This document shows, in pieces, positions 1 to 44,750 of a stretch of 44,750 bases of DNA. Origin of the DNA: Propionibacteriaceae bacterium (GTDB lineage Bacteria; Actinomycetota; Actinomycetes; Propionibacteriales; Propionibacteriaceae); the NCBI GenBank assembly GCA_009780915.1, contig WQZD01000022.1, forward strand, positions 1-44,750, written 5' to 3'. Below the pieces are notes generated by a model. That model saw only the letters and a program-made list of their open reading frames with translations, was not told where the DNA came from and did not search any database. Every line of letters starts with the position of its first letter. The first letter of the stretch is position 1. Made by a program: the position numbers and the translations under genes.

Positions 1-16
1 CCGAACTAGTGATTAA

Positions 17-95
17 GTTCATAGTGATATGTGATGTCTCAGGACATCGGTAACAGTTCTGCCTCAGGACATCGGTGACAGTTCGTAGTGATATG
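17..95. repeat. Mosaic direct repeats at the left edge
   Basis: Two interleaved repeat pairs lie here. A 22-bp unit (ctcaggacatcggt-r-acagttc) occurs at 38-59 and 63-84 with one mismatch. A 15-bp unit (gttc-r-tagtgatatg) occurs at 17-31 and 81-95, also with one mismatch. The segment precedes the methyltransferase gene and has no plausible reading frame. Similar 'ctcaggacatcggt' words occur, as far as I recall, at ends of actinobacterial IS481-type elements, so this may be the relic of an element end. That origin is inference; no transposase is visible inside the window. Confidence 0.55.
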
Positions 96-169
96 CCAAC
101 AGTGGGCCGTGAAGTCTCGAGGAGGCCCCACACTCCATCCACCGGTTGAATACAGGTAACCTTGGGCTC

Positions 170-922
170 ATGGAATCAGTGGTCGCCCTCGAAGGTTTGC
201 ACGCGCTCAAGCACGCCGTACGCTTCGGCGCGGTGGTGACCGACATCCTGACCGACGACCTCGACGCGGCGATGACGACCGCCGATCAGGTCGCACCCGA
301 CCTTCGTGCCCTCCTGGAGGAGCAGGCGACCGTCGTGCCCGTCCGGGCATTTCGCGAGCGCGCCCGGGGGCCCGTCCATACCCACGTCCTCGCGTACGCC
401 CACCCGCCGCAGTGGCGCCTGGCGGATGCCCTGCCCACCGCCGACCGGCCCACCATCCTGCTGGACGACCCCCGCAACTCCAAGAACCTCGGTGCGGTGG
501 TACGCGTCGCAGCGGCCGCCGGCGCCGCCGGGGTCTTGGCCAACGGCGACGTCGACTTCTGCGACACAGCGGCAGTGCGAGGGGCCGCCGGCCTCCAGTG
601 GGCCGTGCCATGCCAGTCCACGCCCACTCTGATCAGCGACCTGGCCGGCTACCGCTCCCCCCTCACCGACCACCGCCCTGGTTTCACCCTGGTCGGATTG
701 GACGCCGACGGGACCCCCTTCGACCCCAGCCAACACACCGGACCCACCATGTTCGCTTTCGGCTCCGAGCGTTCCGGCTTGTCAGATGAAGTACGACAGG
801 CGTGCGACGCCATCGTCTCCCTCCCCATGGCGCCCCTGGTCTCCAGCCTCAACCTGGCCACCACCGTCTCGGCCGTCCTGTATCTACGGATGTACTGTCA
901 GGACATGAGGCCATCTCCATAA
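170..922 (+). CDS. SpoU/TrmH-family RNA 2'-O-methyltransferase
   Basis: Predicted SPOUT-fold methyltransferase that would transfer a methyl group from S-adenosylmethionine to a ribose 2'-OH in rRNA or tRNA. The three SpoU motifs are visible in the C-terminal two thirds: motif 1 with Asn and Arg (NSKNLGAVVRVAAAAG), motif 2 (FGSERSGLSDEV) and motif 3 (LPMAPLVSSLNLATTVSAVL). These form the trefoil-knot cofactor pocket. The N-terminal ~95 residues look like the usual substrate-binding part. The start is uncertain: ATG 170 gives 250 residues and begins at the conserved 'VALEGLHALKHAVRFG' segment, while a TTG at 146 would add eight residues. No strong Shine-Dalgarno is seen. The exact RNA target cannot be told. 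A weak 5-bp hairpin at 925-939 may end the transcript. Confidence 0.85.
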   Translation: MESVVALEGLHALKHAVRFGAVVTDILTDDLDAAMTTADQVAPDLRALLEEQATVVPVRAFRERARGPVHTHVLAYAHPPQWRLADALPTADRPTILLDDPRNSKNLGAVVRVAAAAGAAGVLANGDVDFCDTAAVRGAAGLQWAVPCQSTPTLISDLAGYRSPLTDHRPGFTLVGLDADGTPFDPSQHTGPTMFAFGSERSGLSDEVRQACDAIVSLPMAPLVSSLNLATTVSAVLYLRMYCQDMRPSP

Positions 923-1133
923 GCCAGTGCTGACCACTGAGCGACCGCGCCAAAGCTCGCGTCCCACCCACCGGGCGCATACCCATCTGGACTCTTTCGA
1001 CAATGATCAAGTGTTACTATTACCAAGCATGGAACGGAAATGTCGCCATACGGGTGCGGTCATCACGACTGCCCCGCTGCGATCAGCCCATCGGACCATG
1101 CGACACCGCCTACCCACGTAGGAAGGCAGAACA

Positions 1134-1757
1134 ATGACGAGAACTCATAAGACACGCATCATCTGGCTCACGTCCGGGGTCGCCGCAGTGGCGCTCATGG
1201 GCGGGATCATCTTCACGCAGACGGCCACCGGCGCCGACGGATCCGCCCGGGGCAACCCCTATGAGGTCAACCAGGAGGGGCTGACGTACGGATCCGCCGC
1301 GTACGCGAACTCACCCGCCGAGGCACCGGATCTCATCAGCGCCTACGCCACGAATGGCGAATCGGGCTATGTCTATAAGGCCGACCTCGACCGGGCGAGC
1401 ATGCCAGCCGCCAATCCGGAGCAGGCCGTGCAGATGATGAGAGACAGGGACGCGAAGGCGCAGGCCCTCTTCGCTGAGGCGTTACACGACGAGCTCGACG
1501 CGGCAGGGGTGAGCGATGCGACCATCGACAGCGCTGCGATCTTGAACCAGGTGAGGGGGATCCCCAGCGACACCGCCCTTCGGGCGGTTGGTGAGCAGCT
1601 CGCAGCCAGCGTCGACAGCCGATTGTCGCCCCAAAGTGCGACGGATCTCGTGGCACGGGCCACCGCTAGAGCGACCCGGGAGATGGGTGTGTCCATACCC
1701 GTCTACTTGAGCGACGGCAAAACTGTCATCGGCGAGTACCGGTCCGGAAGCCTCTAA
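1134..1757 (+). CDS. Small membrane-anchored extracytoplasmic protein of unknown function
   Basis: A 207-residue protein with a basic N-terminus and one hydrophobic segment (about residues 9-28), a signal anchor or signal peptide. The rest is hydrophilic and should lie outside the membrane. The segment at ~48-85 (GLTYGSAAYANSPAEAPDLI, then a GYVYKADLD-like end) matches a short domain I recall from secreted actinobacterial and firmicute proteins of unknown function, some annotated as M56-peptidase-like; no catalytic HExxH is present here. The middle is helical and Ala-rich. ATG 1134 follows a good AGGAAGG site. The gene is monocistronic and faces the DUF559 gene across a shared hairpin terminator. 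No function is assigned. Confidence 0.75.
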   Translation: MTRTHKTRIIWLTSGVAAVALMGGIIFTQTATGADGSARGNPYEVNQEGLTYGSAAYANSPAEAPDLISAYATNGESGYVYKADLDRASMPAANPEQAVQMMRDRDAKAQALFAEALHDELDAAGVSDATIDSAAILNQVRGIPSDTALRAVGEQLAASVDSRLSPQSATDLVARATARATREMGVSIPVYLSDGKTVIGEYRSGSL

Positions 1758-1776
1758 ACCCATCCTTGATCGACAG

Positions 1777-1815
1777 TGATGGTGGCCCTCCTCGCCAAGG
1801 GGAGGGCCACCATCA
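1777..1815. terminator. Bidirectional hairpin terminator
   Basis: A perfect 15-bp inverted repeat (tgatggtggccctcc and its complement) with a 9-base loop lies between two convergent genes, 20 bases after the stop of the first and 37 bases after the stop of the second. There is no T-run, as is common in GC-rich actinobacteria. Confidence 0.85.
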
Positions 1816-1851
1816 CGCCTTCACCCCACCACGTGATGAGATTCGCAGCCC

Positions 1852-2814
1852 TCACAACCTCCCGGCTCCGATGAGCAGCTGCCTGGTGCTTCCCGCCATC
1901 GCTCGGCGCAAGATGAGCGCGGACTCGACGGACCGTACGATCGAAGCAGGATCCATCAACTGAGCGGCGGTGATCGTGATGATCATCCACCCGGCGTCTT
2001 GGAGGAGGCGGCGTCGGTTGGCGTCGATGTCCATCTGTCTGCGATTGCCGACATGGACGGCCCCGTCGAACTCCAGCCCCACCTTCTCGTTCGGGTACCC
2101 CATATCGAGATGAAAGGTCCTTCCCGAGGCAGGGCAGTACACGAGGCAATTGACGACGGGTTCGGGCAGCCCAGCGCGGACGACCAGCAACCGAGTACGT
2201 GTCTCATACAGTGAGTCCGTACCTGGCCTGACGTGCCGCGATGCCCTTCGTGCCTGTCGTACCCCATGGCGTCCCCGAAGGCGATCGAGGGTGGATTCGA
2301 TGTGATCCATGGTCGTCCATGGATTGGAACGACGTACGAGCCCGTCACCGACTTCGACCAGGGCGTCCAGACTGGCGTCTCGCAGTTGGGTCCAGTGCTC
2401 GACAGGATCGAGGAGGGGAAAACCCGCCACCTGATGGCGGACCTCAGGGTCAGTCGGGCATCGATGGGCGATGAGCCGTTGCTGCTGGGGCCGACTGACA
2501 CCCGGCGGAATCAGGATGTGGCAGTTTTCCCAATCCTCCACAGATTCCGGGAGAGCGACCCCCATCACCTGCAGCGCCGACGGCCCATACAGAACAGCAC
2601 CCTTCGAGGCGTAAGCAGCCATCCATCCACGGGCTTGGAGAATGAACTGCTGACGCCGTCGCTGGAAAGGGTCCGGGGAGTCCTCCGACAGCACACGCCC
2701 GTACACCCCACGAACAAGCCGAGCATAGCCGTGACGCGAATAATTGTCATAGCCGATGACGCCGTCACGGGCTAAGCGAATATCATGAACACGAGGATCC
2801 ATACCCATGACCAT
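1852..2814 (-). CDS. DUF559 (Vsr-like nuclease fold) protein with AbiEi-like N-terminus
   Basis: A 320-residue protein. The C-terminal ~110 residues carry the DUF559 pattern of very-short-patch-repair-like PD-(D/E)XK nucleases: LDMGYPNEKVGLEFDGAVH, then an 'RR..D..RRRLLQDAGW' segment and a hydrophobic strand ending in a Thr-Ala-Ala-Gln. The N-terminal part resembles the winged-helix/AbiEi_4 region of transcriptional regulators of type IV toxin-antitoxin systems. This two-part architecture is common in actinobacteria and its role is not established; nuclease activity is inference. Three closely spaced ATG codons (2814, 2808, 2802) are possible starts and none has a good Shine-Dalgarno. The gene stands alone, with a 785-base gap upstream. 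Confidence 0.75.
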   Translation of the reverse strand: MVMGMDPRVHDIRLARDGVIGYDNYSRHGYARLVRGVYGRVLSEDSPDPFQRRRQQFILQARGWMAAYASKGAVLYGPSALQVMGVALPESVEDWENCHILIPPGVSRPQQQRLIAHRCPTDPEVRHQVAGFPLLDPVEHWTQLRDASLDALVEVGDGLVRRSNPWTTMDHIESTLDRLRGRHGVRQARRASRHVRPGTDSLYETRTRLLVVRAGLPEPVVNCLVYCPASGRTFHLDMGYPNEKVGLEFDGAVHVGNRRQMDIDANRRRLLQDAGWMIITITAAQLMDPASIVRSVESALILRRAMAGSTRQLLIGAGRL

Positions 2815-3040
2815 GGTGAGATCCGAACCAGATTTGCGGAATTTTCTCCCCCTGTGCAGAGGGTCCGAAGTTATCCACAGGGGGTTGACACGGAATCACA
2901 TGACCCCTAACGCTCCCCACCTCGTGGTCACCCTTCGCCTGCTCATCCTTCCCCGCCTTGTTACGCGCTGAGTCGGCACTCCCGACACGACACACACGAC
3001 ACCGATCCGCCCGCCATCGTCACCACCCACCCCCAACTCC

Positions 3041-3177
3041 GGTACTTCAGCCAAACCTCATCTGTATGACACCCCGCATCCGGTTCGGCTGAAGTACCTG
3101 GCCAGAAATCGCGTCCTAGGCCCGAAAGTCCAACCAAACGCGTTCCAGATATCATCCACGAGGCCGATTTGGTTGGA
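3041..3177. repeat. Two tandem palindromic (hairpin) repeats with related arms
   Basis: Hairpin 1: 3041-3052 (ggtacttcagcc) pairs perfectly with 3087-3098, and a further 4 bp pair after one mismatch. Hairpin 2: 3129-3138 (tccaaccaaa) pairs perfectly with 3168-3177. The four arms are degenerate copies of one ~16-base word, roughly GTACTYCARCCAAAC, in alternating orientation (+ at 3042, - ending 3098, + at ~3124, - ending 3181). This is the layout of REP/BIME-like elements or of a pair of structured RNA or operator sites. Function is unknown. Confidence 0.6.
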
Positions 3178-3384
3178 GTACCCGGCCCCACACCATCGGC
3201 ACGCATGGAGACGACACGCAACCCCTACCAGAACGAGACAACACGCGGCGCATAGGAACCATCAACGACAGACACGGAACCCTCTGAACCAGGCAGGACA
3301 TGACCATGGGGACGGCTCGAGCAGCCACCGGACTATAGTCCACCCGACCCGCCCCCATGCACATCCCCCCATACTGGGGTTAAT

Positions 3385-3413
3385 GATCTCCCGAGGAGCC
3401 CTCGTCGGAGATC
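3385..3413. terminator. Hairpin, probable terminator for the NfeD/flotillin operon
   Basis: Stem gatctcc-cgagg closes on cctcg-(tc)-ggagatc with a 3-base loop (agc) and a 2-base bulge: 12 bp in all. It lies about 190 bases past the flotillin stop on the minus strand. The distance is long for a terminator, so a different role in the repeat-rich region is possible. Confidence 0.45.
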
Positions 3414-3510
3414 GCCATGAGACGTAGAACTCACACTAGCCCGAACACGGCATTGTTGGGGATTAAATGTCCCGGTCACCGAGACACCATGCCAGCACCC
3501 CAGGAAGGAG

Positions 3511-3610
3511 AGCGGAACTCCACGCAGCTGAGCGGAACCTCACGCGGTCGAATGGCACCCCACACAGCCGAGTGGACCCTCACGAAGCCGACTGGAACCT
3601 CACGCGGCTC
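3511..3610. repeat. Five tandem 20-bp repeats
   Basis: Five head-to-tail units of exactly 20 bp, starting at 3511, 3531, 3551, 3571 and 3591, with consensus AGYGGAACCTCACGCRGCCG. Units differ from each other at several positions, so the array is old or under loose constraint. The last unit overlaps the stop codon and last codons of the flotillin gene. A 20-bp period is not a multiple of three, so it does not encode a peptide repeat. Confidence 0.8.
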
Positions 3611-5147
3611 GATCCGCCTCGGCGACCTCCGGCGCGTCGGCCACTGCCGCCGCATCCTCCGCCACCGACTCCCCCGCCACTGATTCCGACGCGCTCGTCA
3701 CCGTAGGCGCGCCCGTCACGATGGCGCCACCGCCCTCACCACGGGCGGCGGCCACGAGTTCGCTTCCTGCGGGCACCGAGCCGGACGCGAACCAGTTCTG
3801 CATGAGATCGGTGAGGTCCAGCCCTGTCGCCGCCTTGATCACGGCGGGGAGTTTGACGAGAAGTTCCGTGGAGACCCGCGTGATCCCGGTCGCCGAGGCG
3901 GCATCGCCGATCACGGTGATGTTGTCCACGTCGCCCAACGGTTTCGCGGCGGCGGCCAGCATCTCGGGCATGGTGGCCAGGACGCGGTCGATGACGGCCT
4001 GTTGACCGTACTGCGCGTACGCCTGCGCCATGAGTTCCTTGACCTGGGCCTCCGCCTGTCCCTTGGCCTGGATGGCCTCGGCCTCGGCCAGACCGGACGC
4101 TTTGATCGCGGATGCCCGGCCATCGCCCTCGCGGGTCAGGCGGGTCTGCTCGGCCTCGGCGGCCGCCGTCACCTGGACGGCTTGTGCCTTGGCGTGCTGT
4201 TCCGCAGTGTAGAGGTCGGCGTCGGCTGCCTTCTGGGCTGCGTACAGATTGGCGTCAGCCCTCGCGCGCACGTCGGAATCGAGTTGCAGCTTGGTCAGGG
4301 TCGCCACCTGCTGGGCGTTCTGCTGCTGGGCCTGGGTGATCCTGGCGTCCTGCGCGGCTTTCGTCATGGGCCCGACCGCCTGGGCTTCGGCCTCGGCCTG
4401 CGCGGTCTCCTTCAGGAAGCCGGCCTCCTTCAGCTGAGCGTCCTTGTTGGCGCCTGCGATCTGGATACGGGCTTCCGCCTTGGCACGCGCCGCCTCCTGC
4501 TCGTTCTGGGCCTCAGCGACCTCGGCCGCCTTGCGTACTTGGGCGGCCTGAGGACGACCCAGGTTGGTGATGTAGTCCACCGGGTCGGTGGTGATGCCGT
4601 TGATCTGCAGGGTGTCGACGCGCAGACCGGCGTCCGACAGCGCCGAGGACGCGGCGTCTTGAATCTTGGTCGCCAGCCCCTCGCGGTCGCGCAGCATCTC
4701 CTCGATGGTCATGTTGCCCACGACGCCACGCAACGCGCCGGCGAGGATGGACTGGATGATGCGTGGGATCTGGTCCTCGCGCCCGAGGAAGCGCTGGGCG
4801 GCGGAGCGTACCCCACCAGGGGTGCCGTCGATCTTGGCCAGGGCCACGGCGTCCACGACGACCTTGATGTTGTCTTTCGACACGCCCTCGGGGACCTGCA
4901 TCGCGATCTCCGTGGCGTCCAGGGAGAGGACGCGGCAGCGCTGGACGAAGGGCACGATGAAGGACCCGGCGCCCATGACGACCTTCAGCGACACGGACCC
5001 ATCGGGGGCCTTCCCCTTGGCGCCGGTCACGATCAGGGCCTCGTTCGCGTCGGGGATCTTGTACCGCTTGGCGATGGCGAAGACGATGACGACGACAGCG
5101 ACGATGGCGACGACGATCGACAGTATGGTGACCAACTCGGGGTTCAT
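3600..5147 (-). CDS. Flotillin-like SPFH/band 7 membrane protein
   Basis: 515 residues. One N-terminal membrane helix (about 4-27) is followed by an SPFH/band-7 domain (about 28-210; FIVPFVQRCRVLSLDATEIA is typical), then a long Ala/Glu/Lys/Gln-rich coiled coil (about 215-400) and an acidic Ala/Val-rich tail. Flotillins form large oligomeric scaffolds in membrane microdomains and affect fluidity and protein clustering. ATG 5147 overlaps the stop of the NfeD-like gene (ATGA), and a GGAAGGACC site sits just before it, so the two are translationally coupled. The NfeD-flotillin pairing is widespread in bacteria and supports the call. The C-terminal ~60 residues (SVAGESVAEDAAAVADAPEV) look disordered. 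The gene end runs into a 20-bp tandem repeat. Confidence 0.9.
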   Translation of the reverse strand: MNPELVTILSIVVAIVAVVVIVFAIAKRYKIPDANEALIVTGAKGKAPDGSVSLKVVMGAGSFIVPFVQRCRVLSLDATEIAMQVPEGVSKDNIKVVVDAVALAKIDGTPGGVRSAAQRFLGREDQIPRIIQSILAGALRGVVGNMTIEEMLRDREGLATKIQDAASSALSDAGLRVDTLQINGITTDPVDYITNLGRPQAAQVRKAAEVAEAQNEQEAARAKAEARIQIAGANKDAQLKEAGFLKETAQAEAEAQAVGPMTKAAQDARITQAQQQNAQQVATLTKLQLDSDVRARADANLYAAQKAADADLYTAEQHAKAQAVQVTAAAEAEQTRLTREGDGRASAIKASGLAEAEAIQAKGQAEAQVKELMAQAYAQYGQQAVIDRVLATMPEMLAAAAKPLGDVDNITVIGDAASATGITRVSTELLVKLPAVIKAATGLDLTDLMQNWFASGSVPAGSELVAAARGEGGGAIVTGAPTVTSASESVAGESVAEDAAAVADAPEVAEADRAA

Positions 5148-5665
5148 GCTAGGGTCCTTCCAAATGTGGGTTGACTGAGAACGACGTTCACGACGTCGGG
5201 GCCGAGGACTTCTGTGACCACCACAGCCTCGCCGACCGCGACGGGGGTGTCGGAGATGAAGGAGACGGTACGCGGCGATCCGAGGTACATCAGCTGCACC
5301 AAGCCGCGGGTGCCGGGCTGGGACCCTGCGGTCACCACTCCGGAGGTGCCGATCAGGCGGTCAAGAGAGAACTCTTCTTGCGGAGTCTCAGCCTTTCTCA
5401 GCAGCCGGTAGAGCACGATCGCGATGGCGGCGATGGCGAGGCCGACGAACAGGCCCAGCAGGAACGAGGCGAAGAAGCCCCACCCCTGGGACGTGCCGAT
5501 CATGCCGCCACAGCCGATCCCGGTCAGGAAACCGCCCAGGGAGGCCCCAGAGAAGATTCCCGAGCCAGTGAAATCGACATTGACGGCATCCAATATCCCA
5601 TCGAAAACGAGGAAGACGAGGAGCAGGACGAGACCAACTGCTGCTGTCACGATGAAGCCGACCAT
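5144..5665 (-). CDS. NfeD-like membrane protein with OB-fold domain (flotillin partner)
   Basis: 173 residues. An N-terminal membrane helix (about 3-23), a glycine-rich stretch, a second helix (about 63-87) and a C-terminal soluble domain of ~75 residues (LIGTSGVVTAGSQPGTRGLV to the end) of the NfeD/OB-fold type, probably facing the cytoplasm. Proteins of this class are encoded with flotillins and are thought to help assemble or place them. The stop overlaps the flotillin start by four bases. An extended -10 word (TGCTACACT on the minus strand, 5696-5704) lies about 30 bases upstream of the ATG and may be the operon promoter; no clear -35 is seen. Confidence 0.75.
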   Translation of the reverse strand: MVGFIVTAAVGLVLLLVFLVFDGILDAVNVDFTGSGIFSGASLGGFLTGIGCGGMIGTSQGWGFFASFLLGLFVGLAIAAIAIVLYRLLRKAETPQEEFSLDRLIGTSGVVTAGSQPGTRGLVQLMYLGSPRTVSFISDTPVAVGEAVVVTEVLGPDVVNVVLSQPTFGRTLA

Positions 5666-5825
5666 AGCGACTCTTTCACTAGTTTCGTATTATTCAGTGT
5701 AGCAGAAACGTGCCTAGTGCTCGCGGGGGCGAAATATGTTGGCATTTCTCGTTGCACATCACCATCATGCGCTGACAGAGCGTATTTCTTGATCAAAGCC
5801 CGCGATGTCGATCCAGGAGGCCCCC

Positions 5826-6221
5826 TCATGACGCGACACCCCCTGATGGAACACGCTCCCGGAGAGCCTGCCTCGCCCAGACGCGAAACTGCGTCGCCAC
5901 CGCGGACGTGACCCGCATGCCCACACACAGGATCACATCGAGGTTGTAGCACGTCACCTCGCGAGCCGCCTGCTGCGACCCTTCCTGGCGGACCACCAAG
6001 AAATTCTGGCACGTCCCTTCCCTGGACACCTCCCCCTCCGCATAGATGTCCTCGATGTGGCGGGAGATGTCCTCTGGACTCGTCCCGAACGCCTCGCTCA
6101 GGCGATCCACACTCAGCCAGATCGGCTCCGAGCCGAAACGCACATCCACGCTGACGTGTCCGTCGGCGTCGGAGCAGATGGCGAAACGCCCATCGGGCGC
6201 ACGCGCCAAACCAATCGTCAT
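5826..6221 (-). pseudogene. RhuM-family protein, truncated and probably decayed
   Basis: The 131 residues match the first part of the RhuM (SPI-3 virulence protein) family, usually ~300 residues. Visible are the ordered-site segment WLSVDRLSEAFGTSPEDISR, HIEDIYAEGEV, and the signature YNLDVILCVGMRVTSAVATQ then FRVWARQALRE. The family normally continues at once with a 'L(V/I)kGyaL' stretch. Here the frame ends after 11 more residues at TGA (5826), and a similar word (LIKKYALS) appears in another frame about 45 bases further on (near 5790), so an insertion plus frameshift seems to have removed the C-terminal half. ATG 6221 has a perfect AGGAGG site, so the fragment may still be translated. Function of the family is unclear; it is common in mobile islands. 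Confidence 0.65.
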
Positions 6222-6247
6222 GATGTCCTCCTAGAATCAGGTTTTCT

Positions 6248-6265
6248 CCCATCATGACAGATGGG
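6248..6265. promoter_or_regulatory. Dyad between rhuM remnant and mutY
   Basis: CCCATC and GATGGG flank six bases in the divergent intergenic region. Looser outer arms (gtttt at 6241-6245, aaaac at 6272-6276) extend the symmetry. It lies 27 bases upstream of the rhuM start and could be an operator for that gene. No protein is assigned. Confidence 0.35.
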
Positions 6266-6336
6266 TACGACAAAACCGTCGAGCCGTGAGCTGTGAGCCA
6301 CCCACACCGGCCGACCCCCACCCCCACCGCCTTCAG

Positions 6337-6342
6337 TACAAT
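6337..6342 (+). promoter_or_regulatory. -10 element of mutY, probable leaderless transcript
   Basis: TACAAT ends seven bases before the ATG at 6350, the spacing at which actinobacterial leaderless mRNAs begin at the start codon. No Shine-Dalgarno precedes that ATG. No -35 is recognisable. Confidence 0.5.
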
Positions 6343-6349
6343 GGCAGCG

Positions 6350-7219
6350 ATGAATCCTCTGGCCCGACCGCTCGCCGCGTGGTACGCGCAGAACGCCCGC
6401 GACTTGCCATGGCGCGACCCGGCGGCCACGCCGTGGGCGATCCTCGTCTCGGAGATCATGCTCCAACAGACGCCGGCGGCGCGAGTGATCCCGTACTGGA
6501 CCTCCTGGATGGCCGTGTGGCCGCGGCCCTCCGACCTCGCCGACGCCACGCCTGCGGAGGTGATCCTCGCTTGGGGGAGCCTGGGCTACCCACGCCGGGC
6601 GCTGCGGCTGAGGGATTGCGCGTCAGTGGTCGCGGGCCAGTACGCCGACCAGGTCCCCGCTGACGAGGACCAGCTGAGGACCCTCCCCGGGATCGGGGAG
6701 TACACGGCGGCCGCCGTCGCCGCTTTCGCGTACGGCCGACGAACCGTGGTGCTGGACACCAATATCCGTCGTTTCATCGCGCGCGCCCACCTGGGCCAAG
6801 CCCTGCCGCTGCCCCACCTCACCGCCGACGAGAGGTCCATGGCCGCCTCTCTCGTGCCGAGCGACACACAAGAATCGGTGGTCTGGAACGAGGCCACCAT
6901 GGAGGCGGGCGCGGTGGTGTGCAAGGCCCGCGAGTGGCTGTGCGATGCCTGCCCTGTCAAGGACTTATGCGCGTGGAGGGACGCTGGGTACCCCGGCGAC
7001 CTCCACGCCGGTCGCCGTCGTGCCCAACCCTGGGAAGGCACCGACCGCCAAGCCCGTGGCCGTGTCATGGCCCTGTTGCGCGAGACCGAAGGCGAGTCAG
7101 TCCCCATCGAGGCCCTGGTCGCCCTCACCCCGCGCCCGGAGCAGACCCGCCGTGCCATCGACGGCCTCGTCGCCGACGGGCTAGCCGTGGTGGAGGGCGA
7201 AGCCGTACGACTTCCGTGA
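6350..7219 (+). CDS. mutY: A/G-specific adenine DNA glycosylase MutY
   Basis: Removes adenine mispaired with 8-oxoguanine or guanine in base-excision repair. About 289 residues. Motifs in order: LPWR near the N-terminus; SEIMLQQT, with the catalytic Glu; the helix-hairpin-helix LPGIGEYTAAAVAAFAYG; LDTNIRRF, with the catalytic Asp; and the [4Fe-4S] ligands as C-x6-C-x2-C-x5-C (CKAREWLCDACPVKDLC). The protein ends in a short winged-helix-like segment instead of the full NUDIX-like domain of long MutY proteins, as in many actinobacterial versions. ATG 6350 is chosen because a TACAAT -10 sits at leaderless distance; ATG 6341 overlaps that -10. The gene converges on the AbiE pair with only 20 bases between stops. 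Confidence 0.93.
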   Translation: MNPLARPLAAWYAQNARDLPWRDPAATPWAILVSEIMLQQTPAARVIPYWTSWMAVWPRPSDLADATPAEVILAWGSLGYPRRALRLRDCASVVAGQYADQVPADEDQLRTLPGIGEYTAAAVAAFAYGRRTVVLDTNIRRFIARAHLGQALPLPHLTADERSMAASLVPSDTQESVVWNEATMEAGAVVCKAREWLCDACPVKDLCAWRDAGYPGDLHAGRRRAQPWEGTDRQARGRVMALLRETEGESVPIEALVALTPRPEQTRRAIDGLVADGLAVVEGEAVRLP

Positions 7220-7239
7220 CGCTCTCACCATGGGCATCG

Positions 7240-8199
7240 TCATCCGGCTGACTCGCCGTCCCGCACATGGGCGAGCTTCCATGCCGCCATCGGATGGTGA
7301 CGCACACGATCAAGACAGTCGCCCTCGAAGATGAGCTCTGGTCGCCACTGGCCCATCCGGAAAGCATCAAGGAATTCTTGCTCGGCTCTGCCCAGATGAA
7401 GCAGCGTAGCCAAGTACTCGGTGACCCTGTGCCGACAGGTCACTAGATCGAACCTATCCCTTTTGCGCAAGACAGGTTGGAGCTGTGTGACTATCCGGCG
7501 TTGTGTGATCCCCCAGATATTGTCGTCATTGGTGGGATCAGGAGTTCCATCAGACGTGAGGGCAAGATAGAACACCACGCATCGACGCAACAGGTCACGT
7601 TCAGCGGATGAGGCGAACATGTCGGCCTCAATCATGTGATTCACATCGTAGAGGTCACGAGGCGCTGCCCGCGTCAGAAGGGCCACGATTTTGCTGGCGT
7701 AGATCTCAATGGGAGCCAGGGTGATAACGTCGCCTTTGTCGAGTGGCAGAATACGTCGCCAACCTGCCTCCAGGACGTGCGCCCGCATAGAGTAGTTGAT
7801 CTCGATCTTAATGTTGTCGAGCATTCCAGCCGAGTTGGTGTACGACCAGACCACCGCATCGAGCGCATGGTGGCCACGAGTCTTCCTGCTCGTGGTGTAA
7901 CCCTGACCCGCCATATACCGGGCGATCACAAGGTTGATCTGCTCTCGGTGGGCAAACATCTCGTCCGTGCTGTTGTTGCGCATGTAATCCAGGTCGATGT
8001 CGACTGACAAGCGCGGCAAGTCGAAAATGGTGAGATTGATGGCCGTGCCACCCTTCAAGGCGAGCGTACCCGCCAAAAGGGGATCAGCGGTGATGAAAGC
8101 GAGAATGTCCGACAGACGCAACATCTTCTCAAACGTGTCACGAATGAAACCACGCTCGGTGGCCTGGATGCCCAGAGCGGCTTTGTCATAGTGGGACAT
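7240..8199 (-). CDS. Type IV toxin-antitoxin system toxin, AbiEii/AbiGii nucleotidyltransferase
   Basis: 319 residues of the nucleotidyltransferase AbiEii family. The catalytic signature is seen near residues 45-75: LKGGTAINL, then a strand with alternating acids (SVDIDLDY). A later Lys-containing segment (IEIYASKIVALLTRAAPRDL, then YDV) is the usual family element next to the active site. The toxin of this system blocks growth, probably by modifying a tRNA or nucleotide, and pairs with AbiEi in phage defence by abortive infection. It starts one base after the AbiEi stop, with an AAGGAGT ribosome site inside the end of that gene, so the two are coupled. Codon use and GC content are lower than in neighbours, which suggests acquisition by transfer. 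Confidence 0.88.
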   Translation of the reverse strand: MSHYDKAALGIQATERGFIRDTFEKMLRLSDILAFITADPLLAGTLALKGGTAINLTIFDLPRLSVDIDLDYMRNNSTDEMFAHREQINLVIARYMAGQGYTTSRKTRGHHALDAVVWSYTNSAGMLDNIKIEINYSMRAHVLEAGWRRILPLDKGDVITLAPIEIYASKIVALLTRAAPRDLYDVNHMIEADMFASSAERDLLRRCVVFYLALTSDGTPDPTNDDNIWGITQRRIVTQLQPVLRKRDRFDLVTCRHRVTEYLATLLHLGRAEQEFLDAFRMGQWRPELIFEGDCLDRVRHHPMAAWKLAHVRDGESAG

Positions 8200-8200
8200 G

Positions 8201-8998
8201 TCAGCGTACTCCTTGACTCACCACATCCCATGGGTGGCGCGAAACAACCAGGCGCCATCGCCGATCATAAACCCGATCTCCTGCCGCCATGTCGGCGACC
8301 AGGTATCGAACAGACTTGCCCACGTTGGCCTCACAGCTAGCGAAGAATGACTCCGGCAACCGTAGGCTCGCATTGAACAGCGCGAGAAGGTACCCAACCT
8401 TCTGATAGAGGACCTGTTTGCCATACGCCTCCAGGTAGGACGTCAGTCTGTCCGGGTCGAGGTAGGGCACGGCGTCGAGGCTCTGGAGCAACTCCTCAAG
8501 CCCTGCATCCTTGTCCATGTCGTTGATCGAGTCCAGGACCGTACGTTCCATATCTGTCACCCGAACCCCCCGAGAGGGTGATACCACCCCTGTCTCGATC
8601 CTCGGCGCAAACCAACGATACCTGAATCCGTCATAGTCGAACGGGTTGAACCGAGTGGCGCTTGTGACACATATGTCGTAGCTGACCTGAGTGGCATAGC
8701 CGTGATAGGTGAAAGCTGAATGATGTGACACACAGGCAGTGGCATTAATCGCTGTGGCAATCTCGTACTGCGATGGCACTGGGTGGCTGTCCTCCAATCC
8801 CAGAGCGACCCAGAGCCCATTCCGTACCCGGTCGACATAGCCGCGCTTGCGGTACTCCGTCAGCAATGCCTCTGCAGAACGTGCACTCCCGGTCAGGACC
8901 ATGACATCTCGCTGCGTGAAACATCGACGCTTGAGCAATTCCCTATAGTACTTCACTGAGCCATCTTTCGTCACTTTAATTTTAGCTCGTTTCCTCAT
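8201..8998 (-). CDS. Type IV toxin-antitoxin system antitoxin, AbiEi family
   Basis: 265 residues. An N-terminal winged helix (about 15-70; QRDVMVLTGSARSAEALLTE and RNGLWVAL) and a C-terminal AbiEi domain. AbiEi antitoxins bind their own promoter and counteract AbiEii without a stable protein complex. Directly upstream of the AbiEii gene (one base between stop and ATG). The start at 8998 lacks a Shine-Dalgarno, and the sequence before it is AT-rich (8960-9030). An internal ATG further in would cut into the winged helix, so 8998 is preferred. Autoregulation is expected from the family, but I did not find a clear operator. Confidence 0.85.
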   Translation of the reverse strand: MRKRAKIKVTKDGSVKYYRELLKRRCFTQRDVMVLTGSARSAEALLTEYRKRGYVDRVRNGLWVALGLEDSHPVPSQYEIATAINATACVSHHSAFTYHGYATQVSYDICVTSATRFNPFDYDGFRYRWFAPRIETGVVSPSRGVRVTDMERTVLDSINDMDKDAGLEELLQSLDAVPYLDPDRLTSYLEAYGKQVLYQKVGYLLALFNASLRLPESFFASCEANVGKSVRYLVADMAAGDRVYDRRWRLVVSRHPWDVVSQGVR

Positions 8999-9060
8999 GG
9001 AATACTAAGGGGTATCGTGCTAAAAACAGTAACGTCCTCGTAGGATCAGCCGAAGCCCCC

Positions 9061-10146
9061 TCACCGTGCTTTGGTGTAGCGGAAGAGGTGGGTCTCGCGC
9101 ACGGCGAGGACGCCGACCATCGTGCCGAGGGCTGTGGCGGCGGCGCCAGCGACCAGGACACGCGCGCCGATGATCCATGTGGACCAGGCGGGATCCGGGT
9201 TGCCCCACCCGGCGGCCCAGGCGAGTCCAGCGCCAGAGATGACGACTCCGGCGCCGATCCAGAACACGGCTTCGCACAGGTGTTGCCACAGCAGGCTCGT
9301 GCGCGTGACACGGGCGTGCAGGGACGAGGCGATCTCCAGTCGACGCAGGTGGACGGCGGTGAAACCCAAGACCAGGCCGATCACGGCCGCCGCCCAGGGG
9401 GCCGCCCCGGTCAGGCGGGTGGCGAGCAGGGTCGCGGTGTCGTAGGTCAGTCCCAGGGTCGTGTTGAGCTGTCCCTGGGTGATCTGGAGGTCGGTCGAGT
9501 CGCTGGTCACGGCGACGAACGCGAGGGTCTGCGCCTCCTGGTTCGTCGGCCAGATCTGGGTCCAGCACTGCGAGAAGGAGCCCTGGGCGGGTACGGGGGC
9601 GACCACGGCGTACCCCAGGTCGCGACCGCGACCGTCGTCCGGCCAGGTGTAGACCCCGGCGACCAACGCGGGACCGGCCGAGGTGGCCACAGTACGTCCC
9701 GGCGAGGCGCCCAAGACCTGGGCTAGGTCGGCCGAGAGCCAGATCCCGTCGGGGATGGCCGGGTCAGACGCCGAGGGCTGGCCGATCACGCCCAGCATGG
9801 GCGCCAGGCCGGGGGTGACCTCCATCACCGAGATCTGCGAGGCGGGCATGGCGAAGAAGCGGATGGGCGTCCCTTGTCGCACGGCCCCGGCCGCGCCCAC
9901 CCCGGCTGTGGAGGACAGCCCGTCGCAGCGAGCGCCGTCCACGGACCCGTCCGCGTTGAGCACCTGGACGGCCGCGCCCGAGACGCGGAAATGATCGGCG
10001 CCAGCGAGGAGCGAGACGACCGAGCGCACATCGACGCTGGCGAGTCCGCCCACGAGCGCGACGAAGACGACGGCGAAGACCCCCGCCCGCGTCGTGCCGC
10101 TGAGCACGTCACGCCACGCCTCGCCCACCATGCACCGCGCCCGCAT
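9061..10146 (-). CDS. MacB/FtsX-like ABC exporter permease
   Basis: About 361 residues with the four-helix layout of MacB-type permeases: one helix near residues 20-40, an extracytoplasmic domain of about 200 residues (with Cys near 57 and in SQCWTQIW), then three helices near the C-terminus (WAAAVIGLVLGFTAVHL; AVFWIGAGVVISGAGLAWAA; VLVAGAAATALGTMVGVLAV). It would couple ATP hydrolysis by the neighbouring ATPase to movement of a substrate outside the membrane. The ATG at 10146 shares a base with the ATPase stop (TGATG), and GGAGGGA precedes it; a GTG three bases earlier is also possible. It is last in a three-gene operon. The substrate is unknown; antimicrobial peptides, lipids or cell-envelope material are typical for the family. 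Confidence 0.75.
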   Translation of the reverse strand: MRARCMVGEAWRDVLSGTTRAGVFAVVFVALVGGLASVDVRSVVSLLAGADHFRVSGAAVQVLNADGSVDGARCDGLSSTAGVGAAGAVRQGTPIRFFAMPASQISVMEVTPGLAPMLGVIGQPSASDPAIPDGIWLSADLAQVLGASPGRTVATSAGPALVAGVYTWPDDGRGRDLGYAVVAPVPAQGSFSQCWTQIWPTNQEAQTLAFVAVTSDSTDLQITQGQLNTTLGLTYDTATLLATRLTGAAPWAAAVIGLVLGFTAVHLRRLEIASSLHARVTRTSLLWQHLCEAVFWIGAGVVISGAGLAWAAGWGNPDPAWSTWIIGARVLVAGAAATALGTMVGVLAVRETHLFRYTKAR

Positions 10147-11402
10147 CACGCTCCCTCCGGCGCAGGTCGCTGAAAGACAGGTGGTGCGGCGGCTCGGCTC
10201 TGGGCGGGGGTACGACAGGCCGTGTCGAACACCTCGGCCAGGATCCGCTCGATCGTCAGATCCGCCTCGGTGGGGGTTCGCACGGTCGGGGGCCGTCGGT
10301 ACGCGGGCCGTGGGTACGCGGGCTGCGTGTCCGCAGGCTGGGAGCCCGCGGCCTGAGCGTACGGGACGGGCTCATGAGAATCCCCTGACTCAAGCGGCTC
10401 TGGACGTTCGACAGGCTCAGCGACGGAAGTCCTGGGATGGGTGACGTGGCCTGCCGGACGCAGAGGAGGCGCGTCCCCCTCAGTCGCCACCGGCCCGCGG
10501 GGTCCTGGAGCGACAGACGTGTCTGCGAGGTCACGAGGATTCTTCTTCGTCCGCATCGCAGACGCGCGTCGTCCGGCCCGATCAGTCACCGCAGTCGTGC
10601 CCGACTCGACAGGCTGCTCGGGCGTGCCGAGCGTTCGACCTGCGTCACGTGGCACATCCGAGTTCTTCGGCTTGTGGGACGCCTGAGTCCGCACGCTACT
10701 CGCGCCACGTGGGACGTCCTCGGTCTTCGCCGACCTCGGTTCGGCGCCTGCCCTGGGCCGATCAGCACCGACCTCGCCCAGGTCGTCCACCGCCGCGCAC
10801 TGATAGTCGGTCAGGTCGATCACCCTCGTGCAAGCGTCCCTGGTATGGGGGTCGTGGGTAGCGACGACCACGATGGCGTCGGCCTGGGCGACGCCGAGCA
10901 AGACCTGGTTGACCGTCGCCGCCGTGGCCATGTCCAGTTGGGCGGTCGGCTCGTCCACGAGCAGGAGGTCGTTGGCCGTGGCCACGGCCCGGGCCAGCAT
11001 CAGCCGCTGGGCTTCCCCGCCCGACAAGGCACGGAAGGGACGGTCGGCCACATCGGCCAAGTCGAAGCGGTCCAAGAGATCGATCGCCTCAACCTCGGCG
11101 TCCCTCCGAGTCCGCCCCCGCGCCAACAGCGGGAGCACGACGTGGTCCAGGGCCGTACGCCCCGGCACCCCGTGGGGGTTCTGCAGGACCCAACCGGTGT
11201 GGTCGATGCCCGTGCGTTCCACGCTGCCCTCGACGGGCTCCACCCATCCGGCCAGGATCGACAGCAAAGTCGACTTCCCCGATCCGGAGGGGCCCACGAC
11301 GGCCACGACCTCGCCGGGGCGCAGTGTCAGGTCGAGGTTCTCGAACAAGCGTCGCGTGCCTGGGAATTCGTGGGCCAGGCCCCGTGCCACCACCGATGTC
11401 AT
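10146..11402 (-). CDS. ABC transporter ATPase with long disordered C-terminal tail
   Basis: 418 residues. The first ~225 form a complete MacB/LolD-type nucleotide-binding domain: Walker A GPSGSGKSTLL, Q-loop VLQNPHGV, signature LSGGEAQRLMLARA, Walker B LLLVDEPT, H-loop ATHD. The remaining ~190 residues are unlike the family: Pro-, Arg-, Glu- and Ser-rich, low complexity, with repeated PAYPRPAYRRPP-like stretches, and a more ordered last 40 residues (ADLTIERILAEVFDTACRTP). The start is ATG 11402, overlapping the adaptor stop (ATGA). A much longer open frame continues upstream to 11867 but is only the shadow of the adaptor gene. Confidence 0.85.
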   Translation of the reverse strand: MTSVVARGLAHEFPGTRRLFENLDLTLRPGEVVAVVGPSGSGKSTLLSILAGWVEPVEGSVERTGIDHTGWVLQNPHGVPGRTALDHVVLPLLARGRTRRDAEVEAIDLLDRFDLADVADRPFRALSGGEAQRLMLARAVATANDLLLVDEPTAQLDMATAATVNQVLLGVAQADAIVVVATHDPHTRDACTRVIDLTDYQCAAVDDLGEVGADRPRAGAEPRSAKTEDVPRGASSVRTQASHKPKNSDVPRDAGRTLGTPEQPVESGTTAVTDRAGRRASAMRTKKNPRDLADTSVAPGPRGPVATEGDAPPLRPAGHVTHPRTSVAEPVERPEPLESGDSHEPVPYAQAAGSQPADTQPAYPRPAYRRPPTVRTPTEADLTIERILAEVFDTACRTPAQSRAAAPPVFQRPAPEGA

Positions 11403-12481
11403 GAGCACGTCACACCCGAGTCCGGTCGGACCTGGACCCTCGTGAGCGCCGGACCGTCGGTCACGCTCACCATCGTCTTGCCCAGGGAACTGGAGACGAC
11501 TGTGACGTGGATGAGGCTGCCGTCCTCGGCCACCACGCACCCGGCCGCCGCTGCGCCGCCGGAGGGGACCAGCGCGCTCGGGGGCACGACCAGTACCTCC
11601 AGCGGCTGGGCCAAGGAGAGGGTCACGGGCACGGACTTCTGCCCGCTGGGGCCCATGGCCCAGGCGTACTGGGCGCTGGCCTCGACCGAGGCCAGGAAGT
11701 CGGGATCGGTGATCACGCCCTGGTCGTCCAGGGGCGCGGCATGGTCGGCGAAGGTCGCCACGTACCCCGCGCCGGGAGGGTTCGCCACTGTCATGGACCG
11801 CAATCCCCCGGCCAGGCTCACGAGGTCCTGGCCCATGGCGACCGGGTCCCCCACCTGGGCCGCGCACGCCGACACGGCGACCTGGGGCGCCGGCAGCCAG
11901 AGCTGGGCAGCCCGGGCCAGACTGCCGTCAGTGCTGGTGGCGCCCAGGGACGTCCACAGGGCTTGGACCTGGGTACGGGTCGTCCAGTCCCACACGCCCG
12001 TCACCGTCAGGTGGTATCCCAACCGGACCAGTTCCGTCTGCACAGCCGACACGTCCGCGCCCTTGGCGCCAGAGCTCAGATCGCGCCACATGGGCAACGA
12101 GGTCGCCAGAGCCACCACAGGTTGGTTGTCGACCCACATGGCAGCGCTTCCGGAAGCGAGCACTCCGCCGGGCTCGCACCCGCTGGCCGTCACCACACCC
12201 GACGCCGGGGATCGAAGGACTCGCTCCTCGGTCACCACGGGGGTCGCCGTCGCCTGCTTGGCGCCGTCGTACACCTGCGTCGACGCGGCCACCGTGCCAC
12301 CGCCCGCGTCAGGCACGGCCGAGGCAGGGACCTGTTCGGGCAGGACGAGCATGCCCACCAGGACGCCGACCGCCACCAGGGCCACGGCGGCCAGGCCGAT
12401 CACGCCCAGGCTCACGACCCGGTGCGAGGTACGTGGGGTACGTGGGGTACGCCGTCGCTCAGGCGATCCGTCTGCCATCAT
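11399..12481 (-). CDS. HlyD/MacA-like adaptor with peptidoglycan-binding domain
   Basis: 360 residues. A basic N-terminus, one membrane helix (about 22-47), then an extracytoplasmic part. A PG_binding_1-like repeat is seen near residues 137-170 (GAKGADVSAVQTELVRLGYH, then GVWDWTTRTQVQALW). The flanking beta-rich segments (RSPASGVVTASGCEPGGVLA and PLEVLVVPPSALVPSG) match the barrel-sandwich part of membrane-fusion adaptors. In Gram-positive bacteria such proteins work with MacB-type ABC pairs and may link them to the cell wall. First gene of the operon; GGGAGC precedes ATG 12481. A short DNA repeat (acgtggggt, twice) encodes Arg-Thr-Pro copies near the N-terminus. Confidence 0.78.
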   Translation of the reverse strand: MMADGSPERRRTPRTPRTSHRVVSLGVIGLAAVALVAVGVLVGMLVLPEQVPASAVPDAGGGTVAASTQVYDGAKQATATPVVTEERVLRSPASGVVTASGCEPGGVLASGSAAMWVDNQPVVALATSLPMWRDLSSGAKGADVSAVQTELVRLGYHLTVTGVWDWTTRTQVQALWTSLGATSTDGSLARAAQLWLPAPQVAVSACAAQVGDPVAMGQDLVSLAGGLRSMTVANPPGAGYVATFADHAAPLDDQGVITDPDFLASVEASAQYAWAMGPSGQKSVPVTLSLAQPLEVLVVPPSALVPSGGAAAAGCVVAEDGSLIHVTVVSSSLGKTMVSVTDGPALTRVQVRPDSGVTCS

Positions 12482-12643
12482 GTGCTCCCGTTCATCGACT
12501 AGGCCAAACCGGCCGTGCTGCTCAGGCGCCAGACTACCACCACGTATTCAGGGTTTCCGTCTGGCCGGAAACTTTCGTGGCACTTGGTGATCACGCGAGC
12601 ACGACTATCGAGAACACTCATGGTCTGATACTAGGATGTGGCC

Positions 12644-13270
12644 ATGTCGATGATCCAGACCGTCGTACGGCACATAATCCTCGTAGTGTGCGTCTGCCTC
12701 CTGGTGGGGTGCACAAGCGACCACGCAGGAGCGTCACCCACGATCGCGCCATTCTGGCGGGATCGGATCGACCAGATCCTGGCCGACCCGTCGACTAGTG
12801 CCTTCGAGAGACAGGTGCTCTCCGACTACGCCGTCACCGATGCTGAGTTCCATGAGGCTCAGCAACTGTTCAGTCAATGCGTCGCCGACCAAGGATGGAC
12901 AGTGGTGTTCACTGATTCTGGTTACACCATCACGGCCACACCTGGTGGTGGACACGATGATGAATTCCCTCCCGCGTCATTGAACCAGGACTGCCAGATC
13001 GGGTCACTCAACTACATCGAACCCATCTACCGGGGACTAAGGGACAACCCCCTGGGATTGACTCCCGCCCAGACGATTCGCGCATGCTACGAGCAGCACG
13101 GGGTCCCGGACGCGGACGGTCTATCCGAAGACGAGTTCACAGCTCTCCTCAATGACTCGGATTACCATCCAAGTACTCCAGCCGGGGTCCTGTGCTTCTG
13201 GGACCCGACCGGCGCCGAGGGTCTGACCCAGCAACAAGCTGACGGATTCGAAGCCCACAAGGGAGGATGA
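12644..13270 (+). CDS. Lipoprotein, paralogue of the next gene
   Basis: About 208 residues with a signal peptide ending in a lipobox (CLLVGC, near residue 22), so it should be lipid-anchored outside the membrane. The mature part starts with a segment (FWRDRIDQILADPSTSAFER, then DYAVTDAEFHEAQQLFSQC) that aligns with the next gene's product, and carries several Cys that could form disulfides. No enzyme motif is seen. The start is ATG 12644 with AGGA seven bases upstream; a GTG at 12638, six bases after a GATACT -10-like word, is an alternative for a leaderless message. Divergent from the ABC operon across 162 bases that hold a small dyad (gtttcc/ggaaac, 12553-12572). Confidence 0.72.
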   Translation: MSMIQTVVRHIILVVCVCLLVGCTSDHAGASPTIAPFWRDRIDQILADPSTSAFERQVLSDYAVTDAEFHEAQQLFSQCVADQGWTVVFTDSGYTITATPGGGHDDEFPPASLNQDCQIGSLNYIEPIYRGLRDNPLGLTPAQTIRACYEQHGVPDADGLSEDEFTALLNDSDYHPSTPAGVLCFWDPTGAEGLTQQQADGFEAHKGG

Positions 13271-13362
13271 CGCCGGGTGTCAGGCGTCAAATCCATGCGG
13301 CACCTGGTGGACGTCCGTGGACACGTCGTACGTCCGGCGACCGCACAGGCCATACTTCCTGT

Positions 13363-13965
13363 ATGAATCATGGTCGCTGGGCTCCTGCCCTCCTCCTGCT
13401 CGCCGCCCTGTTGAGCGGATGCTCAGGCGCGGTCGCCCCCTCGTCAGACTTCTCAGGACCGTGGGCAGACGAGTTCCGACAGGCATACGAAGGCAGCACC
13501 AACACGACCGCCAAAGCAGCGCTCCAGGACGGAACCATCACCGACGCCGAAATCCAAGAGATCAAGAACATGCAAGTATCATGCCTTGAAGCACTGGGAT
13601 GCACTGTTTTCGAACTCAACATGGATGGCTCGTCCAATATCGCCCCGCCTCAGCAGGCGGGCGAGACAGCGGACGTTATCAGGAAGCGAGAAAACCAGCT
13701 GGAGATCCAGTGCGACACTCAGACCGAGTGGAGTACGATCTCATTCTTATACACGTCGACCCGCCGGAATCCCGAGCATCTAGACGCATACACACTCATG
13801 TCCGAATGTCTCGTCAAAGTCGGATTGGCCCCCGCCGGATACACACCCGAACAGTACAAGGCCGATTACGAGTCCGACACCTTCATCCCGTACCTGGAGA
13901 ACCAGGAGACCCCCGAAGGGCAGAAGTTCAAAGCGTGCAACCTCGACCCGGTGCATGCGCAGTGA
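13363..13965 (+). CDS. Lipoprotein, paralogue of the previous gene
   Basis: About 200 residues. The signal peptide ends in the lipobox LLSGC near residue 19. The mature part has the same plan as the previous gene's product: GPWADEFRQAYEG, then ITDAEIQEIKNMQVSCLEAL, and later Cys residues (IQCDTQTEWSTI, SECLVKVG, FKACNLDP). The pair appears to be a tandem duplication that has since diverged. The open frame extends upstream to 13267, but the signal peptide begins at ATG 13363. There is no Shine-Dalgarno, and a CATACT word ends six bases before the ATG (13351-13356), which fits a leaderless mRNA. Function unknown. Confidence 0.72.
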   Translation: MNHGRWAPALLLLAALLSGCSGAVAPSSDFSGPWADEFRQAYEGSTNTTAKAALQDGTITDAEIQEIKNMQVSCLEALGCTVFELNMDGSSNIAPPQQAGETADVIRKRENQLEIQCDTQTEWSTISFLYTSTRRNPEHLDAYTLMSECLVKVGLAPAGYTPEQYKADYESDTFIPYLENQETPEGQKFKACNLDPVHAQ

Positions 13966-13972
13966 GCGACTC

Positions 13973-13990
13973 GGAAGCCCATCGGGCTCC
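13973..13990 (+). terminator. Hairpin after the second lipoprotein gene
   Basis: ggaagccc-atc-gggctcc, a 7-bp stem with one bulged A and a 3-base loop, begins eight bases after the stop codon. Confidence 0.5.
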
Positions 13991-14014
13991 CTCGCCACGG
14001 TCTGCTCCCTCACA

Positions 14015-14061
14015 GGTTCGGATCCCTGTTTTCCCTCAGCGGCGAGACAGGGATTCGAACC
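14015..14061. repeat. Inverted copy of the tRNA-Ser T-arm beside the tRNA gene
   Basis: 14015-14029 (ggttcggatccctgt, plus strand) matches 14 of 15 bases of the tRNA's own T-arm (ggttcgaatccctgt, minus strand, 14047-14061). The two copies face each other across 17 bases at the 3' end of the tRNA gene. It could act as a hairpin terminator after the tRNA, or be the scar of an integration event, since tRNA 3' ends are common integrase targets. No integrase is seen nearby. Confidence 0.55.
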
Positions 14062-14124
14062 CTGGAGGCTGTTACACCTGGCCGCTTTCAAGGCGGCTGC
14101 ACTAGTCCACTATGCGATCTCGCC
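14040..14124 (-). tRNA. tRNA-Ser (anticodon UGA)
   Basis: Read on the minus strand: acceptor GGCGAGA pairs with TCTCGCC (7 bp); D-stem GCA/TGC; anticodon arm GCCGC-CTTGAAA-GCGGC with TGA at the anticodon; a long variable arm (AGG...CCT); T-arm CAGGG-TTCGAAT-CCCTG. Discriminator G. The 3' CCA is not encoded. The long variable arm and the anticodon agree on serine. Confidence 0.93.
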
Positions 14125-14161
14125 AGCGCTTCTTCATCTTAGCGCAGATGGGGGTCGGGCC

Positions 14162-15328
14162 TCAGTCGCGGCCGTACAGGTCACGGGTGTAGACCTTGGC
14201 GGACACGTCGGCCAGCTCGGGGGAACGTCGGTTGGTGACGATGACGTCACAACGGGCTTTGAACTGCGCGAGGTCGGGCATGACCTCGCAGCCGGCGATG
14301 ATCGGCGACTGGGCCGAGGGCTCGTACACGACGACCTCCACGCCGGCGGCCCGGATCCTCTCGATCACCCCGAAGATCGACGATGAGCGGAAGTTGTCGG
14401 ACCCGGCCTTCATGATGAGCCGGTGCACGCCGACCACACGGGGGTCGCGCGACAAGATGTCGGAGGCGATGAAGCTCTGCCGGGTCGAGTTGGAGCGTAC
14501 GACGGCCGAGATCAGGTCCTGGGGGATGCCGGAGTAGTTGGCCAGCAATTGCTTGGTGTCCTTCGGCAGGCAGTACCCGCCGTACCCAAAAGAGGGATTG
14601 TTGTAATGGTCGCCGATGCGCGGGTCGAGGCCGATCCCGGTGATGATCGCGCGGGCGTCCAGGCCCTCCGAGATGGCGTAGGTGTCGATCTCGTTGAAGT
14701 ACGCGACCCGTAGGGCGAGGTACGAGTTAGCGAAGAGCTTGATCGCCTCCGCCTCCCGCGATTCCGTCAGGAGCACCGGCACATCCTCATCGGCGCAGGC
14801 GCCCACGAGGATGTCCGCGAACGCTTGTGCTTGGGCGCAGGTGCCGCCGACGATCACCCGGGTGGGGTGGAGGCAGTCGTGGAGGGCTTTGCCCTCGCGC
14901 AGGAACTCAGGCACGAAGAGGATGGCGTCCGTGCCGTGACGCGCCCGCATGGACTGGGTGAAGCCGACTGGGATGGTGGAGCGGATGATGACCACCGTCT
15001 CAGGGTTGGCCGACAGGGCCGCCGCGATGCTGGCCTCGACCGACGATGTGTCGAAGTGGTTCGTCTCCGGGTTGTAGTCGGTGGGTGTGGCGATGAGGGT
15101 CCATTGCGCGGTGGCGACGGCGTCAGCGATGCTCGTCGTCGCGGTCAGGGACACAGGCGTGTTCGCGAGGAAGGCGCCCACCTCGGGCTCGGCGAGCGCG
15201 GGCTGATGGGAGTTGATCAGGTCGACCTTGGCCTGGTCGATGTCGACCACCGTCACCTCGTGCTGGCGCGCCAGTACGGCCGCGTTGGCGAAACCAACGT
15301 ACCCTGCCCCCACGACTGCTATCCGCAT
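14162..15328 (-). CDS. ugd: UDP-glucose 6-dehydrogenase
   Basis: Oxidises UDP-glucose to UDP-glucuronate with two NAD+, supplying uronic acid for capsule or cell-wall polysaccharide. The 388 residues equal the length of the E. coli enzyme. The N-terminal Rossmann motif is VVGAGYVG. IATPTDYN, STIPVG and VPEFLREGKAL are family landmarks. The active-site Cys lies in GYGGYCLPKDTKQL, and the C-terminal UDP-binding domain ends with a typical TNRRSPEL. ATG 15328 follows AAGGAAAG. It stands alone; no polysaccharide genes are seen nearby in this window. Confidence 0.95.
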   Translation of the reverse strand: MRIAVVGAGYVGFANAAVLARQHEVTVVDIDQAKVDLINSHQPALAEPEVGAFLANTPVSLTATTSIADAVATAQWTLIATPTDYNPETNHFDTSSVEASIAAALSANPETVVIIRSTIPVGFTQSMRARHGTDAILFVPEFLREGKALHDCLHPTRVIVGGTCAQAQAFADILVGACADEDVPVLLTESREAEAIKLFANSYLALRVAYFNEIDTYAISEGLDARAIITGIGLDPRIGDHYNNPSFGYGGYCLPKDTKQLLANYSGIPQDLISAVVRSNSTRQSFIASDILSRDPRVVGVHRLIMKAGSDNFRSSSIFGVIERIRAAGVEVVVYEPSAQSPIIAGCEVMPDLAQFKARCDVIVTNRRSPELADVSAKVYTRDLYGRD

Positions 15329-15427
15329 CTGTGTCTTTCCTTGTCATCTACCTGATACCCATCCCAGCATACCGGACCTGCCCTCCTGCCCCAGGCAGTG
15401 CCGCACCATGTCGGGGATCCTTCCCCG

Positions 15428-16612
15428 TCACCCGGCGACAGGCCGCCAACGTCGTACGAGGTCGGTCAGGCCAATGACCGTGGCAGCGCCCATCCGATAC
15501 GGGTCCGCCCCAGTGTCGGGATGGACGATGAAGCGCTCGGACACTCCGAGCGCGTCACACGAGCGATGGAAGCCAGCACTGACCACAGGCGCCGACGATG
15601 CCTTGACCTCGATAGCCACATGCACACGATTGGCATGGGCGAACACAAGATCGATCTCATCCCCTCGGGCTGTTCGGAAAAAGTACGGGTGCCATGACGT
15701 CGGCGCCGCAGCGGTCAGCGACTCGACCGCCAGACTCTCGAAGCTTCCGCCCACCACAGGATGACCGAGCAGCGCGTTCTGTGAGTCGATGCCCAATAGA
15801 CTGTGCAGCAAGCCCGTGTCACGCACGTACACCTTGTCTGACTTGGTCAGCCGTGTCGTCAGATTCGCGAACCACGGCTGGAGGCGCCTGACGAGACCCA
15901 AGTCGGCAAGCAGATCCACATAGCGGGAGACGGTCGGAGAGCTCACCGAAAGGTTCTCAGCCAGCCGACTGGCGTTGAACAAGCCACCGCTCGCGTTGGC
16001 GATCATCATCCACAACCGTCGGAGGGTCTCCGCGGGAACACGTGGCGCGAACATGGGAATGTCCCGCTCGAGATAGCTGGTGACGAGATCCTCACGCCAC
16101 CGCATCGACACCGCATCCGAGGACGCCAGGAGCGAATCGGGAAAGCCGCCACGCAACCATAATTGATTGAGCATGACACCCGAATCCGCAGCCTCATCCG
16201 GCGCCACCCCCGCCAAGCGGAGGTGGGACACCCGACCAGCCAGACTCTCATCCACGCCCTTGAGCACATCGAGCGATGCCGATCCGAGTAAGAGGAACTG
16301 CCCCGTACGGAACCCCTGACGACGATTGTCGTCGATGACTCCACGCAGCGTGGCAAAGATCTCAGGCACGCGATGGACCTCATCCAGGACGACGAGCCGA
16401 GGCGCCTGCATCCTGAGAAAAGAGTCCGCGTCCGCCAGGCGGCGACGATCGGCGGGGCGTTCCAGATCGAGATAGACGGACCCCGCGGGCCAGGAATCTG
16501 CCACCTGGCGCGCCAGAGTGGTCTTGCCCACCTGCCGGGGGCCGAGCACCATGGCTCCGGAGAACTCCTGCAACCGTTGTTCAAGCTCCCCGGCGGCGAC
16601 ACGTCGAATCAT
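15428..16612 (-). CDS. AAA_14/DUF4143 ATP-binding protein
   Basis: 394 residues. Walker A GPRQVGKTTLARQ (about residues 23-35), a Walker B region (LVVLDEVHRVPEIFATLRGV), a sensor-like LLLGSASLDVLKG, a central winged-helix segment (LAENLSVSSPTVSRYVDLLA, then DLGLVRRL), and a C-terminal DUF4143 domain with the nuclease-like motif (ARGDEIDLVF, then VAIEVKASSA). Family function is unknown; many members sit in mobile or defence islands. ATG 16612 is chosen because a palindromic promoter ends directly before it and the homology begins there; an open frame to 16828 is not supported. Candidate leaderless start: TAGAAT lies seven bases upstream. Confidence 0.85.
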   Translation of the reverse strand: MIRRVAAGELEQRLQEFSGAMVLGPRQVGKTTLARQVADSWPAGSVYLDLERPADRRRLADADSFLRMQAPRLVVLDEVHRVPEIFATLRGVIDDNRRQGFRTGQFLLLGSASLDVLKGVDESLAGRVSHLRLAGVAPDEAADSGVMLNQLWLRGGFPDSLLASSDAVSMRWREDLVTSYLERDIPMFAPRVPAETLRRLWMMIANASGGLFNASRLAENLSVSSPTVSRYVDLLADLGLVRRLQPWFANLTTRLTKSDKVYVRDTGLLHSLLGIDSQNALLGHPVVGGSFESLAVESLTAAAPTSWHPYFFRTARGDEIDLVFAHANRVHVAIEVKASSAPVVSAGFHRSCDALGVSERFIVHPDTGADPYRMGAATVIGLTDLVRRWRPVAG

Positions 16613-16614
16613 GC

Positions 16615-16647
16615 GTGCAATTCTAACAGTTGATGTTAAATTTGCAC
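16615..16647 (-). promoter_or_regulatory. Palindromic operator/promoter of the DUF4143 gene
   Basis: A 33-bp dyad: outer arms GTGCAA/TTGCAC, inner arms TAACA/TGTTA around a 5-base centre. It overlaps a -10 word (TAGAAT, minus strand) placed seven bases before the ATG. A repressor bound here would cover the promoter completely. Confidence 0.6.
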
Positions 16648-16668
16648 GCCTGTCCTCGTCCACACGAC

Positions 16669-17892
16669 TCATGCGATCGTCAGCGACGCGATCATGGAGT
16701 CCAGGGCAGGGGACATGTCGGCGTACTGGGCGGCGGACAGGTAGCACTCGATGTCGACGATCCAGCCGCCGTCGACGGCGTAGACCGACCTCTGGACGCT
16801 CGTGGAGTCTGACACCGTGTATTGCCATGCCTCGTACACTCCGGCCACCGCTGAGGTCACGTCGGACACGGTCTGCGTCGCGTCCTGGCTCTGATCGGTG
16901 TCGCGTCGGTTCTGGACGTACGCCTGAGGCGTCCCCGAGTACCAGCTGAAGTCCATGACGACCACCACGACCATGCCGCCGTCGGAGGTGTACGACGCGA
17001 TGCCGTCAGTGACGTCCGAATCCCATCCTGCCGCGGGGACCAGGGTGGCCACGGGCGGGACGTCGGGACTGGCCGGAGTGACCGGACTCCCGGGCTCGAC
17101 GGGGGTGGAAGCGTCGCCCGTCGGGGTGCCGGTGGGAGCGCCCGTCGCGTCGCCCGTCGGCATGGGCGTGGGTGACAGGCTCCCCTCCGGCGTCACGCTC
17201 CCCGCCTGCCGGGTGAGCGTGATCGTGTAGCCGGAGGTGTCGAAGCGGATCTGGACGAGGATCGTCTGCCCCGGGGTGGTGGAGTCGCGGGACAAGGTGG
17301 CCGTCCCCGTCGCGGCGGTGAAATCCGAGGCGGTCATGACCAGGAAGTTGTCGGTGTTGTGCAGGTACAGCGCGTACGTGAACATGTCGTTGTGCTGGTC
17401 GGCGCCCGAGACCTGGTACGTGACCGCCAGAGTCGTCACGCCGTTGGCGGTCGACCGGGAGATGCCCGACACCGTCCGCTCCTCGCCCAGGGCCTTCTTC
17501 ACCGAGGGGACCGTGTCGGTTCCGAGAGTGTACGTGTCGGCCTTGGTCATGGCGCGGAGCGCGCCCACACCGACGGTGACCCCCACGATGACGGCGACGA
17601 CGGCAACGACCACGACGACGGGCACGCCGATCATCACCAACATGGGGACACGCCTCTTCTTGGCCGGCGCCGACGCGCCCGTACCCGTGCCAGACGCCGT
17701 GACGCCCGCCTGAGAAGCCTGGCCAGTGCCACCGGCTTGTCGAGACCGATCCGGCTGTGACGGCACAGCGCTGGCGGCCCCCCGCTCCGGTTCGGCGAAG
17801 GATGTCGGATCCGAATCGAAGATCTGCCCGCACTGCTCACAGGAGACGGCGGCGTCCGGATTCTCACACTCACATGACGGACATGTCTTCAC
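16669..17892 (-). CDS. Zinc-ribbon, single-span membrane protein with extracellular domain
   Basis: About 407 residues. It begins with a zinc ribbon of two CxxC knuckles (CPSCECENPDAAVSCEQC), then an acidic/Gly-Ser linker, one very hydrophobic helix (about 85-110; VVVVVAVVAVIVGVTVGV) and an extracytoplasmic part of two beta-rich domains split by a Pro/Thr/Ser-rich linker (about 255-300). The cytoplasmic zinc ribbon plus outer sensor domain is a common actinobacterial plan of unknown role. GTG 17892 is chosen over the longer frame because GGGGAGGAG lies eight bases upstream and the zinc ribbon begins at once. Function is not assigned. Confidence 0.72.
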   Translation of the reverse strand: MKTCPSCECENPDAAVSCEQCGQIFDSDPTSFAEPERGAASAVPSQPDRSRQAGGTGQASQAGVTASGTGTGASAPAKKRRVPMLVMIGVPVVVVVAVVAVIVGVTVGVGALRAMTKADTYTLGTDTVPSVKKALGEERTVSGISRSTANGVTTLAVTYQVSGADQHNDMFTYALYLHNTDNFLVMTASDFTAATGTATLSRDSTTPGQTILVQIRFDTSGYTITLTRQAGSVTPEGSLSPTPMPTGDATGAPTGTPTGDASTPVEPGSPVTPASPDVPPVATLVPAAGWDSDVTDGIASYTSDGGMVVVVVMDFSWYSGTPQAYVQNRRDTDQSQDATQTVSDVTSAVAGVYEAWQYTVSDSTSVQRSVYAVDGGWIVDIECYLSAAQYADMSPALDSMIASLTIA

Positions 17893-18024
17893 GACAGGAC
17901 TCCTCCCCTTCGATGCGTCGCCGGGGACACGCTCAGCGAGTGACACCGCTGAGCGACAATGCCCCCTCACACGATCGTATCAGACCTGATCGCAGGATTC
18001 AGCGCCGACCAGCGCTGACCAGGA

Positions 18025-19443
18025 TCACCGTTTGTTCAGATAGTCGAGCAGTTCCGCACGCTTATGGATGCCCATCTTCTCGTAGATGTGCTGGATGTGG
18101 CTGTTGACGGTGTGGGTGGAGATCACCAGCTTCGCGGCGACCGCCGACGCCGTGTACCCGCGCCCAAGCAGCCCGAGGATCTCCCTCTCACGCGCGGACA
18201 GGCGGAATTGGTCGGCGATGGAGGACACCGTGGACACCCATTCGGTGGCGTCCAAAGGAGAGTGGGTCAGGTCGTTGATCGCGTACTCCTGCCTGACGAG
18301 AGGCACGAGCAGACCGGCCAGGATCGCGACGAAGAGCAGCAAGGTCGGCGTGACGCAGTCGCGCATCACCAAGGTGTGGGCCTCGTACAACAGGGCGCTT
18401 CCGTTGCCCAGGCAGATCCCCAGACGGATGGCCGCCGCGCTCATCCCGAACGCGGTCGCCGCGGGGACGTACCCAGACAGGGTCAGGCGGGCCATGTACA
18501 TGATCACCAGCACCTCGAAGACCGAGGAGACGGCCAGCGCCAGCAGGAAGGCGCCGAAATCGATGCTCACCCGCACCGCTGCCAGGAGGCAAGCGAGGAT
18601 GGTGCAGAAGACCAGCCACGGGAACAGCCGGAAGATCGTGGGCTTGTTGGGGGCGAAGCGTTGGATGAGGGGGATCCCGAGGACGAGGACCGCGCCGATC
18701 GCGACTCCCCCGGTGAAGCTCGGCCCCAGGCCCCAGGCCAGATCGCTCCACGGGACGATGGCGACCACGAAATAGGAGACGAAGGCGGCCACGAAGGAGA
18801 TCCCGCAGACGGTGACGATCCTCACGGTGCCCTGACGGGTTGTCTTGCGGGGAAGCATGGGCGGGTACGTCGACCCCTGCCCGGCTCGCCAGCCGATGTC
18901 GAGGAGCAGCCCCGACGCCAAGGGCATCAGCGCGACGAAGACCGGCGAGGCGATGGTGGGCAGGAAGAATGCGGCCGCCAGACCGACCAACAAGGTGATC
19001 CCATACGTCGGGGCCAGGCGGCCGGCGGTGAACTGGGCGCGTTGACAGGCGTACCTCTCCCCCCACATCACCCAGAGGAACCCCGCGCAGACCCCCACCA
19101 CGGCACTGCCCACGTATGTGACCACGGGCGAGGCGCCCGACGCGAGGGTCACCGCGAGGGTGGCGACGCACCCGCCCACGGCGATGCTCCAGATCAGACC
19201 GGAGGTGTGCGGAAGGTGGCGGGTGCGCCCCAAGGCGAGCGCGATCAGCACGACGGTGACGACCGTGCAGGACAGCGCGGTCATCCAGCCGTACGTGATG
19301 TGATCGGCCAGGAGGAAGACGGTCGGAAAGGCGCTGGGAACGAACCACAGACAATAATGCCACGCCAGCACGAGGGCGAGCCCGAGGTACTTCAGGTGAG
19401 ATCCGTTGGCGATGAACTCCATCGCCTGCCGTCGATTCGCCAC
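18025..19443 (-). CDS. LuxR-family regulator with multi-span membrane N-terminus
   Basis: About 472 residues. The first ~390 contain about ten to twelve hydrophobic spans (for example GLALVLAWHYCLWFVPSAF, VVTVVLIALALG, TLLVGLAAAFFLPTIASPVF, GAVLVLGIPLI). The last ~65 form a LuxR/FixJ-type helix-turn-helix (LSAREREILGLLGRGYTASA, then KLVISTHTVNSHIQHIYEKM). Such membrane LuxR proteins are plentiful in Coriobacteriia and are usually found beside transporters or redox operons whose substrate they may sense. It lies 273 bases beyond the end of the cai/fix cluster, in the same direction, so it is the obvious candidate regulator; this is inference. GTG 19443 has GGGGAGGG eight bases upstream; ATG 19422 is an alternative. 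Confidence 0.83.
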   Translation of the reverse strand: MANRRQAMEFIANGSHLKYLGLALVLAWHYCLWFVPSAFPTVFLLADHITYGWMTALSCTVVTVVLIALALGRTRHLPHTSGLIWSIAVGGCVATLAVTLASGASPVVTYVGSAVVGVCAGFLWVMWGERYACQRAQFTAGRLAPTYGITLLVGLAAAFFLPTIASPVFVALMPLASGLLLDIGWRAGQGSTYPPMLPRKTTRQGTVRIVTVCGISFVAAFVSYFVVAIVPWSDLAWGLGPSFTGGVAIGAVLVLGIPLIQRFAPNKPTIFRLFPWLVFCTILACLLAAVRVSIDFGAFLLALAVSSVFEVLVIMYMARLTLSGYVPAATAFGMSAAAIRLGICLGNGSALLYEAHTLVMRDCVTPTLLLFVAILAGLLVPLVRQEYAINDLTHSPLDATEWVSTVSSIADQFRLSAREREILGLLGRGYTASAVAAKLVISTHTVNSHIQHIYEKMGIHKRAELLDYLNKR

Positions 19444-19716
19444 GATCACCGCCCTCCCCGAGGACTCGTCGCCACGCGTGGTCGTCTCCCTATGGCGGTC
19501 CCCGGACGAGGCATGCCGACGACGGCCCGACTCATTCCCCGAAAACTCCACCGCCTGGAACTTCGCGCATGGCTTTTCACTGTTCGGTAATCATGATAGC
19601 CCTTATTGAAGGGAGCGATGCCTGACTGCCGCATCGTTCTCTACTCTCTGTTGACTCCCGTTGTTGCACGCGCCATGCCGGGGACGCTCACCTCGACTCC
19701 CGTTCGAGTCTCCGAC

Positions 19717-20019
19717 CTAGCCGTATCGATATTCGATACCCATCATAGCGGCTGGGAACCTCCACACGGCCACGGCGCCACCCTGGGCCACGATGCGGCA
19801 GGTGCCGCATTCGAGACATCCGGCGAAGTCAGCGGACTGTTGGCCGTCAGGACTCACCCGGTACAGTCCGGCCGGGCACACCCTGACCAGTTCCATGAAC
19901 TGCGCCATGTCCGGATTGGGGGCGAGTTCGATGTGCGGATTGCCTTCGTCCACCTCGTACTTGTTCAGGCCCAGGTAGGCATCGACGTTGACGGGCGTCG
20001 TCTCTTTGTTGGTACTCAT
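19717..20019 (-). CDS. fixX: FixX ferredoxin-like protein
   Basis: 100 residues (E. coli FixX is 95). It shows the family landmarks CPAGLY and GCLECGTCRI, with the Cys ligands of a [4Fe-4S] cluster, and the start NVDAYLGLNKYEVDEGNPHI typical of FixX. It would pass electrons with FixC between the FixAB flavoprotein and the quinone pool. ATG overlaps the fixC stop (ATGA). Last gene of the cluster; no strong terminator follows, only a short hairpin near 19600-19613. Confidence 0.9.
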   Translation of the reverse strand: MSTNKETTPVNVDAYLGLNKYEVDEGNPHIELAPNPDMAQFMELVRVCPAGLYRVSPDGQQSADFAGCLECGTCRIVAQGGAVAVWRFPAAMMGIEYRYG

Positions 20020-21302
20020 ACTGCTTTCATCCCCTTACGAGCGTCGCGGGCGAGATTGAGCAAGCCCACTTTCTTGATCATCGGCCACATCACCTTGCGC
20101 ATCGGCTTCATCCCCGATCCGTCGACGAGGAAGACCTTGCGCATCATCTGAGCGGCCATGTCCGGATAGGTCCCGAACATCCTGGGGGTGTGCTCCATGA
20201 AATCGGGGAAGTGGCGCAGGGTGCGCAGATCGTTCATGACGAAGGATCCGTCGAGGGCCTTGACGTACCCGGCCAGTCCGGCGGCGGAGGTGTCGCCCGC
20301 GTCGAGAGCGTCGGCGGCGCTACGGCCGGCATGCATCCCGGCGGCGATGGCCAGGTCCATGCCGCGCACGGTGTACCCCGCGTTCAGGCACATCATGGCG
20401 GACTCGCCAGCCAGCATCACCCCGTCGCCAACGAGCGCCGGCATGGCGTCGTACCCGCCCTCGGCCACCAGGTGGCCCGAGTGCTCCACGACCGTGCCGC
20501 CCGCGATGACCGGGGCGACCGCCGGATGGTTCTTGAAGTCCTCCAGCATCTGGGGGATCGCGACGTCGGAGTCGACCATGTCGGCGACCGTGGCCACGAT
20601 GCCGATGGAGATGGACTCCTTGTTCGTGTACAGGAAACCGCCGCCCACACGTCCGTGCGTGGGGTCTCCCATGAACAACCAGGCGGCGCCTTCACCGTCC
20701 GCGCACGCGACGCGGTCGGAGATGACCCTCTCCGGCAGTTCGATGACCTGCTTCACCCCGACGGCCACCGAGGACCGGGCCGGACGGGGGGCGCCGACGG
20801 CCTGCTCGGCGAGGAGGGAGTTCACCCCGTCGCAGAGGAGGACCACCTCGGCGGTGATCTCGTCGTCTCCGGCTTTCACGCCGGTGACGCGGTCGCCCGT
20901 CTTGAGCAGCTTCTCCACGGGGATGCCGTTGATGTACTCCGCGCCGGCCGCTTCGGCCTTCGAGGCCAGCCACGGGTCGAACTTCGCGCGTAGGACGGTG
21001 TAAGACTCCACCCCCGGGCGACGCATCTGCTCGTCGGTGAACTCCACCATGACCCCGGACTCGGGCGCCAGCATGGAGATCCGTTCCCTCACGACTCGAC
21101 GCTCCAGAGGCGCGTCCTCCAGGAAATCGGGGAAGACGTCCGCGAGGGCGTGGGTGTACAACCTCCCCCCGGACACATTCTTGGCTCCACAATAGTTGCC
21201 ACGTTCGACGACGAGGACGCTTTTGCCTCGTGCGGCCAGCTCATGGGCGGCGACCGGGCCAGCACAGCCCGATCCGATGACGATAGCATCAAAATCAGCC
21301 AT
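20016..21302 (-). CDS. fixC: FixC, ETF:quinone oxidoreductase-like flavoprotein
   Basis: 428 residues, the same length as E. coli FixC. The N-terminal FAD motif is VIGSGCAGPVAAHELAARGK; CGAKNVSGGRLY, SYTVLRAKFDPWL, GGGFLYTNKESISIGIV and GYTVRGMDLAIAAG are shared landmarks. In the FixABCX complex it accepts electrons from the bifurcating flavin of FixAB and, with FixX, passes them to quinone or on toward the acceptor dehydrogenase. ATG 21302 has AAGGAG seven bases upstream; the gene overlaps the end of the transporter gene by eight bases and the fixX start by four. The cluster splits fixAB from fixCX by three genes, unlike the E. coli order. Confidence 0.93.
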   Translation of the reverse strand: MADFDAIVIGSGCAGPVAAHELAARGKSVLVVERGNYCGAKNVSGGRLYTHALADVFPDFLEDAPLERRVVRERISMLAPESGVMVEFTDEQMRRPGVESYTVLRAKFDPWLASKAEAAGAEYINGIPVEKLLKTGDRVTGVKAGDDEITAEVVLLCDGVNSLLAEQAVGAPRPARSSVAVGVKQVIELPERVISDRVACADGEGAAWLFMGDPTHGRVGGGFLYTNKESISIGIVATVADMVDSDVAIPQMLEDFKNHPAVAPVIAGGTVVEHSGHLVAEGGYDAMPALVGDGVMLAGESAMMCLNAGYTVRGMDLAIAAGMHAGRSAADALDAGDTSAAGLAGYVKALDGSFVMNDLRTLRHFPDFMEHTPRMFGTYPDMAAQMMRKVFLVDGSGMKPMRKVMWPMIKKVGLLNLARDARKGMKAV

Positions 21303-22635
21303 GGCCATTCTCCTTTCTCTCATTCAGTGAACTTGCTTGCGACAGTGTCAGCCCCCGCGTCTCGGGGGCCATGAAGACAGACATCACCAGGGCGAGGACC
21401 AGCAGGCCGCACCCGATGAGCATGGTGGGGCCGATCCCGTACGACTCCAGGAACAGGGGCAGCCCATAGGTGGACGCGACCACGCCGACACGGCTGATCG
21501 CGATGGCGACGCCCACGGCGGTGGCCCGCACCTCGGTGGGGAACAACTCGTTGGGATAGAGCCATTGCAGGATCCCGGGCCCCCCCGAGAAGAAGGCGTA
21601 GATGGCGAAGGCCACGATGATGACCAGGATCGGGGCGCCGGGCACCACGCCGGGGATCGCCAGTCCGACCGCCATCAGCGCCAGGCTGCCGATGAGCAGT
21701 GGGCGCCGGCCCAGGGAGTTCAGCCAGAACATGGCCGGGACGGACCCGATCAGGAAGAACAGGCTCACGACGGTCTCGCCGAGGATCGAGGCCCGCCCCA
21801 CCCCCAGTCCGAAGGCGGACATGATACGCGGGCCGAAGGTGTACATCGCGTACATCGGCACCACCTGGCACAGAATCAACACGCCCAGATACACGATCCG
21901 GGAGAAGTATCCGTGCCGGAAGACTTGCTTGAATCCCATCTTGTGGGGGACCTCGTCCTCGAGGTCGATGCAACACCCGTACACCCTCTCCATCACGGCG
22001 CGCGCCTGCTCGGTGCGTCCGCGCTGGGCGAGCCAGCGCGGGGATTCGGGGATGTCGTGGCGTCCGATGAGCAGGACGATGCAGGGGATGACGGAGCTGG
22101 CGAGCATCCAGCGCCACCCGCCGTCGACGGTGTAGAGGAGGTAGCCGATGAAGGCGGCCATGGTGGCGCCCAGGTACCAGGAGGCCGAGACGATGCCCAT
22201 GCCGATGGCCCTCTGGCGCTTCGGCACGAACTCGGCGATCAGCGAGGTGGCGATCGGGTAGTCGGCGCCGATGAAGAACCCCAACAGGAAGCGCAGGACG
22301 ATCAACTGCCACCCGGCGTCCACGAAGACACAGGCGAGGGAGACCAGGCCGATCGCGGACACGTCCAGGATGAACATCAGGCGCCGCCCGAAGGCGTCGG
22401 TCATACGCCCGCCGACCAGGGCGCCGAAGAAGATGCCGGCCAGCGACGCGGCCCCGATCAGGGCCGCGTGCGTCGTCGATAGGCCCAACGTCATCGTCAG
22501 ACCACCCAGAGCCACGCCGATGATCGACAGCACGTACCCGTCCAGGAAGGATCCTCCGGAGGAGAAAACGGTGACCTTCACGAGGAAACGGTTCATACAC
22601 GCGTCGTCGATGGCGTGGCTCTGGGCGTCAGACAT
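21295..22635 (-). CDS. YaaU-type MFS transporter
   Basis: 446 residues, about twelve membrane helices. Sugar-porter/AAHS-type MFS signatures are present: GRRLM after helix 2, PESPRWLAQRGR before the central loop, and LYPNELFPTEVRATAVG. The FSSGGSFLDGYVLSIIGVAL and SGGPGILQWLYPNELFPTEV stretches closely recall E. coli YaaU, which is encoded just after fixABCX there. Its co-occurrence here with cai and fix genes supports a role in moving the pathway's substrate or product. It begins three bases after the hydratase stop with GGAGC as ribosome site. The transported compound is not known; in this cluster there is no BCCT carnitine antiporter. Confidence 0.87.
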   Translation of the reverse strand: MSDAQSHAIDDACMNRFLVKVTVFSSGGSFLDGYVLSIIGVALGGLTMTLGLSTTHAALIGAASLAGIFFGALVGGRMTDAFGRRLMFILDVSAIGLVSLACVFVDAGWQLIVLRFLLGFFIGADYPIATSLIAEFVPKRQRAIGMGIVSASWYLGATMAAFIGYLLYTVDGGWRWMLASSVIPCIVLLIGRHDIPESPRWLAQRGRTEQARAVMERVYGCCIDLEDEVPHKMGFKQVFRHGYFSRIVYLGVLILCQVVPMYAMYTFGPRIMSAFGLGVGRASILGETVVSLFFLIGSVPAMFWLNSLGRRPLLIGSLALMAVGLAIPGVVPGAPILVIIVAFAIYAFFSGGPGILQWLYPNELFPTEVRATAVGVAIAISRVGVVASTYGLPLFLESYGIGPTMLIGCGLLVLALVMSVFMAPETRGLTLSQASSLNERKENGHG

Positions 22636-22638
22636 GGG

Positions 22639-23511
22639 TCAGCTCCACTCGATGATGCCCCAGTTGAGGTGCGGCTTGGCAGCCGGGTCCTCAGCGTTCA
22701 CGAGCATGAACCTAGCCTCATTGTCGCCCACCTTCCACAGGTGCGTGGCCAGCGTGTCGCCGGGGTGGACGGGAGAGGTGATGCGGGTCTTGAAGCGGGT
22801 CAGGCGCTCGGGTTCGCCGGGGATGAAGGTCGAGATGAAGTGACGCATCACGACACCGGCGTAGCTGATCGCGTGGAGGATCGGACGGGGCTCGTCGTTC
22901 TTCGCGGCGTACTCCCAGTCGATGTGCTGGGGGTGGAAGTCACCCGACAGGCGATAGATCAGGGCCTGGTTGAACGGGATGGTCTCGGTCACCACGACGT
23001 CCGGGTCACGATCAGGCATCTCCACGACGTCCTTCGGCGGTGTCGGGCCGCCCCAGCCGCCGTCGTAGATCAGGCAGTCCCAGCTCTCGTTCGTGCACAG
23101 GAGTTGACCGTCCGAGTCGTAGGTGTCGCCGATGTGCTGAGCGAGAAGGCCGCGGCCCTCGCCCCGGTCGTACAGCCCCTCCAGGCGCACCTTGGTCTCC
23201 AGATGGTCGCTCATCTTGGTGATCGGGCGGTGGAAGCGGATGTCGAAGCCCCAATGCAGAGAGCCAGCGTAGTTGTAGCCGTAGTCGATGGTGCGAGTGA
23301 CCTCGGAGTCCACGATCAGCATCGCGGCGAACATCGGCAGCACCTTCAGCTGCGGGTCGCGCTCGTCGTGCTCGTTGAGGTAGATCAAGTCCTCTTTACC
23401 GTCCAGGCCGGCGCCGCAGCCCAACGCGAACAGTTCGAGGTCCTTGAAGGTGTAGTCGCGCTTGAACGGGCCGAAAGTCTGCCCGACCATGCTCGTGTCG
23501 ATGGTACCCAT
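22639..23511 (-). CDS. MaoC/hydratase-2-type 2-enoyl-CoA hydratase
   Basis: 290 residues with the double hot-dog layout of peroxisomal-type hydratase 2. The second half holds the signature YRLSGDFHPQHIDWEYAA: the catalytic Asp (191) and His (196) are in place, but the Asn usual in GD-x-NPLH is His (193) and the Leu is Gln. RPILHAISYAGVVMRHF is another landmark. Hydratase 2 adds water to trans-2-enoyl-CoA to give the (3R)-hydroxyacyl-CoA, or runs in reverse. In the cluster it takes the place of the crotonase CaiD, so it would dehydrate a 3-hydroxyacyl-CoA ahead of reduction by CaiA. AAAGGAA precedes ATG 23511. Confidence 0.8.
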   Translation of the reverse strand: MGTIDTSMVGQTFGPFKRDYTFKDLELFALGCGAGLDGKEDLIYLNEHDERDPQLKVLPMFAAMLIVDSEVTRTIDYGYNYAGSLHWGFDIRFHRPITKMSDHLETKVRLEGLYDRGEGRGLLAQHIGDTYDSDGQLLCTNESWDCLIYDGGWGGPTPPKDVVEMPDRDPDVVVTETIPFNQALIYRLSGDFHPQHIDWEYAAKNDEPRPILHAISYAGVVMRHFISTFIPGEPERLTRFKTRITSPVHPGDTLATHLWKVGDNEARFMLVNAEDPAAKPHLNWGIIEWS

Positions 23512-23559
23512 ATGTGATTCCTTTCTTGGTTGTGTCCGGTGCGTCCGGGGTGTCGCAGA

Positions 23560-25113
23560 TCAGCTCAAAGACCGCTTCTCGATCTTCATGCTGGGCGTAC
23601 GAGGGAATTCGGTGACGAATTCGATGATGTGGGGGACCTTGAACTCGGCGAGGCGCCCGCGGCAGTACGCTTCCACCGCGGCCGCGTCCAGTCCGCAGTC
23701 GGGGTCGGCGAGGATGAACGCCTTGACCGCCTGGTCGCGGATGGGGTCGGGGACCCCGATGACCGCCGCCTCCTTGATCAAGGGATGGGTCTCGAGCACC
23801 GCCTCCACCTCGCAGGCGGAGATGTTCTCGCCCGCTCGTTTGATGAGGTTGCAGGCCCGTTCGACGAAGTAGAACCACCCGTCGGCGTCCATGTAGCCGG
23901 TGTCCGAGGTGCGCATCCACCCGTCCTCGCCCAGGGTCGCGCGTGTGGCTTCGAGGTCGCCATAGTAGCCCGCCATCAGCGTCCGTCCGGTGACGCCTTT
24001 GATTCGGAACTCTCCCACCTGTCCGGCTGGGAGGGGTTGTCCCTCCGGACCCACGATGGCGACCTCGTAGCCTAGGCCCGCACGGCCCACTGACGGCCAC
24101 CGGCGCTCCCCGAGGGGAGGATCGGTGACCACCCAACAGATCGACTCAGTCGATCCGTACGAATTCAACAGTCTGACCGCGAAGCGCGACGTGAAGGCAT
24201 CCTTGTCCTCGTCGCTCAGCGGCATGAAATACAGGGCCTCCCGCACGCGATGGTCCCGATCCAGGGGGTCCACCGGCTGCTTGAGCAGGGTGCGCGCCAA
24301 CATCGCCGTCAATTGGATGACGGTGGCGCCCTCCGCGCGCACATCGGCCCAGAAACGACGCGCGGAATAGTGCTCGACGAGGACGAGAGTCGCCCCCGCC
24401 ATGATCGTCCCCGTCAGGGCGACCAGTTGGAAGTTCGAGTGACAGGCCGGCATCGTGGTGAAGATCCGGTCGTCGGGACGCAACGACGCCTGCCAGATCG
24501 CATAATGGCCGGAGTAGACCAGGTTGGCGTGGGTGACCATGACCCCCTTGGGAGCGGCCGTGGTGCCCGACGTGAACATGATCTCGGCGATGTCGTCGCT
24601 ACGAACGGCCGCGTCATCCACGCCTGGCTCGTCTCGTACCTCGGGCTCAGAGGGCTGCGACCCTTCCCAGGGATCGCAGTCCTGATCGTGAACGATCAGG
24701 AGTCCGCCGGGCAGGACACCGTGTACTGCTCGAAGGCCCTCATGGAGGTCGCGGTTCCCCGCTTCGACCACCGCCCATCCGGGCTGGCAGGTACGGTAGA
24801 TGCCCGCGACTTCCGCGGCGGTGACACCTAAACCGATGGGCACGGCGATCGCGCCCATCTTGGCCAGCCCTAACAAACATGCTATGAACTCGCCGCTGTT
24901 GCGGATCTGCATGGCGACGATGGAGCCGCGCGAGATCCCGCGTGCGGTGAAGCAGCGCACCGCGCGAGCGACCTGCAGGTCGAACTCGCGGTAGGTGTAC
25001 TGCGTGCGTTGCCCTGTGGCCGAGAGGAAGACGAGGAAGGTATGGTCGGCATTGGCGCGTGCTGTGGCATCCCACGCGTCACCGAATGTCGTCGAACCGA
25101 CGATGTCGACCAT
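23560..25113 (-). CDS. caiC: CaiC-like acyl/betaine:CoA ligase
   Basis: About 517 residues, the length of E. coli CaiC. Adenylate-forming motifs: P-loop MFTSGTTAAPKGVMVTHANL, NSYGSTES (A5), GEFRIKG, GWMRTSDTGYMDADGWFYF (A7/A8), and the C-terminal TPSMKIEKRSL with the catalytic Lys. It makes the starting CoA thioester of a carboxylic acid with ATP, priming the cycle that CaiB then sustains by CoA transfer. ATG 25113 has AGGAAGG eight bases upstream. It lies 25 bases after fixB and 48 bases before the hydratase. Substrate range cannot be read from sequence; the CaiC label rests on context and similarity. Confidence 0.83.
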   Translation of the reverse strand: MVDIVGSTTFGDAWDATARANADHTFLVFLSATGQRTQYTYREFDLQVARAVRCFTARGISRGSIVAMQIRNSGEFIACLLGLAKMGAIAVPIGLGVTAAEVAGIYRTCQPGWAVVEAGNRDLHEGLRAVHGVLPGGLLIVHDQDCDPWEGSQPSEPEVRDEPGVDDAAVRSDDIAEIMFTSGTTAAPKGVMVTHANLVYSGHYAIWQASLRPDDRIFTTMPACHSNFQLVALTGTIMAGATLVLVEHYSARRFWADVRAEGATVIQLTAMLARTLLKQPVDPLDRDHRVREALYFMPLSDEDKDAFTSRFAVRLLNSYGSTESICWVVTDPPLGERRWPSVGRAGLGYEVAIVGPEGQPLPAGQVGEFRIKGVTGRTLMAGYYGDLEATRATLGEDGWMRTSDTGYMDADGWFYFVERACNLIKRAGENISACEVEAVLETHPLIKEAAVIGVPDPIRDQAVKAFILADPDCGLDAAAVEAYCRGRLAEFKVPHIIEFVTEFPRTPSMKIEKRSLS

Positions 25114-25138
25114 ATCCCTCGCCTTCCTCAGATGGTGG

Positions 25139-26035
25139 TCACAGTGCTTGGACAAGTGCGGGCAAGACCTCGTAGAGATCCCCCACGACGCCGTAGTCGG
25201 CTTGCGCGAAGATCGGAGCGTTCTTGTCCTTGTTGATCGCGATGATCGTCTTGGCCTTGCTCACACCAGCCATGTGCTGGATCTGGCCCGAGATGCCGAT
25301 GGCGACATAGAGGTCGGGACGGATCCTGGCCCCCGAGACGCCCAGGTACCGCTCGACCGGCAGCCAGTTCACGCCTTCGGCGATGGGGCGGCTGCAGGCG
25401 ATCTCGGCGCCCAACTTGGCGGCCAACTGGTTGGCCAGGTCCAGATCGGCCTCTTCGGCGAATCCGCGGCCCACGCCCACGACACGCTTGGCCGAGGCGA
25501 GGTTGACCACCTGCTGGTGCTTGGGCCTGGTCTCCACCACGCGCAGACCGGGGGCGGAGGGGGTCGCGTCCCAGGGACGCGCCTCTCCGGGCGCCATGGC
25601 GGCGTCCGTCTCCGGCAGTGCGCCGGCGCCCACGACGAGGACGCCGGGAGCTTCGCCCAGTTCCTCCGTCGCGACGCCCAGACCGCCGTAGATGGTGCGG
25701 GTGACGGTGACGGCGTCGCCCTGGACCTCGATCCCGGCGATGGCGCGGGCCGACGTGCGCAGACGCGAAGCGACCGCCCCGGCCAGCAGACGGCTCTGCG
25801 TGTCCGACCCGAAGAGGACCAGACGTGCTCCCTGCTCGACCACCAGGTCGGCGATCGGCTGGGCGTAGCCCTCGATCATGCCGGCCCCGGCTGGGGTCGT
25901 CAGAGTCAGATCAGCGCCCGGGACGGCTTCCCCGCCGAGGCTGACCGCACCCACGAAGGTCTGGAACCCCTTGGCTCCACGGACGAGTTCCGCGGCCACG
26001 GCCGCGTCGTGTGCGATTACCCAGATTGATTTCAT
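25139..26035 (-). CDS. fixB: FixB, electron-transfer flavoprotein alpha-type subunit
   Basis: About 298 residues. The C-terminal FAD domain is clear: RYLGVSGARIRPDLYVAIGI, SGQIQHMAGVSKAKTIIAIN and DKNAPIFAQADYGVVGDLYE. With FixA it forms the heterodimer that carries the bifurcating and electron-transferring FADs. ATG 26035 is preferred over GTG 26041 because GAGGAG is five bases upstream of the ATG. It is nine bases after the fixA stop. Confidence 0.93.
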   Translation of the reverse strand: MKSIWVIAHDAAVAAELVRGAKGFQTFVGAVSLGGEAVPGADLTLTTPAGAGMIEGYAQPIADLVVEQGARLVLFGSDTQSRLLAGAVASRLRTSARAIAGIEVQGDAVTVTRTIYGGLGVATEELGEAPGVLVVGAGALPETDAAMAPGEARPWDATPSAPGLRVVETRPKHQQVVNLASAKRVVGVGRGFAEEADLDLANQLAAKLGAEIACSRPIAEGVNWLPVERYLGVSGARIRPDLYVAIGISGQIQHMAGVSKAKTIIAINKDKNAPIFAQADYGVVGDLYEVLPALVQAL

Positions 26036-26044
26036 GTTCACTCC

Positions 26045-26800
26045 TCACAGCGCTTTGAGATAGGTGGCGAGTTCGGCGGCTGCGTCTGCGGCGGCGCCTT
26101 CGATGACGATGTGCCGACGATCGACCTGCTCAGAGGCCAATTCGGACACCAGGCGAGCCGTCGGGGCGAGGACCGGACCGACCTCGAGGGTCGTGGTCGG
26201 CTTCTTGCCGGCGGCCAGCACGTCCCTCATCCCAGGGATGCGGGGGGTGTTGGCGCCCGAGGTCACGGACAGCACCGCAGGAAGCGCCACCTCCACGACC
26301 TGGACACCGTCTTCGAGAGGACGCTCGACGGTGACGTGATCGCCCTGGGGGGCGATGGTCTCCACCGCGTTGAGCGTGGGCCATCCCAGGATGGCGCCAA
26401 GCTGGTTGCCCACCTGCTGGGCGTACACGTCCGATGACCCGGCGCCCAGGATCACGAGATCGACTCCGGAGAGCTGACCCACGGCGCGCGCCAGGATGTC
26501 GGCGGTCTGGAAGGGCTCAGCCATCGGCAGGGCCTCGTCCACGACGGTGGCGAGTTCGTCCAAGCCGCGTGACAGGGCGTCCTTGGACAGCTTGGCGTTG
26601 GCGAGGGCCGATCCACCGGCGCTCAGGCCGATGACGGTCGCGTCGCCGACCTGGTCGGCCAGTTGGCGAGCAGCCTCGATGGCGTTCAGGTCATAGGTGC
26701 CGATCTTCCAGACGGCCCGGTCCAGGTTGAGACTCCGGTCGGGACGGGCTTGAATGTCTTGGGCCTCGGGCGAGACCTTGAAACAGGCAACGATTCTCAT
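26045..26800 (-). CDS. fixA: FixA, electron-transfer flavoprotein beta-type subunit
   Basis: 251 residues (E. coli FixA 256). It starts MRIVACFKVSPEAQDI; the family landmarks TYDLNAIEAARQLADQ, KDALSRGLDELATVVDE, GAGSSDVYAQQVGNQLGAIL and ANTPRIPGMRDVLAAGKKP are clear. FixA binds NADH in the bifurcating complex. ATG 26800 has AAGGAG seven bases upstream, placed just after the caiB stop. A longer open frame upstream is a shadow of caiB. Confidence 0.94.
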   Translation of the reverse strand: MRIVACFKVSPEAQDIQARPDRSLNLDRAVWKIGTYDLNAIEAARQLADQVGDATVIGLSAGGSALANAKLSKDALSRGLDELATVVDEALPMAEPFQTADILARAVGQLSGVDLVILGAGSSDVYAQQVGNQLGAILGWPTLNAVETIAPQGDHVTVERPLEDGVQVVEVALPAVLSVTSGANTPRIPGMRDVLAAGKKPTTTLEVGPVLAPTARLVSELASEQVDRRHIVIEGAAADAAAELATYLKAL

Positions 26801-26810
26801 TTGATTCTCC

Positions 26811-28040
26811 TTATTCGGTTCCTGTTGCGGATGGGGGGAGCACGACGCCGGATTCGACGAACTGGGCGATCTGCTCGTCGGTGTACCCCGCCCGACGCAG
26901 AACGTCGACGGTGTCGTACCCGTGGCCCGGCATGGGACGCCAGGTGCGGCCGGGGTTGCGCTGGAAGACCGGGAAGACTCCCAGGCCCTTGAACTCCTCG
27001 CCGTCGGCGGTCTGCCAGTTCTGCCACACTCCACGACGCTCCAGATGCTCCTCGGCCACAAGGTCGGGGAACTCCATGACTTTCTGAGCCGCGATGCGGT
27101 GGGCGGCGAAGTCTTTCTCGACGTCGTCCACGTTGCGGGTGGAGAGGTACTCCTCCAACTTCGCCTCGATCAGTTCCGCCTTGGGGCTGGACAGCCACAG
27201 GCCGGACGTGTCCTCGGGATAGTCGGGGGTGCCCCACAGCTCGCCGAGTCCGATGACCTCCAGCAAGTACTTGTTCTGCGGGACCCCGTACACGCACAGG
27301 CCGATGAAGCCGTCCGCGCACCGGTACTCGCCGATCGCGCACAGGTTCTGGTTGCGCGCGCCCGGACGAGGCCAGATGATCCCGGCGTTGAGGTAGTCGA
27401 CCAGGTAGTACTGCCCGATGGACAGCAGGGTCTCGTACATCGCCACGTCGACGCTCTCGCCCTTCCCGGTCACGCCCACGCGGTGCAGGGCGGCCAAGGT
27501 GGAGGACAGGATCATCAAGGAGTTGATGTAGTCGCCGGCGTACGGCCCGGGGTTCACGGGCTGCTCCGGGGTGCCGTTCTGGCTCATGTACCCGCTGTAG
27601 GCCATGACCGTCAGGTCGTACGCGGCCCGGGTGACCATCTCGGGGACGCCCGTCTGGCCGAACCCGGACACGTGGACGATGACCAGCTTGGGGTTGCGGG
27701 CCCACAAGACCTCGTCGGAGATGCCACGCTTGGCGAAGGTGCCGCCCTTGCTCGCCTCGATGAACACGTCCGCGTTCTCGATCATCTTGAGGAGGACCTC
27801 GGTGCCTTCTGGGGAGAAGTAGTCCAAGGCGATGGAGCGTTGGTTGCGCCGTTCGGCCTGCTTGATCCACGCCGTGTCGCGGATCGTGTCGCCCGCGGCG
27901 GTGTTCTCGATCCAGGTGACGTCGGCGCCCCAGTCGGCCATGAAGCAGCAGGCCTTCGGCACTGCTAGCTCCACGGCCGCATACACCACGCGGACATCAT
28001 CCAGTGTGCCGAAGGACGGCTTCTGGGTGGGGATGCTCAT
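26811..28040 (-). CDS. caiB: CaiB-type class III CoA-transferase
   Basis: 409 residues (E. coli CaiB 405). Shared landmarks include DVFIEASKGGTFAKRGISDE, NPKLVIVHVSGFGQTG, GKGESVDVAMYE and MPGHGYDTVDVLRRAGY. The catalytic Asp that forms the acyl anhydride is at about residue 170 (YAGDY). In the carnitine pathway it moves CoA from the reduced product (butyrobetainyl-CoA) to the incoming substrate, so no ATP is spent per turn. It lies between caiA (8-base gap) and fixA (10-base gap). The closeness to CaiB over the whole length suggests a carnitine-like or similar short acid, but class III transferases shift substrate easily. Confidence 0.9.
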   Translation of the reverse strand: MSIPTQKPSFGTLDDVRVVYAAVELAVPKACCFMADWGADVTWIENTAAGDTIRDTAWIKQAERRNQRSIALDYFSPEGTEVLLKMIENADVFIEASKGGTFAKRGISDEVLWARNPKLVIVHVSGFGQTGVPEMVTRAAYDLTVMAYSGYMSQNGTPEQPVNPGPYAGDYINSLMILSSTLAALHRVGVTGKGESVDVAMYETLLSIGQYYLVDYLNAGIIWPRPGARNQNLCAIGEYRCADGFIGLCVYGVPQNKYLLEVIGLGELWGTPDYPEDTSGLWLSSPKAELIEAKLEEYLSTRNVDDVEKDFAAHRIAAQKVMEFPDLVAEEHLERRGVWQNWQTADGEEFKGLGVFPVFQRNPGRTWRPMPGHGYDTVDVLRRAGYTDEQIAQFVESGVVLPPSATGTE

Positions 28041-28048
28041 GGGTGCTC

Positions 28049-29185
28049 CTACTCGGCGTACTGGCGCAAGACGCCCTTGGCGACGGTGAGGATCATCATC
28101 TCGTCGGTGCCACCGCTGATGCGCTCCACGCGGAGGTCGCGCCACAGACGCTGGATCCTGTGGTCGCCGGCCACGGCCACGCCGCCCAAGATCTGGATGG
28201 CGTCGTCGACCACGTCGGCGGCCGCGTTGGTGCAGAAGTACTTGCACATGGCCGCCTGCGCGGAGGTCATCTCACCCTTGTCGTAGCACCACGCGGTTTC
28301 GAACAGCATGTTCTTCATGGAGTTCAGACGGATGGCCATCTCGGCGAACTTCAGCTGGTTGAGCTGGAAGCGGCCGATCGGCTTGCCGAACTGCACGCGC
28401 ACGTTGGCGTAGCGAGCGGCGTCCTCGAAGGCGCCCAGGGCCCAGCCGTAGTCACAGGCGCCGACCAGGAAGCGCTCGAGGTCGAAGTCCTTGATGCCGC
28501 GCTTGAAGCCGTTGCCCTCTGTGCCGAAGATGTCGGACTCGTCCAGTTCGACGTTGTCGAGGTAGACATCGGAGCAGGAGTCCATACGCAGGCCCAGCTT
28601 GTGCAGCGGCTCGATCTTGATGCCCGGAAGGCTCATGTCGACGAAGAACTCGGTGAAGACGTCCCGGTCGTCCGCGTTGCGAGCCATGATCACCAGGTAC
28701 GGCACGTGGGCCGAGGAGGTGATGAAGGTCTTGTGGCCATTGAGGTAGATCTTGCCGTCCCTGCGGGCGTACGTGGTCTGCAGGGCGCCGACATCGGATC
28801 CGGCGCCGGGCTCGGTGCAGGCGGAGTTCCAGATCTGCTTGCCGGTGCCGACGTAGGACAGCGCCTTCTCGATCTGGACGGGGTTGCCCTCGCGCAGGAT
28901 CGTGTCGAAGCAGGGGAGCTGATAGAGCACATAGGTCGGCGCGCACCAGCGGCCCAGTTCTTCGTAGACCGCGGCCAGGGTGACCAGACCCATGTTGAGG
29001 CCGCCGTGCTCCTCAGGAAGCATGATGAGATCGAAGCCGAGTTCGCACAGGGCCTTCACCCAACGCTCGGGATAGACGTGCTCGTTGTCGCATTCCGCGA
29101 AATAGGCGTCCCAGTTCTCACGTTGCATGAGCTCTCGGACACTTTGAACAAATAGCTGCTGTTCGTCATTCAGGGCGAAATCCAT
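28049..29185 (-). CDS. caiA: CaiA-type acyl-CoA dehydrogenase/crotonobetainyl-CoA reductase
   Basis: 378 residues (E. coli CaiA 380) and remarkably like it from the first residues: [43 protein letters not shown]-like [48 protein letters not shown] and [14 protein letters not shown]. It would reduce a 2-enoyl-CoA to the saturated acyl-CoA with electrons from FixABCX, the terminal step of anaerobic carnitine respiration in enterobacteria. AAGGAGA precedes ATG 29185. It is third in the cluster, behind an MFS transporter and an esterase. The run in the oxidative direction is also chemically possible. Confidence 0.92.
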
Positions 29186-29202
29186 GGTGGGTCTCCTTAT
29201 TG

Positions 29203-30213
29203 TTAGTTGGTTGTTGTTGGTTTGGGCTCTGGGGGCGTGGCGGAAACCGCCTCGCGGAAGAACGCGGCGCCCTGCCGCAAAGCGTCCATGGCTTCGGGCA
29301 GGTGCCGCGAGTTGTGTAGAAAGGCGTGCAGGACACCGGGAAAGACGACGAGACGATTGGGTGAATCATGGCGATCGAGGATCGAGGCGAGCGCTGTGGA
29401 GTCATCGCGTAACGGGTCCAATTCGGCCGCCACGATGAACGCGGGAGGCATCTGGCGCAGGTCGGCGGAGAGACAGTCCACATAGGGGCTGTACGCGTCC
29501 TCCGGCGAGGCCAGATAGCACTGCATGTAGTAGTCCAGGTCCTCTTGAGCGCACCCATCCCAGGGCCCGCCCAAGAGTCGCCGCGAGATGGAGTCGCGCA
29601 ACCCGAACATACCGTAATAAAGCAACAGAGCTTTTACGTACCCCGTTCCTTCGCCCATCTCATCCCTCAGATAGAGGTAAGACCCGAGGCACAGCATCGC
29701 ACCACCTGAATCGCCGGCGAACCCCAATTTGTCGCCGTCAATGCCGTAATGAGCCCCGTTTTTGTGAAGGTGCTGAGCCACCGACACACACTGCACTACG
29801 GCTGTGGGGAATTTGGCCTCGGGGGAGAGCGAATAATCAACCCCGACCACGATTGACTTCGTCTCGTCGGCCAGGACGCGCATGATCTTGTCATGGGTGT
29901 CGAGGCCGCCGAGTACGAAGCCACCTCCGTGGATGTAGACGATCGCGGGAGACTTTGGGGGAGCCCCCTGCGGGGTGTGGAAACGTACAGTCACTTGCCC
30001 ATCCGGCGTAGCTATCTCCGTATCGCGGGTGCTGCTCATCGCGGGCCCGCCTTCGTTCCAATAACGGCGCTCGAGAACGTATGCCGCACGCATGGCCTCG
30101 AAACCGGCGGAGGTGTCGTAGGCCTCAGGGGCCAACTCCGCAGATATCCGGACGACATCGCGCATCGCATCGGACAACATATCCAACACGGGCAGCTTAT
30201 TCTCGGCAACCAT
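29203..30213 (-). CDS. Aes-type (HSL-family) acetyl esterase, alpha/beta hydrolase
   Basis: 336 residues. [18 protein letters not shown] carries the oxyanion-hole HGGG motif, GDSGGAM holds the nucleophilic Ser, and the Asp and His of the triad fit ELDPLRDD and [32 protein letters not shown] and [17 protein letters not shown] closely recall E. coli Aes. It would hydrolyse a short-chain ester in the cytoplasm. It begins 19 bases after the first MFS gene's stop and ends 17 bases before caiA, so it belongs to the operon. This suggests that the imported compound is an ester (for example an O-acyl derivative) that must be opened before CoA activation. TAGGAGT precedes ATG 30213. Confidence 0.87.
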
Positions 30214-30232
30214 CGTCTACACTCCTATGCCG

Positions 30233-31564
30233 TCACGCCGATGCGGGCGTGGACGGCTCATCAATCGCTGCCCTCTTCTTGTTGCGCAAGTAGAAGAACA
30301 GCACCAGGGAAGACACCGCAGCCAGGACGGCTGAGATGATCAGGATCATGAAGATCATTTGGTACGCGCTGGCGCTGACGGCGCCGGCCGTGTCCGTATG
30401 AGAGTCCATGATCGCGCCGAACCATGTGCTGGAGAAGGTGTCGGGCAGGAACCCGATGATCGACAGCAGGCCGGTTGCGGCACCGAAATAATGCAGGGGG
30501 ACTTTGCCCTCTGTGAGTTGGGCGGACACCACCGAGAAGGAGCCGTTGGCGATGAAGCCGAGCAGGACCACGAGGATGAGGGCGACGACGACCATGCTCG
30601 ACTTCTCGGGCAGGATCATGAGAGCCAGGAGGGCGACGATGAACGCCAGCGACCCGGCGACGATGACACGCGACGGCTTGAACCGGTTGGCGATGAAGCC
30701 GAACGCGGGACCAGATATGAGCGTGATTCCATAGTTACGGATGTTGGCGATGATGGTCGTGACCGCCAGGGACGCGCCGAGGATGCCCGTCATGTACGGA
30801 GTCGTGTAGGTGACGCCGGTGTAGAAGAAGTAGACGAAGAACAGCGAAATCGCGGCGATCCAGACCACAGGGTTACGGAAGGCTGAGACGAACTCCGACA
30901 GGTTGAAGCCGCTGCCGTCGGACTTGATCTCGTCCGCGAACTTGGGAATGAACAGCCAGGACAGGATGCCGAGCAGCATGATGAGGCCCGCGAGGAACCA
31001 CAGGTAGATCGACACGCCGAGGTTCAGGTTCGTCCCGACCATGGCCACGATCGCAGTGGACACCAAGCCGATGAGGAGGCCGGCCACGCCGTAGATGCCG
31101 TAGGACAGGCCGATGCGCTTGGGGTACTCGTCTTCTTTGGACACCAGTCGCACCAGCTTGTAGCGCACGCCCCACCAGATGAAAATCGTGGTGATGCCCA
31201 TGCAGATGAACACGACGTACAGCAGAGCGAGGCTCGGCAGCATCGCGTAGACGCCTGTCAGGATGGCCGTCGAGATGAACCCGACGGACGAGAGGGTGCG
31301 CATGCGCACCTTGTCCGCGATGATGCCGGACGGCAGATAGCAGATCAATGCGGTGATCGCATATGCGCCGAACACGGCGCCGAGTTCTGTGTTCGTCACT
31401 CCCAGCGCCTTCTGCAGCGGATCATAGAAGACCGCCTTCAGATAGGCGGGAGCGTAGATGATAGAACTCCCGATACTGGCGAGGATGAGGATGAACCACC
31501 GCCTACCGGCGCTGATTTGGTCATACGTCAACTCGCCATTACGCGAGGGCGTCGATGCCGACAT
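30233..31564 (-). CDS. MFS transporter, YihN-like
   Basis: 443 residues with about twelve membrane helices (for example WFILILASIGSSIIYAPAYL, FGAYAITALICYLPSGIIAD, GLSYGIYGVAGLLIGLVSTA, LFFYLRNKKR at the end). The loop after helix 2 (ADKVRMRTLSS) is the MFS signature. It most resembles the YihN/YqcE-type or OFA-type carriers, but I cannot place the substrate. First gene of the cai/fix cluster, with a near-perfect AAGGAGG site before ATG 31564, and preceded by an AT-rich control region. It may bring in the substrate, with the second MFS transporter exporting the product, or the reverse. Confidence 0.83.
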   Translation of the reverse strand: MSASTPSRNGELTYDQISAGRRWFILILASIGSSIIYAPAYLKAVFYDPLQKALGVTNTELGAVFGAYAITALICYLPSGIIADKVRMRTLSSVGFISTAILTGVYAMLPSLALLYVVFICMGITTIFIWWGVRYKLVRLVSKEDEYPKRIGLSYGIYGVAGLLIGLVSTAIVAMVGTNLNLGVSIYLWFLAGLIMLLGILSWLFIPKFADEIKSDGSGFNLSEFVSAFRNPVVWIAAISLFFVYFFYTGVTYTTPYMTGILGASLAVTTIIANIRNYGITLISGPAFGFIANRFKPSRVIVAGSLAFIVALLALMILPEKSSMVVVALILVVLLGFIANGSFSVVSAQLTEGKVPLHYFGAATGLLSIIGFLPDTFSSTWFGAIMDSHTDTAGAVSASAYQMIFMILIISAVLAAVSSLVLFFYLRNKKRAAIDEPSTPASA

Positions 31565-31830
31565 AATTAAGCCTCCTTTTGTAGCTGTGCTGGATCAGGT
31601 GTGTCCCGTGTGACTGTTCGCAGCGATGCTATCCATCATTTATATGGCATCTAGTAGCTGGAATCATCCAAGATTATTGATGAATCTGCGAATTATTAAG
31701 AACGCATTGGATCCCCAAAACATCCATCACTAGCAAGTAATGAGCTCTGTGACAAGGTATTACTCAAGATCTAGCAAATTTCGATATTTGAAACTATGTA
31801 ATGAACCCCCGTTATTGAAGATCATTAACT
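31565..31830 (-). promoter_or_regulatory. AT-rich control region of the cai/fix cluster
   Basis: Clearly more AT-rich than its surroundings. It holds three imperfect dyads: GATGC/GCATC with CCAT/ATGG inside (31625-31651), overlapping a TATAAA-like -10 on the minus strand (31639-31644); GAATCATC/GATGAATC with 7 of 8 arm positions matched (31661-31686); and CAAAT/ATTTG (31775-31790). The words 'atccatca' and 'atcatcca' recur. Such dyads suit a LuxR-type dimer, but no consensus is known for this protein. Confidence 0.45.
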
Positions 31831-32043
31831 GAACGATGATGGTCGTCGGCGGGTAGTGCGCCGAGGCCGGCTGAACGTGTACATGATATCACCTTAAGGG
31901 TGTGGTGGGGCACCCCCCGGACCAGATTCGGGGCTGCGTACGGCCCCTCGCGGGATTGAACCTTCCTTGTTGCTGTGGGCGAGGGTGGGGCGAAGGGGGA
32001 AAGGAACGGACATACGGGCGATATGACGACCCGGGGACATGAC
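31831..32043. other. Intergenic stretch without a recognised gene
   Basis: Lies between the cai/fix control region and the terminator of the nifJ operon. Short open frames here have no start signals or protein-like composition. A weak hairpin (ggggc...gcccc near 31930) is the only structure seen. Confidence 0.5.
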
Positions 32044-32089
32044 GATGCCCGGTCGGGCTGCGTCATGGGACGCGGTCCGACCGGGCATC
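32044..32089 (-). terminator. Terminator of the nifJ-nfn operon
   Basis: A perfect 13-bp stem (gatgcccggtcgg, 32044-32056, with its complement at 32077-32089), with a further GCGTC/GACGC pair inside the loop. It begins 17 bases past the stop codon at 32106 on the minus strand. Confidence 0.88.
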
Positions 32090-32105
32090 ACCCGTCTAGG
32101 AGGTC

Positions 32106-34793
32106 TCAGTACCCGTGGCGGGTCCTGGCCTCGGCCTCTTGGGCCTTGAACAGCGAGAACCGGGGGAGGAACTTGTCCCAGTCGATCAGGTGGGCGTCCA
32201 ACTCAGGGCCGTCGATGCAGGCGTGCTTGCGCACCAGCTCGCCGCCCTCGTGGTACGGGACCATGCACGCTCCGCACATCCCCGTGGCGTCCACCATGAT
32301 CGAGTTGAGGCTCGCCTCGGTCTCGACACCGTAGGGCTTGGTCAGATCCGACACCGAGCGCATCATCAGCGGGGGGCCGATGGTGACGACCTTCTCGATC
32401 GCCACCTTGTCCTCCAGCATCTTCTGCAACGGCACGGTCACGAAACCCTCGATCCCGTAGGACCCGTCGTTCGTGGTGTACACGATGTCGAGCAAGTCGC
32501 CGAACTCCGCCTTGATGCGTCCGACGTACTCGTTGGCCTCGGTCCAGAACATCAGCTCCTTGGAGCGGAAGCCGGCGATGAGAGTGACGTGGTTGCCCAG
32601 TCGCAGGTGCTCGCGCATGATCGGGTACACCGGAGGCAGGCCGAGCCCGCCGGCGGTGAAGACGACCGTGCCCTTGGTGGCCTTCTGCAGGTGGGAAGGA
32701 CGACCCAGCGGCCCGGCGATCCCCTCGAAGCGCTCCCCCACCTGCATCTTGTTCATCTCGATGGAGGACACGCCCATGGCCTGGATCACGATGGTGATCC
32801 ACCCTTGCTTGGCGTCCCAATCGGCCAGCGTCAGGGGGATCAACTCCCCGCCGTCGCGCGGATGGACACGGACGAACTGCCCCGCCTGCGCCGACGCGGC
32901 GATGGCCGGCGCCTTGACGCGGAACTCGACGATGCCGGGGCTCAACTCGCGGCGTGCCAGGATGACAGGCGCGGTCTGAGCCTTCTCGGTGAAGGCCAGA
33001 GCAGCAGCGACGTTCCCGGCGCCCCCATCCGCGCCCATGATCTCCTGCGCCGCCGACTGCCCGTCGCCGGCGGCCAAGATGGCCGTCGAACCGCCACGAG
33101 CCGCGTCGCCGCCGGTGTAGATCCCGTCGAGGTTGGTCTCCTGGCTGCCGTCACGCAACTGGAAGACGCCCCACTTGTCCACGCTCAGCCTGGGCTCGGA
33201 CTCCCGGATGATCGGGTTGGCCGCGTTGCCCAGGGCCATGATGACCAGATCGGCGTCCATGGTCTCGGTCGTGCCGGTCGGCATGGGCCGACGACGCCCG
33301 GAGGCGTCGGGCTCGCCCAACTCCATGACGTCCACGATGGCCTGGGTGACGAAGTTCTTGTCGTCGCCCAGGAAGGCCACCGGGGTACGCAGCAGCCGAA
33401 GCTGGATCCCCTCTTCGAGGGCGTGCTCCAACTCTTCGACACGGGCCGGCATCTCCGCCTGGGTACGGCGGTAGACGATGGTCACGTGGCCGCCGAGGCG
33501 GCGGGCCGTACGAGCCGCGTCCATGGCGGTGTTGCCGCCGCCGATGATGAGCACGGTCTTCCCGTCCACGTACGGCAACGGCGTCTCGAACTCCGGCGAG
33601 TCCGCGTGCATGAGGTTGACGCGGGTCAGGAACTCGTTGGCGCTCATCACGTTCAGCAGGTGCTCGCCGGGGACGTTGAGGAACATCGGCAACCCGGCGC
33701 CGGACCCGACGAAGACATGGGCGAAGCCCGCGTCCTTGAGGTCCTGCAGGGTCGCGGTCTTGCCGACGACGAAGTTCGTCACGAACTTGCCGCCCAACGC
33801 ACGGATCATCTCGACGACGTCATCGACGAGCTTGTTCGGCAGACGGAACTCCGGGATGCCGAAGCGCAGCACCCCGCCCAGTTCGTGGAACGCCTCGAAG
33901 ACCGTCACCGGATGACCGGCACGAGCGAGAAGATAGGCGTTGATCAACCCCGAGGGGCCCGATCCGACGATGGCCACGGGCGCTTTCGTGCCCACGACCC
34001 ACGGATCCGGCGTCCCTTCCAGGCGCTGCAAGGCGCCGCCGGGATGCGCGGCCTTGTCCCATTCGGGCAAGAACCATTCGACCTGTCCGATCGACATGGG
34101 GTTCTTGTGGATGCACACCCCCTGGCACTGCTTCTCCTGGGGGCACACCCGCCCCGTCACGTTCGGCAAGGGGTTGCAGTCGTGGAGCATGGCCACGGCC
34201 TCGTCGAACTTGCCCAGCCCGATCAGCTCGAACATCGTGGGGATGTGCACCTGGACAGGGCACCCGCCCTCGCGTCCGGCCCGTCCCTCGATCAGCTTGC
34301 CGATCTCGCAGGGCTTCTCCGCGCACTGCTTGTCACGCAGGGCTTCCAACCACACGAACAGTTCCACCTCGCGCAGGGAGTACCCGAGGTCCATGTAGCC
34401 CATGTACCCCTTGTTGACCAGCTCGAAGTCGTTGCTGCGCTCTTCGGGGGTACGGATGTACGGCCCCATGCCGGCTTGCGCCGGCCACAGCTTCGACAAC
34501 CCGGCGAACATCGGGTAGCGCTGCGAGAGGTGTTGGTCCACCCCACGCAGCCACAGGCGCTGCTTGCCCAGCGGCAGGTTCCACAGGAAGCGCATGAGCA
34601 CGGTCGACGCGTCCCCGGCTTCCAGCAGGATCTCCCACATGCGAGTGACAAAGTCCTCGTCGAGCTCGTTCCCGTCCAGGAAGGCCCCGGCGACCGCCGA
34701 GACTCCGTCCGCGATGAAGATGTCGCGGAAGGATCTCGGGTCGGCGTCGAGACGCTGGGCCAGCAGGGTCAGTTCTGAGGTGCGGTCGCTCAT
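32106..34793 (-). CDS. Single-chain NfnB-NfnA-type ferredoxin:NAD(P) oxidoreductase
   Basis: 895 residues. 1-145: no Cys and no recognised domain. 150-235: iron-sulfur domain of the GltD/NfnB type, with Cys at about 157, 162, 178, 206, 217, 223 and 227 (CPQEKQCQGVC). 273-283: FAD motif VAIVGSGPSGL. 414-425: NAD(P) motif VLIIGGGNTAMD. 557-580: GIYTGGDAARGGSTAILAAG, which closes the flavoprotein half. 605-895: ferredoxin-reductase half (LSPGIVEFRVKAP, FTAGGLGLPPVYPI) ending in the [2Fe-2S] motif VDATGMCGACMV with Cys 840, 843, 859 and an Asp at 835. In Nfn, which couples NADH, NADPH and ferredoxin by flavin bifurcation, these are two subunits. ATGA overlap with nifJ. Confidence 0.85.
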   Translation of the reverse strand: MSDRTSELTLLAQRLDADPRSFRDIFIADGVSAVAGAFLDGNELDEDFVTRMWEILLEAGDASTVLMRFLWNLPLGKQRLWLRGVDQHLSQRYPMFAGLSKLWPAQAGMGPYIRTPEERSNDFELVNKGYMGYMDLGYSLREVELFVWLEALRDKQCAEKPCEIGKLIEGRAGREGGCPVQVHIPTMFELIGLGKFDEAVAMLHDCNPLPNVTGRVCPQEKQCQGVCIHKNPMSIGQVEWFLPEWDKAAHPGGALQRLEGTPDPWVVGTKAPVAIVGSGPSGLINAYLLARAGHPVTVFEAFHELGGVLRFGIPEFRLPNKLVDDVVEMIRALGGKFVTNFVVGKTATLQDLKDAGFAHVFVGSGAGLPMFLNVPGEHLLNVMSANEFLTRVNLMHADSPEFETPLPYVDGKTVLIIGGGNTAMDAARTARRLGGHVTIVYRRTQAEMPARVEELEHALEEGIQLRLLRTPVAFLGDDKNFVTQAIVDVMELGEPDASGRRRPMPTGTTETMDADLVIMALGNAANPIIRESEPRLSVDKWGVFQLRDGSQETNLDGIYTGGDAARGGSTAILAAGDGQSAAQEIMGADGGAGNVAAALAFTEKAQTAPVILARRELSPGIVEFRVKAPAIAASAQAGQFVRVHPRDGGELIPLTLADWDAKQGWITIVIQAMGVSSIEMNKMQVGERFEGIAGPLGRPSHLQKATKGTVVFTAGGLGLPPVYPIMREHLRLGNHVTLIAGFRSKELMFWTEANEYVGRIKAEFGDLLDIVYTTNDGSYGIEGFVTVPLQKMLEDKVAIEKVVTIGPPLMMRSVSDLTKPYGVETEASLNSIMVDATGMCGACMVPYHEGGELVRKHACIDGPELDAHLIDWDKFLPRFSLFKAQEAEARTRHGY

Positions 34794-37700
34794 TGGATGA
34801 TCTCCGAATCGCATGTGCCCTTCACTCGTTCGATCACGACGGCGAGTTCGGGGGTGACTACCAGGGAATCGAGTGCGCCCGGCTTCATGCGGGACACGTC
34901 AAGGGCCTCGCCGTTGACCACGATCGTCGTCTGCTCGAAGATGGCCGGCAGCTCTTGGTAACACGTGGCGCAGTCGGTGCACTTGGGGATGTCCTGCTCG
35001 GCGAGCCAGATCGGCGCGCCCGCAGGCTTCGGGCCCAATCCTGACGCGCTGGGCGCGACAGGGGCCGTCTCGGCAGCCGGGGCGGCCTCGGCGGCAGCCG
35101 GAGCGACCGGCTGGACCGGCGCCGCGCCAGCCCCGAAGCTGGGGATGGACACCGACCCCGACTTGGCGCCGGTGGCCAGCTGTGCCAAGGCGTGGGCGAT
35201 CTCGTCCAAGCCCTGCTCGCGACCCGTCTGCGCGTCGGCTAACTCCGCCTGAAGGGCCTTCAGGGCCTTCTCGGCGTCCTTGGCGGACAACTCGGCGTCA
35301 CGCCCGGCGAGGAACCGCAGCAACTGCCAGTTGCGCTGGCGATCCTCGACCAGGGACACGATCGTGCCCGACACCGCCATCTGGACCAGACGAGAGTTCG
35401 CGTCTGTGGTGACGATGTACGGGGTACGACCCTTGCGCGCCGACGGCGCCAGAGCCACGTACTCCGCGATCGGTGTGGGCAGCGGAGCGTCGGCGGCCAG
35501 ACGCTTGTAGTGCTTGGCGAACCGGATCTCGGCGTACGCGAACTCGGCCGGGGTGTACGGCATGCTCATCACCTGCGTGGCGCCAGAGGCGTCCACGTGC
35601 CTCAGGTTCTGGGTCGCCCACGCCTTGTCGATCTCGGGGTTGCCGTCCAGCGAGAGCCGCTCGGGCATGGTGTCGCCGGCCATGGGGTCATGGACGAACA
35701 GCGGCGCCATGCGTGAACGTACCGCCATGCGTGCGCGCTCGTTGGACATGTCGTCGCCGAAGCCCTGTTCGAAGCCGCAGGGGGTGTAGACCTGCAGGAG
35801 GGCCGACCCGTGCGGGTAGCCGATCATGCGAGCCGACGCGGCCAGGAAGTGGGAGTGCATCGCCGTCGAGACGGAGGCCACGTACACATCCGGGTGCATG
35901 GCCGCCAGGAGGGCGAGTTCCTTGCGCTTCTCCTCTTTACCCTTGTGAGCCTTGCCGTACCTGGCCAGGTCGGCGTTCTGACCCGTGTACGAGGCCGTGG
36001 ACGCCTGGCCGCCGGTGTTGGAGTAGCCACCGGTGTCGAGGATGAGCATCTTGACCGGGGTCTGGCTGGTGAGCACCCTCGACATCGCGCCGAAGCCGAT
36101 GTCGTAGGCCGCGCCGTCGCCGGAGATGGTCAGGACCACGGGAAGCGCGTCCATCTCATCGTCGGTGAACTGCCGCCACGTCAGAGTGGACAACGCCTTG
36201 TCATGGACCTTCGGGTCGTAGGCGTCGGCCAGTTCCAACTCGGCCACGCGACGGGCCTTGACCTCGTCGACATAGTGGGACACGATGCCTTCGAAGACGC
36301 CCACGGCGGACGCCTGCGCGTCTTGGAACAAGGAGTTCAGCCAGGGCTGGGTGAAGGGGTTGGACGGGAACGTCGACGCGTACACCGACGAGCAGCCGGT
36401 TGAGTTGACGATGACCGCCGAGGAGGGTCCGCGACCGGTCGGTCCGGACTCGTACAGCCACAGGCTCGCCTCCAACTGCTGGATAGCGGCATGGATACGC
36501 TCGGCGCGGACCAGGTCCACAGAACTGACCTTGCTTGTCAGGCTGTAGATCAGGGATTCGATCTCGCCGATGTGACGGGCGCGCTTCTCGCGGCCGACCG
36601 TCTGCGCCAACGCGGTGACCAAGTGGGTCGCCGTGACCTCGCCGCAACCCTTGCACGCGCCGTGGCCACCGGCCAGGGCGTAGTACGAGTCGTGGTCCAT
36701 GAGGATGCGCTTCGCGTCGCCGCCCGGGCTCGCCGCCCCTTCCATGAACCGCTCAGGGGTGTTGGGCAGTTGGGTGAACCGCGCGAACGTGGCTTCCATC
36801 TCCTCCACGGACTCGTCGGTCTGCGCCATCGAGCTGAGGGCCCCGGGGCCGCAGACCTCGACGCACTGCAGGCAGCCGGTGCACTTCCACGGGTCGATCA
36901 CGACGGAGTACATCGCCCCGGAGCCGGGGGTCTTCTTCTCCATCTGGTCGAAGATCGGGCGGATGCGTCCGACGGGGAAAGCCGCCACCTCGGCCATGAT
37001 GGCGTCCAGGTGCTCCTTCGTCAGGTTGGGGATGACCGTGGCCGTCGAGGCGACGACGTCGGCGAAGCCCTTGGCCTTGGTGTCCTCGAGCAGGTCCGCA
37101 CGGATCTTCTCGGCCCATGCGGCCACGAAGGTGAGCAGGTACGCCTTGTGCTCGTCCTGCAGACGGGCCGAACGCACGGCGCGGGTCAGCAGGTCGACGA
37201 TCTCATGGGCCTGGTTGGGGATGGCCGAGTCGGGGCACGCGAGCGCGCACTCCAGACAGGCCGTGCACTTCTCCAGATCGACCACGGGGGCCTCGCGACG
37301 GAAGATGCCCTTGTTCTTCGCCGCGCCGGTGGCCGGCGGGATGAACATGCCCGTGCCCGGAAGGACCGGCGCCTGGCCGGCCCAGCCCTCGCGGAAGGGG
37401 CGGGCGATCATGTCGTCGAAGTACGCGGGGTCGTACAGCCCCGACGGCGCCGACCCCGTGGAGGGGACGAGACGTCCGGACAGGACGGGCAGCTTGTTGA
37501 CCGTGGTGGCCTCGGCGGAGAGGAACTCCGGCAGCGAGTAGTCGACCTTCTGGGTGGCGTCGATGGCGTCCACGACCACAGCCATGTTGCCGTCGACGAC
37601 GGCCGCGCCCTTGGACCCGAACTTCTTCTCCAACTCGTGGCGTGCCAGATCCTTGGCCTGCTGCTGATCGGCGCCGTGCGTGATGCGGTCCACGTGGCCG

Positions 37701-39766
37701 ATGATGGCGCCGATGAAGGCGATGCCCATCATGCGGGTCTCCAGGTTGGCCGAGGGCGCGTGGCGCTTGGCGACGCCGAACGCGTCGATCACGAGGAAGC
37801 TGATGTGCTTGTCACGGATCTCCTTGCGGGCGTACGGCGGCAGCGACGTCCACACGTCCAACGGCGAACGGTCGGACTGCATGATGAAGGTCCCGCCCTC
37901 CACGAGCCCGCGCAGGGGACGCTCGTGCTCGAAGACCTTGTGGTCGGGCGAGATGACGATCTCGATGTCTTCGAGGCTGTTGTTGGTGAACAGCACCGGC
38001 TCCGGAGACAAGGTGATGTAGAAGTTCGTGGCGGCGCCCGACTTCTCCGACCCGTACTTGGGCGCGGACTTCGAGTGCATGCCCAGCATCGAGGAGAGCA
38101 TGTCGGTGAGGAGCTTGCCCGTGGCCACCGTGCCGTACCCGCCCACAGAGTGGAAGCGGATGCGCAGGGCGTCGGCGGGGAAGAGCCCGCTGGGGTTGTC
38201 ACCCGTGGGCAGCGCCATGGCCTCGGTCTCGGGGTACGCGGCCCGCATGCGGTCCTGGAGGGCCGCCAGGGTCGGCGTGGCGGGGTTCTTCACGAAGAAC
38301 TGCGAACCGACGTACACCAAGGGGGTCTTGGGGCCGTCGATCATGTTCTGGACCACGGCGATCAGGTCGCGCGGCTGGACGTCGTGGGAGCCCAGGCCGA
38401 AGATGGCGGTCGTGAACTGTACGTCGGAGGAGGAGATCCCCGCCTCGAACATGGCCTGCTTCGTGGCGCGCACGAGGGCGGTGTCCTCGGAGCGCTCCAG
38501 GACCGTGACCTGCTTGGCGCCGGCGATGGCCGCGATGAACTCGTCAGCCGGGAACGGAGACAGCAGCTTGATCGAGACGACCTTGACCTTGATCCCCTGG
38601 CTCTCGAAATACGGCAGGAGGCCGCGCACGTCGTCGGTGATCGAGCCGAGACCGACGATGACCATCTCGGCGTCCTCGGGGCCGTACGTCCTCACCGGGG
38701 CGTACTCGCGTCCTGTGAGCTCGGAGTACTCGCGCATGGCCTGGCGCACCAAGCCCGGCACAGCCGAGGCGAAGTGCGCGCGGTGGTCGGCGGCGCCGGC
38801 CTGGAAATCGACCTGGTTCTGCACACCGCCCACGAGTCCGGGGTTGTTCGGATCGAGGATGGCGGGGACGCGCTGGCGCGTGCCCTTCTGCCAGGCGCCC
38901 TTCCACGCGCGTCTCCACGCGCCGCGCAGCGCCTGGGGCAGGTGGATCTCCGTGCTGGAGACGAGGCTTCCCTCGTTGTCGGCTTCGATGGCGTCCGCGT
39001 TCTGCGTGAGGTAGGTACGCAGGGCGGCGGCCCCTTCGCCGTCGAGACGGTCGCGGTGGTTGTCGATCCACTTCGTCAGGTAGTCCACGCGGCCCTTCGC
39101 GCCGAACAGGACTTCCTGGGCCACGGTCGGGCACGCGATGCGGCCCATGGGATCGCCGAGGTACGACTTGAGCAGTTCGGGCTCGGGCAGCAGGACTTCG
39201 CTCATGACGTGGCTGGTGGCGAAGCCGTCCATGGCGTTGGCGGTGGGCACCAGGGTCAGGGACGTGGTGCGGAACGCGATGGCGGCCAGGTCGGCGGCCT
39301 CCTGGGGGTCGGACCCGAAGAAGATCGTGTACCCGGCGGGCAGCAACGAGTAGATGTCGTCATGGCCGGCCATGACGTTCAAGGAGTGGCGGGTCACCAC
39401 ACGGGCCGCGACCTGGAGGACGAAGCCGCCGAGAGTCTTCCCGGCCGTGACGTAGTGGGATTCCAAGCCGTACAGGATGCCCTGGGCGGAACTCGCGTTG
39501 GAGATGAAGTTGCCGCCGATGAGCGAGGCGCCCAAGGCGCCCGACTGGGCGGAGTGCTCGCCTTCGGCCTCAACGAAGAAGGGGTGCTTGCCCCACACGT
39601 TCAGTTGGCCTTCGGCTCTGCCCGCTTCGAAGATCTCAGAGATCTCCGTCGAGGGCGTGATGGGATACCCGATCACACCACCGCAGACGTGTTTCATGAC
39701 ATAGGCCACGGCCCCGTTGCCATTGATCACATCTGGGACACCAGGGTATGCCGGCTTCTCAGTCAT
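34790..39766 (-). CDS. nifJ: Enlarged NifJ-type pyruvate (2-oxoacid):ferredoxin oxidoreductase
   Basis: 1658 residues, against about 1170-1200 for ordinary NifJ. Order: domain I (about 10-260; YPITPSTEISEIFE), transketolase C-terminal-like domain II (about 360-480), gamma domain (about 530-740), ferredoxin domain with CTACLECALACP (834-845) and CTGCLQCVEVCG (962-973) set about 120 residues apart, then the TPP domain with GHGACKGCG (1034-1042) and GDGAAYDIGFGAMSRV (1216-1231). After it come about 210 extra residues: a helical stretch, an Ala/Pro linker (1545-1585) and a further cluster motif CTDCATC (1596-1602), with one more Cys at 1652. Oxidises pyruvate with CoA to acetyl-CoA, CO2 and reduced ferredoxin. 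ATG 39766 has AAGGAAAGG upstream; the open frame to 40117 is not supported. Confidence 0.9.
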   Translation of the reverse strand: MTEKPAYPGVPDVINGNGAVAYVMKHVCGGVIGYPITPSTEISEIFEAGRAEGQLNVWGKHPFFVEAEGEHSAQSGALGASLIGGNFISNASSAQGILYGLESHYVTAGKTLGGFVLQVAARVVTRHSLNVMAGHDDIYSLLPAGYTIFFGSDPQEAADLAAIAFRTTSLTLVPTANAMDGFATSHVMSEVLLPEPELLKSYLGDPMGRIACPTVAQEVLFGAKGRVDYLTKWIDNHRDRLDGEGAAALRTYLTQNADAIEADNEGSLVSSTEIHLPQALRGAWRRAWKGAWQKGTRQRVPAILDPNNPGLVGGVQNQVDFQAGAADHRAHFASAVPGLVRQAMREYSELTGREYAPVRTYGPEDAEMVIVGLGSITDDVRGLLPYFESQGIKVKVVSIKLLSPFPADEFIAAIAGAKQVTVLERSEDTALVRATKQAMFEAGISSSDVQFTTAIFGLGSHDVQPRDLIAVVQNMIDGPKTPLVYVGSQFFVKNPATPTLAALQDRMRAAYPETEAMALPTGDNPSGLFPADALRIRFHSVGGYGTVATGKLLTDMLSSMLGMHSKSAPKYGSEKSGAATNFYITLSPEPVLFTNNSLEDIEIVISPDHKVFEHERPLRGLVEGGTFIMQSDRSPLDVWTSLPPYARKEIRDKHISFLVIDAFGVAKRHAPSANLETRMMGIAFIGAIIGHVDRITHGADQQQAKDLARHELEKKFGSKGAAVVDGNMAVVVDAIDATQKVDYSLPEFLSAEATTVNKLPVLSGRLVPSTGSAPSGLYDPAYFDDMIARPFREGWAGQAPVLPGTGMFIPPATGAAKNKGIFRREAPVVDLEKCTACLECALACPDSAIPNQAHEIVDLLTRAVRSARLQDEHKAYLLTFVAAWAEKIRADLLEDTKAKGFADVVASTATVIPNLTKEHLDAIMAEVAAFPVGRIRPIFDQMEKKTPGSGAMYSVVIDPWKCTGCLQCVEVCGPGALSSMAQTDESVEEMEATFARFTQLPNTPERFMEGAASPGGDAKRILMDHDSYYALAGGHGACKGCGEVTATHLVTALAQTVGREKRARHIGEIESLIYSLTSKVSSVDLVRAERIHAAIQQLEASLWLYESGPTGRGPSSAVIVNSTGCSSVYASTFPSNPFTQPWLNSLFQDAQASAVGVFEGIVSHYVDEVKARRVAELELADAYDPKVHDKALSTLTWRQFTDDEMDALPVVLTISGDGAAYDIGFGAMSRVLTSQTPVKMLILDTGGYSNTGGQASTASYTGQNADLARYGKAHKGKEEKRKELALLAAMHPDVYVASVSTAMHSHFLAASARMIGYPHGSALLQVYTPCGFEQGFGDDMSNERARMAVRSRMAPLFVHDPMAGDTMPERLSLDGNPEIDKAWATQNLRHVDASGATQVMSMPYTPAEFAYAEIRFAKHYKRLAADAPLPTPIAEYVALAPSARKGRTPYIVTTDANSRLVQMAVSGTIVSLVEDRQRNWQLLRFLAGRDAELSAKDAEKALKALQAELADAQTGREQGLDEIAHALAQLATGAKSGSVSIPSFGAGAAPVQPVAPAAAEAAPAAETAPVAPSASGLGPKPAGAPIWLAEQDIPKCTDCATCYQELPAIFEQTTIVVNGEALDVSRMKPGALDSLVVTPELAVVIERVKGTCDSEIIQ

Positions 39767-39941
39767 ACTGGACACCTTTCCTTCTTTGGGAAGTTCTCGC
39801 CGATTGGCAAGCGACGCTATGAGTTGAGATGTTAGCAGGTCTTCGGACCCTCGCGCTCCTTGGTTCGACATGTGCGACGCATGATCGCCTCGCACCCTTT
39901 CCCAACCCCATGAGTCAGGTGTGCGCGGACTGCGGACATGC

Positions 39942-39978
39942 CTCGCTGGCCTGTCCCGGAGGAGAACAGGCCAGCGAG
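39942..39978 (-). terminator. Terminator of the Ig-repeat surface protein gene
   Basis: A perfect 13-bp stem (ctcgctggcctgt with its complement) and an 11-base loop, starting 20 bases past the stop at 39999 on the minus strand. It separates this gene from the nifJ promoter region (39767-39941), in which I see no clear -35/-10 pair. Confidence 0.85.
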
Positions 39979-39998
39979 TGAGGCGGCTACTAACAGCC

Positions 39999-42900
39999 TC
40001 AGGAGGTGAGGGAACCCTCCTTATCTCTGCGGATTGTGCGCACCCCCAGCGTGGCACCCGCAACGATGAGCACGATGACGAGCCCTCGCAGCGGCTCTGG
40101 GTGAGCCACCGATCCACCGGTCTTGATGACCACGGCTTGCGGCGTGGCGATCAGGAAGTGGGCCGAGGTCTGTCCGGACAGCTTCGCCGTCGCCGTCACG
40201 ACCTGCGTGCTTCCGACCGGAGTCCCCATCGGCACCGTGTAGGTGAAGGTCGCCACACCGTTGGCGTCGGCGTCCTTGCACTCGATCTCCACCAGCGGGG
40301 AGGCCATCGTCAGGCAGACTTCCTCGTACGGGTTGAAGTTGTACGCGGTCGCCACCTGAGTCTCGCCGCCGTCCCTGATCGGGTAGGCGACCTCGACACG
40401 GATCGGACGGATGATCAGGTCGGACGGATCCGACACGTTGCCCGCGGGGTCCTTGGCCACGAGGGTGACCTCGGAGAACGGGGGAAGGATCGTCTCGGGG
40501 TAGCAGACGAAGGTGTCGTCGGCTTCGGGAACGATGTCGATGCACCCCTTGACCGGCTGATTGTCCTTGTCACGCACTGTCACAGTGGTGTCCTTGTCCG
40601 TCTTGCCCGTGATCTTGGAGCCGTTGCTCGGATCCGGGACAGGAGGATTCGGCGGGACGGTGTCGATCGTGATCGTCACCGTGTTGGACGGGTCGGACGG
40701 GTTTCCGTGCTCGTCGGTCTCGTCGGCCACCAGGGTGTGGTCGCCATCCATCAGCGGCTCGTCAGGCGAGCACGACCAGGTGAGGTCGGGCTGGACGGTC
40801 GCGGTGCACACCACGCCGTCGTCGTCCCTCACCGTGATCTCGTCGCCGGGCACGTCGCCCGTGCCTTCGATGACGGGCTCGTTGTCGTTGGTGACGGTGC
40901 CGTCTTCCGGACCGGTGATCACCGGCGCCTGGGGCCCGCCCACGAAGTTGGGCTTCAACGGGGAACCGTGGTTGGTCAGTTCGACGCCCTTCACCGTCGC
41001 CGTGGCCAGGTGGACACCGGAGCGCCATGACATGGCGTTCATGGTGACCGTGCCGTCGGCGCCGGTGGTGATGACCGTCGACGCGACGTAGCTGGCGCCC
41101 TTGAGGTTGAGCTTCGTGTCGGACGTCGCGATGGTGAACGGCGCCTGGACCGGGTTGCCATACTTGTCGTAGGCGTACGCGGTCACGATGTCGTTGCCAC
41201 CGATCTTCTGATCGTTGAGCGTGACGGCCACGTGGGTCAGGTGATTCGGATCCTGGCAGTCGTCGCCGGCTTCGACCACGCAGACCTCGCCAGCGACGAA
41301 GTTCAGGGTGATCGGATCGCCCACCGGACGGAACCCGTCCACGGTCACGTTCGCGATGTGCGCTCCCGCGACCTTGGTCGTGTACCAGATGGTCGAGCGA
41401 CCATCCTTGTCGATGGCGTTGATGCCGGTCTGGATGTTCAGGTCGGAATCAGCGGTGGTGGACTTCACCAGGCCGCCCTCGACCGCGTTGCCCCACTTGT
41501 CGAAGGCCCACACCGTCGCGATGTCCTGCTGCACCAGGTTGGCCACCTGGTAGTCGGTCGTGACGATCACGCGGGTACGCAGGTCCGCCGGCAGGTTGGG
41601 ATCGACCGGGTCGCAGCCTTCGAGGTGCGAGCAGACCTGGTCGGCCTTCCATGCGACGGACGCGGCCGCCTGCTTGGTGTCGGTGTTGTTGATCGGCCCT
41701 TGGGCGATCGACGCCGACACGGCGTAGGTGCCCGAACGAGTCGACCACACCTTCACCGAGCAGACACCGGAGTCGTTCGTGACGCAGGTGTTGACCGGAT
41801 CGAAGGTCGGACCATCCGGATCGATCTGGAAGGTGACGACGGCGCCAGGAACAGCGTTGTCGGTCTTGTCATGGATCGTCGCGGTCGCGGTGTACGTGTT
41901 GGCCGCGTCCTTGCCGACGATCAACGGGCTCGCCGGCGTGATGACCCAACCCGAGTGGGCGGGATCGCCGTTGCCGTTGCCGAAGCTCACGGCGACAGGG
42001 GACCCGTCGGGGATCTGTCCGTCGAGGGTGACGTCAGCGTGATACGTGCCCCGCACAGTGGAGGTGTACCAGATGGACGTGACGCCGTTGCCGTCCGTGA
42101 CGGCGATGTCGGGCTGAACCGTCAGACCCGTCTCGCCCTTCACCTGGGTGGAGGCCGTCACGGCGCCGGGCACCGCATTGCCGTACTTGTCATAGGCGTA
42201 CGCGGTCGCGATGTCGCGAGACTGGCCATCGGCCTCTTGTCCGTTGGTGGTGACTTCCACCCGCGTGACGTGGGTCGCGTCGACCGGCTCGCAATTGACC
42301 GTGCAGACCGGACCGTGCGTGAACTGGGCGTCGACCGTGTTGCGCAGCGGCAGGCCGTTCAGGCGTCCCGAGACGGTGTAGGTGCCCACGAGCTTCGAGG
42401 TCACGTCCACCGAGCACAGGCCGGCGGAGTCCGACACGCAGGACGTGGCCGAGAAGGTCAGGTTCGTCACTGCGGGGAAGGTCACCGTCGCGCCCTCGAC
42501 CGGATTGTCGTTGACATCGTTCAGGTGAGCGGTCACCGTGAAGGTCTTGCCCACGATCTGAGAGGTCGTCGGGTCGATCGTCAGGAAGGAGTGCGACGCG
42601 TCCGCGCTGCCCGACCCGAAGTTCAACGTGATCGTCCCGTCAGTGGTCACCGTGCCGTCCATGCTGGTCGCGGTCACCGGCACCAGGCCGGCGATCCTCA
42701 CAGCGGCCACATGGGGGCCCTTCACCGTGGAACGATAGTCGATCTCGCTCGTCCCGTCGGCGCTCGTCGCCGCGATCGGGGTCACGATCGTCAACGCCGT
42801 GTCGGTCGTCGTGGAGGTGATCGCGGCCTTCGCCACCGGGTTGCCGTACGTGTCGTACGCCCACACCTTCGCCACATCGGATGCCGTGCCGTTGGCTTCC

Positions 42901-44708
42901 ACGCCGTCGGTGACGACCTCGACGCGAGTCACATGCGTCGGGTCGACCGGGGTGCAGTTGACCACGCAGACCGGTCCTGCGATGAAGGACACCGTCTGGG
43001 GGCTGGCCTTCTTCGGGTCCTTGTTGCCGCCGATGTCGGTCTGGACGCCGTTCTTCGGCAGGGTCCCGTGGATGTCGACCGTCGTCACCAGCTTGGAGGT
43101 GACGGTCACCGAGCACTCGCCATCGATGTTCGTCACGCAGGTGGTGGCGCTCAGCGAGGCGGGAGTGGTGGGATCGAGGGAGAAGGAGACCGTCGCGTCG
43201 GACACCAGGTTGCCCGTGGAGTCCTTGGCCGTCACCGTCACCGTGTAGGCGTTGCCGACGACGATCGGGGACGCCGGGGTGACCCGCATCTCGGACATGG
43301 CCGGATCGGCCGCGCCGTTCGTGAACCGGATCTGGCTCATCACGCCTGTGACAGGTCGCAGGTCGTCGATGGTGCCCTCGGCGGTGAATGTGCCGACCTT
43401 GGTGGAGGTCCAGGCCACCATGGCGGTCCCGTCCTCACCGGTCACCACGGTCTGCGTCCCAGGAGTCAGCACGCCGGCCAGAGCGCCGGTGGACTGGTCT
43501 GTGACGACCACGACCGCGCCGGGGACCTCGTTGCCATAGGTGTCGTACGCCCAGGCCTTCGCGGTGTCTTGGGCCTTGCCGTTCGCCAACTGGTCGTTGG
43601 TGACCATCTCGAAACGGGTGACGTTCTCGTCGGTCCACGGCTCGCAGTTGCTCACGCACACGCCGCCATGGATGAAGGTGACGTGCGGGTGCTGCAGCAG
43701 GGGCACGCCCGTCACCGTCGCGGACACCTCGAACTCACCGACGCGCTTCGACGTCGCCGAGTAGGTGTACACCCCGGGAGCGATCTCCTGGAAGTTGGAC
43801 AGGGCCAGGTCGGGCAGCTTCTTGGCGCCCGTGTCCTTTCCGACGACGACCACCTGGTTGCTCGGCAGGCCGAAAACCGGGTTGTCGAACTTGTCGCGAG
43901 CCGTCACGGTGATCGTCACGGGGGCGCCCACGACCTGCGTCGAGGGGTTGACCGTCACCATGGAGTTACCGGGAGAAACCGGTCCCGCCACGAACGCGAT
44001 GGGCTCGTCGTTGCCGACCTTCTGCGACTTGTAGGTCAGGGCCGCGGTGTAGTCACCAGCCTTCTTCGAGGTGTACGTGACCGTGTAGACACCGTTGCCC
44101 TCGTTGACCACCGACGACACCGTCACACCCGCAGGTGTGGTCGTGAACGCCATCTTGGTCACATCCAGGTTCGGCAACAGGTTGTCGTTGGCGTCGCGGG
44201 CGATCAGCTTGCCCGTCCATGACTGCACATCGTCAGCGACCACCTCAGTCGCCGTCGGATCCGTCATATAGACGCTGAACTCGGAGTGATCCGCGTCCAG
44301 GTCGCCCGAGGTGAACTCGATGTCCTTCGGGGAACCCGCGATCTCGCCCTGCGTGATCGTCGCGTGCAACGTCACGGTCTCAGCCGTGGTGTCAGTCAGG
44401 GTGGCGTACGCCTTCCCATCCGGACCCGTCACACCCTGGACGACCGTCAGCACACCATTGGTGCCCGTGTCGATCGTGAACGACACCGGAACATCCGGCA
44501 CAGGATTGCAGTACATGTCCGTGATCAGGACGCTCGCATGAGAGGTCTCCGTCACGGGCAGGCTCGTGCGATCCACGCTCAGCAGGGTCCCGTCATCACA
44601 GGTGGGATCCGGATCCGGATCACCGGGGGCGCACACCCCCGCATCCGACGACGCACTAACCGCGTACCAGTCCCCCCCCACATCCGTCACCCCACCATCG
44701 ACACGCAC
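39999..44708 (-). CDS. Large Ig-like repeat surface protein (invasin/intimin type), 5' part missing
   Basis: 1569 residues in the open frame. Alternating Ig-like modules: type A, around 'YDxYGNxV' (minus strand, near 43529, 42840, 42180, 41490 and 41159), and type B, around 'VTAxDxxxNxV' (four copies, for example QVVGAPVTITVTARDKFDNP), plus paired Cys in VCVVNCTPVD-like links. Then come two bacterial Ig domains (APVITGPEDGTVTNDNEPVI) and a C-terminal anchor: KTGG, a hydrophobic helix (LRGLVIVLIVAGATLGV) and a basic tail. This is an adhesin-like cell-wall or membrane protein. The frame begins with GTG directly after an in-frame TAG (44709-44711) and has no signal peptide, so the true N-terminus is upstream, broken by a nonsense or frameshift change, or beyond the window. 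Confidence 0.8.
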   Translation of the reverse strand: MRVDGGVTDVGGDWYAVSASSDAGVCAPGDPDPDPTCDDGTLLSVDRTSLPVTETSHASVLITDMYCNPVPDVPVSFTIDTGTNGVLTVVQGVTGPDGKAYATLTDTTAETVTLHATITQGEIAGSPKDIEFTSGDLDADHSEFSVYMTDPTATEVVADDVQSWTGKLIARDANDNLLPNLDVTKMAFTTTPAGVTVSSVVNEGNGVYTVTYTSKKAGDYTAALTYKSQKVGNDEPIAFVAGPVSPGNSMVTVNPSTQVVGAPVTITVTARDKFDNPVFGLPSNQVVVVGKDTGAKKLPDLALSNFQEIAPGVYTYSATSKRVGEFEVSATVTGVPLLQHPHVTFIHGGVCVSNCEPWTDENVTRFEMVTNDQLANGKAQDTAKAWAYDTYGNEVPGAVVVVTDQSTGALAGVLTPGTQTVVTGEDGTAMVAWTSTKVGTFTAEGTIDDLRPVTGVMSQIRFTNGAADPAMSEMRVTPASPIVVGNAYTVTVTAKDSTGNLVSDATVSFSLDPTTPASLSATTCVTNIDGECSVTVTSKLVTTVDIHGTLPKNGVQTDIGGNKDPKKASPQTVSFIAGPVCVVNCTPVDPTHVTRVEVVTDGVEANGTASDVAKVWAYDTYGNPVAKAAITSTTTDTALTIVTPIAATSADGTSEIDYRSTVKGPHVAAVRIAGLVPVTATSMDGTVTTDGTITLNFGSGSADASHSFLTIDPTTSQIVGKTFTVTAHLNDVNDNPVEGATVTFPAVTNLTFSATSCVSDSAGLCSVDVTSKLVGTYTVSGRLNGLPLRNTVDAQFTHGPVCTVNCEPVDATHVTRVEVTTNGQEADGQSRDIATAYAYDKYGNAVPGAVTASTQVKGETGLTVQPDIAVTDGNGVTSIWYTSTVRGTYHADVTLDGQIPDGSPVAVSFGNGNGDPAHSGWVITPASPLIVGKDAANTYTATATIHDKTDNAVPGAVVTFQIDPDGPTFDPVNTCVTNDSGVCSVKVWSTRSGTYAVSASIAQGPINNTDTKQAAASVAWKADQVCSHLEGCDPVDPNLPADLRTRVIVTTDYQVANLVQQDIATVWAFDKWGNAVEGGLVKSTTADSDLNIQTGINAIDKDGRSTIWYTTKVAGAHIANVTVDGFRPVGDPITLNFVAGEVCVVEAGDDCQDPNHLTHVAVTLNDQKIGGNDIVTAYAYDKYGNPVQAPFTIATSDTKLNLKGASYVASTVITTGADGTVTMNAMSWRSGVHLATATVKGVELTNHGSPLKPNFVGGPQAPVITGPEDGTVTNDNEPVIEGTGDVPGDEITVRDDDGVVCTATVQPDLTWSCSPDEPLMDGDHTLVADETDEHGNPSDPSNTVTITIDTVPPNPPVPDPSNGSKITGKTDKDTTVTVRDKDNQPVKGCIDIVPEADDTFVCYPETILPPFSEVTLVAKDPAGNVSDPSDLIIRPIRVEVAYPIRDGGETQVATAYNFNPYEEVCLTMASPLVEIECKDADANGVATFTYTVPMGTPVGSTQVVTATAKLSGQTSAHFLIATPQAVVIKTGGSVAHPEPLRGLVIVLIVAGATLGVRTIRRDKEGSLTS

Positions 44709-44750
44709 CTAAGCCGAGAACATGAAAGACCAAGAATTCCTGCCGCTCAA

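Follow-up and report, generated by a model that had tools for sequence, protein, structure and literature searches.

The window, i.e. the whole 44,750-nucleotide stretch of Propionibacteriaceae DNA that was analysed, carries a run of 11 co-oriented genes on the minus strand (31564-19717), in the 5'->3' order MFS1, Aes-type esterase, CaiA, CaiB, FixA, FixB, CaiC, Hyd2, YaaU, FixC and FixX. Re-checking of the open reading frames recovered all eleven, separated by gaps of 3-48 bases or by short overlaps, just as an earlier sequence-only reading of this DNA had described. Family assignments were made with Pfam and NCBIfam profiles, and identities to E. coli K-12 proteins were calculated with blastp. 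The features are as follows.

31727..31743, minus strand: candidate operator, imperfect palindrome TCACTAG-N3-CTAGTGA with 2 mismatches
30233..31564, minus strand: MFS1, major facilitator carrier (PF07690), first gene of the run; proposed acylcarnitine/carnitine entry
29203..30213, minus strand: Aes-type esterase (NF007547, PF07859); proposed acylcarnitine hydrolase
28049..29185, minus strand: CaiA, crotonobetainyl-CoA reductase (NF002885, identity to E. coli CaiA, tree)
26811..28040, minus strand: CaiB, carnitine CoA-transferase (NF002914, closest PDB entries)
26045..26800, minus strand: FixA, ETF beta-type subunit (NF002888)
25139..26041, minus strand: FixB, ETF alpha-type subunit (PF00766, PF01012)
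23560..25113, minus strand: CaiC, betainyl-CoA ligase (NF005947 is the best match, below cut-off)
22639..23511, minus strand: Hyd2, MaoC/hydratase-2-type enzyme (PF01575, PF22622); proposed crotonobetainyl-CoA hydratase replacing CaiD
21295..22635, minus strand: YaaU-type MFS carrier (PF00083); proposed carnitine/gamma-butyrobetaine traffic
20016..21323, minus strand: FixC, ETF-quinone oxidoreductase-like (NF007450); the start may be an ATG near 21302
19717..20019, minus strand: FixX, ferredoxin-like (similarity to E. coli FixX), last gene of the run
18025..19551, minus strand: LuxR-type regulator (C-terminal LuxR-type matches) with a long hydrophobic N-terminal part recognized by eye

The start of CaiC was set at ATG 25113 (517 codons, as in E. 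coli) and not at TTG 25155, because the alignment with the E. coli protein begins only at residue 16 of the longer ORF. A search for the same gene set in other genomes revealed it, complete or partial, at 47 actinobacterial loci (L048, with a 27% CaiB, was excluded), from Propionibacteriaceae, Cellulomonas-like bacteria, Actinomycetaceae and gut Coriobacteriia; the cluster is therefore not a chance assembly. The interleaving of cai and fix genes is likewise real, with fixA directly following caiB in 16 of the 47 loci and the arrangement extending to caiC in 12 of these 16.

CaiA scores 692 bits on the crotonobetainyl-CoA dehydrogenase model NF002885 (cut-off 540) and CaiB 653 bits on the L-carnitine CoA-transferase model NF002914 (cut-off 413), and CaiC finds its best match in NF005947 at 605 bits, below the cut-off of 651. 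The tree places the window's CaiA beside E. coli CaiA (67% identity) and YdiO, which served as the single outgroup, far outside (44%); the nearest solved structures to CaiB (44% identical to its E. coli counterpart) are those of E. coli CaiB, and CaiC shows 40% identity. An FixABCX-type electron-transfer module is present, to judge from sequence: FixA and FixC exceed subfamily cut-offs (232.6 bits on NF002888, cut-off 219; 488.9 bits on NF007450, cut-off 466, with a weak PF21162 match), and FixB and FixX are assigned by similarity, FixB falling below the cut-offs of both NCBIfam FixB/YdiR-type models and FixX reaching 109 bits on NF011993 (cut-off 166). Identities to the E. coli Fix proteins are 44% (FixA), 39% (FixB), 48% (FixC) and 51% (FixX), but FixA is nearer to YdiQ (48%), and FixB, FixC and FixX are about equally near to YdiR, YdiS and YdiT. 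The claim that the whole set lies close to that of E. coli thus holds mainly for CaiA, the remaining proteins showing 39-51% identity and the Fix subunits being about as near to the Ydi proteins.

The profiles also bore out the presence of a hydratase-2-type enzyme, an esterase and a second MFS carrier embedded in the run. The esterase scores 418.7 bits on the acetyl esterase model NF007547 (cut-off 389), the YaaU-type carrier is 49% identical to E. coli YaaU, and an MFS1 homologue is present in 44 of 47 loci, a set that includes several truncated ones. The LuxR-type gene is a candidate regulator in place of CaiF; its homologues were found in 6/10 Propionibacteriaceae-type, 3/5 Cellulomonas-like and 11/13 Coriobacteriia loci, and in 0/17 Actinomycetaceae-type and 0/2 other loci. 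The candidate operator lies 179 bases upstream of the MFS1 start. Its motif recurs with up to 3 mismatches in 9 of 43 upstream stretches, with p values that are optimistic since the motif was chosen from the sequences on which it was tested; the related loci L002, L011 and L018 offer only matches with 5-6 mismatches, and counted over entire loci, matches do not outnumber those in shuffled sequence (10 vs 14).

CaiT, CaiD, CaiE and CaiF of E. coli show no match to any protein of the cluster at E 1e-5, in agreement with the reported absence of the first three. CaiT is missing from the whole genome as well: no BCCT protein (PF02028) was detected, in a search whose control was positive in 4 of 14 genomes. 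CaiE gave no match in the cluster or in the genome, the latter searched without a positive control genome. The window's genome encodes four crotonases, two scored with NCBIfam and two named by eye, and CaiD was not recognized among them. L051, a crotonase fused to a thiolase-like part, scores 200 bits with the CaiD profile, whose cut-off is 500; L050 is of the short-chain enoyl-CoA hydratase type, with CaiD not among the 25 NCBIfam matches listed; L052 appears MenB-like and L053 3-hydroxyisobutyryl-CoA hydrolase-like, both by eye. By eye, L050 adjoins a 3-hydroxyacyl-CoA dehydrogenase-like frame.

The occurrence of Hyd2 follows that of CaiB. Within the window's family CaiB is found in 13 of 198 genomes, and Hyd2 in 13/13 genomes with CaiB vs 1/185 without (Fisher p 2e-19, which ignores shared ancestry); in G280 the cluster is broken and in G318 CaiB has an inner stop. 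Among Eggerthellaceae, Hyd2 is present in 32/37 CaiB genomes vs 2/101 genomes without CaiB (p 1e-23, again ignoring shared ancestry). Four Eggerthellaceae-type loci have no Hyd2 at the locus, only two of them lacking it genome-wide, as it is encoded elsewhere in G021 and G022. In each of the five Eggerthellaceae genomes that have CaiB but not Hyd2, a crotonase lies no more than 15 kb from CaiB, and at least one of the two enzymes is present in all 37. Both occur in 30 of the 37, so a simple exchange of crotonase for Hyd2 does not hold for most of these genomes and was dropped as an account of the family. Five Eggerthellaceae crotonases were scored against the CaiD model; with 172-193 bits and a cut-off of 500 they are not CaiD by score. 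Two glutamates at what we take to be the catalytic positions of CaiD are conserved throughout the 26 crotonase genes examined (27 sequences, L025 and L102 coming from one genome). Hyd2 belongs to the carnitine system, and its tracking of CaiB is new here.

Hyd2 is a hydratase-2 (MaoC) hot-dog-fold protein, with the catalytic Asp191 and His196 kept in all 60 genes examined (62 sequences, less L001, which is partial and without the motif, and counting L022 and L060 as the one G153 gene); for Eggerthellaceae these cover 25 of the 34 Hyd2 genomes, i.e. 20 fetched sequences plus L019, L021, L022, L023 and L024. The motif given for hydratase-2 in the relevant section of PMC3823801, YRLSGDxNxLHID, is not matched by Hyd2, as in all 60 genes its Asn is replaced by His193 and the Leu before the catalytic His by Gln195. 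At position 214, that of the catalytic Gly, 37 genes including the window's have Ala and 23 have Gly. The closest solved structure, both by sequence (E 1e-33) and by model, is 1s9c. The AlphaFold model (built, like the alignment, from 27 of the 39 sequences of window and loci) has a mean pLDDT of 69, falling below 50 across most of residues 186-215, and because of this low value at the active site no argument on facial choice was drawn from it. Hydratase-2 enzymes yield D-3-hydroxyacyl-CoA and L-carnitine has the L geometry, so that by the family rule, on this stereochemical argument, Hyd2 should make the D-carnitine geometry. The conflict between the family rule and L-carnitine would be testable. 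In the parts of PMC3823801 that treat these points, hydratase-2 enzymes are called (R)-hydratases, and the catalytic Gly->Ala change abolished the activity of the enzyme studied, to levels that differed among three mutants.

The run of genes is probably an operon by which actinobacteria reduce carnitine anaerobically, with Hyd2 in CaiD's place. Carnitine, supplied by acylcarnitines, is the best candidate for the substrate. In the sections of the Scoary2 report on the cai-fix cluster of P. freudenreichii (PMC11007987), strains that possess the MFS and hydrolase genes show lower acylcarnitines and higher carnitine and gamma-butyrobetaine in yogurt, the latter identified only putatively, and the MFS gene is associated with acylcarnitine depletion. 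The catalytic steps, their direction, the transport roles and the electron source that we infer would be as follows. MFS1 may import acylcarnitines or carnitine and the esterase may release carnitine from acylcarnitines, both roles being suggested by the P. freudenreichii association; CaiC would supply the CoA ester that starts the cycle, after which CaiB would transfer CoA from gamma-butyrobetainyl-CoA to carnitine. Hyd2 would then dehydrate carnitinyl-CoA with its MaoC fold, replacing the crotonase CaiD, CaiA would reduce crotonobetainyl-CoA with electrons delivered via the FixAB and FixCX flavoproteins, and gamma-butyrobetaine might leave through YaaU or MFS1. The earlier proposal of a CoA-linked path, with dehydration of a 3-hydroxyacyl-CoA and reduction of the enoyl-CoA by FixABCX electrons, is thereby upheld by gene identity, though not by chemistry. 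Against this reading stand the (R)-hydratase family rule, Ala214, and the scores of CaiC, FixB and FixX below equivalog cut-offs.

Perhaps, and we offer this tentatively, Hyd2 has switched face and dehydrates L-carnitinyl-CoA despite its MaoC fold, the switch being marked by His193/Gln195 and, in the absence of a partner crotonase, Ala214, while the Gly214 form would serve D-carnitine and make up a two-enzyme epimerase. Of 23 Eggerthellaceae genomes with Gly214 Hyd2, 22 also have the crotonase; as the Ala214/Gly214 split can be explained by a single change on the tree (on a weakly supported branch, 72/32), this correlation counts as one event. It is rather unlikely that Hyd2 acts on D-carnitine and a crotonase on L-carnitine, with the Eggerthellaceae pair as an epimerase and a house-keeping crotonase doing the L-carnitine step in the window's genome. 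The 30 of 37 genomes with both enzymes and the 26/26 conserved glutamates would fit such a division of labour, and the window's genome does have other crotonases (L050, the fused L051), as other Ala214-Hyd2 genomes may. However, when the 30 Ala214-Hyd2 genomes were searched at E 1e-40 with the Eggerthellaceae crotonase, 29 gave no match, and the single match is the fused L051 domain (40%). Nor is D-carnitine, to our knowledge, an abundant natural substrate. A first look gave 2-14 crotonase candidates in each of the other Ala214-Hyd2 genomes, none of which passed.

The sequence-only reading had preferred a substrate that is probably not carnitine itself, and had named a placement of CaiA and CaiB among general acyl-CoA enzymes as evidence against its view. 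Checked for CaiA by tree and for both proteins by model score, this point was decided in favour of carnitine. We consider it improbable that the pathway serves another 3-hydroxy or enoic acid, with Hyd2 and the extra carrier as marks of the substrate change. The hydratase fold and the carriers do differ and CaiC is below its cut-off, but CaiA and CaiB exceed the cut-offs of carnitine enzymes, CaiA falls beside its E. coli counterpart in the tree, and PMC11007987, in its sections on yogurt, links the corresponding P. freudenreichii cluster to shifts in carnitine and acylcarnitines. On these grounds a substrate other than carnitine was dropped. Nor is the lack of caiD and caiT a sign of one, because the carnitine-linked cluster described there has neither gene. 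Close CaiB homologues are, moreover, paired with crotonase and not with Hyd2 in five Eggerthellaceae genomes. Less probable still is an oxidative direction, from gamma-butyrobetaine to crotonobetaine or carnitine with FixABCX electrons passing to quinone: the component reactions are reversible in principle and FixC is ETF-quinone-oxidoreductase-like (weak PF21162 match), but in E. coli anaerobic carnitine reduction reportedly requires fixA and fixB, and the published association is of acylcarnitine loss with higher putative gamma-butyrobetaine.

For carnitine reduction with Hyd2, the main question is how a hydratase of an unexpected family carries out the step of a different E. coli enzyme. 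As a catalyst for L-carnitine, a hot-dog hydratase of the opposite face would, if real, be useful. The actinobacterial version would escape surveys that rely on caiT or caiD, and gamma-butyrobetaine from bacterial carnitine reduction is converted to trimethylamine by other gut bacteria, according to the part of PMC8364193 on this route. On the strength of fixABCX and caiABC homologues, one passage of PMC7650540 predicts that carnitine acts as terminal electron acceptor; another passage of the paper reports that FixABCX homologues were not identified.

Comparison with known systems places the cluster as follows. With E. coli caiTABCDE and fixABCX-yaaU it shares homologues of CaiA, CaiB, CaiC, FixABCX and YaaU; it lacks CaiT, CaiD, CaiE and CaiF, has Hyd2, the esterase and MFS1 in addition, and forms one run, whereas the E. 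coli operons are divergent. The E. coli ydiF-ydiO-ydiQRST-fadK cluster has an FixABCX-like module about equally similar to the window's, and its annotated CoA-transferase is YdiF, which we take not to be of the CaiB type. Hyd2 is of the same type as hydratase 2 of peroxisomal MFE-2 (1s9c), with the catalytic Asp and His kept, but differs from it in His193 and Gln195 (60/60) and, in 37 genes as opposed to the 23 with Gly, in Ala214 at the catalytic Gly. The related locus L058 has the window's gene order except for fixAB, and its Hyd2 is 77% identical: fixAB lies between caiB and caiC in the window, whereas fixABCX of L058 forms one block after YaaU, and in the window the LuxR-type gene follows fixX; Est, CaiB and YaaU of L058 are interrupted. 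The arrangement is not new, as it has already been reported in the cheese bacterium Propionibacterium freudenreichii, whose cluster, in the sections of PMC11007987 that describe it, likewise comprises an MFS carrier, an alpha/beta hydrolase, caiABC, an enoyl-CoA hydratase, a second MFS carrier and fixABCX, with caiD and caiT named as missing. To that description the present analysis adds the co-occurrence of Hyd2 with CaiB, the crotonase beside the cluster where Hyd2 is missing, and the His/Gln change in the motif.

The eleven co-oriented cai/fix/yaaU-type genes described in the sequence-only reading are indeed present, separated by 3-48 bases or by short overlaps, in a genome of 2.78 Mb (45 contigs, 99.4% complete). 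The cluster and its surroundings comprise:

31564-19717, minus strand: MFS1, Aes-type esterase (Est), CaiA, CaiB, FixA, FixB, CaiC, Hyd2, YaaU, FixC, FixX, in this order
22639-23511, minus strand: Hyd2, the MaoC/hydratase-2-type enzyme of the cluster
31727-31743: palindrome TCACTAG-N3-CTAGTGA, upstream of MFS1
32106-34814: PRK12779-type glutamate-synthase-beta/flavoprotein fusion, directly upstream of the cluster, beside PFOR
34790-40117: pyruvate:ferredoxin oxidoreductase (PFOR), adjoining the flavoprotein fusion
39999-44708: very long ORF (~1569 aa) in which, by eye, immunoglobulin-like repeats are numerous and the C-terminal part includes a hydrophobic stretch

Against the NCBIfam models, CaiA (692 bits, cut-off 540) and CaiB (653 bits, cut-off 413) score above the cut-off and CaiC (605 bits) under its cut-off of 651; since the match to E. 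coli CaiC begins only at residue 16 of the longer ORF, a start at 25113 suits CaiC better than the listed TTG at 25155. CaiA shares 67% identity with E. coli CaiA and 44% with YdiO, and in an IQ-TREE analysis of 49 CaiA rows, with YdiO as the only outgroup and on a very long branch (2.93), it falls inside the actinobacterial rows, which E. coli CaiA adjoins (separating branch 96/84). The closest solved structures to CaiB are those of E. coli CaiB. The Fix proteins are about as similar to YdiQRST as to FixABCX, and therefore the electron module is generic and the Cai part specific. The cluster is real and well conserved and, judged by sequence, most likely a carnitine-respiration operon of a kind already described; its interest rests on the hydratase.

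The absence of CaiT, noted earlier for the cluster, extends to the whole genome, in which no BCCT protein was found. CaiE gave no match there, in a search that had no positive-control genome. Among the four crotonases of the genome, the best resemblance to CaiD (41% identity to the E. coli protein) is shown by L051 (contig C1, 215974), a crotonase domain fused to a thiolase-like protein, which was rejected as CaiD with 200 bits against a cut-off of 500.

The CaiB scan identified 48 loci, 47 from Actinomycetota (61-82% identity) and one distant (27%); fixA comes immediately after caiB in 16 of the 47, and 12 of these 16 loci reach caiC. Hyd2 occurs in 38 of the 47 (once partial); of the remaining nine, five stop short of its place, and four, of Eggerthellaceae type, cover its place and have near by a crotonase that accompanies CaiB in that family. 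This crotonase adjoins YaaU in three loci without Hyd2 (L061, L062, L063). In the 198 genomes of the window's family CaiB was found in 13 (E 1e-120) and Hyd2 in 14 (E 1e-40), all 13 CaiB genomes having both, including one of the window's genus (G007, locus L001); the only genome with Hyd2 alone (G317) is 59% complete and has Hyd2 at a contig edge. CaiB contains an inner stop in genomes G280 and G318. Among 138 Eggerthellaceae genomes, 37 possess CaiB, 34 Hyd2 and 36 the crotonase (E 1e-60): the CaiB genomes have both enzymes in 30 cases, Hyd2 alone in 2, the crotonase alone in 5 and neither in 0, while of the 101 genomes without CaiB two carry Hyd2 and one carries the crotonase. The distance to CaiB is at most 15 kb for Hyd2 in 30/32 genomes and for the crotonase in 29/35; the remaining six crotonases are on different contigs from CaiB. 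This co-occurrence (Fisher p = 2e-19 to 3e-29, values that take genomes as independent and ignore shared ancestry) ties both Hyd2 and the crotonase to the carnitine system. The crotonase is absent at E 1e-40 from 29 of the 30 genomes with an Ala214 form of Hyd2, only the window's own genome giving a match, to the fused domain of L051; together with the co-occurrence, this points to Hyd2 as the likely dehydratase in genomes without that crotonase. Further crotonases may exist in those 30 genomes, for which the search returned 2-14 first-look candidates each.

Hyd2 is a hydratase-2 protein, with human MFE-2 as the closest PDB entry (E 1e-33) and 1s9c ranked first by Foldseek, for a model with mean pLDDT 69 and mostly <50 in the active-site stretch. 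PMC3823801 gives YRLSGDxNxLHIDPxxA as the hydratase-2 motif; the catalytic residues are Asp, His and Gly, and mutation of any of the three abolished activity to a varying degree. The loss of activity on Gly-to-Ala exchange in the Phytophthora enzyme is a point against an ordinary mechanism in Ala-form Hyd2. In our survey (61 rows, one gene twice, hence 60 genes) Asp191 and His196 are invariant, the motif Asn and Leu are replaced by His193 and Gln195 throughout, and the catalytic Gly position is Ala in 37 and Gly in 23. All 23 Gly forms come from the Eggerthellaceae-set genomes, 22 of them with the crotonase; the remaining genome, G043, lacks both crotonase and CaiB. The Hyd2 tree requires a single Ala/Gly change, so the split counts as one event.

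L-carnitine owes its (R) label solely to the nitrogen on C4; in spatial arrangement it corresponds to (S)- or L-3-hydroxybutyrate. CaiD and other crotonases yield L-3-hydroxyacyl-CoA and hydratase-2 enzymes the D form, thus D-carnitine would be expected for Hyd2. Either Hyd2 has changed face and serves the L-carnitine step, a change at which the rebuilt active site hints, or Hyd2 serves D-carnitine and L-carnitine is left to another enzyme. Among the open-licence papers surveyed, mostly as listings, none that we noticed assigns a hydratase-2/MaoC enzyme to carnitine metabolism, apart from Scoary2 (PMC11007987) with its unspecified 'enoyl-CoA hydratase'; PMC6370202 names both a carnitinyl-CoA dehydratase and MaoC.

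Beyond gene identity, we infer every step of the following scheme from sequence: MFS1 would import acylcarnitine or carnitine, the esterase would free carnitine, CaiC would prime and CaiB cycle CoA, Hyd2 would dehydrate, CaiA would reduce with FixAB, FixCX would link to quinone or ferredoxin, and the product would leave via YaaU or MFS1. Genes flanking PFOR have been proposed as a Fix-like complex (a passage of PMC7650540); in the other compared loci, no such flavoprotein fusion was seen next to the cluster. The listed PFOR start (40117) is probably too long. The ORF at 39999-44708 has no NCBIfam family of note and, by eye, probably encodes a surface protein. The palindrome (<=3 mismatches), a motif derived from the very sequences in which it was counted, lies 152-186 bases 5' of MFS1 in the window and in 8 of 42 other upstream stretches; by title or tree, these nine loci are all Propionibacteriaceae- or Cellulomonas-like, eight with a LuxR-type gene. 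Over whole loci there is no excess (10 matches versus 14 in shuffled sequence).

Relative to the window, the Actinomycetaceae-type loci (L028-L039, L042, L043, L045-L047) show 75-85% identity in Hyd2, 58-63% in CaiA and 29-36% in FixA, hence the cluster genes differ in history or constraint. One of them carries a tandem second copy of MFS1 (apparently partial), esterase and CaiA (L036:4080-10000), and in Gordonibacter an inverted second CaiC-, CaiB-, CaiA-like set (22-28% identical) adjoins the carnitine cluster (L021:1-3900).

Locus L058, whose genome we take to be P. freudenreichii DSM 20271, has the same genes; Est and YaaU are each in two pieces, and CaiB contains a stop. According to Scoary2 (PMC11007987), the P. 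freudenreichii cluster begins with an MFS gene, ends with fixX, includes caiABC and fixABCX, and lacks caiD and caiT, gaps that an MFS gene and an enoyl-CoA hydratase 'might fill'; the central novelty of the sequence-only reading has therefore been published before. Where strains had the first MFS gene and the hydrolase gene, their yogurts were depleted of acylcarnitines, most of all octanoyl- and decanoylcarnitine, with raised carnitine and putative gamma-butyrobetaine (same source). From fixABCX/caiABC homologues, one passage of PMC7650540 infers that P. freudenreichii and P. acnes use carnitine as a terminal electron acceptor; another states that no FixABCX homologues were identified. The gene breaks in L058 agree with the pseudogenisation that PMC11007987 reports for many isolates.
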